Notes under the pieces: generated by a model
Seen by the model: the letters and a program-made list of their open reading frames with translations, nothing else
What the model was told of the DNA's origin: nothing
The model's database searches: none
NCBI GenBank assembly: GCA_030374765.1
Contig: JARGXX010000021.1
Span: 615,045-679,044 of the forward strand
DNA: 64,000 nt
Direction of reading: 5' to 3'
From: Agarophyton chilense
Lineage: Eukaryota; Rhodophyta; Florideophyceae; Gracilariales; Gracilariaceae
Translations under genes and position numbers: made by a program
Shown here: positions 1 through 64,000 of the stretch, one piece after another
Layout of the letters: every line of letters starts with the position of its first letter
How positions within the stretch are numbered: position 1 is the stretch's first letter

Positions 1-1195
1 GGGTTCAATTCTCGTCACACTGCATGGCTCACACTGGCCATGGGCGTCATGCAGTGTTTACAAAGGAGTTCTTATCATTCGCTGCTGTATTTTGTTTTTC
101 ATTATTGCCCAAAATTGCCGAGGGCTTTCTAAACTACAACTTGAAATTGGAATCTGTTCTTTTATATGAGTCTGGTCGTTCTAGAATAGCTATCAGCTTT
201 TTATACTATACTACTAATGGTTTTTTGTAGCAGAAAGTTGTCAGAGTAGGCTGATGAGCAAAAAATACCTGAGCACTACGCGCACAACTCCATGCTTTTT
301 TCTTAGCGTTATAATCGCCTGCAAAGGCAACACAACAACGAGTTGCAGAAATCGGGACTTTGGTTCTCGCCTCAGAAGAAGACGTAGGGGTTTTAGGACT
401 TCATGCAGATGTTCCCAGTTTAGTTTCAATGGGGTCGGACCATTTTTAGAATGAAACGAGATTGCCAACACCTCAAGCGTCATACAGCACGGAGCTAGCG
501 TGACACATGTTTCGGCAATGCGTGAATATATGCATGATCCTCAAAGATGGAGCAGTTACCTATCTCGCGAAGTCCTTCCCTTGATTGTATACAGCGCAGC
601 ACGGACAAACTCCCTGTCTTCCCCACAAGATCAAATATACATTCCAAACTGCAAATATGACATCAATTTTGGCGAATACACCTCTCAAGTGGTACCTCCA
701 CTGCCTACATACTGGAAGAGAAGTAAAAGGTCCGCCCGCCATGAAATCCATCAGTTCCCCCGCAAGTTGGCGATATTGAAATTGAAATTAAAAAGGTACA
801 AAACTGACGCGCGTACATACACTTTGGCATGAACTGAAAAGGTAGAAGCAACAATGCCGTCGTCGTCCTGTATAAACTGTTAATTTGGATGCTGTAAGGA
901 ACAAGCAAGAAGTCCAGTTTGTGTACCCTGTGCTCTCTGCACACAGTCCATGCTCTCATCTTCGCAGAAAAGGAGTATTTCAGAGCCAGCTTGTGTTTCT
1001 CAGCGTAGTAGTTGAGTCTTTTCTCGTTTGTACATTGTCCCGAACCCGGGATGAGTGTCTTCGGCTTCTGTTGCATTTCCTCTCTGTTTTTATTATCCGG
1101 TTCTAACGTCTTCTAAACCCTACAGTTGCGTTCTGCATTCCAAACTCTTCACATTTATTTGGAGACTTTGAGCGACGAACGCGGCCGAGTTTTTT
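1..1195. other. Left-edge region without a supportable gene
   Basis: Several short open frames exist here on both strands (for example a 110-codon plus-strand frame at 500-832 opening with GTG). None has a recognisable domain, convincing composition or a homologous copy elsewhere in the window. The last part, from about 1310, already shows the diverged repeat that continues into the recombinase gene. I see nothing else supportable. Confidence 0.5.
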
Positions 1196-1311
1196 AACGC
1201 CGTCTACGGAATCTCGTCCCACACAGAGTCTCCAGAACCACATTATAAGCTTTCACGACTTGAAGGCCAGTCTGCAGCACACGAAAGACATCGCCAAAAA
1301 CAATCCAGAAG

Positions 1312-1650
1312 AGACGAAAATGATGACCAAGGCCCTCTAAATAAAAAGAACCAGGCAACGCCACCCGATGATCTGTCTCCCTGCCTTGGATCCCGTCTGA
1401 TTCAGTTCCACATCCGAGCACTGTGGCAAGGAAAAATAGAAAGAACCTGTTGACGTCTGCGGGTCCCGAGTTGCCGTCTACGCAACAGGTGAAAAAAGCT
1501 CTCCATGCTCTACGAAGCGATAATGAAGATGAAGGCCCTCGAAAGAAAAAGAAAAAGGCAACCCCACCAGGCACTTTGTCTTTCTCACTTACATCCCAGT
1601 CTGATTTAGAACCCAATCTTAGCAATACGACAAGGAGTAATAGAAAGAAC
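1312..1650 (+). repeat. Imperfect ~210-bp tandem duplication at the 5' end of the recombinase gene
   Basis: The stretch around 1312-1440 and the stretch around 1522-1650 are recognisably the same: both run from an acidic GAA-GAT stretch through AAGGCCCTC, a lysine-rich AAAGAAAAAG-like stretch and GGCAAC.CCACC to a RKNR-like end. The downstream copy is open and encodes the pair of motifs ending in PELPST. The upstream copy carries an in-frame TAA just after AAGGCCCTC. The gene may once have started further upstream and lost that part. Confidence 0.6.
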
Positions 1651-2505
1651 CGATTGAAGTCTGTGGTTCCCGAGCTTCCATCTACAAAAAAGATGAGAAA
1701 ACCCCACCATGCTCCACATTTCGATCACGATGAAATGCAGAGAGCATGGGAAGATGAAGGAGAGTATCATGAAGATGTCCACTATCCACCGCCAGGTGAT
1801 TCCGGCGAACAGCCGCCTGCATTTGAGATACCCGTGGGAGATACAACAAATGACGGGAAAGTTCTTGTTTCTTCAAAAGAAATTCCCCAGCGCTTGAGCT
1901 TTAGTGACTCCGAAGAGCACGGAGAAGGGGAAAATGAGGATGAAACGGGGCTCTTGAACCATATCGACGGAAGAACTGTTGATATTATTGGAGAAGAGGA
2001 AGGAGTAAAAGCAGAAAACACAGATGATGGTGAACAATTAAAACCCGTGGATTTAACAGGTCTTCTCGAAGATCAAGAGAGAGAGCTGGATCAGATTAAT
2101 GATGCATATTGGCACTCCCGAGTAGACATCTACCGTTCTAAATTCAATTCCAGGCGTGCTTATGGATACGGGAAGATAGACGACGTCATCGCCCCCGATC
2201 TGATGATCACACACAAGGATCCAGGGCAACAATTATCATCCAAAGAAAAGTGGCACATGATGATTCGTGATACGCTCCTTCGTAACCCAGAATTCTTCAC
2301 GAGCCCCATCGCTCTGCTGAAGGAGAAATGTCCTAGGGTCGGGAAGGGCCTCACAGTCTGCGCAGGTCTCAGAATTACACCTGAAAACTGTGAAGACCTG
2401 AAAGAGATCTATTCCCTGAAATACAAAACACGCGAACTGATTAATGTTTCCAGTGGGACCAGTTTTATGTTGGTGAAGTCAATCACCGGGCAGTTTATGC
2501 GCTGA
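1423..2505 (+). pseudogene. N-terminal part of a crypton-like tyrosine recombinase gene
   Basis: A 360-codon frame, opening only with GTG, ends at a TGA (2503-2505). The same frame continues directly into the recombinase catalytic ORF at 2521, so this is most likely the N-terminal half of one protein. Visible features are two repeated motifs ending in PELPST (about residues 13-20 and 81-87), a lysine run, a long acidic middle, and a C-terminal segment with no family I recognise. It is hydrophilic with no membrane segment. No promoter or start can be fixed, because the upstream duplicate of its first motif contains a stop. The in-frame TGA could be decay or, less likely, readthrough or a short intron. 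The role in the element is inferred only from the continuous frame. Confidence 0.55.
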
Positions 2506-2520
2506 TGTATTTCTGCTTGT

Positions 2521-3715
2521 GTGATGCGCCGATCTTCGGGATGGCGGAAGAACTCGTTGTTTTCATGTGTTTCAAATGAAAACCTTATGAAGTGTTTCAT
2601 CAACCACTTCATTTCCATGGAATCCTGCTGCACTGTGGCTTCAAAGTGCAACACACTCCTCAATGTGTGCAGGTTTGCTAGAATGAGGTACGTAACGGAT
2701 GCGAAAAAGATTTCTGACTTGGAAAGGGTTATGATGTTTTTGAGTACAACCTTCAACGCCGCTAAAACACGTGCCCGAAAGGAATCTCGAATGAAGCAGG
2801 CGGCTGAGAAAGGCGTTCAAAATCATACGATCGTCACTGAGGATCATATCAAGCGTGGGGTTCGGCTTGCGCGAGGCCGTCTCTCAGATATTTGTAACAA
2901 TTTTGCGGCTGATTTCAATGGCAAAGGCCATGAGAAGAGCGTGCAGAAGATGCAAAAGAACCAAGGGTTCCTCGACAAATGGTGCATCAACTTTCTAGCT
3001 CTCCTTGCTTTGTGCGGTGAAGGACAACGGCCACAGGCATACGCAAAACTGCAGTGTCCGACTAAGAAAGAGCTCAAGGAAATGAGGAGGGCTGGTGGCA
3101 ATGGCGGAAATACAGTCGGTATCAACACACTTTCAGAGAAGACTGCCAGAGCGCTAGACATTTCGAATGTTAACTTTCCCTGCATGATTGTGTCATACCT
3201 CCGATTCCACGTCCAAGTAGTACGACCAATTCTTCTACATCGCCGTAGAAATGATCAGTTGATATCTAAGACTTGTCAGCCACTTCTCTTGCATTCACGG
3301 TACGGGGACTTTCTTACCACAGCCAATGTTTCAAATTCCATCAAGGTGTTCATGCGCGAAATAGATCCCGATCTGAAATCAGTTACTGCAATGACATTGC
3401 GCGCCAGCTACGCCACATCAATGCTGCATCAGTTTCGTTCTGGTTCGCTTGGTAAATCCATGTCCGAGGAAAAGTTTTTGGGATTGGTTGCAAAGCAAAT
3501 GAACACATCAGTTGAGCAATTGCGTTGTACGTATGCTGCTTGCTACTCCACTGACTTCAAGGAAACCATGGACCTTATCTCAAAGCATTTTTGCATTGTC
3601 CTCAATGAAGAAGATGACGACAAACCAGTGAAGCGCGAAGTAAGTGAGGCAGGTACTCCAGAGAAAGACAACGTGATAAGGGGAAATTTTGGACATGGAA
3701 GTGATGATGATGATA

Positions 3716-3754
<39 letters not shown>

Positions 3755-3804
3755 TCTCCAGTGGTGGGTTTCAACTGTTTAAAGAGGATGAGGAGGAGAT
3801 TTAG
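2521..3804 (+). CDS. Tyrosine recombinase, crypton-like catalytic part
   Basis: 427-codon ORF; the first ATG is at 2524. Tyrosine recombinases cut and rejoin DNA through a tyrosine-DNA intermediate, and Crypton-type elements use them to move. The first catalytic arginine lies in GQRPQAYAKLQ (R170). Box II appears as MTLRASYAT (R294), and the nucleophile as CTYAA (Y338) after MNTSVEQLR. The two box II histidine positions read M291 and N328, so the active site is non-canonical or decayed. An alpha-helical core-binding region precedes it (about 20-100). The C-terminus is acidic, with a GAT-repeat-encoded aspartate run (3709-3753). It is in frame with the ORF ending at 2505, which suggests one longer gene broken by TGA. 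The call as recombinase is fairly secure from motif order and spacing; the Crypton assignment is less sure. Confidence 0.7.
3705..3753 (+). repeat. GAT trinucleotide microsatellite
   Basis: About sixteen GAT units with one AAT interruption lie inside the coding sequence and encode a poly-aspartate stretch near the C-terminus of the recombinase. The length is likely to vary between strains. Confidence 0.85.
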
Positions 3805-4145
3805 GAAAAAGTTCGATAGAAATGCTCTGTTCAGAAAGGGTCGCAACGGAGAGTTCTGCGCTTGATACATTTCCGAGCCATGATATAGAAAACGCGGTGA
3901 GAAAGTAGTGAATAACGTAAGTGATGCGCACTACTGTGATCTCTCGGAGATACATTGTTCAGCGGGAAAGAAACAAACTCTATAGAATGGATAGGTAGAA
4001 TGTATTCACTCGATAATCTGTCTGAAACAAGAGGTAAAATGTTGAACGCCGATCCCTTGTCAAATTCACAGCCTTGCATTTTATGTCTTGGAAACTGAAA
4101 AGAGAGACAGATAGAACATACGACCGTACCATGAACCTCGGGCCA
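3805..4145. other. Intergenic gap between convergent genes
   Basis: The 341 bases between the recombinase stop and the stop of the minus-strand protease gene hold no supportable ORF. As the shared 3' flank of two convergent genes it would carry their polyadenylation signals, but I see no motif I can assign. Confidence 0.5.
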
Positions 4146-6331
4146 TTAGATAGACCTTCTTTTCTTCATACGATTCACCAGATCCTCGGCATTCTTCATG
4201 CATGCTTCCCACTCCATCTTCATCTCATTATCTTCAACCCTGTGTACTAGATACCCACTTTCTTGTATGATTTGGCTCCATCTCGGTGCCGACTCAGAAC
4301 TTTCTTCACCCTTAATTCTATGCACTTTGCTTACTCTCCGAATCAGGCGCTCGCAGCTTGGAAGTGGTTGGCTATTTGCAGGAGGTGAGACCTTCCTCTG
4401 CTTGTCTTGTTCTCTTTCAAATCTTGGAGGCACTGTAGAAATGATTTGTTCAACTTTGCTTCGTATAGTGGCCTCATCGTCAAGCTCTTCCCTCACTTTG
4501 TTCATCTCTGGCTCATTCAAAAGTCGGCGAATACTCGTTTTCTTCTTCAAATCCTCTTCATTGTCAATGGCCTTGATGGCTCTCTCTGACATACTGCGTA
4601 CAAGAAACTCAGGCTCAGATGTCGACATACACTGCGTACTGTCTAAGCGTTTTTGTTGGAGAGAAGAGATCCAGGAACATTTTTCGAAGTGTTTGTCACT
4701 ATTTGCGAGTACAGAGCCTTCATCAAAGTGCTCTTTGCATGGGTTTGGCTTTCCGATGGTTGGAGGTCCCTTGGCGGATTGTGCCTGGATAATATCATTC
4801 GTTTCTGAAAGAGGCAGTGTTCGCACAGGTGCGTTGTCGTCATCCCAAAGGTAAACATTGCTCCTGATCGGTTTTGGTGATTGTTTGTCGTATGCTATGC
4901 AAAGTAGTTTGAGACGCAACTGGATGTCATGACTGTACTGTGTAAACGTGTACTTCGAATAACACATCTTCATATATTTTTCAACGTGTGTCACAGAACC
5001 ACCCAGGAAGATACTGAAGTTTCTAGAGACCAAAGAAACATGGTAGGTAGCGTAGAATCCACATTCCAGGCGCTTCTGAAGAGCTTTCCTAAGACTGACC
5101 ACTTAAATAAAACGGCTCAACGTAAACCTGGATACACAGCGCTTTCCAGGATAGCTTGCTACCAGATAGTGGATCAAGTTGGAGTCTAGACCCTTGTGAG
5201 GGGAACTGCTCTCCATACTATCCAAGCAATACACATGCGTCTTCCTTTCTGTTTCTGGCACTGGCTCACTTGAGCTCCCATCCTCGTGTTCAAGGTCGTA
5301 CAGTAGTCGCAGGAGATTAGCAACGATGGCTATAGACCAGTGATTGCTGCCACAAATCATGACGACGGTGATATTCGAGTCCCAGACAATCTCGTGAGCA
5401 TTCTGTTTTGTAATCTTGTGTTCCTGCACCTTTCGAATCGGTTCATCCAACTCAGGACCGTCTTCCATGAAAACACTGTCCCACCATCTGCTAACTAGAA
5501 TAGAAGGCAAAATGTACACCTCCGAAATTGATTCCATAGTCCAGTTGTTAAGAAAATTCAAAATGAATAAAAGCGTTTCGTCGCTTGCCATTGTGAGGGC
5601 TTGGATAGATTTCATGTCCTTCTTCCCCAAGGTGAAAGATTCCTGGCAGGTACCACCATCCACGAGTAATCGAGCTTCTTTCAGTCCCTGGGTCTCAAGC
5701 ACATCGATTGCATTGTTGATCATTTGTATAAGATTGAACTCTTCTACATCTTCTTCAATATACCTCTTCTTCTCCAGCTCTGTTCTCACCATGTTGATAA
5801 ATATTATCTTCTCTTCAGTGCCATCGAATACATGTATACGTCCTTCCTTGATATCCGGATCTTCCTTCACTGCTTCATTACGTATAATGAGGTCAAGGTC
5901 ATCTAAAAGCGCAACGCATCCCGGAGTACTCCAATCAATATAGTGCTCCCAGCCTTTAGGAGGCTTGGTTCGGAACGTTCGCGTGCTTGTGTCTCCTTGC
6001 TCATACTTTCTTTTTCTTCCCTTTTTTTCCCGTCCACTTCACTTCCAGTGATATCAGAAAACTGGCAGATGACTTTCATTCCTTCACTTCTTCGCGAAAG
6101 CCACAGAGATACTGTTCTTCTTATATTTTCCACGGGCCATCTCTTCAGAGTATTCAGTGTGGTTCGAGTGAACTTCGAATCTCCGCAATCTTCTATTACA
6201 CAAAGGTCCGAAACAACGTCGGCCTCGAGAAGTCGATCGGCGCCGGACATGTACCCTCCTAAAGTATTCATTACCAAATTTGAATCAAGAAAAGAAATGG
6301 CGTATTTGCTCCAGTCACCCGTTAGATCTTA
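4146..6331 (-). pseudogene. Ulp1/SENP-like (C48) cysteine protease gene, interrupted
   Basis: Three collinear minus-strand frames read as one gene: about 6328-5970, then after a frame change about 5970-5103, then 5102-4146. The middle part has the Ulp1 entry segment (SDETLLFILNFLNNW ... EVYILPSIL), the catalytic histidine in SNHWSIAIV (5342-5340) and the aspartate in YCLDSM (5222-5220). The last part has the glutamine and cysteine in ALQKRLECGFY (5078-5076 and 5063-5061). All four C48 catalytic positions are therefore present, but a TAA (5105-5103) lies between Asp and Gln/Cys. Ulp1 proteases remove SUMO-like modifiers, and the family is also carried by several eukaryotic DNA transposon groups, which fits the recombinase next door. 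A short intron could remove the TAA (see findings); otherwise it is a pseudogene. The C-terminal ~250 residues are charged and unassigned. Confidence 0.7.
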
Positions 6332-6478
6332 AAGTCCTTCGTAGAGTTTAAGCAGTTTTGAATGTGTCATGGATTTTGGTTTCGCGCTTCTTGTCTGTGA
6401 AAGTCTATTGCTTTCCTGCCAGAGCCAGTACTCCTTCAGCTTTCCATATAGAACCACTTGCTGCATGATTCCATACGT

Positions 6479-7192
6479 TTATGGGCGGGGTTGAAGCGAT
6501 TCTATATGGTGAGTAATAAGAGCTTCATGAGTTCTAAGGTTCGATTTTCCGTGAAGTGATGAGAAGTCGATTATTTGATACGGTAACAAAGGAATCAGCA
6601 TTTGCCTTGCACTCACTATCAGTCTGTGCGAACCAAGGAGGACAAGGAGCTTCCCCTGGCTAACACCCTTCATACCTTTCACGATCAGCAATGGGTCTGA
6701 AAGCCGAAACTCAGATGGGGCCCTGATTTCTTTGGAGACCTGAAAAAGTCTAAGCGGTGAGGTGCTGCGTCCGATAATGGGGCCTATAAACCGATCAATA
6801 GATCCCAAAAATACCTTGGAGGATCTTCCTCTCAGAATGAATTGATAAAGCTCCCTTTCGAAAGAATCCATGTGCTTGGGGGAGATGATACTTTTGAAGA
6901 AGCGGAGAGGATGTGTAAAAGTAATCCTGGGGAGTAGTATAGTACGGTTTGTGTTTGAAGGACCACCAGAGAAACTATATCCAATGCGCTCTAGATAGTA
7001 GGACAAGTACGGCGCGTATCGTGTACCAGAAAGATCTCTTTTTCGGAGCGATGCCACAGTGATCAATGTGGGAACGAGAAAAAACGAAGGCTTTGGACTA
7101 TGTCGTAGATGTACAGCTCGGGAGGGTCTATTAGAATCCAGGAAAACGCTGTTGTAATAGGAAAGAACGTCGGGTCGGTGTGGTTTCACCAC
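6479..7192 (-). CDS. Hypothetical protein (237 codons)
   Basis: Open minus-strand frame with a GTG as its first start-like codon; the first internal ATG is far inside. The product is basic, with many Arg, Ser and Leu residues, and shows no motif, signal peptide or clear membrane segment that I recognise. It lies upstream of, and on the same strand as, the protease-like gene, so it may be another part of the same degenerate element. It may equally be a fragment of a longer decayed gene. I do not recognise a function. Confidence 0.35.
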   Translation of the reverse strand: MVKPHRPDVLSYYNSVFLDSNRPSRAVHLRHSPKPSFFLVPTLITVASLRKRDLSGTRYAPYLSYYLERIGYSFSGGPSNTNRTILLPRITFTHPLRFFKSIISPKHMDSFERELYQFILRGRSSKVFLGSIDRFIGPIIGRSTSPLRLFQVSKEIRAPSEFRLSDPLLIVKGMKGVSQGKLLVLLGSHRLIVSARQMLIPLLPYQIIDFSSLHGKSNLRTHEALITHHIESLQPRP

Positions 7193-7424
7193 GGCCGACT
7201 GGCGACTAGAGGCATTTGACGAAGCAGACAGTATGAGTGGGAAAGAGAGCCGACGTGTAGAGACTTAGAACAGCCGCGGCGAAGCGCAGCGAATTCCCCT
7301 AGCATTCTTTCACCCACGTGCGCTAAAAGAACGGCGCAGATCAGGAGCACATACCAGCATGTGGCATTGCACGTAATGGAGGTGCAGCGCTTGTGTACTC
7401 CTTACTGCACGCAATTTTTTTTAG
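7193..7424. other. Intergenic, nothing identified
   Basis: No ORF with support and no recognisable RNA or repeat between the unknown minus-strand ORF and the start of the 345-bp repeats. Confidence 0.4.
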
Positions 7425-8450
7425 AAAACTTGAAGGCTCAACAGCTCATTTGGAAGACGGAATCTTTCATTTTGGAAGCAGCATTCGAATTGAAAAAAAA
7501 GATTTTTCTGAAATGGCCGACAGATCGATTGGAGGATTCAATCCTCGATTTGGAAATCAAAAAAAAATTTAGAAAATTGAGCTTAATTGCTGTTCGCCAT
7601 GGCGCCCCTAGAACCACGCACCAAATCTGCCACCCGCACCTGGTGCCCTTTTTGGCTTTTTTTTTAAATCTTTTGGCGCCCGTGGCGTCGTTTTGCGCGA
7701 TCATGGTGCTACAGTTTTGGCTTTGATTGACGTTTGCATATTCTGGGCTCATCAGTCCATTTTTTGGAAACTGGACTGCACAGCCGCTCACTTGGAGGAC
7801 AGAATCCCCCATTTTGAAAGCAGCATCAGAATCGAAAAATAAATATTATTCTGAAATGGCCGACAGATCGAGTGGCAGATTCGCTCCTGGATTTGGAACT
7901 CAAAAACCAATCTAAATAATTGAGCTTAATTGCACTGCGCCATGGCGCCCCTAGAACCCCCCACCAACTCTGCCACCTGCACTTAGTACCCTTTCTTGCA
8001 TCTTTTCTTTGAAATCATTTGGCGCCCGTGGCGGCGTTTTGCGCAATTATGGTGCCTCCGTTTTTAGCTTTGATTCAAGTTCGTCCATGCTGGGCCCATT
8101 AGTCCATTTAAATAAAAACTGGACAGCGCAGCCACTCATTTGGAGGACGGATTCCCCCATTTTACCAGGAGCATCGGAATGGAAAAAAAACTCTTTTCTG
8201 ACATGGCCGACAAATCGAGTGGCAAATTCAATCCTCGATTTCGAACTCAAAAAAAATCTAAAAAATTGAACTTAATACCACTGCGCCATGCAGCCCCTAG
8301 AACCCCGCCCCAAATCTGCCGACCGCACTTGGTGCCCAACTTTGCTTCTTTTTCTTGAAATCAATTGGTGCCTGTGACGGCGTTTTTTCGTGATCATGGT
8401 GCCTCAGTTCCGGCTTCCATTCACGTTCGCCGATCCCGGGCTCATCAGGC
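7425..8450. repeat. Three tandem copies of a ~345-bp repeat
   Basis: Three diverged direct copies lie at about 7425-7770, 7771-8115 and 8116-8450. Each carries the landmarks CTCAYTTGGARGACRGAATC (at 7444, 7788 and 8135), GGCCGACARATCGA, CGCCATG.MGCCCCTAGAAC and CAGTTYYGGCTT near its end. Spacing between the first landmarks is 344 and 347 bp. Each copy is partly open in plus-strand frames and the translated frames resemble each other, but frames break at different places. It behaves as a non-coding or decayed satellite. Confidence 0.8.
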
Positions 8451-8851
8451 CTTAGCCTTCAACAACGCGCCCGCTCTCTAACACCCTCACACCCAGCCCC
8501 TATCTCACGTTATCGCCCCCGTGCCTTCACATACACTGAGGCCTCTTCTGGGAGTTGTACTTCCGCGCTTAACAATTGCGACTCTCGCCAACAGTGACAT
8601 CCCGGTACCATCTCCCTAACAGGAAGCCTGCTGCTTTCTGTCTCGAGGGTTATAACCTGTGCTTACGTTCACAAAGACCAGCCGCTTCTCTCGTACACCG
8701 TTTTTATCCTGGATTACCCTCAACACGGTACTCTCGCGTAGGCGATTGGTTCGTGCGCCGACTATCAGACTGACGTAATTCGTGATATACTACACTACAC
8801 AGGGGAGCATGCTACATTCGATATCCATTTTGTTGCACCATACATTTCTTC
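8451..8851. other. Intergenic, nothing identified
   Basis: C-rich sequence without a supportable ORF. Inspected for rRNA and tRNA features and none recognised. Confidence 0.4.
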
Positions 8852-10565
8852 GTGTTACGGGACTTATGTGCGGTTACTTCAATAATCGCGAGCATGACAT
8901 CTATTAATGTTTCATCTCAGGCTGTAGATCACCTTGGCAATGGGCCTCAACCTCTTTTACAAATCTTGGTTGACGACCGCCCGCTTCCTCATAAGCCGGC
9001 GTTCCCAGCAAGTGATGTGAAGTGTGGATCATGAAAAGCTGCCTATGACGGTCTTCTGAAAGGATTCGGATTCGGACTTACCAAACACCATTTGTCACCG
9101 AGTGATTATTGTGAAAAAGACCAATATCTAGAGTACAAGTTTGATAAAGGAGATATGCGGAGTAACCTATCTTCCATGCAGGCCCCACAAATGATGGATT
9201 TCGACTACAAAGGTCCGATTGGAAAGAGCTTTATTGTAAGGTTTGCGCCACGAAGAGACCATGTTGGTGTGTTGGAAAAGATTATTGTTCTTCATCAGCT
9301 TGCTGTATCAAGAGTGCTAGAGCGTGGTATAGTTGAGGAGAAGTATGGATGTACTACGGATGTGATGCCGAAGTTTCGCAATCTACAGGTTCTGACGAGT
9401 GTACGTTGCTGGTTCAACATTGTGCTGTATCCTATCCAGGGCATGCAGGATTTTATAAGGGTACTCGACGAAGACGTATCCAGTTACCAAATTGAGACAT
9501 CGTGAAGCCTAATTATCTCCCCCAAGACCGTGCTTCCCGTAAACGAGCGAGAAGACAGTCTCGGGCGTTGGCAGCGTAATGCGAAGGAATCTTCGGAGAA
9601 TAAGGCCACTGGATCTTACGTGGTCTACACTCTTTTTCCTACTTCCTCAGGCGGTTTTTTTGCTAGTGAGTGGGAGGGTATCGGAATATACGTCACTGTC
9701 ACAGAACAGATAGTAACCGGGCACACAGCGAAAAGGGGAGAGTCCGGGCTGTACTATGAGTTTGTTGCGCCTTTGCGCCCAATGCAGTCAATCGAGTCAA
9801 GGACTTTCTTTATGACAGTGGGTTCATGTCTAATCCTTCCTAGCACTTTGGCTGAACGGTTTGGAGGACCCCAAAGATACAAAGTACAGGTTTTTGGATA
9901 CCCATTGAAAGCAGAGCGATTGGGAAACGAAGTAATAGACTTTTGCTGTAGAGAAGAATCCGATTTTCTGCCCGGTATCGACGAGATTGACAGTTGTACG
10001 GAGTTTTTGACGCCGTCGTTTCTACAGAACATGGATATTGTTAACTTCAACATTCTGCATCGCCATGGGAAGAGCGAGAGAGAAGGGGTTGTTGGTACAA
10101 TTCCTACGGTAATGGATATTAAGATCAACTCTGAATTTAGAAAACTGCTTTTGCGGAATATGTACGATGCAGTACCAGGACTGCTGCGAATGAAAGATGT
10201 GTATTTGAAAAACCCTGTTCTCAAGTTAGTGAAATGGGTTGAGGGAGTTACGTATGAAGATGGTGGCGCAACACCAGAGATTCGAATGTGGTTCGGACAT
10301 AACAAACAATGGTTTTTAGAGAAAGATCTATACACCTACTTTGACTCTCTTTTAAAAGATGGCATTCAGTACCCCTTAGATCTTTGCGACTTAAAATGTT
10401 TTGGTGAAGGAGAAGATGATGGAAGAAGATGATAGTTCAAACAGTAGTGACAGCATTCAGGAGGAGGAGGAAAGCTTATCACCGGAAGGCTCAAGCTCTG
10501 ATCATACTGAAAGCTCATCTCCTGAAGATAGTAGCGCAAGCGAGAACGGTCAAGACCAAGAGACA
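8852..10565 (+). pseudogene. Unknown gene with acidic C-terminus, broken by two TGAs and a frameshift
   Basis: Three ORFs in one frame (8852-9034, 9092-9505, 9530-10432) are separated only by TGA codons at 9032-9034 and 9503-9505, and the codons between them stay protein-like. Near 10416 the frame changes. The new frame gives a serine/glutamate/aspartate-rich tail ending with TGA at about 10567, of the same kind as the acidic stretch that precedes it. The reconstructed layout is a roughly 570-residue hydrophilic protein with a mixed globular part and an acidic tail. No domain is recognised. Each TGA can be derived from CGA by a C-to-T change, which suggests decay by cytosine deamination. It has no start I can defend; the first start-like codon is GTG. 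Confidence 0.5.
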
Positions 10566-10569
10566 TGAC

Positions 10570-11287
10570 AGTCAAAAGAAGATTGGGGTTTTGAACAGGG
10601 AGAAGACGTAGGACTATGAAAACAATGAGGAAATCATCGTATGACACAACACAGGATATCCGAGATTGAAGGACGTTCAATAGCGAAGACGAGTACGAAA
10701 AGGAAGTAGTCACTTCTGTAGAACGAAACAGAGATCTTGAGGACCAGAACAAGTCGAAAGAAACCATGATATACCAACACCGTCGTTTCCAATGTGAATA
10801 ATGTTGGTGCAAAGATAAAGACAATGTAGATTACAGTTTGAAAGAGAAAACTATTGACAACGGGGGAAATTAAAACTAGTTGACACGCACATTGTCATTG
10901 CATGTATGAGTGCATGCACGACGCATGGAACGGTGTTTAGCATCTGCGTTAGGGGACAGCATGCGGTGTTCTGAATGCCCGTGTAGTGTACAGAGTGTCC
11001 CGCGGAATTAAGTCTTGCACTTGCAGTGTCGCACGCAACCTGTACCATGGACATTGGTTTCCAACCATACCTCGTTAGAAAACTGAAAGATTGTACTGTA
11101 CCTGATGAGCGAGCACTTGTGAAAGAAGGACAACCGTTTCAGTTTTATACTGACTGACAGGGGTTTTAGAGTTGTTGGCTCTCGGCCCCATGCCTATCAA
11201 GAGAAACTATGACCTCAGATTCAAAGATGTTACTATCACGAAAGACAGCGGTCCAGATAAAGACTGTGGAGCATGGGACACTACGAT
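10570..11287. other. Unassigned region before the duplicated subtelomeric block
   Basis: No supportable gene. The sequence is unique in the window up to about 11287, where homology with the distal copy begins. Confidence 0.4.
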
Positions 11288-11289
11288 CT

Positions 11290-12195
11290 ATATATATTAC
11301 AGGTTGCAAGTGTGGGCTGGTGCTTGGTAAAACGCAGTTGTCAGTAGCGCTTGGTAATTACATACACCAAGCGCCACACGCTGCATTCGACGTATGTGCG
11401 ATTTTGACCCCCTGGATGGAAAAAGTTTTCCTGGAGAGCGCGTATGACACATTGGCACGCTCAAAAAATCGTGTCTAATTGCGCTCAGGCGCTTCGTTCG
11501 GGTAACGTAGCGCGCGACTTGCCAGATGTTGGGGCGCAGCACCCATTTTCGCAATTTTTGCTTTTGAAAAAATCATAAATTTTACGCGCGCTGGGCTTTC
11601 TGCCAAATCCTGCGTTTGCACATGTTTTATTGTAACATTTTTGCTGCACAACGTGGAGGCGTGCGTCGAGTGTGGCACTCAAAGGCGCTTGGTTTCAGCC
11701 ACATCTCCGCTGCACAGTGGAGCTGTGTTGTAAGCTGGAAAATGTGCGAAATTTTTATCAAAAGAAAGGGTTAGGGTATGCGTTTGCGCTTGGTTCTGTG
11801 ACGATTTCGTGGAGGCAGTTGGCACATTGTCAGGCGTTTTGTATGTGCGTTTTTGAGGTCGTGTACGCTGCTAAAAAAGGTGCGTTTGCGCTTGGTTCTA
11901 GGATGGTTTCCATATCCGGCAACACTGGGGGTCGATATTCGTTGGTATTGTCAAGTTCAATGTAGGTTGAGTGTGGTGAGTAGTAGGTCACGCGAGTGCT
12001 GGCGCCACACTCTCAGCTAAAGAACACTCGTGCAGTGCGTTTAGTGAGGTAGGGATGACGTATGCTTAACGATGCCAGGTAGGGTCTTATGACGTTAAGG
12101 TTTGTCCAACAGTGCCATCGCCACAATGTAGCTATCGGTCAGGGCCTACGGGAGTTTACGTTTTCGTAGAGGAAACCATTGTGTACGGGCTTTTA
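11290..12195. other. Gene-poor part of the proximal subtelomeric block
   Basis: Short frames such as 11672-11965 (+), GTG start, are also open in the distal copy, but show no coding signature and no domain. The sequence motif GCGCTTGGT recurs several times. I see no gene that can be supported. Confidence 0.4.
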
Positions 12196-12432
12196 CAGGT
12201 TTCAGGGGTTTAGGGGTTTAGTCGTTTTAGGGGAAGCTTTACCTTTATGGGATTTTGAATTTACGGAAAGGAAAACATTGTTTAGAGGTTTTAGGGGTTT
12301 TAGGGGAAAATTTACCTTTATGGGATTTTTTATTTACGGAGAGGAAAACATTGTTTAGGGGCTGGAGGGCTTTAGGAGTTTTAGGGGAAGCTGGGGTTTA
12401 TGGGATTTTAGGGGTTTTAGGGGTTTAGAGTC
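12196..12432 (+). repeat. Interstitial telomere-like repeats, proximal copy
   Basis: Runs of TTTAGGGG and TTTTAGGGG are interspersed with about three copies of a ~100-bp unit containing GGGAAGCTTTACCTTTATGG and TTTACGGAGAGGAAAACATT. The G-rich strand is on the plus strand, the same orientation as the terminal telomere 50 kb away. It probably marks an earlier chromosome end or telomeric seeding next to the helicase 3' end. Confidence 0.85.
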
Positions 12433-12866
12433 GGGACGTCAAGTTCCAGTATAGTGTGAATGCGTGGGGTACAGATTGTTTGAGGGTGTATTCGATATCT
12501 GCGGTGGTTGGATAAAGTTCTGTTTTGAGCGACCTGCATTCGATAAGTGTACTGGGCTTTATGTGTGGGACTGATATAGAGAGTAGGTTGTTTCGTTAAA
12601 CTGTATTTTTGAGGCGGAGTTGTGGTACTTAGGGGCTGAGGTTGAGCTGGAGATAGAGACGTTTGAAGAACGCTTGTTGCTGGATTGGGTGTAATGTAAC
12701 GGTCGAATATGGGGTTTTTGGCGTTATACTTAAGTATAAAGAGGAGGAAATGTGTTTTTCTGTGGCGAGGAAGAGAGTTGAAAGCAAAATGGAGAAAGAA
12801 GAATGGGTGTTTATTGTACCGGGTTGGAATCTAAAATCGTGCTTAAATGAGTGTTGTGGTTGACTT

Positions 12867-15800
12867 TCACCAAGCTGCAAGGCGTAGAATGTTGCGTACG
12901 GCAAAGTGGTTGTTGTGTGGTAACCAATCATGAAACATGGCGTCTATTTCATGGTGGGTGGGTGAGGAATCTTGGGAGGATTGGGAAATGGAGTTGAACT
13001 TGGATTGCATGAGGCCGTCAAAGAGGTGGAGTGCAATTTCGGAGCGAGTTTTGGAGCATGTTCGCCACAAGACCCATGCCAGTTGATAGAGCGAAATGAA
13101 GATGCAGTGTCTTGTTCCAAAAGTGTGCTGTTGAGAATGAGTTTTGAATCCCTTGCAGAATCCGAGATGGCATCGGTAGCAGGTTTCTTGAGGTGATTTA
13201 TCGAACCTGCAGTTGCGCGATATATGGTGCGGCGAAAAGCATCTGAAGCATCCTTGACGGGAATGGGGGAATGCATGATTGTCCGTCAAGTGCCCTTGCG
13301 TTTTTTCGTGCAGCAAGCATGGCACACAGAGAGGGGCACGTCGGCGGGAGAGCTCCTCGAAGTGTGACACGATTTGTTGCGGTGTTTTTCGTTCCAAAGT
13401 GTAAAAGAAGGTGGCAGAGTGCGACTAAGATTGAGAAGGAGCGATGGTGGGGGATTGGGTCGCAGCAGATGGATGCTTGGTTGTCAGCAACGGCGATGTA
13501 GTGGAGGTGGGGGGTCGTGGTGGACGACTGGCATGAGGTTTGGGGCTTTGTGTTGGGCCGCGGTTGTTGTTGGTGTTTTGGTTGTTTAAAGATGTTCTGT
13601 TTGATTGATTGGGACCTTTTTTTTGGGTTCGTGGGCGTTTGTGGGGAAGCGCTGGGTGACGGTGAAATGGATTGGGCGTGCTGAGAGGCAGAAGAGGTAG
13701 CGGAAACGGAGCTTCGTTTCGGGGTAAGAGAGGGGGAGACAGCTGCGATGCTATTTCAAATATCGCAATTGAGAACCGTAGGAGAGAAGAGACAGATGCC
13801 TGGTTCTTTTCCGTCCATGTGGAAATAGAGGGCGTTCCTTCGACAAACAGATTTACATTCGACCCAATGCTGCGGTTCCAACCAACGCTCCGTGGAAAGT
13901 GCTTGGTTGTATATGCGATTGGGCTCCTTAAACGCATTTGTGTTGGATGAGGACGAAGAAAGAGTTTCCGTGACGAGTTTGAAGTAGGGCTGGAAATAAA
14001 TGGTGACGCAAGTGGATGGGTTTCCATCGCGGCCTGTTGCGCGAAGTCGCAAAGACTCGCTACTCCACCAAAGTTGAAAACCAGGCGAACGTTGGGAACG
14101 TCGATGGCCGTACCAAAAGAAGAGGTGTAAACCATAAAGAGAATGTGGGTGGTTGTGGGTGCGCTGGAAGAAGGCGGAGAGTTCCAAAGGGTGTGGGCCC
14201 GGCGTTTACGAACATCGGAGAGACCAGAATTGTACAGGAGAACCGTGACAGGAGTGGATTGTTTAAGGGCACCAAAAGAAGAACGCGAAGCGGCGAGAGC
14301 TTCATGGACAGCTTTGGCAGCCGGGCGTGTTAACGAGAATATAAGAACGCGAGCTAGGGTTGTGTCAGCCGACGAGTGAAGCAATCGAGCCACATACTCT
14401 TGCATGATTGAGACGCCCAGCTGAAGCAGGTATCCAAATACATCCCGAAAGTGGCCATGAGCGGCGCAAAAGCGTGTGGCACGCGAAGTGCTTGGGGCTG
14501 AGCTTAGGTGATACACGACAAAAGAAATATTGTTTCTTGCAGTCGAAGAAGCGTACACATGCGCGTTCGGGATGTGCAGCTGCGACAGAAGGAGGGGGCG
14601 GTCGCGCGGCGGCACCGTCACGCTTAAAAGCACGCGAGGGATCTTTGTCGGAATGTGGCCGAAGCAGTTGTGGAGGTTGGCCAAGCACGGGCGAAAGTGT
14701 TGCCATAAAAGAAACAAGTGACATTCATCGATGGCAATGCGGGTGAGGCGGTCGGCGGCGATCAATCGCATGGTGAACTCTGTAAAAGAAGGAAGAGAAA
14801 GTCTTTCGGCGGAAAAGATGTAAATGTCAGCAAAGGAGTGCGATCCGGGAGGGGTGGGTGTACGAGAAGCACGAAGGCCGAAGAGCTGAGCGCGCAGTTC
14901 GTATTCACTGAGAAAGGCTGTGAGAGGGGTGATGAGAACGGTGGAGTATTTGCCCTTTTCCATGAAGACGGGGAGCAGAAGAGATAGTGTTTTTCCAGAT
15001 CTAGTCGGCTGGAGTAGTAGAATGTTGGAAAGCCTGTTGTACACGGCCGCTGTGTTCACAAATTGTTGGTGGGACTTGAATAAAGCGGAGTCGTTGGAAA
15101 GTGCCTGTCTTAGTGCTCGGAGCATTTCTGATGTAATATGTTAATAGGTCACAAGCGGTTGTTGTAAGAGAGAAGCTCCCCCGCGCGGTATGGCGGCTGC
15201 CATAAAAGCAGGCGGATGTGGATTGAAAGGATGAAAGGCCGCCAGGTTTAGGTTGATTTGAGAATGGGGAATCGCAGAGCGGTCAGTGGGAGGGGACGGG
15301 GTTGGTTGCGATGTATGGATGGAGCGCTTTTGTTCAGGTGTAGGTAGAACTGTGTCAGTAACAGGACGTTTTCTGTGGTGGTGTTGTTGTTGTTGTTGGG
15401 TGAGGGGAGCATTAAAAAGAAGACCGAGATACTGGGGCCATTTGCTGGACCACTCGCGATATTTGGAAAGTTGAGAGTGCTGCAAACCGGATATGTCATG
15501 TGGTGTACGAGCGTAAAGAAAAGCGGCGGTGTGCGCAGAGTGGCCCGCCTGGCCATGGGCAGTGGTCAATAGCTCTTCCAAGATGTGATCGGCTACAGAC
15601 GATGCGGTGACATTCGAAACTGTGTTGGTCATTCCCACGGTGAAGTTTCTATAGTCGTTGAAGGATATCGGGAAACCGCGTTTGCTCAAGTGAGAGCTGA
15701 TTATCGAGCGGATGGTGTTTGCAGCATACAGAATTCCGCAGTTGGCGAACAGCATTTTCCAATGCATCTGGAAACAGTTTTCCCCGTGCAGTCGGTGTAC

Positions 15801-18370
15801 GATATATGCTTCAAACGGACGTATGACAGTCAAGTACATGAGCAGAAGACGGGATGTTTGGGCATCGGGAAAGCGAGCAATCGGAGTGGCGGCCCCTTTG
15901 CTGTTTCGCGTTTTCATGTAACGGCAAATGATGACAGGCGATTTGTCCATGAGCATGAGACAACGTTGAAAGTGTTGGTCGTTGTAGATACGGTATGTCT
16001 CAATCTCTGTGCCGCGCGCAGGAGAGCCCGACGAAAGGTGTAGCGCAACCAACAGGCGTTCTTGGATTTTCTGCGCACATGAGAGCCACCTCGACAACGC
16101 ATGGGTGAACATATCGGTGCCGAAAATGTCGGTTGTGGGCAGTTGGGTGCGGGGAAAGGTACCGTTTTGCTTCCGTTGCGGAAGAAACGGAGTGTGGTCG
16201 GTGTTGGAGTTGTGGGGCACGGAAGACGTGAGACAAGTGAAAACGAAAGCCATGTTTTGTTCGATAAACGGGCGGTTGTTGAGTTTGGTAAAAAAAGAAA
16301 AGCCTGCGCTTTTGTTGAAGGAGTCGTCCTGAAGAGAGTGTAGCGCGTTTGTGAAACCGGTTGGCAGAGCGTGGCCAAGAAGCAGGTCGTTGTGAAGAGT
16401 ATGTTGTATTTCTTTGTATAGAGTTAAAACCAAAGAGGCGACTTCTGAGAGGGCGAGGTGAATGTCACGCACTATGCCGCAGGACGGGTGAACATCACAA
16501 TTGTGGAAAGAAACAAACATTTCCTCGCGAGAGGATATGGACATTGCAAGCGTGAGTGTCTTTCTGACAAACGAAAGTGCGCTGTTGGAATCAGCGTCAA
16601 TCGCCGCGTCGATGGTACGCATGCGTTCTTGAACGTGAACCGTGCGTTCGGAAGCAGGGGTGGCAGTTTGCAACAGGGGAGAAGATTTGGAGACCACGTG
16701 CAGTTCGTGTATGGCGCAGGCACAGATGCCATATTGAAGAGCGGCCAGGAGGCGCGTCACATCTGAGGCGGCTGCAAAACGAAAGGAGGTATTGTTGGGC
16801 TCGTGAGAAATGACCGTGTCGTAAGGCTCAGGCGTGCGGTCAGACGGCAAGGGGGCAGCGATAAGCGGGTTGGGGTCGGTGCTTATCATGCTTGCGCAAG
16901 CAATGAAGTTGCGAACGGAGAGGAGATCTAAAGACTGGTATGGCGCTAAAGATTGAAGCAAGAAAGGCTTGAGAGCGCTATGGACCGCTGGGCCATGTTG
17001 GGTTGGAGGAAACGGGGCGGGGAGCTCACCGGAGGAAGACATGCGAATGGCATCCAACACGGAAGTAGTGTAGCAGTACATGAGGTCTGAGTCGGGTACG
17101 AGATGAGGGAGGTTTGCCCTTGTCCTGTGAGTAAACACAAGCAAACGGGAAATGTGTGAAGCGTAACGCTTGAGGGTTTCAGTGGAGACAGTTTTAAAAG
17201 CTGTGTCCGTGCGCTTTTTGAGGCGGTCCAAGAAAGCCAGGGAGGTCTTACTAACCAAAATGTTCACCTGAGAGAGGTAGTCGAAGATGTGGTGGGTGAT
17301 GGTGCTTTCAGCGGATGTGGGCGTTGTGCCAGTTCTGGATAGTTGAGCCGCCACATCCAGATGAACATGGAGCGAGTGAAGAACGATGTCAAACTTGGAA
17401 AAGGTGATGAAGGAATTCTTCTCCGAGTGGTGACTAAGCAAAGGGTCTGATTGCGAACAAGGAGCGCCGGTGTTGAACTTTTGTAAAAAGTGGGTATTGT
17501 GTTGAAGCGGGGGCTCCATGCCTTTAACAGTCGTTGCCACTGGACGATGGGGTGGTTGGAGACAAACAGGCTGCGTCGGGGGGTCTAAGGCCGTGCCGCA
17601 GGCGCCTGCAGAACCTGGAAAGTTTTGGACAAGCAGCCTATGGGTTGAGCATTGGTAACGGGGAATAAACGGCGACGAACGCCGCCGTACACTGTCTGCA
17701 AGGCAATACGGCCCGACGAGACGGTACGGTCCAGGTGCGGCTGGGCAACCGCAGGCGACATGTTGTGGCATTCGATCAGATGCGTTTGCAGACGAACGGG
17801 GTCGAGGTAGTAGAATTTGCAGAGCTGGCACTGATAGCCATTGTGAATGGCAATGTGTGCCAGGGGCGTGAGGAACGTAGAGGGCCCGGACACAAATTGA
17901 GCGTTGTGGTGGGGGCGATACTTTTGCCACACGGGGGCAACGGTAGAGTTGTTGCGCAAGGTGTGCACCTCGTGCAGGATTGCCATTGACATGGCACGTG
18001 CAATTTCCAAAGGGATGGAGTGCTGTTTGCGCAGGTGATGTTGGATTGCACGGGCAGACGGCAGCCCACACTGGCAGTTGACGCACAACGGAAAGAACCC
18101 AATAGAATGAATACCCATATTCACAATGGTACCGAGTGCCATGATAAAAGAGGAAGAATCGTCGGCTGCATTCGCGTCGGTAACGGGTAAGTCGGAATGG
18201 GGTTGAGCATGGGCGTCACGCGCCACGGGCGGAGGCGGTGGGGGGAGCAGGGGATTAGGGGGAGTGGGCGGTGAGATGTTCACCGCAGCCCTCGGTGGGA
18301 TGTGCACCGAAGAGGGGATGAACACGGGCAAGCCATGTTCGCCGGCGGAGGATAAGCTGTTTTGCGACAT
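12867..18370 (-). pseudogene. Telomere-linked RecQ-type helicase (TLH-like), proximal copy, inactivated
   Basis: The start is the ATG at 18370, opening MSQNSLSSAG. The N-terminus has two OrsD-type C2H2 fingers of identical CX2CX12HX4H spacing (C96/C99/H112/H117 and C181/C184/H197/H202). A recombinase-like middle and a RecQ core follow, as in the distal copy. Relative to that copy it carries a TAG at 17585-17587 with a one-base G-run difference, a TAA at 15141-15143, Gly-to-Arg in Walker A (15002), GTG-to-GTA-type damage (GTGID reads GTAID), and SAT read as SVT. It also has a 13-bp deletion at about 14031 that removes the motif VI arginine finger (QAGRAGRDG), a compensating indel near 13620, and a TAG at 13425-13427. 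The stop used distally (TGA) is TGG here, so the frame runs on to 12867. The gene is clearly dead, yet it preserves the 5' end that the distal copy lost. Confidence 0.9.
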
Positions 18371-19334
18371 AACTGAACGTGTAAGAGAGAGAAGAAGATG
18401 GGAGGATTGTTTTTGAAGACCCAAAGAAAGACACACACAAACAAACACAAATGAGTTTGGGAGCAACAGCGAAATGGACGGGTTCACTGCCGATATAGCA
18501 GTATAAGTAGTAAATAGGTGGGGCGAGGGTAATTGGAGAAAGGCGGTTTGGTGCTTTGGGGGAGGGCGCGTGTGGCTGTCTCGAGCAAACGGCATACTGT
18601 AAAAGGGAAACAACACGATACTATGTGGTATTGCAGGTCATTCATTCCCGGTGTATGACTGTGGGGTTGTGGGGAGGAGTGTGTCAGAATAAAGCTCATT
18701 GGCCTCCGCCCCATTGAAGAGAGTGATTTTGTGTAAGGGGCGTGGTTTGCGTGCAGGTGGGGAGCGGGACGGGGAAAAAGGGCAGCGCGGAGAAGAGATG
18801 GGGCTGCACGGTCGTGAAGTTGGGTTGGGGGAGGGCAGAAGTTTTCAGGGTGGGTTCGTCTTTGTGTCTAAATGGACGGAGGTTTAGAACGAGCTGGGGC
18901 GCGATCGGGTGCGCCAGCGGATGTTGTGCGGCAATGTGGCAACTTGTTGTGAAGCATGACGTTTTCGGAACGGCTAACTAGTGGCGGTGGTGGCGTATCG
19001 TACACACGTATCAGTTTGAGCACAAGCGGTGCTGCACCGCGGTTGAGCTCATATATGCATATGCGGCATGTTTGACCGTTGATTTTGGAAAAATAGTGCT
19101 ACATGTGACGTGGGTAGGAGGGGTGCTATGTGTTACAGTATGCGCTCTGTGCAACGTTACGATGGTGTTTGGCAAAAGAATGAGATGTTGCGCGGCGTGG
19201 CAGTGGGGGCCGAAGAAGAAGGTTATAGGTTTTCTGTTTTTAAAACGAATGAAGGAAGAGAGTTTGCGCGTGGTTGTTCTTAGGAGAGAAGGTTTAGTTT
19301 TTAGTTGTGTTTTACTGTGAAAGAAAAGAAACAA
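18371..19334. other. Intergenic region upstream of the helicase
   Basis: This 964-bp gap lies between the helicase start and the stop of the methyltransferase-SET gene, all on the minus strand, so it should hold the helicase promoter and the 3' flank of the methyltransferase. No motif can be assigned with confidence. Short plus-strand frames here look accidental. Confidence 0.45.
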
Positions 19335-21581
19335 CTAATCTACAAGATTCACATGAAAGGTGTGTGGTTGTGGTTTTGGAAGCATGGGCCAATGATCGTA
19401 GTCGTAGCCATAGTCTATTAGCACTTCTTCCTCTCGCTCAATTGTTCGGGTGGCCACTATTGTGATAAGGTGGTAGTCTTGGATTCCTGACTTAGAGTTT
19501 TTCAAAGTAGACGAAAGGCGCGCTACTGCATTTGGTGTGCGAGGGTTTGGGAGTACCTTGTCCCGTAAGGCCTGAATGTCGAGGTCCTCTGGGCGGTATT
19601 GGGCATCATTGATGATTCCGCCAACACAGAACGGGGCAGGCGTGATCCACATGGAGTGGGTTCCACGGTCTCCCGGGGTGGGCAGTCTGACAAAGTCTGG
19701 ACCTGTTACTCGGATTTCCATGGAAGTGGAGTTGAAGCGCTCCACGGTGACGGCGAGCAAACCGTTCGCATACGAAGACTGTGTGGCGAAGCGTTTGGAG
19801 AGGTCGTGGTAGACGAGGGTTCCATAAAAGTAGCACACGGTGTCGCCTTCATTAAACTGGCGTGCGGCAAAGACACCGTCTCCCGCCAAGGGGTGTCGAA
19901 TGTCGGACTTTTTGGTATACACTCCATGGGCATACCCTTCTTTGGCAAGTAACGTAGCCGGATCGATCTGAGTGAGAAGGCCCTGTTTCTCTCGCGGCCA
20001 TTCATGCACCGGTTTAGTGCGGCAAACGGCTGCAAACTCACGTTCTTTCCACAAGTTGCAGAGAAAGGAAGCGAGCGGCGCAGGAAAAATTTGGTACTGT
20101 GGCAGACCGGGAGGCGCGGTCGATAAGTATTTCGATCGTAGGTCCTGGTTCGGTAGTGAGCGAACTAGGCGATTGAACTTGGCGATGAGATGGTGCGGCA
20201 CTTCAATGTCGGTGCTGTTCTGTAAAACGGTTTTGATAAAGTGAACGACAGCATCGTGTTTTGCGTGGGCGTAACACACTGCGTCTTTCTCACACTCTAA
20301 AAAGCGTCTGTGACCTGGGAGCTCCATGCACGCCAAAGCGGTGGAACCCGTTCCGGCAAATAAATCCACCACCATGTCGCCAGGCTGAGAATAGCGGCTT
20401 ATGAGTTCCTTGAGTAGAGCACGACTCTTCTGCTCCGGGCGTACTTTTTCAGTGACGGCGTTGTGATTGGTGGTGACACAATGCAGGCGATTCCAACGCA
20501 GGGTGTCGCCAGCGGCTAGTCCCGGCACGTTATCAATCACGTTCTTGTAAGCCGGGTAGCGAGATGGAACGTAGTTGTAGTTGACGAGATTTAGGCGAGC
20601 CAGGTTTTTATCGTGAGTGAGCCCCGTTTTGATGCCGTGAATGGCGTACTCGGTGATGGGCAACGGCGACGTTCGCAGCCCGCGGTGGCTCCCAGTAGGA
20701 TGGAAGGCGGCGCGGACGAAAACCAACGGCACAGGGTCCACCTTGAACAGCGCAGTTTGGGACTCGGAAATGCTCTTGAAGCACGACAACCACGGCCTGA
20801 ACTGGCGAATGGAGCAAAAGAGAATAAAGTGGCCGCCAGGGCACAACAGCTTGCCAATAACCTGCGCCGTGCGCTTCATATCGTCTTGGGAAATGGCGTC
20901 GTGGAGGCGGTTGTGGCGGTCAGCTAAGGAACGAATGTTGTAGGGCGGGTCGGTGAGGACGAGTTGCACTGCTCCGACTGGAGATGAGGCGGTAGTTCGT
21001 TTGATAATATCCACCTGTACGAATTCTTTGAAATCGACACCGTAGAGGCGAATATGCTTTTCCATTTCGTCCTCTGCCTCTTGTAAAGCGTTGAGAGTGG
21101 TAGTTTGGGTGAAGGAGTGCGGCGGGAGGACGCGAGTTTCGTTGACGTTGTAGGGAAGATTTGGGGGTTCGGGAGGAGGTGAGGGACCAGCGGCGTTGGC
21201 GCGTTCCGACGACGACGGTAGTGGCGCTCCAGGATCAGGCGGAGGTTGCTGCTGTGACTCGTTCATAATGATGTCCACCAACTCGGCTTCTTTTTTGGCT
21301 ATCTCCACGACCGGGTTGAGGGGCTGGCCCGGAATAGGGCCGACCATAGCCATCCGAATCGGGGTCCAAAGTGGCAGACCGAACGTCGTGAAGCGGTGAG
21401 GGTACACGTTGACGGTCGAGTTATACTCGAACTGCGTCAAAGATTGCCAGCGAGTGGTTTCATCCATTTCGTATAGAAAGTCGTTGAACAGCAGGCGGTG
21501 AAGGTCGTTCAAAAACTCGGGAGCTAGCACGCGTAGATTGCGGTCAACCTCGTCGGTGTGGGACCAGGCGACGCTGTCCAC
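19335..21581 (-). CDS. N6/N4-type DNA methyltransferase fused to a SET domain
   Basis: 748-codon open frame; residues are counted from the first start-like codon (GTG, 21581) and the first ATG is residue 39. Residues about 205-450 form a bacterial-type beta-class DNA amino-methyltransferase (N6_N4_Mtase fold). Catalytic motif IV is LTDPPYN (211-215), RPEQKS (381-386) resembles the HPTQKP motif X, and SAM-binding motif I is DLFAGTGS (406-413), followed by GHRRFLECE. DPPY favours adenine-N6, but the N4-cytosine alternative stays open. Residues about 550-730 match a SET lysine methyltransferase: GDGVFAARQFNEGD, CYFYG, GGIINDA in place of the usual NHSC block, PNAVARL, and the terminal EEEVLIDYGYDY. 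A proline-rich linker (110-145) precedes the methyltransferase. The frame is continuous with the upstream gene except for a TAG. The predicted role is nuclear DNA and histone (or other protein) methylation. The domain calls are strong; activity is untested. Confidence 0.88.
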   Translation of the reverse strand: MDSVAWSHTDEVDRNLRVLAPEFLNDLHRLLFNDFLYEMDETTRWQSLTQFEYNSTVNVYPHRFTTFGLPLWTPIRMAMVGPIPGQPLNPVVEIAKKEAELVDIIMNESQQQPPPDPGAPLPSSSERANAAGPSPPPEPPNLPYNVNETRVLPPHSFTQTTTLNALQEAEDEMEKHIRLYGVDFKEFVQVDIIKRTTASSPVGAVQLVLTDPPYNIRSLADRHNRLHDAISQDDMKRTAQVIGKLLCPGGHFILFCSIRQFRPWLSCFKSISESQTALFKVDPVPLVFVRAAFHPTGSHRGLRTSPLPITEYAIHGIKTGLTHDKNLARLNLVNYNYVPSRYPAYKNVIDNVPGLAAGDTLRWNRLHCVTTNHNAVTEKVRPEQKSRALLKELISRYSQPGDMVVDLFAGTGSTALACMELPGHRRFLECEKDAVCYAHAKHDAVVHFIKTVLQNSTDIEVPHHLIAKFNRLVRSLPNQDLRSKYLSTAPPGLPQYQIFPAPLASFLCNLWKEREFAAVCRTKPVHEWPREKQGLLTQIDPATLLAKEGYAHGVYTKKSDIRHPLAGDGVFAARQFNEGDTVCYFYGTLVYHDLSKRFATQSSYANGLLAVTVERFNSTSMEIRVTGPDFVRLPTPGDRGTHSMWITPAPFCVGGIINDAQYRPEDLDIQALRDKVLPNPRTPNAVARLSSTLKNSKSGIQDYHLITIVATRTIEREEEVLIDYGYDYDHWPMLPKPQPHTFHVNLVD

Positions 21582-21602
21582 TTCAGATTGGACTTTGGAA
21601 GG

Positions 21603-22532
21603 CTATGCCTCCTTGGCAAATGTGGTAGTTTGCGATAACGGGGCGTAGCCTTCCTCGCGGCGTTCGAGAGCTTGGTAGGTTAGGGTGTTGCTGTCGAACA
21701 AGATGTACGGAGCGAGCATGTGCTCCAGTGAGTCATACCCAAGATGGCGGCAGAACACATTCCAAGATGTCACAAGCTTGTGCACGACAAATGAAATTCG
21801 CTCGCACGTTTCGTGCTTAAAGTTTTGCAACGAAGGCAACAAAGAGGTCGCGGTTGCAACGCCGGTATTGAGGCGTTGTTTCTTGGTCTGGCGCGATTTG
21901 AGTTTCTCGCGTTTGAGAGTGTAGATCATCGAAAGGTACAAAACCATTTCAAAACGAGATGCCTCAACGGTAGTGGAGAATCGTGAGCGACTGTCCTTGG
22001 AAGTTTGCGACTGCGGATGCAGAATGCGCGATTTGAGGAAGGACGACAAGAGAGACGTTTTCGAAATGAGCAAGTCGACCTGACGGCTGGGGCGGCGGCG
22101 ATTTGTAGGCGCATTGGAAGAACGAGCACTTGCACGGGTGGTAACATTACCAGCAACAGAAGAGGGTTGCTGCTCAGAAGTATTGCTTGAAGCTTGGATT
22201 TGGAGGTAGAGCTGGTACAAGTCCCTGAGACGCCGGTCGTCGCAACCATCGTCGAGGTCTACACATCTGCCCGTGAGGTACACCTGAGAGAAGTAGTGGT
22301 TTTTGAGGAGGCTGTGTTGTATGTCCGTGTTGGTGTACTTGCCGTGCTTATCAGATGGCATGACCAAGGAGCAAACTTCCTCTGCAGCTGGCACAGAGCC
22401 TCGGTTCTGAACTGTGAAGTAGACCAAGTCCAGGTACTGGAGCGCGCGGGCGTTGGGATCATCGGGGCGCATGCGGGCGTACCCGTCGCGCAGCGGCAAG
22501 AACAAACCAATGAGACCTTCGGTGGTGACCAT
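21603..22532 (-). CDS. Hypothetical protein (309 aa) upstream of the methyltransferase-SET gene
   Basis: The start is taken at the ATG at 22532 (MVTTEGLIGLF). The open frame extends further upstream to 22715 without an ATG, and that part is proline/serine-rich and less protein-like. The product has a globular N-terminal half (LRDGYARMRPDDPNARALQYLDLVYFTV), a low-complexity serine/arginine middle, and a helical basic C-terminal half (KREKLKSRQTKKQR). No known domain is recognised. The TAG at 21603-21605 is followed in the same frame, after seven sense codons, by the methyltransferase-SET frame, which lacks an early ATG. The two may therefore be one readthrough or formerly fused gene. Together they would make a protein of about 1,060 residues. 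Confidence 0.6.
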   Translation of the reverse strand: MVTTEGLIGLFLPLRDGYARMRPDDPNARALQYLDLVYFTVQNRGSVPAAEEVCSLVMPSDKHGKYTNTDIQHSLLKNHYFSQVYLTGRCVDLDDGCDDRRLRDLYQLYLQIQASSNTSEQQPSSVAGNVTTRASARSSNAPTNRRRPSRQVDLLISKTSLLSSFLKSRILHPQSQTSKDSRSRFSTTVEASRFEMVLYLSMIYTLKREKLKSRQTKKQRLNTGVATATSLLPSLQNFKHETCERISFVVHKLVTSWNVFCRHLGYDSLEHMLAPYILFDSNTLTYQALERREEGYAPLSQTTTFAKEA

Positions 22533-22949
22533 CTTGTAAGACGGAACTTGGAGAGATATTCGAAGTGTCGGTGGAGAAGGCGGGGGGTGATTGAACGAAG
22601 AGAGACTTGTTCTCTTGAAGGGGAATTCGGGGGCTGTAGTTGTGCACGGGCGTCTTGATTGAAGGGGTCGTGGGTTCGTTTGGTTCAAAGAGGGGGGCCG
22701 TTTAGGGGTTTGCACAATGGTGAGGTCTTGGGCTTAAGCGGGTGCGTCTATGTCAAAGCCGTTCTTAATCGTAACTCGATACCGCAGCGGGCGTCAAAAA
22801 CTAAAACAAGAAACACCACTGAAACAACGAAAAAGTTTCGAAAGGGGAACATTGCAAAGCGGAGAGGACTGCCGAAGAGCGATAGCCGACAGCTCAAATA
22901 CGGTCGGGGTCGGTTTACTTGAGATGCAGTTTGGGGGAGCAAAAGGGGG
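22533..22949. other. Region between the unknown gene and the tandem array
   Basis: This 417-bp stretch probably contains the promoter of the minus-strand gene pair. One isolated TTTAGGGG unit occurs near 22701. The sequence immediately before the first foldback element (GCAAAAGGGGG) matches the flank of the internal foldback copies, so the array edge lies a few bases before 22950. Confidence 0.5.
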
Positions 22950-23094
22950 ATTGCCTGCAGGCAATGAATTTCAACTGCGAATTACGGCTCATAATTTGCA
23001 CCCCGATTGTTGATTTGCATTATTATTTCGCACTTTCGGGGTGCAAATGATGAGCCGTAATTCGCAGTTGACCAAAAGTGCCCGCAGGCAATTT
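22950..23094. repeat. Foldback element HP1
   Basis: This is a 145-bp near-complete inverted repeat. The left arm begins ATTGCCTGCAGGCAAT, itself a 16-bp palindrome, and runs through TGCGAATTACGGCTCAT to TTTGCACCCCGA. The right arm is its complement, ending GCAGGCAATTT. The arms are about 57 bp and the loop is an AT-rich ~20 bp (TTGTTGATTTGCATTATTAT). It codes for nothing and resembles a MITE or foldback transposon. Here it marks the left edge of the array. Confidence 0.9.
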
Positions 23095-23174
23095 GCGACA
23101 CACAACGCCCCAAAAAAATGATAAAATTTTGTGTCTGTGCAGCGGTTTTTTTTGGAACGGATGGCGATTGCTGT

Positions 23175-23191
23175 GACGCGTGTCACGCGTC
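23175..23191. promoter_or_regulatory. Double ACGCGT motif upstream of ParB-like gene 1
   Basis: GACGCGTGTCACGCGTC is a 17-bp inverted repeat holding two ACGCGT cores 10 bp apart, about 340 bp upstream of the ATG. The core is identical to the MCB cell-cycle box known from yeasts; function here is inference. Copies 3-5 have C instead of G at the first position. Confidence 0.4.
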
Positions 23192-23529
23192 GTTGGGGTT
23201 CAGGTTGCCACTACGCAACCACTAGGAGCCCTTTTTAGTTTTTCGCGGAAAGGACGGAGTCGAAGTACACCCGTTTACACCTGTTTTCCCCGCCCTCACA
23301 TTCCGTCCCTTTCCCGAACTGCAGCCTCTGTGTTGTTTTGTAAACGGATCAAGCGGGCGCCGTCAAACTTCGCATCAAGTCCGCACTTCTACTTGAATCA
23401 TCTCTCCGCGGGCCTGAGTTTGGGATCTGCCGTATTTGGCTCTGTGTTCCGCCTTCATTCGCCCGTCTCATAGTTTTCTTGTCACGCTCTTCTGCGCGCA
23501 TCTCCCCGGTTCATATTGTTTGTATCGCA

Positions 23530-24801
23530 ATGCGATCGCGTGGAAAACATGAAAAGATGAAAGCAGCCGACGTCGTCTTTCTTTTGCCGAAAGGCGAAGG
23601 GGGAAACCGCCAGCGCATCGAAACGGCTGTGTTGATGCCTGGTAGGAAGGAGGGGGAATTGTCCAGGGATATGCATGGATCTAGCCTAAAGAGCTTTGAG
23701 GCGGAAGGTGAGGATTTGGTGAAAGTTCGCAGTGTTAAGGTCCTACCGGGGTTTGACAACATTAGGTACCCGTACCGACTTGGTGGTGTGGAAGAACCGC
23801 CTGCAACACTGGGTGGGGTGTTACCGAATTCATTTTATTCGTGGGACCTAGGTATGATGGAGGCGATGGAAACAACAGGGGAGGTGGTTGAGGTGGATTC
23901 AGATGAATCCGCTGATGCGGTCGGAAAGAGGAGGAGAAAGTCCCCACCCCCGTCGAAGGGTACTCCTGACGTACAACGGCGTCCACCAACGACGCCCCGA
24001 ACGGGAAGTCGTAGGACGAGGTCCCAAAGCCGCCAAGGGCGCGCATCGCAGCGCTCGAATGCATCTGGTTCGACTGCAACGGTAGCTGGGGCAACTGTTG
24101 CCACCGTTTCTCCCGGTTCAATTCGACGCACTGGGCGACCTCGTCTGAGGTCTCAACCAACGCCCCGCAGGGGCACATCCGTTTCACGCGCAGTAACGCC
24201 ACGCCCTCGTACGCCACCGGGCGGAACGATTGAAGTGGGTACTTCGGTGGCCAAGGCAGTGGAGGTGGATGAGGACGTCATTTTCACGGGTATGAGGTCG
24301 GGCCCGTCGAACACCCGGTCATTGTCCCAAGCCGTGGAGCCTACGAAACAGGTTGTTGCGATCCCCACCGATAGCAAGATTGAGCTGAACCACTACAGGC
24401 AGGTGAATGCTACGATGGATATCGGCAGAATTCGCTACGGGGAGCATCAAGTGCGGGCATTGAATGGGCAGCACAGGGAGAATTTGAAGGTTATGATGGA
24501 GCAGCAAGGTGTTTTAGGAGCGGTTGGGCGGGTGAGCGTTGCGATCGTGCTCGGCGGCAGATCACTGGATGAGGCTCTTCAAGGCAATTCAACTACCTGT
24601 GAGTGTCTGTTGGTGGATGGGCTTCTTCGTTTGGTGGTGTACCAAGACCTGAGGAACACGTCCGAGAGGTGGAAAAGCATGACCCAGGTGCTGGACGTCG
24701 TTCTGTGGTTGCGACCGGACGGGAAGGACCTCACAAGGAAGGAGCGGTTGAGCATCGGTTGTAAGCTGAACATCATGGCAAGCAACATGTTGGCGATGTA
24801 G
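23530..24801 (+). CDS. ParB/sulfiredoxin-like domain protein, array copy 1 (first ORF)
   Basis: The start is the ATG at 23530 (the frame is open upstream from a TTG at 23479); 423 codons to TAG. Order along the protein: an N-terminal globular part (about 10-115); an acidic spot (VVEVDSDESAD); a long basic Pro/Ser/Arg-rich linker with an AT-hook-like core (TGRPRLR, about 201-207); and a C-terminal domain (about 295-375). The C-terminal domain reads MDIGRIRYGEHQVR ... ENLKVMMEQQGVLGAV ... CLLVDGLLRLVVYQDL, the pattern of ParB/sulfiredoxin-like domains (helix, GVL turn, then (V/I)DGxHR). This copy has Leu where copies 3-6 have His in GLHRL (24625-24627). The AT-hook suggests AT-rich DNA binding. 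The ParB-like call is from pattern only. Confidence 0.6.
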   Translation: MRSRGKHEKMKAADVVFLLPKGEGGNRQRIETAVLMPGRKEGELSRDMHGSSLKSFEAEGEDLVKVRSVKVLPGFDNIRYPYRLGGVEEPPATLGGVLPNSFYSWDLGMMEAMETTGEVVEVDSDESADAVGKRRRKSPPPSKGTPDVQRRPPTTPRTGSRRTRSQSRQGRASQRSNASGSTATVAGATVATVSPGSIRRTGRPRLRSQPTPRRGTSVSRAVTPRPRTPPGGTIEVGTSVAKAVEVDEDVIFTGMRSGPSNTRSLSQAVEPTKQVVAIPTDSKIELNHYRQVNATMDIGRIRYGEHQVRALNGQHRENLKVMMEQQGVLGAVGRVSVAIVLGGRSLDEALQGNSTTCECLLVDGLLRLVVYQDLRNTSERWKSMTQVLDVVLWLRPDGKDLTRKERLSIGCKLNIMASNMLAM

Positions 24802-26397
24802 TTTGCGGACCGCGTGCGCACCACCGTGTCGTTCATAATGGCGTCAGTGTTGGATGACAAGGTGAAGGTCAAGTCACTGACGTCATATGCGGTGGCAGTA
24901 GCGATGCAAGAGTTTATTCTACTCGGCACATTGGAAACGACGCAACTTCGGCGCTACGCCGACATTGCCCTTGCCCTTGTAAGGAGCCCGGAGTTGCTGA
25001 GCAACTTTGAGAAGGTGTGCAAAGAGGCGCCGAAGCTGGGTCTGTCGCATTTGTCGGACGACCGGTTGTACACACTCGATGAAGGCGGTTTTTTGTTTTG
25101 CGTGGAGTGTGTGAAGGCTTTACTGGGTACCCGCGGGGGTTTCGAAGGGGTGAGAAGGGGCCGGTTCGAGGATATGCGGTATTACTTTTTCAAGTTTGCG
25201 CTGCAGGTGTACTTCTTTTGCCGACAAGTTGGCAGAGAAGAAGGACGTGACGGTTGCCGCCGTGCTCGACACCCAAATGAGCATTGGCGGAGTGGAAACG
25301 TCCACCGTGCGGAACTTCCTCGTGATGATTGTGTCGAAGATGGAGAACTCCGGGAGCGACCGGCAGTGGGAAAGGAAGCTGGAGCGCAAAATGAAGGAAG
25401 TGACGGAAAGGATGGAGGGGTTGTTTGAAGTAGGGAATGAGGAGAGGAGTAGGGACAGGGTCTCCAGCGAGCCTTCGGGGCAGCATCAAAGTCGGAGCGC
25501 TCCGGGAGGGGCGAAGGTGAGGACTGTGGCGCCGTCGCCGGATGTGGCTGTGTTGGACTTGGACGACGACATAAACTACAACGAGTCGCGTCCAAGGGTG
25601 AGCACGCGTAAGGGGAAAGGAAAAAGATCTGTTCCAAGGGTGGAAGAGGTGCCGGTTGGGCGTGCAAGGGGTGTGAAGCGAAAAGCTCCTGACACGAGAC
25701 TGCCTCCACCCAGTCGCCGGTCGAAGAGAACCCAACTGGCACAGGAAAGGGAGTTGTTGCAGCGGATGAAGCAGTTGCGGAGAGATACTCTGTTTGAACT
25801 GTTGGGGAACCTGGGAATCCGCGCCGAGAACTTCTCAGACGGCGAGCGTAATGAGGCATTCGTGACGGACGATGCAGTGGGTGACGGAGTGCAGCAGGGT
25901 GGGGGGGGGGGTCGAAGAGAGATGCTGACATTGAGCGCCCATTTGACGACTCTAACCCTCCCGATGGACCGCCGCAATGGATGAGGCTGCCAGAAACTTA
26001 CAAAGGGGCTTCATCGCCGGCATGGTGTAATTGGGCAAATGTGCCGCCGAGCATGTTGCCAAAGGATGTTAACGTGATTGAACACGTGCATCCATGGCTG
26101 GACACCATCCATATGGCGTCAAAGCACCGAGGTGAATGCCTGACGGCGGAAGAGCTGAAGCTGGTCCACCATCTGGTGTTTTGGCACGCCGCGAAGGAGA
26201 AGCATGCGGCGCTGGAATCTACCAAGGTTCCGGTGTTTGGACAAGTGCTACCGACGAGCGGCAATCCGAAAAGTGAAGAGGAGCGCCTGTGGATGGCAGC
26301 GATGGAGCGGGATGAGTTGGCGTTGGAGTTCTTCGGTGAAAAGCGTAGGGAGCTGCAACACCAAGCTACTAATACTATTGGTAATCAGCATAAGTAA
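24802..26397 (+). pseudogene. Downstream part of ParB-like gene, copy 1 (frames B, C, D)
   Basis: The frame of the first ORF continues after the TAG without any missing residue (FADRVRTTVSFIMASVLDD..., to about 25206). Protein-like sequence then moves to the +1 frame near 25207-25228 (LAEKKDVTVAAVL..., containing a basic stretch KRKAP...SRRSKRTQ and a helical ELLQRMKQLRRD). At the poly-G tract (25901-25911, 11 G) the frame is lost again. The last part (25981-26397), ending with TAA, is in a third frame. No domain is recognised. The same arrangement is found in every copy, so the interruptions predate amplification or are bridged by splicing or recoding. Confidence 0.55.
25901..25911 (+). repeat. 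Poly-G tract, copy 1 (11 G)
   Basis: Homopolymer encoding glycine; its length decides whether frame C joins frame D. With 11 G the frames are not joined. Confidence 0.85.
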
Positions 26398-26963
26398 GAG
26401 GTAGTAACACACATAGTACTACATCAGTGGTTGTTTTTGTCATACGTAGAAGATTTTCTGAATACGGTATTCCAAGTAGATGTGGCGCTTGCAACGGCGC
26501 CACTGTATGCAGTATAAAACCGTACGATGAGTAAACGCGATTGCAACGGGGGGGATCGAGTCAAGGAGGCGGTTTTGTGTCGTGAGGAATATTGAGGTGT
26601 TACGAAATGGGGCCATTTGACGATTGCAGGCGTAAATGTGGTTTTCAAAAAGGTATCTTATATCGTAAGTTACCCGTACTTGTCCGTGATGATTGTATTA
26701 AACGGTAAAGACATCACAGCGTACACGCGTATTGAGGTGAATCGACGTACTGCAGCTCCGCGTAGAAGTAATGCAAGCACATGCGTGCATATGCAAAGCA
26801 ATGGCCACTGCAATACGCGGTGGCACCCTAGCGCGTGATGTTTACCATGTGCTGTGAAGGCTATGTGTTTTAGAATACTTGGTTGAAGGCGTAATATGGC
26901 GTGTGGGGGGTACAGGGGGGTGTTTTAGGATGTGGGCAGACGTAGTCAAAAAGGGCGATTGGG
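26398..26963. other. 3' flank of ParB-like gene 1
   Basis: 566 bp without a supportable gene, repeated in all units. It holds a TATA-box-like TATAAAA (26513-26519) followed 8 bp later by an ATG opening a 22-codon frame, and a GGCGC...GGCGCC short palindrome just before it. A small transcript could start here, but nothing shows that it does. Confidence 0.4.
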
Positions 26964-27108
26964 ATTGCCTGCAGGCAATAAATTTCAATTGCGAATTACG
27001 GCTCATAATTTGCACCCCGATTGTTGATTTGCATTATTATTTCGCACTTTCGGGGTGCAAATTATGAGCCGTAATTCGCAGTTGACCAAAAGTGCCCGCA
27101 GGCAATTT
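26964..27108. repeat. Foldback element HP2
   Basis: 145-bp copy of the foldback element, at the junction of gene segment 1 and spacer 1; the left arm has CAATTGCG for CAACTGCG. Confidence 0.9.
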
Positions 27109-27739
27109 CACTCAATGTGAGCAAACGCGTTTCCCTCCTACCAGGCGCCGTACCAAGGCCATAGCTGCTCTATATAGCCGATTCCCATGCCTGTGTCTCC
27201 CTCTAACGGCTTTATACCAACGTTAATAACGGTTATCGAACCGGTTGGGGCTGAACGCCTTTTCTAGCGGCGGCCAACCTTAGATTACCACAGGCGAATA
27301 CTGTCGAATGTGAATGTTGAACGAGCTCTCGTAAACGATGTCAACAGACATGTTTGTGGAAAGACATGTTTTGGTGCACTCCTGAGAATTAGTAGCATCT
27401 GTATAGAGAGGAGAGTGGTGAGAAGGTTTGGTTTTTTACAGTACTTGGTTGATATTAAATAGTTGAATGTATATTGGTTGTGACACGTGGCAGTGGAAAA
27501 GAAGCGTTGTGGGCGAGTGAAGAGACGCCGTGAAACATCATTAGGCTTTCGGTTTTGAAATGGCGCTTGAAATGGGTCTACAGAGGCGTATGCGAGATAT
27601 GAGGGGTGTGGTGAGAGTTTAGGAATGTGGCGCAAACGTAGGGAGAGTCGTGTGGGCGAAGGCGCAAAACGGGGTGTGGGGGGCCCAGGGGAGTGTTTTT
27701 GGATGTGGGCAGACGTAGTCAAAAAGCAGCAAAAGGGGG
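27109..27739. repeat. Spacer S1 (631 bp)
   Basis: Long-form spacer. The small ATG-started frame seen in some spacers (CCC ATG CCT GTG) is interrupted here by TAA within AACGTTAATAACGG. It ends with GTCAAAAAGCAGCAAAAGGGGG before the next foldback. No gene supported. Confidence 0.85.
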
Positions 27740-27884
27740 ATTGCCTGCAGGCAATAAATTTCAACTGCGAATTACGGCTTATAATTTGTACCCCGATTGT
27801 TGATTTGCATTATTATTTCGCACTTTCGGGGTGCAAATGATGAGCCGTAATTCGCAGTTGACCAAAAGTGCCCGCAGGCAATTT
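27740..27884. repeat. Foldback element HP3
   Basis: 145-bp copy of the foldback element before gene segment 2; the left arm reads GGCTTATAATTTGTACC, slightly diverged. Confidence 0.9.
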
Positions 27885-27965
27885 GCCACACAGAACCCCC
27901 CAAAAAAATGATAAAATTTTGTGTCTGTGCAGCGGTTTTTTTTTGGAACGGATGGCGGTTGCCGT

Positions 27966-27982
27966 GACGCGTGTCACGCGTC
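27966..27982. promoter_or_regulatory. Double ACGCGT motif upstream of ParB-like gene 2
   Basis: Identical to the motif of copy 1, at the same distance from the ATG. Confidence 0.4.
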
Positions 27983-28320
27983 GTTGGGGTTCAGGTTGCC
28001 ACTACGCAACCACTAGAAGCCCATTTTAGTTTTTCGCGGAAAGGAATGAGTCGAAGCACTCCCGTTTACATCCGTTTTCCGCGCCCTCACATTCCGTCCC
28101 TTTCCCGAACTGCAGCCTCTGTGTTGTTTTGTAAACGGATCAAGCGGGCGCCGTCAAACTTCGCATCAAGTCCGCACTTCTACTTGAATCGTCTCTCCGC
28201 GGGCCTGAGTTTGGGATCTGCCGTATTTGCCTCTGTGTTCCGCCTTCATTCGCCCGTCTCATAGTTTTCTTGTCACGCTCTTCTGCGCGCATCTCCCCGG
28301 TTCATATTGTTTGTATCGCC

Positions 28321-29592
28321 ATGCAATCGCGTGGAAAACATGAAAAGATGAAGGCAGCCGACGTCGTCTTTCTTTTGGCGAAAGGCGAAGGGGGAAACCG
28401 CCGGCGCATCGAAACGGCTGTGTTGATGCCTGGTAGGAAGGAGGGGGAATTGTCCAGGGATATGCATGGATCTAGCCTAAAGAGCTTTGAGGCGGAAGGT
28501 GAGGATTTGGTGAAAGTTCGCAGTGTTAAGGTCCTACCGGGGTTTGACAACATTAGGTACCCGTACCGATTTGGTGGTGTGGAAGAACCGCCTGCAACAC
28601 TGGGTGGGGTGTTACCGAATTCGTTTTATTCGTGGGACCTAGGTATGATGGAGGCGATGGAAACAACAGGGGAGGTGGTTGAGGTGGATTCAGATGAATC
28701 CGCTGATGCGGTCGGAAAGAGGAGGAGAAAGTCCCCACCCCCGTCGAAGGGTACTCCTGACGTACAACGGCGTCCACCAACGACGCCCCGAACGGGAAGT
28801 CGTAGGACGAGTTCCCAGAGCCGCCAAGGGCGCGCATCGCAGCGCTCGAATGCATCTGGTTCGACTGCAACGGTAGCTGGGGCAACTGTTGCCACCGTTT
28901 CTCCCGGTTCAATTCGACGCACTGGGCGACCTCGTCTGAGGTCTCAACCAACGCCCCGCAGGGGCACATCCATTTCACGCGCAGTAACGCCACGCCCTCG
29001 TACGCCACCGGGCGGAACGATTAAAGTGGGTACTTCGGTGGCCAAAGCAGTGGAGGTGGATGAGGACGTCATTTTCACGGGTATGAGGTCGGGCCCGTCG
29101 AACACTTGGTCATTGTCCCAAGCCGTGGAGCCTCCGAAACAGGTTGTTGCAATCCCCACCGACAGCAAGATTGAGCTGAACCACTACAGGCAGGTGAATG
29201 CTACGATGGATATCGGCAGAATTCGCTACGGGGAGCATCAAGTGCGGGCATTGAATGGGCAGCACAGGGAGAATTTGAAGGTTATGATGGAGCAGCAAGG
29301 TGTTTTAGGAGCGGTTGGGCCGGTGAGCATTGCGATCGTGCTCGGCGGCAGATCACTGGATGAGGCTCTTCAAGGCAATTCAACTACCTGTGAGTGTCTG
29401 TTGGTGGATGGGCTTCTTCGTTTGGTGGTGTACCAAGACCTGAGGAACACGTCCGAGAGGTGGAAAAGCATGACCCAGGTGCTGGACGTCGTTCTGTGGT
29501 TGCGACCGGACGGGAAGGACCTCACAAGGAAGGAGCGGTTGAGCATCGGTTGTAAGCTGAACATCATGGCAAGCAACATGTTGGCGATGTAG
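28321..29592 (+). CDS. ParB/sulfiredoxin-like domain protein, array copy 2 (first ORF)
   Basis: ATG at 28321, TAG at 29590-29592, same length as copy 1. Eleven amino-acid replacements against copy 1 were counted by eye (for example P-to-A in LLPKG, R-to-W in NTRSL, R-to-P in VGRVS), against about seven silent changes. It also has GLLRL in place of GLHRL. It is the most diverged first ORF in the array together with copy 1, and the unit that keeps the downstream poly-G in frame. Confidence 0.6.
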   Translation: MQSRGKHEKMKAADVVFLLAKGEGGNRRRIETAVLMPGRKEGELSRDMHGSSLKSFEAEGEDLVKVRSVKVLPGFDNIRYPYRFGGVEEPPATLGGVLPNSFYSWDLGMMEAMETTGEVVEVDSDESADAVGKRRRKSPPPSKGTPDVQRRPPTTPRTGSRRTSSQSRQGRASQRSNASGSTATVAGATVATVSPGSIRRTGRPRLRSQPTPRRGTSISRAVTPRPRTPPGGTIKVGTSVAKAVEVDEDVIFTGMRSGPSNTWSLSQAVEPPKQVVAIPTDSKIELNHYRQVNATMDIGRIRYGEHQVRALNGQHRENLKVMMEQQGVLGAVGPVSIAIVLGGRSLDEALQGNSTTCECLLVDGLLRLVVYQDLRNTSERWKSMTQVLDVVLWLRPDGKDLTRKERLSIGCKLNIMASNMLAM

Positions 29593-31198
29593 TTTGCGGA
29601 CCGCGTGCGCACCACCGTGTCGTTCATAATGGCGTCAGTGTTGGATGACAAGGTGAAGGTCAAGTCACTGACGTCATATGCGGTGGCAGTAGCGATGCAA
29701 GAGTTTATTCTACTCGGCACATTGGAAACGACGCAACTTCGGCGCTACGCCGACATTGCCCTTGCCTTTGTAAGGAGCCCGGAGTTGCTGAGCAACTTTG
29801 AGAAGGTGTGCAAAGAGGCGCCGAAGCTGGGTCTGTCGCATTTGTCGGACGACCGGTTGTACACACTCGATGAAGGCGGTTTTTTGTTTTGCGTGGAGTG
29901 TGTGAAGGCTTTACTGGGTACCCGCGGGGGTTTCGAAGGGGTGAGAAGGGGCCGGTTCGAGGATATGCGGTATTACTTTTTCAAGTTTGCGCTGCAGGTG
30001 TACTTCTTTTGCCGACAAGTTGGCAGAGAAGAAGGACGTTACGGTTGCCGCCGTGCTCGACACCCAAATGAGCATTGGCGGAGTGGAAACGTCCACCGGG
30101 CGGAACTTCCTCGTGATGATTGTGTCGAAGATGGAGAACTCCGGGAGCGACCGGCAGTGGGAAAGGAAGCTGGAGCGCAAAATGAAGGAAGTGACGGACA
30201 GGATGGAGGGGTTGTTTGAAGTAGGGAATGAGGAGAGGAGTAGGGACAGGGTCTCCAGCGAGCCTTCGGGGCAGCATCAAAGTCGGAGCGCTCCGGGACG
30301 GGCGGAGGTGAGGACTGTGGCGCCGTCGCCGGATGTGGCTGTGTTGGACTTGGACGACGACATGAACTACAACGAGTCGCGTCCAAGGGTGAGCACGCGT
30401 AAGGGGAAAGGAAAAAGATCTGTTCCAAGGGTGGAAGAGGTGCCGGTTGGGCGTGCAAGGGGTGTGAAGCGAAAAGCTCCTGACACGAGACTGCCTCCAC
30501 CCAGTCGCCGGTCGAAGAGAACCCAACTGGCACAGGAAAGGGAGTTGTTGCAGCGGATGAAGCAGTTGCGGAGAGATACTCTGTTTGAACTGTTGGGGAA
30601 CCTGGGAATCCGCGCCGAGAACTTCTCAGACGGCGAGCGTAATGAGGCATTCGTGACGGACGATGCAGTGGGTGACGGAGTGCAGCAGGGTGGGGGGGGG
30701 GGGGGGGGGGGGTCGAAGAGAGATGCTGACATTGAGCGCCCATTTGACGACTCTAACCCTCCCGATGGACCGCCGCAATGGATGAGGCTGCCAGAAACTT
30801 ACAAAGGGGCTTCATCGCCGGCATGGTGTAATTGGGCAAATGTGCCGCCGAGCATGTTGCCAAAGGATGTTAACGTGATTGAACACGTGCATCCATGGCT
30901 GGACACCATCCATATGGCGTCAAAGCACCGAGGTGAATGCCTGACGGCGGAAGAGCTGAAGCTGGTCCACCATCTGTTGTTTTGGCACGCCGCGAAGGAG
31001 AAGCATGCGGCGCTGGAATCTACCAAGGTTCCGGTGTTTGGACAAGTGCTACCGACGAGCGGCAATCCGAAAAGTGAAGAGGAGCGCCTGTGGATGGCAG
31101 CGATGGAGCGGGATGAGTTGGCGTTGGAGTTCTTCGGTGAAAAGCGCAGGGAGCTGCAACACCAAGCTACTAATACTATTGGTAATCAGCATAAGTAA
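29593..31198 (+). pseudogene. Downstream part of ParB-like gene, copy 2 (C and D joined)
   Basis: The part after the TAG is open to about 30000 in the original frame, then moves +1. This is the only copy in which the poly-G tract (21 G, a multiple of three) leaves C and D in one frame: 29987-31198 is open for 403 codons and ends in TNTIGNQHK. It therefore shows the intended C-terminal sequence: basic stretch, helical segment, polyglycine, then a segment with SSPAWCNWANVP and ERLWMAAMERDELALEFF. No start codon of its own is credible. Confidence 0.55.
30692..30712 (+). repeat. Poly-G tract, copy 2 (21 G)
   Basis: In-frame length (seven glycines); the only array copy with C and D joined. Confidence 0.85.
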
Positions 31199-31766
31199 GA
31201 GGTAGTAACACACATAGTACTACATCAGTGGTTGTTTTTGTCATACGTAGAAGATTTTCTGAATACGGTATTCCAAGTAGATGTGGCGCTTGCAACGGCG
31301 CCACTGTATGCAGTATAAAACCGTACGATGAGTAAACGCGATTGCAACGGGGGGATCGAGTCAAGGAGGCGGTTTTGTGTCGTGAGGAATATTGAGGTGT
31401 TACGAAATGGGGCCATTTGACGATTGCAGGCGTAAATGTGGTTTTCAAAAAGGTATCTTATATCGTAAGTTACCCGTACTTGTCCGTGATGATTGTATTA
31501 AACGGTAAAGTCATCACAGCGTACACGCGTATTGAGGTGAATCGACGTACTGCAGCTCCGCGTAGAAGTAATGCAAGCACATGCGTGCATATGAAAAGCA
31601 ATGGCCACTGCAATGCGCGGTGGCACCCTAGCGCGTGATGTTTACCATGTGCTGTGAAGGCTATGTGTTTTAGAATACTTGGTTGAAGGCGTAATATGGC
31701 GTGTGGGGGGTACAGGGGGGTGTTTTAGGATGTGGGCAGACGTAGTCAAAAAGCAGCAAAAGGGGG
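31199..31766. other. 3' flank of ParB-like gene 2
   Basis: Same content as after copy 1, with one fewer G (6 instead of 7) in the short TATA-downstream frame and otherwise minor changes. Its right end carries GCAGCAAAAGGGGG, as at the spacer ends, rather than GGCGATTGGG, a sign of recombination between segment ends. Confidence 0.4.
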
Positions 31767-31911
31767 ATTGCCTGCAGGCAATAAATTTCAACTGCGAATT
31801 ACGGCTTATAATTTGCACCCCGATTGTTGATTTGCATTATTATTTCGCACTTTCGGGGTGCAAATGATGAGCCGTAATTCGTAGTTGACCAAAAGTGCCC
31901 GCAGGCAATTT
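31767..31911. repeat. Foldback element HP4
   Basis: 145-bp foldback copy between gene segment 2 and spacer 2; the right arm has TTCGTAG for TTCGCAG. Confidence 0.9.
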
Positions 31912-32542
31912 CACTCAATGTGAGCAAACTCGTTTCCCTCCTACCAGGCGCCGTACCAAGGCCATAGCTGCTCTATATAGCCGATTCCCATGCCTGTGTC
32001 TCCCTCTAACGGCTTTATACCAACGTTAACAACGGTTATCGAACCGGTTGGGGCTGAACATCTTTTCGAGCGGCGGCCAACCTTAGATTACCACAGGCGA
32101 ATACTGTCAAATGTGAATGTTGAACGAGCTCTCGTAAACGATGTCGACAGACATGTTTGTGGAAAGACATGTTTTGGTGCACTCCTGAGAATTAGTAGCA
32201 TCTGTATAGAGAGGAGAGTGGTGAGAAAGTTTGGTTTTTTACAGTACTTGGTTGATATTAAATAGTTGAATGTATATTGGTTGTGACACGTGGCAGTGGA
32301 AAAGAAGCGTTGTGGGCGAGTGAAGAGACGCCGTGAAACATCATGAGGCTTTCGGTTTTGAAATGGTGCTTGAAATGGGTCTACAGAGGCGTATGCGAGA
32401 TATGAGGGGTGTGGTGAGAGTTTAGGAATGTGGCGCAAACGTAGGGAGAGTCGTGTGGGCGAAGGCGCAAAACGGGGTGTGGGGGGCCCAGGGGAGTGTT
32501 TTTGGATGTGGGCAGACGTAGTCAAAAAGCAGCAAAAGGGGG
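31912..32542. repeat. Spacer S2 (631 bp)
   Basis: Long form. The ATG-started frame 31990-32265 (91 codons) is open here. The product has no recognised domain, and the frame is closed in some other spacers, so it is unlikely to be a gene. Confidence 0.85.
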
Positions 32543-32687
32543 ATTGCCTGCAGGCAATAAATTTCAACTGCGAATTACGGCTTATAATTTGCACCCCGAT
32601 TGTTGATTTGCATTATTATTTCGCACTTTCGGGGTGCAAATGATGAGCCGTAATTCGTAGTTGACCAAAAGTGCCCGCAGGCAATTT
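32543..32687. repeat. Foldback element HP5
   Basis: 145-bp foldback copy between spacers 2 and 3. Confidence 0.9.
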
Positions 32688-33318
32688 CACTCAATGTGAG
32701 CAAACTCGTTTCCCTCCTACCAGGCGCCGTACCAAGGCCATAGCTGCTCTATATAGCCGATTCCCATGCCTGTGTCTCCCTCTAACGGCTTTATACCAAC
32801 GTTAACAACGGTTATCGAACCGGTTGGGGCTGAACATCTTTTCGAGCGGCGGCCAACCTTAGATTACCACAGGCGAATACTGTCAAATGTGAATGTTGAA
32901 CGAGCTCTCGTAAACGATGTCGACAGACATGTTTGTGGAAAAACATGTTTTGGTGCACTCCTGAGAATTAGTAGCATCTGTATGGAGAGGAGAGTGGTGA
33001 GAAGGTTTGGTTTTTTACAGTACTTGGTTGATATTAAATAGTTGAATGTATATTAGTTGTGACACGTGGCAGTGGAAAAGAAGCGTTGTGGGCGAGTGAA
33101 GAGACGCCGTGAAACATCATTAGGCTTTCGGTTTTGAAATGGCGCTTGAAATGGGTCTACAGAGGCGTATGCGAGATATGAGGGGTGTGGTGAGAGTTTA
33201 GGAATGTGGCGCAAACGTAGGGAGAGTCGTGTGGGCGAAGGCGCAAAACGGGGTGAGGGGGGCCCAGGGGAGTGTTTTTGGATGTGGGCAGACGTAGTCA
33301 AAAAGCAGCAAAAGGGGG
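32688..33318. repeat. Spacer S3 (631 bp)
   Basis: Long form, almost identical to S2; the 91-codon frame is open at 32766-33041. S2-HP5-S3 looks like a direct local duplication. Confidence 0.85.
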
Positions 33319-33463
33319 ATTGCCTGCAGGCAATAAATTTCAACTGCGACTTACGGCTCATAATTTGCACCCCGATTGTTGATTTGCATTATTATTTCGC
33401 ACTTTCGGGGTGCAAATGATGAGCCGTAATTCGCAGTTGACCAAAAGTGCGCGCAGGCAATTT
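33319..33463. repeat. Foldback element HP6
   Basis: 145-bp foldback copy before gene segment 3; the left arm has TGCGACTTACGG for TGCGAATTACGG. Confidence 0.9.
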
Positions 33464-33544
33464 GCCACACAGAACCCCCCAAAAAAATGATAAAATTTTG
33501 TGTCTGTGCAGCGGTTTTTTTTTGGAACGGATGGCGATTGCCGT

Positions 33545-33561
33545 CACGCGTGTCACGCGTC
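33545..33561. promoter_or_regulatory. Double ACGCGT motif upstream of ParB-like gene 3
   Basis: CACGCGTGTCACGCGTC variant; both ACGCGT cores kept. Confidence 0.4.
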
Positions 33562-33899
33562 GTTGGGGTTCAGGTTGCCACTACGCAACCACTAGGAGCC
33601 CTTTTTAGTTTTTCGCGGAAAGGACGGAGTCGAAGTACACCCGTTTACACCTGTTTTCCCCGCCCTCACATTCCGTCCCTTTCCCGAACTGCAGCCTCTG
33701 TGTTGTTTTGTAAACGGATCAAGCGGGCGCCGTCAAACTTCGCATCAAGTCCGCACTTCTATTTGAATCATCTCTCCGCGGGCCTGAGTTTGGGATCTGC
33801 CGTATTTGCCTCTGTGTTCCGCCTTCATTCGCCCGTCTCATAGTTTTCTTGTCACGCTCTTCTGCGCGCATCTCCCCGGTTCATATTGTTTGTATCGCA

Positions 33900-35171
33900 A
33901 TGCAATCGCGTGGAAAACATGAAAAGATGAAAGCAGCCGACGTCGTCTTTCTTTTGCCGAAAGGCGAAGGGGGAAACCGCCAGCGCATCGAAACGGCTGT
34001 GTTGATGCCTGGTAGGAAGGAGGGGGAATTGTCCAGGGATATGCATGGATCTAGCCTAAAGAGCTTTGAGGCGGAAGGTGAGGATTTGGTGAAAGTTCGC
34101 AGTGTTAAGGTCCTACCGTGGTTTGACAACATTAGGTACCCGTACCGATTTGGTGGTGTGGAAGAACCGCCTGCAACACTGGGTGGGGTGTTACCGAATT
34201 CATTTTATTCGTGGGACCTAGGTATGATGGAGGCGATGGAAACAACAGGGGAGGTGGTTGAGGTGGATTCAGATGAATCCGCTGATGCGGTCGGAAAGAG
34301 GAGGAGAAAGTCCCCACCCCCGTCGAAGGGTACTCCTGACGTACAACGGCGTCCACCAACGACGCCCCGAACGGGAAGTCGTAGGACGAGGTCCCAGAGC
34401 CGCCAAGGGCGCGCATCGCAGCGCTCGAATGCATCTGGTTCGACTGCAACGGTAGCTGGGGCAACTGTTGCCACCGTTTCTCCCGGTTCAATTCGACGCA
34501 CTGGGCGACCTCGTCTGAGGTCTCAACCAACGCCCCGCAGGGGCACATCCGTTTCACGCGCAGTAACGCCACGCCCTCGTACGCCACCGGGCGGAACGAT
34601 TGAAGTGGGTACTTCGGTGGCCAAGGCAGTGGAGGTGGATGAGGACGTCATTTTCACGGGTATGAGGTCGGGCCCGTCGAACACTTGGTCATTGTCCCAA
34701 GCCGTGGAGCCTCCGAAACAGGTTGTTGCGATCCCCACCGATAGCAAGATTGAGCTGAACCACTACAGGCAGGTGAATGCTACGATGGATATCGGCAGAA
34801 TTCGCTACGGGGAGCATCAAGTGCGGGCATTGAATGGGCAGCACAGGGAGAATTTGAAGGTTATGATGGAGCAGCAAGGTGTTTTAGGAGCGGTTGGGCG
34901 GGTGAGCGTTGCGATCGTGCTCGGCGGCAGATCACTGGATGAGGCTCTTCAAGGCAATTCAACTACCTGTGAGTGTCTGTTGGTGGATGGGCTTCATCGT
35001 TTGGTGGTGTACCAAGACCTGAGGAACACGTCCGAGAGGTGGAAAAGCATGACCCAGGTGCTGGACGTCGTTCTGTGGTTGCGACCGGACGGGAAGGATC
35101 TCACAAGGAAGGAGCGGTTGAGCATCGGTTGTAAGCTGAACATCATGGCAAGCAACATGTTGGCGATGTAG
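33900..35171 (+). CDS. ParB/sulfiredoxin-like domain protein, array copy 3 (first ORF)
   Basis: ATG at 33900. It carries the GLHRL form of the key motif, which fits the ParB/sulfiredoxin pattern better than copies 1-2. It has Trp in KVLPWFDN where copies 1, 2 and 6 have Gly. It is nearly identical to copies 4 and 5. Confidence 0.62.
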   Translation: MQSRGKHEKMKAADVVFLLPKGEGGNRQRIETAVLMPGRKEGELSRDMHGSSLKSFEAEGEDLVKVRSVKVLPWFDNIRYPYRFGGVEEPPATLGGVLPNSFYSWDLGMMEAMETTGEVVEVDSDESADAVGKRRRKSPPPSKGTPDVQRRPPTTPRTGSRRTRSQSRQGRASQRSNASGSTATVAGATVATVSPGSIRRTGRPRLRSQPTPRRGTSVSRAVTPRPRTPPGGTIEVGTSVAKAVEVDEDVIFTGMRSGPSNTWSLSQAVEPPKQVVAIPTDSKIELNHYRQVNATMDIGRIRYGEHQVRALNGQHRENLKVMMEQQGVLGAVGRVSVAIVLGGRSLDEALQGNSTTCECLLVDGLHRLVVYQDLRNTSERWKSMTQVLDVVLWLRPDGKDLTRKERLSIGCKLNIMASNMLAM

Positions 35172-36777
35172 TTTGCGGACCGCGTGCGCACCACCGTGTC
35201 GTTCATAATGGCGTCAGTGTTGGATGACAAGGTGAAGGTCAAGTCACTGACGTCATATGCGGTGGCAGTAGCGATGCAAGAGTTTATTCTACTCGGCACA
35301 TTGGAAACGACGCAACTTCGGCGCTACGCCGACATTGCCCTTGCCCTTGTAAGGAGCCCGGAGTTGCTGAGCAACTTTGAGAGGGTGTGCAAAGAGGCGC
35401 CGAAGCTGGGTCTGTCGCATTTGTCGGACGACCGGTTGTACACACTCGATGAAGGCGGTTTTTTGTTTTGCGTGGAGTGTTTGAAGGCTTTACTGGGTAC
35501 CCGCGGGGTTTCGAAGGGGTGAGAAGGGGCCGGTTCGAGGATATGCGGTATTACTTTTTCAAGTTTGCGCTGCAGGTGTACTTCTTTTGCCGACAAGTTG
35601 GCAGAGAAGAAGGACGTGACGGTTGCCGCCGTGCTCGACACCCAAATGAGCATTGGCGGAGTGGAAACGTCCTCCGTGCGGAACTTTTTCGTGATGATTG
35701 TGTCGAAGATGGAGAACTCCGGGAGCGACCGGCAGTGGGAAAGGAAGCTGGAGCGCAAAATGAAGGAAGTGACGGACAGGATGGAGGGGTTGTTTGTAGT
35801 AGGGAATGAGGAGAGGAGTAGGGACAGGGTCTCCAGCCAGCCTTCGGGGCAGCATCAAAGTCGGAGCGCTTCGGGACGGGCGAAGGTGAAGACTGTGGCG
35901 CCGTCGCCGGATGTGGCTGTGTTGGACTTGGACGACGACATGAACTACAACGAGTCGCGTCCAAGGGTGAGCACGCGTAAGGGGAAAGGAAAAAGATCTG
36001 TTCCAAGGGTGGAAGAGGTGCCGGTTGGGCGTGCAAGGGGTGTGAAGCGAAAAGCTCCTGACACGAGACTGCCTCCACCCAGTCGCCGGTCGAAGAGAAC
36101 CCAACTGGCACAGGAAAGGGAGTTGTTGCAGCGGATGAAGCAGTTGCGGAGAGATACTCTGTTTGAACTGTTGGGGAACCTGGGAATCCGCGCCGAGAAC
36201 TTCTCAGACTGCGAGCGTAATGAGGCATTCGTGACGGACGATGCAGTGGGTGACGGAGTGCAGCAGGGTGGGGGGGGGGGGGGGGGGGGGGTCGAAGAGA
36301 GATGTTGACATTGAGCGCCCATTTGACGACTCTAACCCTCCCGATGGACCGCCGCAATGGATGAGGCTGCCAGAAACTTACAAAGGGGCTTCATCGCCGG
36401 CATGGTGTAATTGGGCAAATGTGCCGCCGAGCATGTTGCCAAAGGATGTTAACGTGATTGAACACGTGCATCCATGGCTGGACACCATCCATATGGCGTC
36501 AAAGCACCGAGGTGAATGCCTGACGGCGGAAGAGCTGAAGCTGGTCCACCATCTGGTGTTTTGGCACGCCGCGAAGGAGAAGCATGCGGCGCTGGAATCT
36601 ACCAAGGTTCCGGTGTTTGGACAAGTGCTACCGACGAGCGGCAATCCGAAAAGTGAAGAGGAGCGCCTGTGGATGGCAGCGATGGAGCGGGATGAGTTGG
36701 CGTTGGAGTTCTTCGGTGAAAAGCGCAGGGAGCTGCAACACCAAGCTACTAATACTATTGGTAATCAGCATAAGTAA
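35172..36777 (+). pseudogene. Downstream part of ParB-like gene, copy 3
   Basis: Shares the TAG and the +1 change. In addition, one G is missing from ACCCGCGGGG near 35507 (copies 1, 2 and 6 have five G), so frame B closes at 35522 (GTRGVSKG). The 22-G tract (36270-36291) puts C out of frame with D, giving VEERC then TGA. D (about 36300-36777) stays open. Confidence 0.55.
36270..36291 (+). repeat. Poly-G tract, copy 3 (22 G)
   Basis: The longest tract in the array; one base off the in-frame length. Confidence 0.85.
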
Positions 36778-37343
36778 GAGGTAGTAACACACATAGTACT
36801 ACATCAGTGGTTGTTTTTGTCATACGTAGAAGATTTTCTGAATACGGTATTCCAAGTAGATGTGGCGCTTGCAACGGCGCCACTGTATGCAGTATAAAAC
36901 CGTACGATGAGTAAACGCGATTGCAACGGGGGGGATCGAGTCAAGGAGGCGGTTTTGTGTCGTGAGGAATATTGAGGTGTTACGAAATGGGGCCATTTGA
37001 CGATTGCAGGCGTAAATGTGGTTTTCAAAAAGGTATCTTATATCGTAAGTTACCCGTACTTGTCCGTGATGATTGTATTAAACGGTAAAGACATCACAGC
37101 GTACACGCGTATTGAGGTGAATCGACGTACTGCAGCTCCGCGTAGAAGTAATGCAAGCACATGCGTGCATATGCAAAGCAATGGCCACTGCAATACGCGG
37201 TGGCACCCTAGCGCGTGATGTTTACCATGTGCTGTGAAGGCTATGTGTTTTAGAATACTTGGTTGAAGGCGTAATATGGCGTGTGGGGGGTACAGGGGGG
37301 TGTTTTAGGATGTGGGCAGACGTAGTCAAAAAGGGCGATTGGG
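36778..37343. other. 3' flank of ParB-like gene 3
   Basis: Same repeated non-coding sequence with the TATAAAA motif as after copy 1; right end of the GGCGATTGGG type. Confidence 0.4.
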
Positions 37344-37488
37344 ATTGCCTGCAGGCAATAAATTTCAACTGCGAATTACGGCTCATAATTTGCACCCCGA
37401 TTGTTGATTTGCATTATTATTTCGCACTTTCGGGGTGCAAATGATGAGCCGTAATTCGTAGTTGACCAAAAGTGCCCGCAGGCAATTT
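37344..37488. repeat. Foldback element HP7
   Basis: 145-bp foldback copy between gene segment 3 and spacer 4. Confidence 0.9.
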
Positions 37489-38119
37489 CACTCAATGTGA
37501 GCAAACTCGTTTCCCTCCTACCAGGCGCCGTACCAAGGCCATAGCTGCTCTATAAAGCCGATTCCCATGCCTGTGTCTCCCTCTAACGGCTTTATGCCGG
37601 CGGTAACGAAGGTTATTGAACCGGTTGGGGCTGAACGCCTTTTCTAGCGGCGGCCTACCTTAGACTAACACAGGCGAATACTGTCGAATGTGAATGTTGA
37701 ACGAGCTCTCGTAAACGATGTCGACAGACATGTTTGTGGAAAAACATGTTTTGGTGCACTCCTGAGAATTAGTAGCATCTGTATGGAGAGGAGAGTGGTG
37801 AGAAAGTTTGGTTTTTTACAGTACTTGGTTGATATTAAATAGTTGAATGTATATTAGTTGTGACACGTGGCAGTGGAAAAGAAGCGTTGTGGGCGAGTGA
37901 AGAGACGCCGTGAAACATCATTAGGCTTTCGGTTTTGAAATGGCGCTTGAAATGGGTCTACAGAGGCGTATGCGAGATATGAGGGGTGTGGTGAGAGTTT
38001 AGGAATGTGGCGCAAACGTAGGGAGAGTCGTGTGGGCGAAGGCGCAAAACGGGGTGTGGGGGGCCCAGGGGAGTGTTTTTGGATGTGGGCAGACGTAGTC
38101 AAAAAGCAGCAAAAGGGGG
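37489..38119. repeat. Spacer S4 (631 bp)
   Basis: Long form of a second subtype (TTTATGCCGGCGGTAACGAAGG in place of TTTATACCAACGTTAACAACGG; CTATAAAGCC in place of CTATATAGCC). The small frame is closed. Confidence 0.85.
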
Positions 38120-38264
38120 ATTGCCTGCAGGCAATAAATTTCAACTACGAATTACGGCTCATAATTTGCACCCCGATTGTTGATTTGCATTATTATTTCG
38201 CACTTTCGGGGTGCAAATGATGAGCCGTAATTCGTAGTTGACCAAAAGTGCCCGCAGGCAATTT
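38120..38264. repeat. Foldback element HP8
   Basis: 145-bp foldback copy. Both arms carry the matching change (CTACGAATT and AATTCGTAG), so the hairpin stem is preserved. Confidence 0.9.
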
Positions 38265-38856
38265 CACTCAATGTGAGCAAACTCGTTTCCCTCCTACCAG
38301 ACGCCGTACCAAGGCCATAGCTGCTATATGTAGCCGATTCTCATGCCTGTGTCTCCCTGTATATCGGCTGAACATCTTTTTGAGCGGCGGCCTACCTTAG
38401 ATTACCACAGGCGAATACTGTCGAATGTGAATGTTGAACGAGCTCGCGTAAACGATGTCGACAGACATGGTTGTGGAAAGACATGTTTTGGTGCACTCCT
38501 GAGAATTAGTAGCATCTGTATGGAGAGGAGAGTGGTGAGAAAATTTGGTTTTTTACAGTACTTGGTTGATATTAAATAGTTGAATGTATATTAGTTGTGA
38601 CACGTGGCAGTGGAAAAGAAGCGTTGTGGGCAAGTGAAGAGACGCCGTGAAACATCACTAGGCTTTCGGTTTTCAAATGGAGCTTGGAATAGGTCTACAT
38701 AGGCGTATGCGATATATGAGGGGTGTGGTGAAAGTTTCGGAATGTGGCGCAAACGTAGGGAGAGTCGTGTGGGCGAAGGCGCAAAACGGGGTGAGGGGGG
38801 CCCAGGGGAGTGTTTTTGGATGTGGGCAGACGTAGTCAAAAAGCAGCAAAAGGGGG
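38265..38856. repeat. Spacer S5 (592 bp)
   Basis: Short form: about 39 bp around CTAACGGCTTTAT...ACCGGTTGGGG are replaced by TGTATATCGG. A 78-codon ATG frame (38343-38579) is open but unsupported. Confidence 0.85.
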
Positions 38857-39001
38857 ATTGCCTGCAGGCAATAAATTTCAACTGCGACTTACGGCTCATA
38901 ATTTGCACCCCGATTGTTGATTTGCATTATTATTTCGCACTTTCGGGGTGCAAATGATGAGCCGTAATTCGCAGTTGACCAAAAGTGCGCGCAGGCAATT
39001 T
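38857..39001. repeat. Foldback element HP9
   Basis: 145-bp foldback copy before gene segment 4; same GCGACTTACGG and GTGCGCGCAGG changes as HP6. Confidence 0.9.
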
Positions 39002-39081
39002 GCCACACAGAACCCCCCAAAAAAATGATAAAATTTTGTGTCTGTGCAGCGGTTTTTTTTGGAACGGATGGCGATTGCCGT

Positions 39082-39098
39082 CACGCGTGTCACGCGTC
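39082..39098. promoter_or_regulatory. Double ACGCGT motif upstream of ParB-like gene 4
   Basis: Same variant as copy 3. Confidence 0.4.
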
Positions 39099-39436
39099 GT
39101 TGGGGTTCAGGTTGCCACTACGCAACCACTAGGAGCCCTTTTTAGTTTTTCGCGGAAAGGACGGAGTCGAAGTACACCCGTTTACACCTGTTTTCCCCGC
39201 CCTCACATTCCGTCCCTTTCCCGAACTGCAGCCTCTGTGTTGTTTTGTAAACGGATCAAGCGGGCGCCGTCAAACTTCGCATCAAGTCCGCACTTCTATT
39301 TGAATCATCTCTCCGCGGGCCTGAGTTTGGGATCTGCCGTATTTGGCTCTGTGTTCCGCCTTCATTCGCCCGTCTCATAGTTTTCTTGTCACGCTCTTCT
39401 GCGCGCATCTCCCCGGTTCATATTGTTTGTATCGCA

Positions 39437-40708
39437 ATGCAATCGCGTGGAAAACATGAAAAGATGAAAGCAGCCGACGTCGTCTTTCTTTTGCCGAAAG
39501 GCGAAGGGGGAAACCGCCAGCGCATCGAAACGGCTGTGTTGATGCCTGGTAGGAAGGAGGGGGAATTGTCCAGGGATATGCATGGATCTAGCCTAAAGAG
39601 CTTTGAGGCGGAAGGTGAGGATTTGGTGAAAGTTCGCAGTGTTAAGGTCCTACCGTGGTTTGACAACATTAGGTACCCGTACCGATTTGGTGGTGTGGAA
39701 GAACCGCCTGCAACACTGGGTGGGGTGTTACCGAATTCATTTTATTCGTGGGACCTAGGTATGATGGAGGCGATGGAAACAACAGGGGAGGTGGTTGAGG
39801 TGGATTCAGATGAATCCGCTGATGCGGTCGGAAAGAGGAGGAGAAAGTCCCCACCCCCGTCGAAGGGTACTCCTGACGTACAACGGCGTCCACCAACGAC
39901 GCCCCGAACGGGAAGTCGTAGGACGAGGTCCCAGAGCCGCCAAGGGCGCGCATCGCAGCGCTCGAATGCATCTGGTTCGACTGCAACGGTAGCTGGGGCA
40001 ACTGTTGCCACCGTTTCTCCCGGTTCAATTCGACGCACTGGGCGACCTCGTCTGAGGTCTCAACCAACGCCCCGCAGGGGCACATCCGTTTCACGCGCAG
40101 TAACGCCACGCCCTCGTACGCCACCGGGCGGAACGATTGAAGTGGGTACTTCGGTGGCCAAGGCAGTGGAGGTGGATGAGGACGTCATTTTCACGGGTAT
40201 GAGGTCGGGCCCGTCGAACACTTGGTCATTGTCCCAAGCCGTGGAGCCTCCGAAACAGGTTGTTGCGATCCCCACCGATAGCAAGATTGAGCTGAACCAC
40301 TACAGGCAGGTGAATGCTACGATGGATATCGGCAGAATTCGCTACGGGGAGCATCAAGTGCGGGCATTGAATGGGCAGCACAGGGAGAATTTGAAGGTTA
40401 TGATGGAGCAGCAAGGTGTTTTAGGAGCGGTTGGGCGGGTGAGCGTTGCGATCGTGCTCGGCGGCAGATCACTGGATGAGGCTCTTCAAGGCAATTCAAC
40501 TACCTGTGAGTGTCTGTTGGTGGATGGGCTTCATCGTTTGGTGGTGTACCAAGACCTGAGGAACACGTCCGAGAGGTGGAAAAGCATGACCCAGGTGCTG
40601 GACGTCGTTCTGTGGTTGCGACCGGACGGGAAGGATCTCACAAGGAAGGAGCGGTTGAGCATCGGTTGTAAGCTGAACATCATGGCAAGCAACATGTTGG
40701 CGATGTAG
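39437..40708 (+). CDS. ParB/sulfiredoxin-like domain protein, array copy 4 (first ORF)
   Basis: ATG at 39437. The encoded sequence is the same as copy 3, including GLHRL and LPWFDN. Confidence 0.62.
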   Translation: MQSRGKHEKMKAADVVFLLPKGEGGNRQRIETAVLMPGRKEGELSRDMHGSSLKSFEAEGEDLVKVRSVKVLPWFDNIRYPYRFGGVEEPPATLGGVLPNSFYSWDLGMMEAMETTGEVVEVDSDESADAVGKRRRKSPPPSKGTPDVQRRPPTTPRTGSRRTRSQSRQGRASQRSNASGSTATVAGATVATVSPGSIRRTGRPRLRSQPTPRRGTSVSRAVTPRPRTPPGGTIEVGTSVAKAVEVDEDVIFTGMRSGPSNTWSLSQAVEPPKQVVAIPTDSKIELNHYRQVNATMDIGRIRYGEHQVRALNGQHRENLKVMMEQQGVLGAVGRVSVAIVLGGRSLDEALQGNSTTCECLLVDGLHRLVVYQDLRNTSERWKSMTQVLDVVLWLRPDGKDLTRKERLSIGCKLNIMASNMLAM

Positions 40709-42312
40709 TTTGCGGACCGCGTGCGCACCACCGTGTCGTTCATAATGGCGTCAGTGTTGGATGACAAGGTGAAGGTCAAGTCACTGACGTCATATGCGGT
40801 GGCAGTAGCGATGCAAGAGTTTATTCTACTCGGCACATTGGAAACGACGCAACTTCGGCGCTACGCCGACATTGCCCTTGCCCTTGTAAGGAGCCCGGAG
40901 TTGCTGAGCAACTTTGAGAGGGTGTGCAAAGAGGCGCCGAAGCTGGGTCTGTCGCATTTGTCGGACGACCGGTTGTACACACTCGATGAAGGCGGTTTTT
41001 TGTTTTGCGTGGAGTGTTTGAAGGCTTTACTGGGTACCCGCGGGGTTTCGAAGGGGTGAGAAGGGGCCGGTTCGAGGATATGCGGTATTACTTTTTCAAG
41101 TTTGCGCTGCAGGTGTACTTCTTTTGCCGACAAGTTGGCAGAGAAGAAGGACGTGACGGTTGCCGCCGTGCTCGACACCCAAATGAGCATTGGCGGAGTG
41201 GAAACGTCCTCCGTGCGGAACTTTTTCGTGATGATTGTGTCGAAGATGGAGAACTCCGGGAGCGACCGGCAGTGGGAAAGGAAGCTGGAGCGCAAAATGA
41301 AGGAAGTGACGGACAGGATGGAGGGGTTGTTTGTAGTAGGGAATGAGGAGAGGAGTAGGGACAGGGTCTCCAGCCAGCCTTCGGGGCAGCATCAAAGTCG
41401 GAGCGCTTCGGGACGGGCGAAGGTGAAGACTGTGGCGCCGTCGCCGGATGTGGCTGTGTTGGACTTGGACGACGACATGAACTACAACGAGTCGCGTCCA
41501 AGGGTGAGCACGCGTAAGGGGAAAGGAAAAAGATCTGTTCCAAGGGTGGAAGAGGTGCCGGTTGGGCGTGCAAGGGGTGTGAAGCGAAAAGCTCCTGACA
41601 CGAGACTGCCTCCACCCAGTCGCCGGTCGAAGAGAACCCAACTGGCACAGGAAAGGGAGTTGTTGCAGCGGATGAAGCAGTTGCGGAGAGATACTCTGTT
41701 TGAACTGTTGGGGAACCTGGGAATCCGCGCCGAGAACTTCTCAGACTGCGAGCGTAATGAGGCATTCGTGACGGACGATGCAGTGGGTGACGGAGTGCAG
41801 CAGGGTGGGGGGGGGGGGGGGGGGGGTCGAAGAGAGATGTTGACATTGAGCGCCCATTTGACGACTCTAACCCTCCCGATGGACCGCCGCAATGGATGAG
41901 GCTGCCAGAAACTTACAAAGGGGCTTCATCGCCGGCATGGTGTAATTGGGCAAATGTGCCGCCGAGCATGTTGCCAAAGGATGTTAACGTGATTGAACAC
42001 GTGCATCCATGGCTGGACACCATCCATATGGCGTCAAAGCACCGAGGTGAATGCCTGACGGCGGAAGAGCTGAAGCTGGTCCACCATCTGGTGTTTTGGC
42101 ACGCCGCGAAGGAGAAGCATGCGGCGCTGGAATCTACCAAGGTTCCGGTGTTTGGACATGTGCTACCGACGAGCGGCAATCCGAAAAGTGAAGAGGAGCG
42201 CCTGTGGATGGCAGCGATGGAGCGGGATGTGTTGGTGTTGGAGTTCTTGGGTGAAAAGCGCAGGGAGCTGCAACACCAAGCTACTAATACTATTGGTAAT
42301 CAGCATAAGTAA
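40709..42312 (+). pseudogene. Downstream part of ParB-like gene, copy 4
   Basis: Same lesions as copy 3 (TAG, four-G form of ACCCGCGGGG closing frame B at 41059, +1 change). The poly-G tract is 20 G, so C runs into RREMLT and closes at 41899, while D (41896-42312) is open in another frame. D has the DVLVLEFLGEKR variant shared with copies 5 and 6. Confidence 0.55.
41807..41826 (+). repeat. Poly-G tract, copy 4 (20 G)
   Basis: One base short of the in-frame length. Confidence 0.85.
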
Positions 42313-42878
42313 GAGGTAGTAACACACATAGTACTACATCAGTGGTTGTTTTTGTCATACGTAGAAGATTTTCTGAATACGGTATTCCAAGTAGATGTGG
42401 CGCTTGCAACGGCGCCACTGTATGCAGTATAAAACCGTACGATGAGTAAACGCGATTGCAACGGGGGGGATCGAGTCAAGGAGGCGGTTTTGTGTCGTGA
42501 GGAATATTGAGGTGTTACGAAATGGGGCCATTTGACGATTGCAGGCGTAAATGTGGTTTTCAAAAAGGTATCTTATATCGTAAGTTACCCGTACTTGTCC
42601 GTGATGATTGTATTAAACGGTAAAGACATCACAGCGTACACGCGTATTGAGGTGAATCGACGTACTGCAGCTCCGCGTAGAAGTAATGCAAGCACATGCG
42701 TGCATATGCAAAGCAATGGCCACTGCAATACGCGGTGGCACCCTAGCGCGTGATGTTTACCATGTGCTGTGAAGGCTATGTGTTTTAGAATACTTGGTTG
42801 AAGGCGTAATATGGCGTGTGGGGGGTACAGGGGGGTGTTTTAGGATGTGGGCAGACGTAGTCAAAAAGGGCGATTGGG
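42313..42878. other. 3' flank of ParB-like gene 4
   Basis: Same repeated non-coding sequence as after copies 1 and 3. Confidence 0.4.
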
Positions 42879-43023
42879 ATTGCCTGCAGGCAATAAATTT
42901 CAACTGCGAATTACGGCTCATAATTTGCACCCCGATTGTTGATTTGCATTATTATTTCGCACTTTCGGGGTGCAAATTATGAGCCGTAATTCGTAGTTGA
43001 CCAAAAGTGCCCGCAGGCAATTT
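42879..43023. repeat. Foldback element HP10
   Basis: 145-bp foldback copy; the right arm has AAATTATGAGCC, which restores pairing with CTCATAATTT of the left arm. Confidence 0.9.
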
Positions 43024-43654
43024 CACTCAATGTGAGCAAACTCGTTTCCCTCCTACCAGGCGCCGTACCAAGGCCATAGCTGCTCTATAAAGCCGATTCC
43101 CATGCCTGTGTCTCCCTCTAACGGCTTTATGCCGGCGGTAACGAAGGTTATTGAACCGGTTGGGGCTGAACGCCTTTTCTAGCGGCGGCCTACCTTAGAC
43201 TAACACAGGCGAATACTGTCGAATGTGAATATTGAACGAGCTCTCGTAAACGATGTCGACAGACATGTTTGTGGAAAGTCATGTTTTGGTGCACTCCTGA
43301 GAATTAGTAGCATCTGTATGGAGAGGAGAGTGGTGAGAAAGTTTGGTTTTTTACAGTACTTGGTTGATATTAAATAGTTGAATGTATATTGGTTGTGACA
43401 CTTGGCAGTGGAAAAGAAGCGTTGTGGGCGAGTGAAGAGACGCCGTGAAACATCATTAGGCTTTCGGTTTTGAAATGGCGCTTGAAATGGGTCTACAGAC
43501 GCGTATGCGAGATATGAGGGGTGTGGTGAGAGTTTAGGAATGTGGCGCAAACGTAGGGAGAGTCGTGTGGGCGAAGGCCCAAAACGGGGTGTGGGGGGCC
43601 CAGGGGAGTGTTTTTGGATGTGGGCAGACGTAGTCAAAAAGCAGCAAAAGGGGG
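43024..43654. repeat. Spacer S6 (631 bp)
   Basis: Long form, S4 subtype; GTGACACTTGGC in place of GTGACACGTGGC. Confidence 0.85.
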
Positions 43655-43799
43655 ATTGCCTGCAGGCAATAAATTTCAACTACGAATTACGGCTCATAAT
43701 TTGCACCCCGATTGTTGATTTGCATTATTATTTCGCACTTTCGGGGTGCAAATGATGAGCCGTAATTCGTAGTTGACCAAAAGTGCCCGCAGGCAATTT
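43655..43799. repeat. Foldback element HP11
   Basis: 145-bp foldback copy with the paired CTACG/CGTAG change, like HP8. Confidence 0.9.
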
Positions 43800-44391
43800 C
43801 ACTCAATGTGAGCAAACTCGTTTCCCTCCTACCAGACGCCGTACCAAGGCCATAGCTGCTATATGTAGCCGATTCTCATGCCTGTGTCTCCCTGTATATC
43901 GGCTGAACATCTTTTTGAGCGGCGGCCTACCTTAGATTACCACAGGCGAATACTGTCGAATGTGAATGTTGAACGAGCTCGCGTAAACGATGTCGACAGA
44001 CATGGTTGTGGAAAGACATGTTTTGGTGCACTCCTGAGAATTAGTAGCATCTGTATGGAGAGGAGAGTGGTGAGAAAATTTGGTTTTTTACAGTACTTGG
44101 TTGATATTAAATAGTTGAATGTATATTAGTTGTGACACGTGGCAGTGGAAAAGAAGCGTTGTGGGCAAGTGAAGAGACGCCGTGAAACATCACTAGGCTT
44201 TCGGTTTTCAAATGGCGCTTGGAATAGGTCTACATAGGCGTATGCGAGATATGAGGGGTGTGGTGAAAGTTTCGGAATGTGGCGCAAACGTAGGGAGAGT
44301 CGTGTGGGCGAAGGCGCAAAACGGGGTGAGGGGGGCCCAGGGGAGTGTTTTTGGATGTGGGCAGACGTAGTCAAAAAGCAGCAAAAGGGGG
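43800..44391. repeat. Spacer S7 (592 bp)
   Basis: Short form, nearly identical to S5; 78-codon frame open at 43878-44114. Confidence 0.85.
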
Positions 44392-44536
44392 ATTGCCTGC
44401 AGGCAATAAATTTCAACTGCGACTTACGGCTCATAATTTGCACCCCGATTGTTGATTTGCATTATTATTTCGCACTTTCGGGGTGCAAATGATGAGCCGT
44501 AATTCGCAGTTGACCAAAAGTGCGCGCAGGCAATTT
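44392..44536. repeat. Foldback element HP12
   Basis: 145-bp foldback copy before gene segment 5, identical in type to HP9. Confidence 0.9.
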
Positions 44537-44616
44537 GCCACACAGAACCCCCCAAAAAAATGATAAAATTTTGTGTCTGTGCAGCGGTTTTTTTTGGAAC
44601 GGATGGCGATTGCCGT

Positions 44617-44633
44617 CACGCGTGTCACGCGTC
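44617..44633. promoter_or_regulatory. Double ACGCGT motif upstream of ParB-like gene 5
   Basis: Same variant as copies 3 and 4. Confidence 0.4.
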
Positions 44634-44971
44634 GTTGGGGTTCAGGTTGCCACTACGCAACCACTAGGAGCCCTTTTTAGTTTTTCGCGGAAAGGACGGA
44701 GTCGAAGTACACCCGTTTACACCTGTTTTCCCCGCCCTCACATTCCGTCCCTTTCCCGAACTGCAGCCTCTGTGTTGTTTTGTAAACGGATCAAGCGGGC
44801 GCCGTCAAACTTCGCATCAAGTCCGCACTTCTATTTGAATCATCTCTCCGCGGGCCTGAGTTTGGGATCTGCCGTATTTGGCTCTGTGTTCCGCCTTCAT
44901 TCGCCCGTCTCATAGTTTTCTTGTCACGCTCTTCTGCGCGCATCTCCCCGGTTCATATTGTTTGTATCGCA

Positions 44972-46243
44972 ATGCAATCGCGTGGAAAACATGAAAAGAT
45001 GAAAGCAGCCGACGTCGTCTTTCTTTTGCCGAAAGGCGAAGGGGGAAACCGCCAGCGCATCGAAACGGCTGTGTTGATGCCTGGTAGGAAGGAGGGGGAA
45101 TTGTCCAGGGATATGCATGGATCTAGCCTAAAGAGCTTTGAGGCGGAAGGTGAGGATTTGGTGAAAGTTCGCAGTGTTAAGGTCCTACCGTGGTTTGACA
45201 ACATTAGGTACCCGTACCGATTTGGTGGTGTGGAAGAACCGCCTGCAACACTGGGTGGGGTGTTACCGAATTCATTTTATTCGTGGGACCTAGGTATGAT
45301 GGAGGCGATGGAAACAACAGGGGAGGTGGTTGAGGTGGATTCAGATGAATCCGCTGATGCGGTCGGAAAGAGGAGGAGAAAGTCCCCACCCCCGTCGAAG
45401 GGTACTCCTGACGTACAACGGCGTCCACCAACGACGCCCCGAACGGGAAGTCGTAGGACGAGGTCCCAGAGCCGCCAAGGGCGCGCATCGCAGCGCTCGA
45501 ATGCATCTGGTTCGACTGCAACGGTAGCTGGGGCAACTGTTGCCACCGTTTCTCCCGGTTCAATTCGACGCACTGGGCGACCTCGTCTGAGGTCTCAACC
45601 AACGCCCCGCAGGGGCACATCCGTTTCACGCGCAGTAACGCCACGCCCTCGTACGCCACCGGGCGGAACGATTGAAGTGGGTACTTCGGTGGCCAAGGCA
45701 GTGGAGGTGGATGAGGACGTCATTTTCACGGGTATGAGGTCGGGCCCGTCGAACACTTGGTCATTGTCCCAAGCCGTGGAGCCTCCGAAACAGGTTGTTG
45801 CGATCCCCACCGATAGCAAGATTGAGCTGAACCACTACAGGCAAGTGAATGCTACGATGGATATCGGCAGAATTCGCTACGGGGAGCATCAAGTGCGGGC
45901 ATTGAATGGGCAGCACAGGGAGAATTTGAAGGTTATGATGGAGCAGCAAGGTGTTTTAGGAGCGGTTGGGCGGGTGAGCGTTGCGATCGTGCTCGGCGGC
46001 AGATCACTGGATGAGGCTCTTCAAGGCAATTCAACTACCTGTGAGTGTCTGTTGGTGGATGGGCTTCATCGTTTGGTGGTGTACCAAGACCTGAGGAACA
46101 CGTCCGAGAGGTGGAAAAGCATGACCCAGGTGCTGGACGTCGTTCTGTGGTTGCGACCGGACGGGAAGGACCTCACAAGGAAGGAGCGGTTGAGCATCGG
46201 TTGTAAGCTGAACATCATGGCAAGCAACATGTTGGCGATGTAG
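44972..46243 (+). CDS. ParB/sulfiredoxin-like domain protein, array copy 5 (first ORF)
   Basis: ATG at 44972; encodes the same protein as copies 3 and 4 (GLHRL, LPWFDN). It differs by a silent CAG-to-CAA near 45842. Confidence 0.62.
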   Translation: MQSRGKHEKMKAADVVFLLPKGEGGNRQRIETAVLMPGRKEGELSRDMHGSSLKSFEAEGEDLVKVRSVKVLPWFDNIRYPYRFGGVEEPPATLGGVLPNSFYSWDLGMMEAMETTGEVVEVDSDESADAVGKRRRKSPPPSKGTPDVQRRPPTTPRTGSRRTRSQSRQGRASQRSNASGSTATVAGATVATVSPGSIRRTGRPRLRSQPTPRRGTSVSRAVTPRPRTPPGGTIEVGTSVAKAVEVDEDVIFTGMRSGPSNTWSLSQAVEPPKQVVAIPTDSKIELNHYRQVNATMDIGRIRYGEHQVRALNGQHRENLKVMMEQQGVLGAVGRVSVAIVLGGRSLDEALQGNSTTCECLLVDGLHRLVVYQDLRNTSERWKSMTQVLDVVLWLRPDGKDLTRKERLSIGCKLNIMASNMLAM

Positions 46244-47846
46244 TTTGCGGACCGCGTGCGCACCACCGTGTCGTTCATAATGGCGTCAGTGTTGGATGAC
46301 AAGGTGAAGGTCAAGTCACTGACGTCATATGCGGTGGCAGTAGCGATGCAAGAGTTTATTCTACTCGGCACATTGGAAACGACGCAACTTCGGCGCTACG
46401 CCGACATTGCCCTTGCCCTTGTAAGGAGCCCGGAGTTGCTGAGCAACTTTGAGAAGGTGTGCAAAGAGGCGCCGAAGCTGGGTCTGTCGCATTTGTCGGA
46501 CGACCGGTTGTACACACTCGATGAAGGCGGTTTTTTGTTTTGCGTGGAGTGTGTGAAGGCTTTACTGGGTACCCGCGGGGTTTCGAAGGGGTGAGAAGGG
46601 GCCGGTTCGAGGATATGCGGTATTACTTTTTCAAGTTTGCGCTGCAGGTGTACTTCTTTTGCCGACAAGTTGGCAGAGAAGAAGGACGTGACGGTTGCCG
46701 CCGTGCTCGACACCCAAATGAGCATTGGCGGAGTGGAAACGTCCTCCGTGCGGAACTTTTTCGTGATGATTGTGTCGAAGATGGAGAACTCCGGGAGCGA
46801 CCGGCAGTGGGAAAGGAAGCTGGAGCGCAAAATGAAGGAAGTGACGGACAGGATGGAGGGGTTGTTTGTATTAGGGAATGAGGAGAGGAGTAGGGACAGG
46901 GTCTCCAGCCAGCCTTCGGGGCAGCATCAAAGTCGGAGCGCTCCGGGACGGGCGAAGGTGAAGACTGTGGCGCCGTCGCCGGATGTGGCTGTGTTGGACT
47001 TGGACGACGACATGAACTACAACGAGTCGCGTCCAAGGGTGAGCACGCGTAAGGGGAAAGGAAAAAGATCTGTTCCAAGGGTGGAAGAGGTGCCGGTTGG
47101 GCGTGCAAGGGGTGTGAAGCGAAAAGCTCCTGACACGAGACTGCCTCCACCCAGTCGCCGGTCGAAGAGAACCCAACTGGCACAGGAAAGGGAGTTGTTG
47201 CAGCGGATGAAGCAGTTGCGGAGAGATACTCTGTTTGAACTGTTGGGGAACCTGGGAATCCGCGCCGAGAACTTCTCAGACTGCGAGCGTAATGAGGCAT
47301 TCGTGACGGACGATGCAGTGGGTGACGGAGTGCAGCAGGGTGGGGGGGGGGGGGGGGGGGTCGAAGAGAGATGTTGACATTGAGCGCCCATTTGACGACT
47401 CTAACCCTCCCGATGGACCGCCGCAATGGATGAGGCTGCCAGAAACTTACAAAGGGGCTTCATCGCCGGCATGGTGTAATTGGGCAAATGTGCCGCCGAG
47501 CATGTTGCCAAAGGATGTTAACGTGATTGAACACGTGCATCCATGGCTGGACACCATCCATATGGCGTCAAAGCACCGAGGTGAATGCCTGACGGCGGAA
47601 GAGCTGAAGCTGGTCCACCATCTGGTGTTTTGGCACGCCGCGAAGGAGAAGCATGCGGCGCTGGAATCTACCAAGGTTCCGGTGTTTGGACATGTGCTAC
47701 CGACGAGCGGCAATCCGAAAAGTGAAGAGGAGCGCCTGTGGATGGCAGCGATGGAGCGGGATGTGTTGGTGTTGGAGTTCTTGGGTGAAAAGCGCAGGGA
47801 GCTGCAACACCAAGCTACTAATACTATTGGTAATCAGCATAAGTAA
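46244..47846 (+). pseudogene. Downstream part of ParB-like gene, copy 5
   Basis: Same TAG and frame changes as copy 3, with four-G ACCCGCGGGG closing frame B at 46594. The poly-G tract has 19 G, and C ends in VEERC at 47377. D is open (to 47846) with the DVLVLEFLGEKR variant. Confidence 0.55.
47342..47360 (+). repeat. Poly-G tract, copy 5 (19 G)
   Basis: Out-of-frame length. Confidence 0.85.
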
Positions 47847-48412
47847 GAGGTAGTAACACACATAGTACTACATCAGTGGTTGTTTTTGTCATACGTAGAA
47901 GATTTTCTGAATACGGTATTCCAAGTAGATGTGGCGCTTGCAACGGCGCCACTGTATGCAGTATAAAACCGTACGATGAGTAAACGCGATTGCAACGGGG
48001 GGGATCGAGTCAAGGAGGCGGTTTTGTGTCGTGAGGAATATTGAGGTGTTACGAAATGGGGCCATTTGACGATTGCAGGCGTAAATGTGGTTTTCAAAAA
48101 GGTATCTTATATCGTAAGTTACCCGTACTTGTCCGTGATGATTGTATTAAACGGTAAAGACATCACAGCGTACACGCGTATTGAGGTGAATCGACGTACT
48201 GCAGCTCCGCGTAGAAGTAATGCAAGCACATGCGTGCATATGCAAAGCAATGGCCACTGCAATACGCGGTGGCACCCTAGCGCGTGATGTTTACCATGTG
48301 CTGTGAAGGCTATGTGTTTTAGAATACTTGGTTGAAGGCGTAATATGGCGTGTGGGGGGTACAGGGGGGTGTTTTAGGATGTGGGCAGACGTAGTCAAAA
48401 AGGGCGATTGGG
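47847..48412. other. 3' flank of ParB-like gene 5
   Basis: Same repeated non-coding sequence. Confidence 0.4.
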
Positions 48413-48557
48413 ATTGCCTGCAGGCAATAAATTTCAACTGCGAATTACGGCTCATAATTTGCACCCCGATTGTTGATTTGCATTATTATTTCGCACTTTC
48501 GGGGTGCAAATTATGAGCCGTAATTCGTAGTTGACCAAAAGTGCCCGCAGGCAATTT
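48413..48557. repeat. Foldback element HP13
   Basis: 145-bp foldback copy, HP10 type. Confidence 0.9.
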
Positions 48558-49188
48558 CACTCAATGTGAGCAAACTCGTTTCCCTCCTACCAGGCGCCGT
48601 ACCAAGGCCATAGCTGCTCTATAAAGCCGATTCCCATGCCTGTGTCTCCCTCTAACGGCTTTATGCCGGCGGTAACGAAGGTTATTGAACCGGTTGGGGC
48701 TGAACGCCTTTTCTAGCGGCGGCCTACCTTAGACTAACACAGGCGAATACTGTCGAATGTGAATATTGAACGAGCTCTCGTAAACGATGTCGACAGACAT
48801 GTTTGTGGAAAGTCATGTTTTGGTGCACTCCTGAGAATTAGTAGCATCTGTATGGAGAGGAGAGTGGTGAGAAAGTTTGGTTTTTTACAGTACTTGGTTG
48901 ATATTAAATAGTTGAATGTATATTGGTTGTGACACGTGGCAGTGGAAAAGAAGCGTTGTGGGCGAGTGAAGAGACGCCGTGAAACATCACTAGGCTTTCG
49001 GTTTTGAAATGGCGCTTGAAATGGGTCTACAGACGCGTATGCGAGATATGAGGGGTGTGGTGAGAGTTTAGGAATGTGGCGCAAACGTAGGGAGAGTCGT
49101 GTGGGCGAAGGCGCAAAACGGGGTGTGGGGGGCCCAGGGGAGTGTTTTTGGATGTGGGCAGACGTAGTCAAAAAGCAGCAAAAGGGGG
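48558..49188. repeat. Spacer S8 (631 bp)
   Basis: Long form, S4/S6 subtype. Confidence 0.85.
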
Positions 49189-49333
49189 ATTGCCTGCAGG
49201 CAATAAATTTCAACTGCGAATTACGGCTCATAATTTGCACCCCGATTGTTGATTTGCATTATTATTTCGCACTTTCGGGGTGCAAATGATGAGCCGTAAT
49301 TCGTAGTTGACCAAAAGTGCCCGCAGGCAATTT
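49189..49333. repeat. Foldback element HP14
   Basis: 145-bp foldback copy between spacers 8 and 9. Confidence 0.9.
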
Positions 49334-49925
49334 CACTCAATGTGAGCAAACTCGTTTCCCTCCTACCAGACGCCGTACCAAGGCCATAGCTGCTATATGT
49401 AGCCGATTCTCATGCCTGTGTCTCCCTGTATATCGGCTGAACATCTTTTTGAGCGGCGGCCTACCTTAGATTACCACAGGCGAATACTGTCGAATGTGAA
49501 TGTTGAACGAGCTCGCGTAAACGATGTCGACAGACATGGTTGTGGAAAGACATGTTTTGGTGCACTCCTGAGAATTAGTAGCATCTGTATGGAGAGGAGA
49601 GTGGTGAGAAAGTTTGGTTTTTTACAGTACTTGGTTGATATTAAATAGTTGAATGTATATTAGTTGTGACACGTGGCAGTGGAAAAGAAGCGTTGTGGGC
49701 AAGTGAAGAGACGCCGTGAAACATCACTAGGCTTTCGGTTTTCAAATGGCGCTTGGAATAGGTCTACATAGGCGTATGCGATATATGAGGGGTGTGGTGA
49801 AAGTTTCGGAATGTGGCGCAAACGTAGGGAGAGTCGTGTGGGCGAAGGCGCAAAACGGGGTGTGGGGGGCCCAGGGGAGTGTTTTTGGATGTGGGCAGAC
49901 GTAGTCAAAAAGCAGCAAAAGGGGG
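49334..49925. repeat. Spacer S9 (592 bp)
   Basis: Short form, S5/S7 subtype; 78-codon frame open at 49412-49648. Confidence 0.85.
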
Positions 49926-50070
49926 ATTGCCTGCAGGCAATAAATTTCAACTGCGAATTACGGCTCATAATTTGCACCCCGATTGTTGATTTGCATTATT
50001 ATTTCGCACTTTCGGGGTGCAAATGATGAGCCGTAATTCGCAGTGGACCAAAACTGCCCGCAGGCAATTT
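49926..50070. repeat. Foldback element HP15
   Basis: 145-bp foldback copy before gene segment 6; the right arm has GCAGTGGACCAAAACTGCCC, a variant shared only with HP17. Confidence 0.9.
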
Positions 50071-50150
50071 GCCACACAGAACCCCCCAAAAAAAAGATAA
50101 ATTTTTATGTTTGTGCAGCGGTTTTTTTTGGAACGGATGGCGATTGCCGT

Positions 50151-50167
50151 GACGCGTGTCACGCGTC
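50151..50167. promoter_or_regulatory. Double ACGCGT motif upstream of ParB-like gene 6
   Basis: GACGCGTGTCACGCGTC, as in copies 1 and 2. Confidence 0.4.
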
Positions 50168-50505
50168 GTTGGGATTCAGGATGCCACTAAGCAACCACTA
50201 GGAGCCCTTTTTAGTTTTTCGCGGAAAGGACGGAGTCGAAGTACACCCGTTTACACCTGTTTTCCCCGCCCTCACATTCCGTCCCTTTCCCGAACTGCAG
50301 CCTCTGTGTTGTTTTGTAAACGGATCAAGCGGGCGCCGTCAAACTTCGCATCAAGTCCGCACTTCTATTTGAATCATCTCTCCGCGGGCCTGAGTTTGGG
50401 ATCTGCCGTATTTGGCTCTGTGTTCCGCCTTCATTCGCCCGTCTCATAGTTTTCTTGTCACGCTCTTCTGCGCGCATCTCCCCGGTTCATATTGTTTGTA
50501 TCGCA

Positions 50506-51777
50506 ATGCAATCGCGTGGAAAACATGAAAAGATGAAAGCAGCCGACGTCGTCTTTCTTTTGCCGAAAGGCGAAGGGGGAAACCGCCAGCGCATCGAAAC
50601 GGCTGTGTTGATGCCTGGTAGGAAGGAGGGGGAATTGTCCAGGGATATGCATGGATCTAGCCTAAAGAGCTTTGAGGCGGAAGGTGAGGATTTGGTGAAA
50701 GTTCGCAGTGTTAAGGTCCTACCGGGGTTTGACAACATTAGGTACCCGTACCGACTTGGTGGTGTGGAAGAACCGCCTGCAACACTGGGTGGGGTGTTAC
50801 CGAATTCATTTTATTCGTGGGACCTAGGTATGATGGAGGCGATGGAAACAACAGGGGAGGTGGTTGAGGTGGATTCAGATGAATCCGCTGATGCGGTCGG
50901 AAAGAGGAGGAGAAAGTCCCCACCCCCGTCGAAGGGTACTCCTGACGTACAACGGCGTCCACCAACGACGCCCCGAACGGGAAGTCGTAGGACGAGGTCC
51001 CAGAGCCGCCAAGGGCGCGCATCGCAGCGCTCGAATGCATCTGGTTCGACTGCAACGGTAGCTGGGGCAACTGTTGCCACCGTTTCTCCCGGTTCAATTC
51101 GACGCACTGGGCGACCTCGTCTGAGGTCTCAACCAACGCCCCGCAGGGGCACATCCGTTTCACGCGCAGTAACGCCACGCCCTCGTACGCCACCGGGCGG
51201 AACGATTGAAGTGGGTACTTCGGTGGCCAAGGCAGTGGAGGTGGATGAGGACGTCATTTTCACGGGTATGAGGTCGGGCCCGTCGAACACTTGGTCATTG
51301 TCCCAAGCCGTGGAGCCTCCGAAACAGGTTGTTGCGATCCCCACCGATAGCAAGATTGAGCTGAACCACTACAGGCAAGTGAATGCTACGATGGATATCG
51401 GCAGAATTCGCTACGGGGAGCATCAAGTGCGGGCATTGAATGGGCAGCACAGGGAGAATTTGAAGGTTATGATGGAGCAGCAAGGTGTTTTAGGAGCGGT
51501 TGGGCGGGTGAGCGTTGCGATCGTGCTCGGCGGCAGATCACTGGATGAGGCTCTTCAAGGCAATTCAACTACCTGTGAGTGTCTGTTGGTGGATGGGCTT
51601 CATCGTTTGGTGGTGTACCAAGACCTGAGGAACACGTCCGAGAGGTGGAAAAGCATGACCCAGGTGCTGGACGTCGTTCTGTGGTTGCGACCGGACGGGA
51701 AGGACCTCACAAGGAAGGAGCGGTTGAGCATCGGTTGTAAGCTGAACATCATGGCAAGCAACATGTTGGCGATGTAG
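50506..51777 (+). CDS. ParB/sulfiredoxin-like domain protein, array copy 6 (first ORF)
   Basis: ATG at 50506. It is a mosaic: it has GLHRL like copies 3-5 but LPGFDN and YRLGG like copy 1, which points to gene conversion between array copies. Confidence 0.62.
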   Translation: MQSRGKHEKMKAADVVFLLPKGEGGNRQRIETAVLMPGRKEGELSRDMHGSSLKSFEAEGEDLVKVRSVKVLPGFDNIRYPYRLGGVEEPPATLGGVLPNSFYSWDLGMMEAMETTGEVVEVDSDESADAVGKRRRKSPPPSKGTPDVQRRPPTTPRTGSRRTRSQSRQGRASQRSNASGSTATVAGATVATVSPGSIRRTGRPRLRSQPTPRRGTSVSRAVTPRPRTPPGGTIEVGTSVAKAVEVDEDVIFTGMRSGPSNTWSLSQAVEPPKQVVAIPTDSKIELNHYRQVNATMDIGRIRYGEHQVRALNGQHRENLKVMMEQQGVLGAVGRVSVAIVLGGRSLDEALQGNSTTCECLLVDGLHRLVVYQDLRNTSERWKSMTQVLDVVLWLRPDGKDLTRKERLSIGCKLNIMASNMLAM

Positions 51778-53378
51778 TTTGCGGACCGCGTGCGCACCAC
51801 CGTGTCGTTCATAATGGCGTCAGTGTTGGATGACAAGGTGAAGGTCAAGTCACTGACGTCATATGCGGTGGCAGTAGCGATGCAAGAGTTTATTCTACTC
51901 GGCACATTGGAAACGACGCAACTTCGGCGCTACGCCGACATTGCCCTTGCCCTTGTAAGGAGCCCGGAGTTGCTGAGCAACTTTGAGAAGGTGTGCAAAG
52001 AGGCGCCGAAGCTGGGTCTGTCGCATTTGTCGGACGACCGGTTGTACACACTCGATGAAGGCGGTTTTTTGTTTTGCGTGGAGTGTGTGAAGGCTTTACT
52101 GGGTACCCGCGGGGGTTTCGAAGGGGTGAGAAGGGGCCGGTTCGAGGATATGCGGTATTACTTTTTCAAGTTTGCGCTGCAGGTGTACTTCTTTTGCCGA
52201 CAAGTTGGCAGAGAAGAAGGACGTGACGGTTGCCGCCGTGCTCGACACCCAAATGAGCATTGGCGGAGTGGAAACGTCCTCCGTGCGGAACTTTTTCGTG
52301 ATGATTGTGTCGAAGATGGAGAACTCCGGGAGCGACCGGCAGTGGGAAAGGAAGCTGGAGCGCAAAATGAAGGAAGTGACGGACAGGATGGAGGGGTTGT
52401 TTGTATTAGGGAATGAGGAGAGGAGTAGGGACAGGGTCTCCAGCCAGCCTTCGGGGCAGCATCAAAGTCGGAGCGCTCCGGGACGGGCGAAGGTGAAGAC
52501 TGTGGCGCCGTCGCCGGATGTGGCTGTGTTGGACTTGGACGACGACATGAACTACAACGAGTCGCGTCCAAGGGTGAGCACGCGTAAGGGGAAAGGAAAA
52601 AGATCTGTTCCAAGGGTGGAAGAGGTGCCGGTTGGGCGTGCAAGGGGTGTGAAGCGAAAAGCTCCTGACACGAGACTGCCTCCACCCAGTCGCCGGTCGA
52701 AGAGAACCCAATTGGCACAGGAAAGGGAGTTGTTGCAGCGGATGAAGCAGTTGCGGAGAGATACTCTGTTTGAACTGTTGGGGAACCTGGGAATCCGCGC
52801 CGAGAACTTCTCAGACGGCGAGCGTAATGAGGCATTCGTGACGGACGATGCAGTGGGTGACGGAGTGCAGCAGGGTGGGGGGGGGAGGGGGGTCGAAGAG
52901 AAATGCTGACATTGAGCGCCCATTTGACGACTCTAACCCTCCCGATGGACCGCCGCAATGGATGAGGCTGCCAGAAACTTACAAAGGGGCTTCATCGCCG
53001 GCATGGTGATATTGGGCAAATGTGCAGCCGAGCATGTTGCCAAAGGATAGTAACGTGATTGAACACGTGCATCCATGGCTGGACACCATCCATATGGCGT
53101 CAAAGCACCGAGGTGAATGCCTGACGGCGGAAGAGCTGAAGCTGGTCCACCATCTGGTGTTTTGGCACGCCGCGAAGGAGAAGCATGCGGCGCTGGAATC
53201 TACCAAGGTTCCGGTGTTTGGACATGTGCTACCGACGAGCGGCAATCCGAAAAGTGAAGAGGAGCGCCTGTGGATGGCAGCGATGGAGCGGGATGTGTTG
53301 GTGTTGGAGTTCTTGGGTGAAAAGCGCAGGGAGCTGCAACACCAAGCTACTAATACTATTGGTAATCAGCATAAGTAA
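51778..53378 (+). pseudogene. Downstream part of ParB-like gene, copy 6
   Basis: Frame B keeps the five-G form (open to 52416), and the TAG and +1 change are as elsewhere. The poly-G tract is interrupted (G9-A-G6). D has an extra nonsense change: TGGTGTAATTGG reads TGGTGATATTGG, giving TGA at 53007-53009, plus two nearby replacements. This is the most damaged copy. Confidence 0.6.
52877..52892 (+). repeat. Interrupted poly-G tract, copy 6 (G9 A G6)
   Basis: 16 bp with one A. The interruption should stabilise its length compared with the pure tracts. Confidence 0.8.
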
Positions 53379-53944
53379 GAGGTAGTAACACACATAGTAC
53401 TACATCAGTGGTTGTTTTTGTCATACGTAGAAGATTTTCTGAATACGGTATTCCAAGTAGATGTGGCGCTTGCAACGGCGCCACTGTATGCAGTATAAAA
53501 CCGTACGATGAGTAAACGCGATTGCAACGGGGGGGATCGAGTCAAGGAGGCGGTTTTGTGTCGTGAGGAATATTGAGGTGTTACGAAATGGGGCCATTTG
53601 ACGATTGCAGGCGTAAATGTGGTTTTCAAAAAGGTATCTTATATCGTAAGTTACCCGTACTTGTCCGTGATGATTGTATTAAACGGTAAAGACATCACAG
53701 CGTACACGCGTATTGAGGTGAATCGACGTACTGCAGCTCCGCGTAGAAGTAATGCAAGCACATGCGTGCATATGCAAAGCAATGGCCACTGCAATGCGCG
53801 GTGGCACCCTAGCGCGTGATGTTTACCATGTGCTGTGAAGGCTATGTGTTTTAGAATACTTGGTTGAAGGCGTAATATGGCGTGTGGGGGGTACAGGGGG
53901 GTGTTTTAGGATGTGGGCAGACGTAGTCAAAAAGGGCGATTGGG
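53379..53944. other. 3' flank of ParB-like gene 6
   Basis: Same repeated non-coding sequence. Confidence 0.4.
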
Positions 53945-54089
53945 ATTGCCTGCAGGCAATAAATTTCAACTGCGAATTACGGCTCATAATTTGCACCCCG
54001 ATTGTTGATTTGCATTATTATTTCGCACTTTCGGGGTGCAAATGATGAGCCGTAATTCGTAGTTGACCAAAAGTGCCCGCAGGCAATTT
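53945..54089. repeat. Foldback element HP16
   Basis: 145-bp foldback copy between gene segment 6 and spacer 10. Confidence 0.9.
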
Positions 54090-54720
54090 CACTCAATGTG
54101 AGCAAACTCGTTTCCCTCCTACCAGACGCCGTACCAAGACCATAGCTGCTCTATATAGCCGATTCCCATGCCTGTGTCTCCCTCTAACGGCTTTATACCA
54201 ACGTTAACAACGGTTATCGAACCGGTTGGGGCTGAACATCTTTTCGAGCGGCGGCCAACCTTAGATTACCACAGGCGAATACTGTCGAATGTGAATGTTG
54301 AACGAGCTCTCGTAAACGATGTCGACAGACATGGTTGTGGAAAGACATGTTTTGGTGCACTCCTGAGAATTAGTAGCATCTGTATGGAGGGGAGAGTGGT
54401 GAGAAAATTTGGTTTTTTACAGTACTTGGTTGATATTAAATAGTTGAATGTATATTAGTTGTGACACGTGGCAGTGGAAAAGAAGCCTTGTGGGCAAGTG
54501 AAGAGACGCCGTGAAACATCATTAGGCTTTCGGTTTTGAAATGGCGCTTGGAATAGGTCTACAGACGCGTATGCGAGATATGAGGGGTGTGGTGAAAGTT
54601 TCGGAATGTGGCGCAAACGTAGGGAGAGTCGTGTGGGCGAAGGCGCAAAACGGGGTGTGGGGGGCCCAGGGGAGTGTTTTTGGATGTGGGCAGACGTAGT
54701 CAAAAAGCAGCAAAAGGGGG
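54090..54720. repeat. Spacer S10 (631 bp)
   Basis: Long form, S2/S3 subtype, with the 91-codon frame open at 54168-54443. Confidence 0.85.
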
Positions 54721-54865
54721 ATTGCCTGCAGGCAATAAATTTCAACTGCGAATTACGGCTCATAATTTGCACCCCGATTGTTGATTTGCATTATTATTTC
54801 GCACTTTCGGGGTGCAAATGATGAGCCGTAATTCGCAGTGGACCAAAACTGCCCGCAGGCAATTT
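54721..54865. repeat. Foldback element HP17
   Basis: Last 145-bp foldback copy; same right-arm variant as HP15. Confidence 0.9.
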
Positions 54866-55002
54866 GCCACACAGAACCCCCCAAAAAAAAGATAAATTTT
54901 TATGTTTGTGCAGCGGTTTTTTTTGGAACGGATGGCGATTGCCGTGACGCGTGTCACGCGTCGTTGGGATTCAGGATGCCACTAAGCAACCACTAGGAGC
55001 CC
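54866..55002. repeat. Truncated seventh gene segment
   Basis: The first 137 bp of a gene segment, including the double ACGCGT motif (54946-54962), matches segment 6. It stops after CACTAGGAGCCCT, where unrelated sequence begins. This is the right edge of the array. Confidence 0.9.
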
Positions 55003-55540
55003 TGAATATATTGGTGTTTTGGCATGCTGAAAAATCAATGAATTATTTGATGTCTGTGTCTGAGTTGAAAACAGTGTCGGCCAGACAAAAAATTTTAAAA
55101 ATTTTGCTGTGGCGCGGGTCAAGCAGCCAGACATGTATTTTGATTAAATCTACCGAATAGCAGGCCTCAGTACATCGCAAATGCAAGTCTGATCGAGACT
55201 AGAAAAACGCGATAGAGGGTGCCAAAAATGGAGGTTGTCCGAGACAAAACGGGTGTCTGAGACAAAACGGGTGTCTGAGACACCACGGGTGTGTACGAAC
55301 TTGTGACAGTTGCCATACCAAACTCATCTCCGGGCACTGGACTACACGTTGCACGGGCCTGTACCGCGGCTAAACACGTAGAAAGACGTGTGAGGGAGGA
55401 TCTTAGAGAAATCCAAAGTGTACAGTTGAACATGGTGGCCGCTAGATGATCTGATCTAATTTTCGAAAAGCTTCGGATTTGGGTATGTTTGGGAGGGGTT
55501 TTACAATCTGAGAAAAGGGTGTGCGGTAGACGGCAGATGA
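55003..55540. other. Unique junction between array and distal subtelomeric block
   Basis: Sequence found once in the window. It includes three tandem ~18-bp units of the type GTCTGAGACAAAACGGGT (about 55238-55290). A minus-strand ATG frame (55433-55167, 88 codons) runs through those units; no domain, unlikely to be a gene. Confidence 0.5.
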
Positions 55541-55544
55541 CTAT

Positions 55545-56440
55545 ATATATTACAGGTTGTAAGTATGGGCTGGCGCTTGGTAAAACGCGGTTGTCAGTAG
55601 CGCTTGGTAATTACATACACCAAGCGCCACGCGCTGCATTCGACGTATGTGCGATTTTGACCCCCTGGATGGAAAACGTTGTGCTGGAGAGCGCGTATGA
55701 CACATTGGCACGCTCAAAAAATCGTGGCTAATTGCGCTCAGGCGCTTCGTTCGGGTAACGTAGCGCGCGACTTGCCAGATGTTGGGGCGCAGCACCCATT
55801 TTCGCAATTTTTGCTTTTGAAAAAATCATAAATTTTAGGCGCGCTGGGCTTCCTGCCAAATCCTGCGTTTGCACATGTTTTATTGTAACATTTTTGCTGC
55901 ACAACGTGGAGGCGTGCGTCGAGTGTGGCACTCAAAGGCGCTTGGTTTCAGCCACATCTCCGCTGCACAGTCGAGCTGTGTTGTAAGCTGGATAATGTGC
56001 GAAAATTTTATCAAAAGAAAGGGTTAGGGTATGCGTTTGCGCTTGGTTCTGTGGCGATTTCGTGGAGGCAGTTGGCACATTGTCAGGCGTTTTGTATGTG
56101 CGTTTTTGGGGTCGTGTACGCGGCTGAAAAAGGTGCGTTTGCGCTTGGTTCTAGGATGGTTTCCATATCCGGCAACACTGGGGGTCGATATTCGTTGGTA
56201 TTGTCAAGTCCAATGTAGGTTGAGTGTGGTGAGTAGTAGGTCACGCGAGTGCTGGCGCCACACTCTCAGCTAAAGAGGATGCGTGCAGTGCGTTTAGTGA
56301 GGTAGGGATGATGTATGCTTAACGATGACAGGTAGATTCTTATGACGTTAAGGTTTGTCCAACAGTGGCATCGCCACTAAGTAGCTATCGGTCAGGGCCT
56401 ACAGGAGCTTACGTTTTCGTAGAGGATACCAGTGTGTACG
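55545..56440. other. Gene-poor part of the distal subtelomeric block
   Basis: Counterpart of 11290-12195, with the same short open frames. No gene supported. Confidence 0.4.
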
Positions 56441-56442
56441 GG

Positions 56443-56713
56443 CTTTTACAGGTTTCAGGGGTTTAGGGGTTTAGGGGTTTTAGGGGAAGCTTTACCTTTA
56501 TGGGATTTTGAATTTACGGAGAGGAAAACTTTGTTTAGAGGTTTTAGGGGTTTTAGAGGTTCAGGGGCTCAGAGGCTTAGGGGTTTTAGGGGAAACTTTA
56601 CCTTTATGGGATTTTTATTTACGGAGAGGAAATCATTGTTTAGGGGTTGGAGGGCTTTAGGGGTTTTAGGGGAAGCTTCACGTTTATTGAATTTTAGGGG
56701 TTTTAGGGGTCTA
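56443..56713 (+). repeat. Interstitial telomere-like repeats, distal copy
   Basis: Same arrangement as the proximal block: TTTAGGGG/TTTTAGGGG runs mixed with a ~100-bp unit containing TTTATGGGATTTT and TTTACGGAGAGGAAA. It differs from the proximal one by insertions of extra runs. Confidence 0.85.
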
Positions 56714-57209
56714 GAGTCGAGACATCAAGTTCCAGTATAGTACGAATGCGTGGTGTACAGATTGTTTGAGGGTGTACTCGATATCTGTGGTGGTTGGATA
56801 AAGTTCTGTTTTGAGTGACCTGCATTCGATAAGTGTACTGGGCTTTATGTGTGTAACTGATAGAGAGAGTAGGTTGTTTCGTTACACTGTATTTTTGAGG
56901 CGGAGTTGGCGTATTCAGGGGCTGAGGTTGAGCTGGAAATAGAGACGTTTGAAAAATGCTTGTTGCTGGATTGGGTGTAATGTAACGGTCGAATATGGGG
57001 TGTTTGGCGTTATACTTAAGTATAAAGAGGAGGACATGTGTTTTTCTATGGCAAGGAAGAGAGTTGAAAGCAAAATGGAGGAAGAAGAATGGGTGTTTAT
57101 TGTACCGGGTTGGAATCTAAAATCGTGCCTAAATGAGTGTTGTGGTTGACTTCCACCAAGCTGCAAGGCGTAGAATGTTGGGTACGGCAAAGTGGTTGTT
57201 GTGTGTTAA
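56714..57209. other. 3' flank of the distal helicase
   Basis: No supportable gene. Short frames on both strands are shared with the proximal block but look accidental. Confidence 0.4.
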
Positions 57210-60200
57210 TCAATCATGAAACATGGCGTCTATTTCAAGGTGGGGGGGTGAGGAATCTTGGGAGGATTGGGAAATGGAGTTGAACTTGGATTGCATGCGG
57301 CCGTCGAAGAGGTGGAGTGCAATTTCGGAGCGAGTTTTGGAGCATGTTCGCCACAAGACCCTTGCCAGTTGATAGAGCGAAATGAAGATGAAGTGTCTTG
57401 TTCCAAAAGTGTGCAGTTGAGAATGAGTTTTGAGTCCCTTGCAGAATCCGAGATGGCATCGGTAGCAGGTTCCTTGAGGTGATTTATCGAACCTGCAGTT
57501 GCGCGATATATGGTGCGGCGAAAAGCATCTGAAGCAACGTTGACGGGAATGGGGGCATGAATGATCGTCCGTCAAGTGCACTTGCGTTTTTTCGTGCAGC
57601 AAGCATGGCACACAGAGAGGGGCAAGTCGGCGGGAGAGCTCCTCGAAGTGTGACACGATTTGTTGCGGTGTTTTTCGTTCCAAGGTGTAAAAGAAGGTGG
57701 CAGAGTGCGACTGAGATTGAGAAGGAGCGACAGTGGGGGATTGAGTTGCAGCGGATGGATGCGTGGTTGTCAGCAACGGCGATGGGGTGGAGGTGGGGGA
57801 TCGTGGTGGACGACTGGCGTGGGGTTTGGGGCTTTGTGTTGGGCCGCCGTTGTTGTTGATGTTTTGGTTGTTTAAGGATGTTCTGTTTGATTGATTGGGA
57901 CCCTTTTTTGGCGGCGTGGGCGTTTGTGGGGAAGCGCTGGGAGACGGTGAAATGGATTGGGCGTGCTGAGAGGCAGAAGGGGAGGCGGAAACGGAGCTTC
58001 GTTCCGGGGTGGGAGAGGGGGAGACAGCTGCGATGCTATTGCAAATATCGCAATTAAGAACCGAAGGAGAGAAGAGACAGATGCCTGGTTCTTTTCCGTC
58101 CATGTGGAAATAGAGGGCGTTCCTTCGACAAACAGATTTGCATTCGACCCAATGCTGCGCTTCCAACCAACGCTCCGTGGAAAATGCTTGGTTGTATATG
58201 CAATTGGGCTCCTCAAACGCATTTGTGTTGGATGAGGACGAAGAAAGAGTTTCCGTGACGAGTTTGAAGTAGGGCTGGAAATAAATGGTGACGCAAGTGG
58301 ATGGGTTTCCATCGCGGCCGGCCCTGCCGGCCTGTTGCGCAAGGTCGCAAAGACTCGCTACTCCACCAAAGTTGAAAACCAGGCGAACATTGGGAACGTC
58401 GATGCCCGTACCAAAAGAAGAGGTGCAAACCATGAAGAGAATGTGGTTGGTTGTGGGTGCGCTGGAAGAAGGCGGAGAGTTCCAAAGGGTGTGAGCCCGG
58501 CGTTTACGAACATCAGAGAGACCAGAATGGTACAGGAGAACCGTGACAGTAGTGGATTGTTTAAGGGCACCAAAAGAAGAACGCGAAGCGGCGAGAGCTT
58601 CATGGACAGCTTCGGCAGCCGGGCGTGTTAACGAGAATATAAGAACGCGAGCTAGGGTTGTGTCACCCGACGAGTGAAGCAATCGAGCCACATGCTCTTG
58701 CATGATTGAGACGCCCAGCTGAAGCAGGTATCCAAACACATCCTGAAAGTGGCCATGAGCGGCGCGAAAGCGTGTGGCACGCGAAGTGCTGGGGGCTGAG
58801 CTTAGGTGATACACGACAAAAGAAATGTTGTTTCTTGCAGTCGAAGAAGCGTACACATGCGCGTTTGGGATGTGCAGCTGCGACAGAAGAAGGGGGCGGT
58901 CGCGCGGCGGCACTGTCGCGCTTAAAAGCACGCGAGGGATCTTTGTGGGAATATGGCCGAAGCAGTTGTGGAGGTTGGCCAAGCACGGGCGAAAGTGTTG
59001 CCATAAAAGAAATAAGTGACATTCATCGATGGCAATGCGGGCGAGGCGGTCAGCGGCGATCAGTCGCGTGGTGAACTCTGTATAAGAAGGAAGAGAAAGT
59101 CTTTCAGCGGAAAAGATGTAAATGTCGGCAAAGGAGTGCGATCCGGGAGGGGTGGGTGTACGAGAAGCACGAAGGCCGAAGAGCTGAGCGCGCAGTTCGT
59201 ATTCACTGAGCAAGGCTGTGAGAGGGGTGATGAGAACGGTGGAGTATTTGCCCTTTTCCATGAAGACGGGGAGCAGAAGAGATAGTGTTTTTCCAGATCC
59301 AGTCGGCTGGAGTAGTAGCATGTTGGAAAGCCTGTTGTACACGGCCGCTGTGTTCACAAATTGTTGGTGGGACTTGAATAAAGCGGAGTCGTTGGAAAGT
59401 GCCTGTCTTAGTGCTCGGAGCATTTCTGATGTAATATGTTCGTAGGTCACAAGCGGTTGTTGTAAGAGAGAAGCTCCACCGCGCGGTATGGCGGCTGCCA
59501 TAAAAGCAGGCGGATGTGGATTGAAAGGATGAGAGGCGGCCAGGTTTAGGTTGATTTGAGAATGGGGGATCGCAGAGCGGTCGGTGGGAGGGGACGGGGT
59601 TGGCTGCGATGTATGGATGGAGCGCTTTGGTTCAGGTGTAGGTAGAACTGTGTCACTAACCGGACGTTTTCTGTGGTGTTGTTGTTGTTGTTGTTGGGTG
59701 AGGGGAGCATTAAGAAGAAGACCGAGATACTGGTGCCATTTGCTGGACCACTCGCGATATTTGGAAAGTTGAGAGTGCTGCAAACCGGATATGTCATGTG
59801 GTGTACGAGCGTAAAGAAAAGCGGCGGTGTGCGCAGAGTGGCCCGCCTGGCCATGGGCAGTGGTCAATAGCTCTTCCAAGATGTGATCGGCTACAGAAGA
59901 TGCGGTGACATTGGAAACTGTGTTGGTCATTCCCACGGTGAAGTTTCTATAGTCGTTGAAGGATATCGGGAAACCGCGTTTGCTCAAGTGAGAGCTGATT
60001 ATCGAGCGGATGGTGTTTGCGGCATACGGAATTCCGCAGTTGGCGAACAGCATTTTCCAATGCATCTGGAAACAGTTTTCTCCGTGTAGGCAGCGGACGA
60101 TATATGCTTCAAACGGACGTATCAGAGTCAAGTACATGAGCAGAAGACGGGATGTTTGGGCATCGGGAAAGCGAGCAATCAGAGTGGCGGCCCCTTTGCT

Positions 60201-62241
60201 GTTTCGCGTTTTCATGTAACGGCAAATGAGGACAGGCGATTTGTCGATGAGCATGAGACAACGTTGAAAGTGTTGGTCGTTGTGGATACGGTATGTCTCA
60301 ATCTCTGTGCCGCGCGCAGGAGAGCCCGACGAAAGGTGTAGCGCAACCATCAGGCGTTCTTGGATTTTCTGTGCACATGAGAGCCACCTCGACAACGCAT
60401 GCGTGAACATATCGGTGCCCAAAATGTCGGTTGTGGGCAGTTGTGTGCGGGGAAAGGTACCGTTTTGCTTGCGTTGCGGAAGAAACGGAGTGTGGTCGGT
60501 GTTGGAGTTGTGGGGCATGGAAGACGTGAGACAAGTGAAAACGAAAGCCATGTTTTGTTCGATAAATGGGCGGTTGTTGAGGTTGGTAAGGAAAGAAAAG
60601 CCTGGGCTTTTGTTGAAGGAGTCGTCCTGAAGTGAGTGTAGCGCGTTTGTGAAACCGGTTGGCAGAGCGTGGCCAAGAAGCAGGTCGTTGTGAAGAGTAT
60701 GTTGTATTTCTTTGTGTAGAGTTAAAACCAAAGAGCCGACTTCTGAGAGGGCGAGGTGAGTGTCACGCACTATGCCGCAGGACGGGTGAACATCACAATT
60801 GTGGAAAGAAACAAACATTTCCTCGCGAGAGGATATGGACATTGCAAGCGTGAGTGTCTTTCTGACAAACGAAAGGGCGTTGTTGGAATCAGCGTCGATT
60901 GCCGCGTCGATGGTACGCATGCGTTCTTGAACATGAACTGTGCGTTCGGAAGCAGGGGTGGCAGGTTGCAACAGGGGAGAAGATTTGGAGAGCACGTGCA
61001 GTTCGTGTATGGCGCAGGCACAGATGCCATATTGAAGAGCGGCGAGGAGGTGCGTCACATCTGAGGCGGCTGCAAAACGAAAGGAGGTATTGTTGGGGTC
61101 GTGAGAAATGACCGTGTCGTAAGGCTCAGGCGTGCGGTCAGACGGCAAGGGGGCAGCGATAGGCGGGTTGGGGTCGGTGCTTATCACGCTTGCGCAAGCA
61201 ATGAAGTTGCGAACGGAGAGGAGATCTAAAGAGTGGTATGGCGCTAAAGATTGAAGCAAGAAGGGTTTGAGCGCGCTATGGACCGCTGGGCCATGTTGGG
61301 TTGGAGGAAAGGGGGCGGGGAGCTCACCAGAGGAAGACATGCGAATGGCATCCAACACGGAAGTAGTGTAGCAGTACATGAGGTCTGAGTCGGGTACGAG
61401 ATGAGGGAGGTTTGCCCTTGTCCTGTGAGTAAACACAAGCAAACGGGAAATGTGTGAAGCGTGACGCTTGAGGGTTTCAGTGGAGACAGTTTTAAAAGCT
61501 GTGTCGGTGCGCTTGTTGAGGCGGTCCAAGAAAGCCAGGGAGGTCCTACTAACCAAAATGTTCACCTGAGAGAGGTAGTCGAAGATGTGGTGGGTGATGG
61601 TGCTTTCAGCGGATGTGGGCGTTGTGCCAGTTCTGGATAGTTGAGCCGCCACATCCAGATGAACATGAAGCGAGTGAAGAACGATGTCAAACTTGGAAAA
61701 GGTGATGAAAGAATTCTTCTCCGAGTGGTGACGAAGCAAAGGGTCTGATTGCGAACAAGGAGCGCCGGTGTTGAACTTTTGTAAAAAGTGGTTAATGTGT
61801 TGAAGCGGGGGCTCGATGCCTTTGGCAGTCGTTGCCACTGGACGATGGGGTGGTTGGAGACAAACAGGCTGCGCCGGGGGGGTCTCAGGCCGTGCCGCAG
61901 GCGCCTGCGGAACCTGGAAAGTTTTGGACAAGCAGCCTATGGGTTGAGCATTGGTAACGGGGAATAAACGGCGACGAACGCCGCCGTACACTGTCTGCAA
62001 GGCAATACGGCCCGACGAGACGGTACGGTCAAGGTGTGGCTGGGCAACCGCAGGCGACATGTTGTGGCATTCGATCAGATGCGCTTGCAAACGAACGGGG
62101 TCGAGGTAGCAGAATTTGCAGAGCGGGCACTGATAGCCATTGTGAATGGCAATGTGTGCCAGGGGCGTGAGGAACGTAGAGGGCCCGGACACAAATTGAG
62201 CGTTGTGGTGGGGGCGATACTTTTGCCACACGGGGGCAACG
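57210..62241 (-). CDS. Telomere-linked RecQ-type helicase, intact core, 5' end lost at the telomere
   Basis: 1673-codon uninterrupted frame entering from the telomere junction. Order: one OrsD-type C2H2 finger (C35/C38/H51/H56; the first finger is lost); a tyrosine-recombinase-like region (R640 in SPARGTEI, YR at 761-762 in NDYRNFTVG, H798 in AGHSAHT, Y807); and a poly-Q/proline linker. The RecQ helicase core has Walker A GSGKT (978-982), DECH (1069-1072), SAT (1104-1106), GTGID (1274-1278) and QAGRAGRDG (1300-1308). Then come the RecQ zinc site (C1368, C1385, C1394, C1397), a low-complexity region, and a zinc knuckle CX2CX4HX4C (C1566-C1579) with more cysteines after it. Helicases of this family sit at chromosome ends in fungi, unwind DNA 3'-5', and are linked to survival without telomerase. 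The promoter and about 143 codons are missing, so expression is doubtful. Confidence 0.9.
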
Positions 62242-64000
62242 TTAGGGGTTTAGGGGTTTTAGGGGTTTTAGGGGTTTTAGGGGTTTAGGGGTTTAGGGGT
62301 TTAGGGGTTTAGGGGTTTAGGGGTTTAGGGGTTTTAGGGGTTTAGGGGTTTTAGGGGTTTTAGGGGGGGGGGGGGGGGGGGGCGGGGGGGTTTAGGGGTT
62401 TAGGGGTTTAGGGGTTTAGGGGTTTTAGGGGTTTTAGGGGTTTAGGGGTTTTAGGGGTTTAGGGGTTTAGGGGTTTTAGGGTTTAGGGGTTTAGGGGTTT
62501 AGGGCTTAGGGGTTTTAGGGGTTTAGGGGTTTTAGGGGTTTTAGGGGTTTAGGGGTTTAGGGGTTTAGGGGTTTAGGGGTTTAGGGCGTTTTAGGGGTTT
62601 AGGGGTTTTAGGGGTTTTAGGGGTTTAGGGGTTTAGGGGTTTAGGGGTTTTTAGGGGTTTTAGGGGTTTAGGGGTTTAGGGGTTTAGGGGTTTTAGGGGT
62701 TTAGGGGTTTTAGGGGTTTTAGGGGTTTAGGGGTTTTAGGGGTTTAGGGGTTTAGGGGTTTTAGGGGTTTAGGGGTTTAGGGGTTTAGGGGTTTTAGGGG
62801 TTTAGGGGGTTTAGGGGTTTTAGGGGTTTAGGGGTTTTAGGGGTTTAGGGCGTTTAGGGGTTTTAGGGCTTTAGGGGTTTAGGGGTTTAGGGGTTTTAGG
62901 GGTTTTAGGGGTTTAGGGGTTTAGGGGTTTTAGGGGTTTTAGGGGTTTTAGGGGTTTAGGGCGTTTAGGGGTTTTTAGGGGTTTTAGGGGTTTTAGGGGT
63001 TTAGGGGTTTTAGGGGTTTAGGGGTTTAGGGGTTTTAGGGGTTTAGGGGTTTAGGGGTTTTAGGGGTTTAGGGGTTTAGGGGTTTTAGGGGTTTTAGGGG
63101 TTTTAGGGGTTTAGGGGTTTTAGGGGTTTTAGGGGTTTAGGGGTTTTAGGGGTTTTAGGGGTTTTAGGGGTTTTAGGGGTTTAGGGGTTTAGGGGTTTAG
63201 GGGTTTAGGGGTTTAGGGGTTTAGGGGTTTAGGGGTTTAGGGGTTTAGGGGTTTAGGGGTTTAGGGGTTTAGGGGTTTTAGGGGTTTAGGGCTAGGGGTT
63301 TAGGGCGTTTAGGGGTTTAGGGGTTTAGGGGTTTAGGGGTTTAGGGGTTTTAGGGGTTTAGGGGTTTTAGGGGTTTAGGGGTTTAGGGGTTTAGGGGTTT
63401 AGGGGTTTAGGGCGTTTAGGGGTTTTAGGGGTTTAGGGGTTTTAGGGGTTTAGGGGTTAAGGGGTTTAGGGGTTTAGGGGTTTTAGGGGTTTTAGGGGTT
63501 TTAGGGGGTTTTAGGGGTTTAGGGGTTTAGGGTTTAGGGGTTTAGGGGGTTTAGGGGTTTAGGGGTTTTAGGGGTTTAGGGGTTTTAGGGGTTTTAGGGG
63601 TTTAGGGGTTTAGGGTTTAGGGGTTTTAGGGGTTTTAGGGGTTTAGGGGTTTAGGGGTTTAGGGGTTTTAGGGGTTTAGGGGTTTTAGGGGTTTAGGGGT
63701 TTAGGGGTTTAGGGGTTTTAGGGGTTTAAGGGGTTTTAGGGGTTTAGGGGTTTTTTAGGGGTTTAGGGGTTTTAGGGGTTTAGGGGTTTAGGGGTTTTAG
63801 GGGTTTAGGGGTTTTAGGGGTTTTAGGGGGTTTTAGGGGTTTAGGGGTTTAGGGGTTTAGGGCGTTTAGGGGTTTAGGGGTTTTAGGGGTTTTAGGGGTT
63901 TAGGGGTTTTAGGGGTTTAAGGGGTTTAGGGGTTTAGGGCGTTTAGGGGTTTTAGGGGTTTAGGGCGTTTTAGGGGTTTAGGGGTTTAGGGGTTTAGGGG
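62242..64000 (+). repeat. Telomere
   Basis: About 1.76 kb of TTTAGGGG and TTTTAGGGG units in irregular order, with rare variants (TTTAGGGCG, TTTTTAGGGG, TTTAGGG). The G-rich strand reads 5'->3' to the window end, as expected for a right chromosome terminus. It starts directly inside helicase coding sequence. Confidence 0.97.
62363..62390 (+). repeat. Long G-run inside the telomere (G20-C-G7)
   Basis: A single G homopolymer interrupts the regular repeats about 120 bp from the telomere start. It may be real slippage or a read or assembly artefact. Confidence 0.7.

Follow-up and report, generated by a model that had tools for sequence, protein, structure and literature searches.

A DNA amino-methyltransferase–SET fusion gene on repeated elements of the red alga Agarophyton chilense

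Beta-class N6-adenine methyltransferases include the bacterial CcrM and M.HpyAVI-like enzymes, and the N4CMT of bdelloid rotifers is a captured N4-cytosine (N4C) methyltransferase with an SPPY motif and a chromodomain reader. In fungi, a RecQ-type gene encoding the telomere-linked RecQ helicases is repeated at chromosome ends. The available part of PMC8885841 gives DPPY as the motif of bacterial N6-adenine enzymes and SPPY as that of most bacterial N4C enzymes. Transposon-borne chromatin enzymes are also known: the accessible text of PMC12730594 places SET genes in HarbingerS and in Phytophthora MuDR elements, and TET/JBP genes in many fungal transposons, including Plavaka. En/Spm families of 16–20 kb with 4–5 ORFs have been described from the red alga Chondrus crispus (Kojima et al. 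2013, cited in the accessible extract of PMC6431247).

Here we describe a repeated gene, found in a stretch of 64,000 nucleotides (the window; C21:615045-679044) of the 79.8-Mb, 135-contig genome of Agarophyton chilense, the product of which joins a DNA amino-methyltransferase to a SET domain. The genome has phycobilisome linker domains, all 13 of those scored exceeding the cut-off; among 14 control genomes only that of Synechococcus gave a match. The methyltransferase is about 20% identical to CcrM and M.HpyAVI-like enzymes; in the red-algal protein, unlike these, the methyltransferase is preceded by a large region and followed by a SET domain, and this protein is eukaryotic, repeated and borne on elements. 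Whereas the rotifer N4CMT couples SPPY to a reader, the protein described here couples DPPY to a SET domain of the writer type, and its gene is present in many copies, partly in transposons. As in HarbingerS, MuDR and the TET/JBP-bearing elements, DNA transposons carry a chromatin- or DNA-modifying enzyme; those elements carry a modifier of either histones or DNA, whereas the red-algal protein combines the two types in a single polypeptide, with an amino-methyltransferase as its DNA enzyme. The Chondrus En/Spm families, compared through the citing description only, share red-algal host, size and ORF number with one of our two gene families (family B) and are probably elements of the same kind. 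The other (family A) may resemble the fungal telomere-linked RecQ system in having a RecQ-like helicase gene repeated at chromosome ends, and differs in its red-algal host, in an OrsD zinc finger in front of the helicase and in the adjacent methyltransferase–SET and partner genes.

Among the papers listed by our literature searches, outside Kojima et al. 2013 (Repbase Reports), where such a fusion would most likely have been described, none names a methyltransferase–SET fusion in a transposon. With this gene, the transposons with chromatin enzymes of their own gain an amino-methyltransferase example from a red alga. A single protein that possibly marks DNA bases as well as histones would permit a direct test of the coupling between N6-methyladenine (6mA) and histone methylation, so far an association in the survey of PMC12695648, as far as its available part goes.

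A repeated gene joining two domains

The sequence-only reading had noted one frame carrying a bacterial-type DNA amino-methyltransferase and a SET domain, near a telomere of a eukaryote; Pfam matches and fold comparison bear this out, and the gene proves longer than first noted. An upstream 376-aa frame lies in phase with the 755-aa frame, with one TAG between them (Table 1), and the family-B protein aligns across window positions 22526-19371. The ATG at MVTTEGL is common to all seven other family-A copies that were read (L002–L008) and gives a protein of 1065 aa. The window frame represents one copy of a repeated gene, interrupted by a nonsense codon.

Table 1 Features of the gene and its surroundings in the window
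Feature	Position	Strand	Match
Degenerate telomere-like repeats, inner end of block	12208..12361		
OrsD-type C2H2 and helicase gene, 3′ of the methyltransferase–SET gene, several broken frames	13425..18637	-	OrsD PF12013, 2.5e-7
755-aa open frame, methyltransferase and SET, C-terminal two thirds of gene	19335..21602	-	
SET domain: GDGVFAA, FYGTLVY, IND, PN, EEVLIDYG	19407..19883	-	Pfam, 1.7e-5
N6_N4_Mtase domain: DPPYN ... RPEQK ... DLFAGTGST, beta-class motif order	20280..20969	-	Pfam
In-frame TAG interrupting the window copy	21603..21605	-	
N-terminal part of methyltransferase–SET gene, same frame, from ATG (MVTTEGL...)	21606..22532	-	
Partner copy 1 of 6, without C-terminal part; ParB/DGQHR-like N-terminal part	23596..26367	+	tblastn, P0044 residues 16-477 and 725-867 of 1174
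Partner copies 2-6, mostly about 5.5 kb apart, common truncation point	28360..53348	+	
Helicase gene copy 2, 5′ end runs into telomere	57210..62249	-	DEAD 8.2e-12, Helicase_C 4e-10
Telomere, chiefly TTTAGGGG and TTTTAGGGG units	62242..64000		

The 61 scored rows resolve into 34 family-A copies (C19, C22 and C88 each contributing one second-piece row) and 24 family-B copies; these are lower bounds, at least 34 and at least 24, with 60 of 189 first-look candidates scored. Stop-free frames of 1130-1220 aa are present in 21 of the 34 family-A copies, the window copy being counted among the 34, and the remaining 13 are shortened or interrupted; a full-length stop-free frame occurs in 10 of the 24 family-B copies. 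These frames rule out two adjacent genes misread as one, and at the level of the gene they answer the doubt that the two domains might lie in separate transcripts: full-length copies span both in one frame. A chance or spurious frame is likewise ruled out by the Pfam match, the fold, the conserved family and the repeated full-length copies.

The methyltransferase of the window protein scores 55.7 bits against the Pfam N6_N4 model (cut-off 26.7). The order of its motifs, with the catalytic DPPY/SPPY block preceding the SAM-binding FxGxG block, places it in the beta class, and structure comparison recovers a beta-class N6_N4 methyltransferase fold. A homologue search returned 43 proteins, one of them from Chondrus crispus, and among the 33 listed by an alignment-based search, 16 were not in that first set. 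We aligned 41 of the 43 proteins (without P0007 and P0043) with the window protein and the family-B copy L009, giving 43 rows (alignment A1), in which the methyltransferase is detected in 43 and the SET domain in 30 at E up to 0.05, so that the fusion is not the one-off it had seemed from the window. DPP is present in all 43 rows, the next residue being Y in 39 of them and F in the other 4. RxEQK, like DPP, is invariant, as are the D and the G at the SAM site. By the rule given in the available part of PMC8885841, DPPY points to N6-adenine specificity, and the methylated base would accordingly be N6-adenine rather than N4-cytosine.

The SET domain scores 25.6 bits in the window protein and 23.4 in the family-B copy (gathering threshold 22.4). 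Its fold also stands up to structure comparison, Foldseek matching it to the SET domain of MLL3 (E 8.6e-6), and the family SET profile matches KMT2C and KMT5A chains, and EZH2 chains over a short stretch. The NHSC block is absent from the window protein and from most of the family in the 43 rows of A1, where IND... stands in its place. The INDA already remarked on in the window is indeed there and, with IND in most aligned rows, is a family trait. The histidine of NHSC is replaced across the family, mostly by D, a change that may have altered or abolished catalysis. The N of IND is kept in 32 of the 43 rows (6 are gapped), the asparagine of the PN position in 36 (the remaining 7 are gapped) and the late catalytic tyrosine (GEEL..Y; EEVLIDYG in the window) in 29 (9 are gapped). 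The putative substrate of the SET domain is a histone.

Similarity to prokaryotic DNA was found at 7 loci and reaches only the methyltransferase domain. These 7 and the 80 viral loci kept of 112, all obtained with the alignment, match essentially the methyltransferase domain alone, at no more than 28% identity where they span the domain; shorter pieces reach 48%. A single-protein search of viral contigs gave no pattern match. The single-protein and alignment scans each looked for a single methyltransferase peptide pattern, and SET fusions elsewhere could escape them. We reject a viral origin for lack of evidence, the viral matches being of low identity and essentially limited to the methyltransferase domain.

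A chromosome-end block and a Plavaka-type transposon

Family A belongs to a fixed block. A zinc-finger/helicase match lies on the same strand, 722-1836 bases past the matched 3′ end, in all 34 copies. Of the 28 copies that could be placed relative to the contig ends, 27 (of 34 in all) are no more than 70 kb away from one, and one is internal (C4:1098578). A contig end need not be a chromosome end, as C116 begins inside the partner gene. The two helicase copies of the window are 96.3% identical in DNA over 4.66 kb, and the helicase domains are detected on the second, which matches the RecQ family TIGR00614 at 5.9e-26, below the NCBI cut-off. A likeness by eye of the middle of the helicase gene to a tyrosine recombinase was dropped, Pfam giving no match there.

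The window contains neither a family-B terminal repeat, even with 6 mismatches allowed, nor a match to the transposase. Of the 123 listed Plavaka matches, 38 are on contigs bearing family A, and one of the 34 family-A copies has a listed match less than 15 kb away. The zinc-finger and Plavaka distances were taken for all 34 family-A and 24 family-B copies against hand-picked rows (36 of 96 zinc-finger and 32 of 123 Plavaka), and the Plavaka check was repeated with all rows on family-A contigs. Family A may be mobile, or it may spread only through exchange between chromosome ends. On contig C10 (G000:C10:10210-32710), matches to TTTAGGGG at 22247, 27463 and 32679 are 5216 bases apart, a spacing that points to helicase units arranged in tandem, every unit bearing a telomeric tail. 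Within the telomere array of the window, positions 62363-62382 form a run of 20 G, perhaps an artefact of sequencing or assembly.

Family B, the protein of which is about 42% identical to that of family A, is cargo of an 18–19-kb Plavaka-type DNA transposon. Twenty loci were fetched; two were extended and align with each other at 95-99%, ending abruptly on both sides to delimit elements of 18.9 and 18.0 kb with an imperfect terminal inverted repeat. Identical 2-bp target duplications flank 11 of 12 end pairs (9 of 10 fetched pairs together with C12 and C105), the pair L047/L048 differing; the ten fetched pairs were chosen as having both ends among 40 listed rows, and 7 of them are shortened elements (4-16 kb). 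The C12 element encodes a Plavaka transposase of 1155 aa (4.6e-22; PF18759, 79.1 bits against a cut-off of 26.3), and a transposase match lies 2.6-5.0 kb downstream of the gene in 22 of the 24 family-B copies. The other ORFs encode the methyltransferase–SET protein (1043 aa), the divergent partner (1047 aa, C105) and a 923-aa product with no convincing Pfam match. In the accessible part of PMC12730594, Plavaka elements make a 2-bp (or 2-3-bp) target duplication and end in TGT..ACA (PlavakaA) or CATCA..TGATG (PlavakaB). The family-B termini, CGTC..GACG, fit neither of these subgroups; we therefore call the element Plavaka-type on the strength of its transposase and place it in no described subgroup. 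Adjoining the C105 element is a frame resembling by eye a Gypsy-like retrotransposon pol (L032:1691-4855, minus strand).

The two families differ in apparent constraint. In family A, pN/pS is 0.30 (28 pairs from 8 copies; the copies are very alike and the pairs not independent), with 0.24 for the N-terminal part, 0.37 for the methyltransferase and 0.22 for the SET domain, and the family is apparently under selection. In family B it is 0.83 (36 pairs from 9 of the 20 fetched copies, the tenth full-length frame, L021, being left out for its different start), near neutral, as in transposon copies once they have inserted, and gives no indication of post-insertion selection. In a tree of 36 of the 43 A1 rows, P0001 joins the window protein first, P0002 next and family B after it, all within one fully supported clade; the branching order puts the split between families A and B before that between family A and P0002.

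The divergent partner gene

Head-to-head with the methyltransferase–SET gene lies a partner gene, in the window, on C116 and in two family-B elements, that is, at two places per family, and wherever the flanks examined reached far enough. The family-A stretch on C31 (3.9 kb more, to a contig end 5.4 kb upstream of the gene) holds only upstream repeats and no partner. Positions 23344-55000 of the window consist of six tandem units with a truncated partner, the first spacing being 4.8 kb, and with inner repeats of 776/737 bp; on C116 the partner can be followed as far as residue 1030 of P0044 or beyond.

The partner homologue P0045 matches DGQHR weakly (6.8e-4; 19.5 bits against a cut-off of 58.85), Pfam finds neither a ParB nor a nuclease domain in the partner, its profile gives 0 matches in the PDB, and the AlphaFold model of P0045 (pLDDT 36.9) is unusable. 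The C-terminal part has the pattern HTD...GRGD(V/L)(F/W)H...RYH, and such an HxD...H...R arrangement presumably resembles that of 2-oxoglutarate dioxygenases. On the weak DGQHR match and the motifs recognized by eye, the partner may aid targeting. Three homologues of the fusion protein (P0032, P0040 and P0042) seem by eye to have a ParB-like stretch fused before the methyltransferase, which Pfam does not confirm. The homologues nearest family A, P0001 (methyltransferase–SET) and P0044 (partner), are each on 4 contigs, the longest of 20528 bases, and with these matching figures may share one contig.

Possible roles, and other features of the window

The explanation we prefer, in which our confidence is about even, is a double chromatin writer belonging to selfish elements: a CcrM-like DNA adenine methyltransferase and a SET lysine methyltransferase which, in a cassette with the partner, would keep the element expressed. 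Included in it, at the same even confidence, is that the gene and its divergent partner make up a cassette on repeated elements, the Plavaka-type transposon (family B) and the chromosome-end block with the RecQ-like helicase (family A). The N-terminal region and the ParB/DGQHR-like partner would guide the enzyme to the DNA of the element, where the methyltransferase would place 6mA and the SET domain would methylate a lysine of neighbouring nucleosomes, by which element promoters would stay in permissive chromatin. Action in cis, the anti-silencing direction and the role of the partner are each putative.

Because the family-B relatives are transposon cargo inside contigs, marking of the element's own chromatin is a simpler reading than the silencing of a chromosome end. 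According to the available part of PMC12695648, 6mA and H3K4me3 coincide in the unicellular eukaryotes surveyed. The 6mA there is deposited by AMT1, an MT-A70 rather than a beta-class enzyme, inhibition of H3K4me3 changed it little, and the inhibitor work gave no demonstration that H3K4me3 directs 6mA (PMC12695648, same part); the analogy is thus a loose one.

That the enzyme might silence the repeated chromosome end was the idea of the sequence-only reading. Broadened to self- or telomere silencing, in which 6mA and a repressive lysine mark would restrain the element or pack the chromosome end as heterochromatin, it would suit the closeness of most family-A copies (27 of 34) to a contig end, and it has a parallel in the rotifer, where a captured bacterial methyltransferase with a chromodomain works with silencing (PMC8885841, available part). 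As first put, it is not supported. Against silencing are the relatives carried by transposons inside contigs and the association of 6mA with H3K4me3 and permissive chromatin in the species surveyed, which involves another enzyme family (PMC12695648, available part). The SET matches, too, include MLL3/KMT2C, of the H3K4 type, although EZH2 and KMT5A match as well. We consider silencing unlikely.

Unlikely to a similar degree is that the DNA methyltransferase alone is active, the SET fold being a pseudo-enzyme that binds nucleosomes or a partner. The loss of the NHSC histidine, mostly to D, and the detection of SET in 30 of 43 rows against 43 of 43 for the methyltransferase would agree with this, whereas the persistence of the N of IND, the PN-position asparagine and the late tyrosine, and a pN/pS for SET (0.22) that is the lowest of the family-A segments measured, speak against it.

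Nor does a resident host gene seem probable, one amplified with subtelomeres, unrelated to selfish elements and captured once by family B. The pN/pS of 0.30 in family A, its nearness to contig ends and the later split of P0002 from family A than of family B are what such a gene would show; the fixed block with the helicase gene in 34 of 34 copies, the telomere-like repeats at the block ends in the window and the 13 of 34 copies that are shortened or interrupted speak against it. Quite improbable is a tag for transposition or for protection, in which 6mA would mark the element ends or shield DNA from a nuclease (of the partner or the host) with SET auxiliary: the ParB/DGQHR-like partner paired at two places per family and the ParB-like stretch seemingly fused, by eye, in P0032, P0040 and P0042 would accord with it, but the partner has no nuclease domain by Pfam.

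An extension of the double-writer explanation, which we put forward as doubtful, is a portable cassette able to write, and perhaps erase, marks, composed of the double writer and its ParB/DGQHR-like, dioxygenase-suggestive partner and common to two unrelated types of red-algal selfish element. The presence of the gene in both settings suggests that chromatin enzymes move between unrelated element types.

Elsewhere in the window, a minus-strand frame at 5106-6038 resembles a Ulp1-type protease (Peptidase_C48, 8.4e-4; 19.7 bits against a cut-off of 20.7). Two in-line plus-strand frames of 377 and 432 aa at 1372-3804 have no convincing Pfam match, the 432-aa frame bearing a slight likeness by eye to tyrosine recombinases, and positions 7445-8409 hold a 346-bp tandem repeat.
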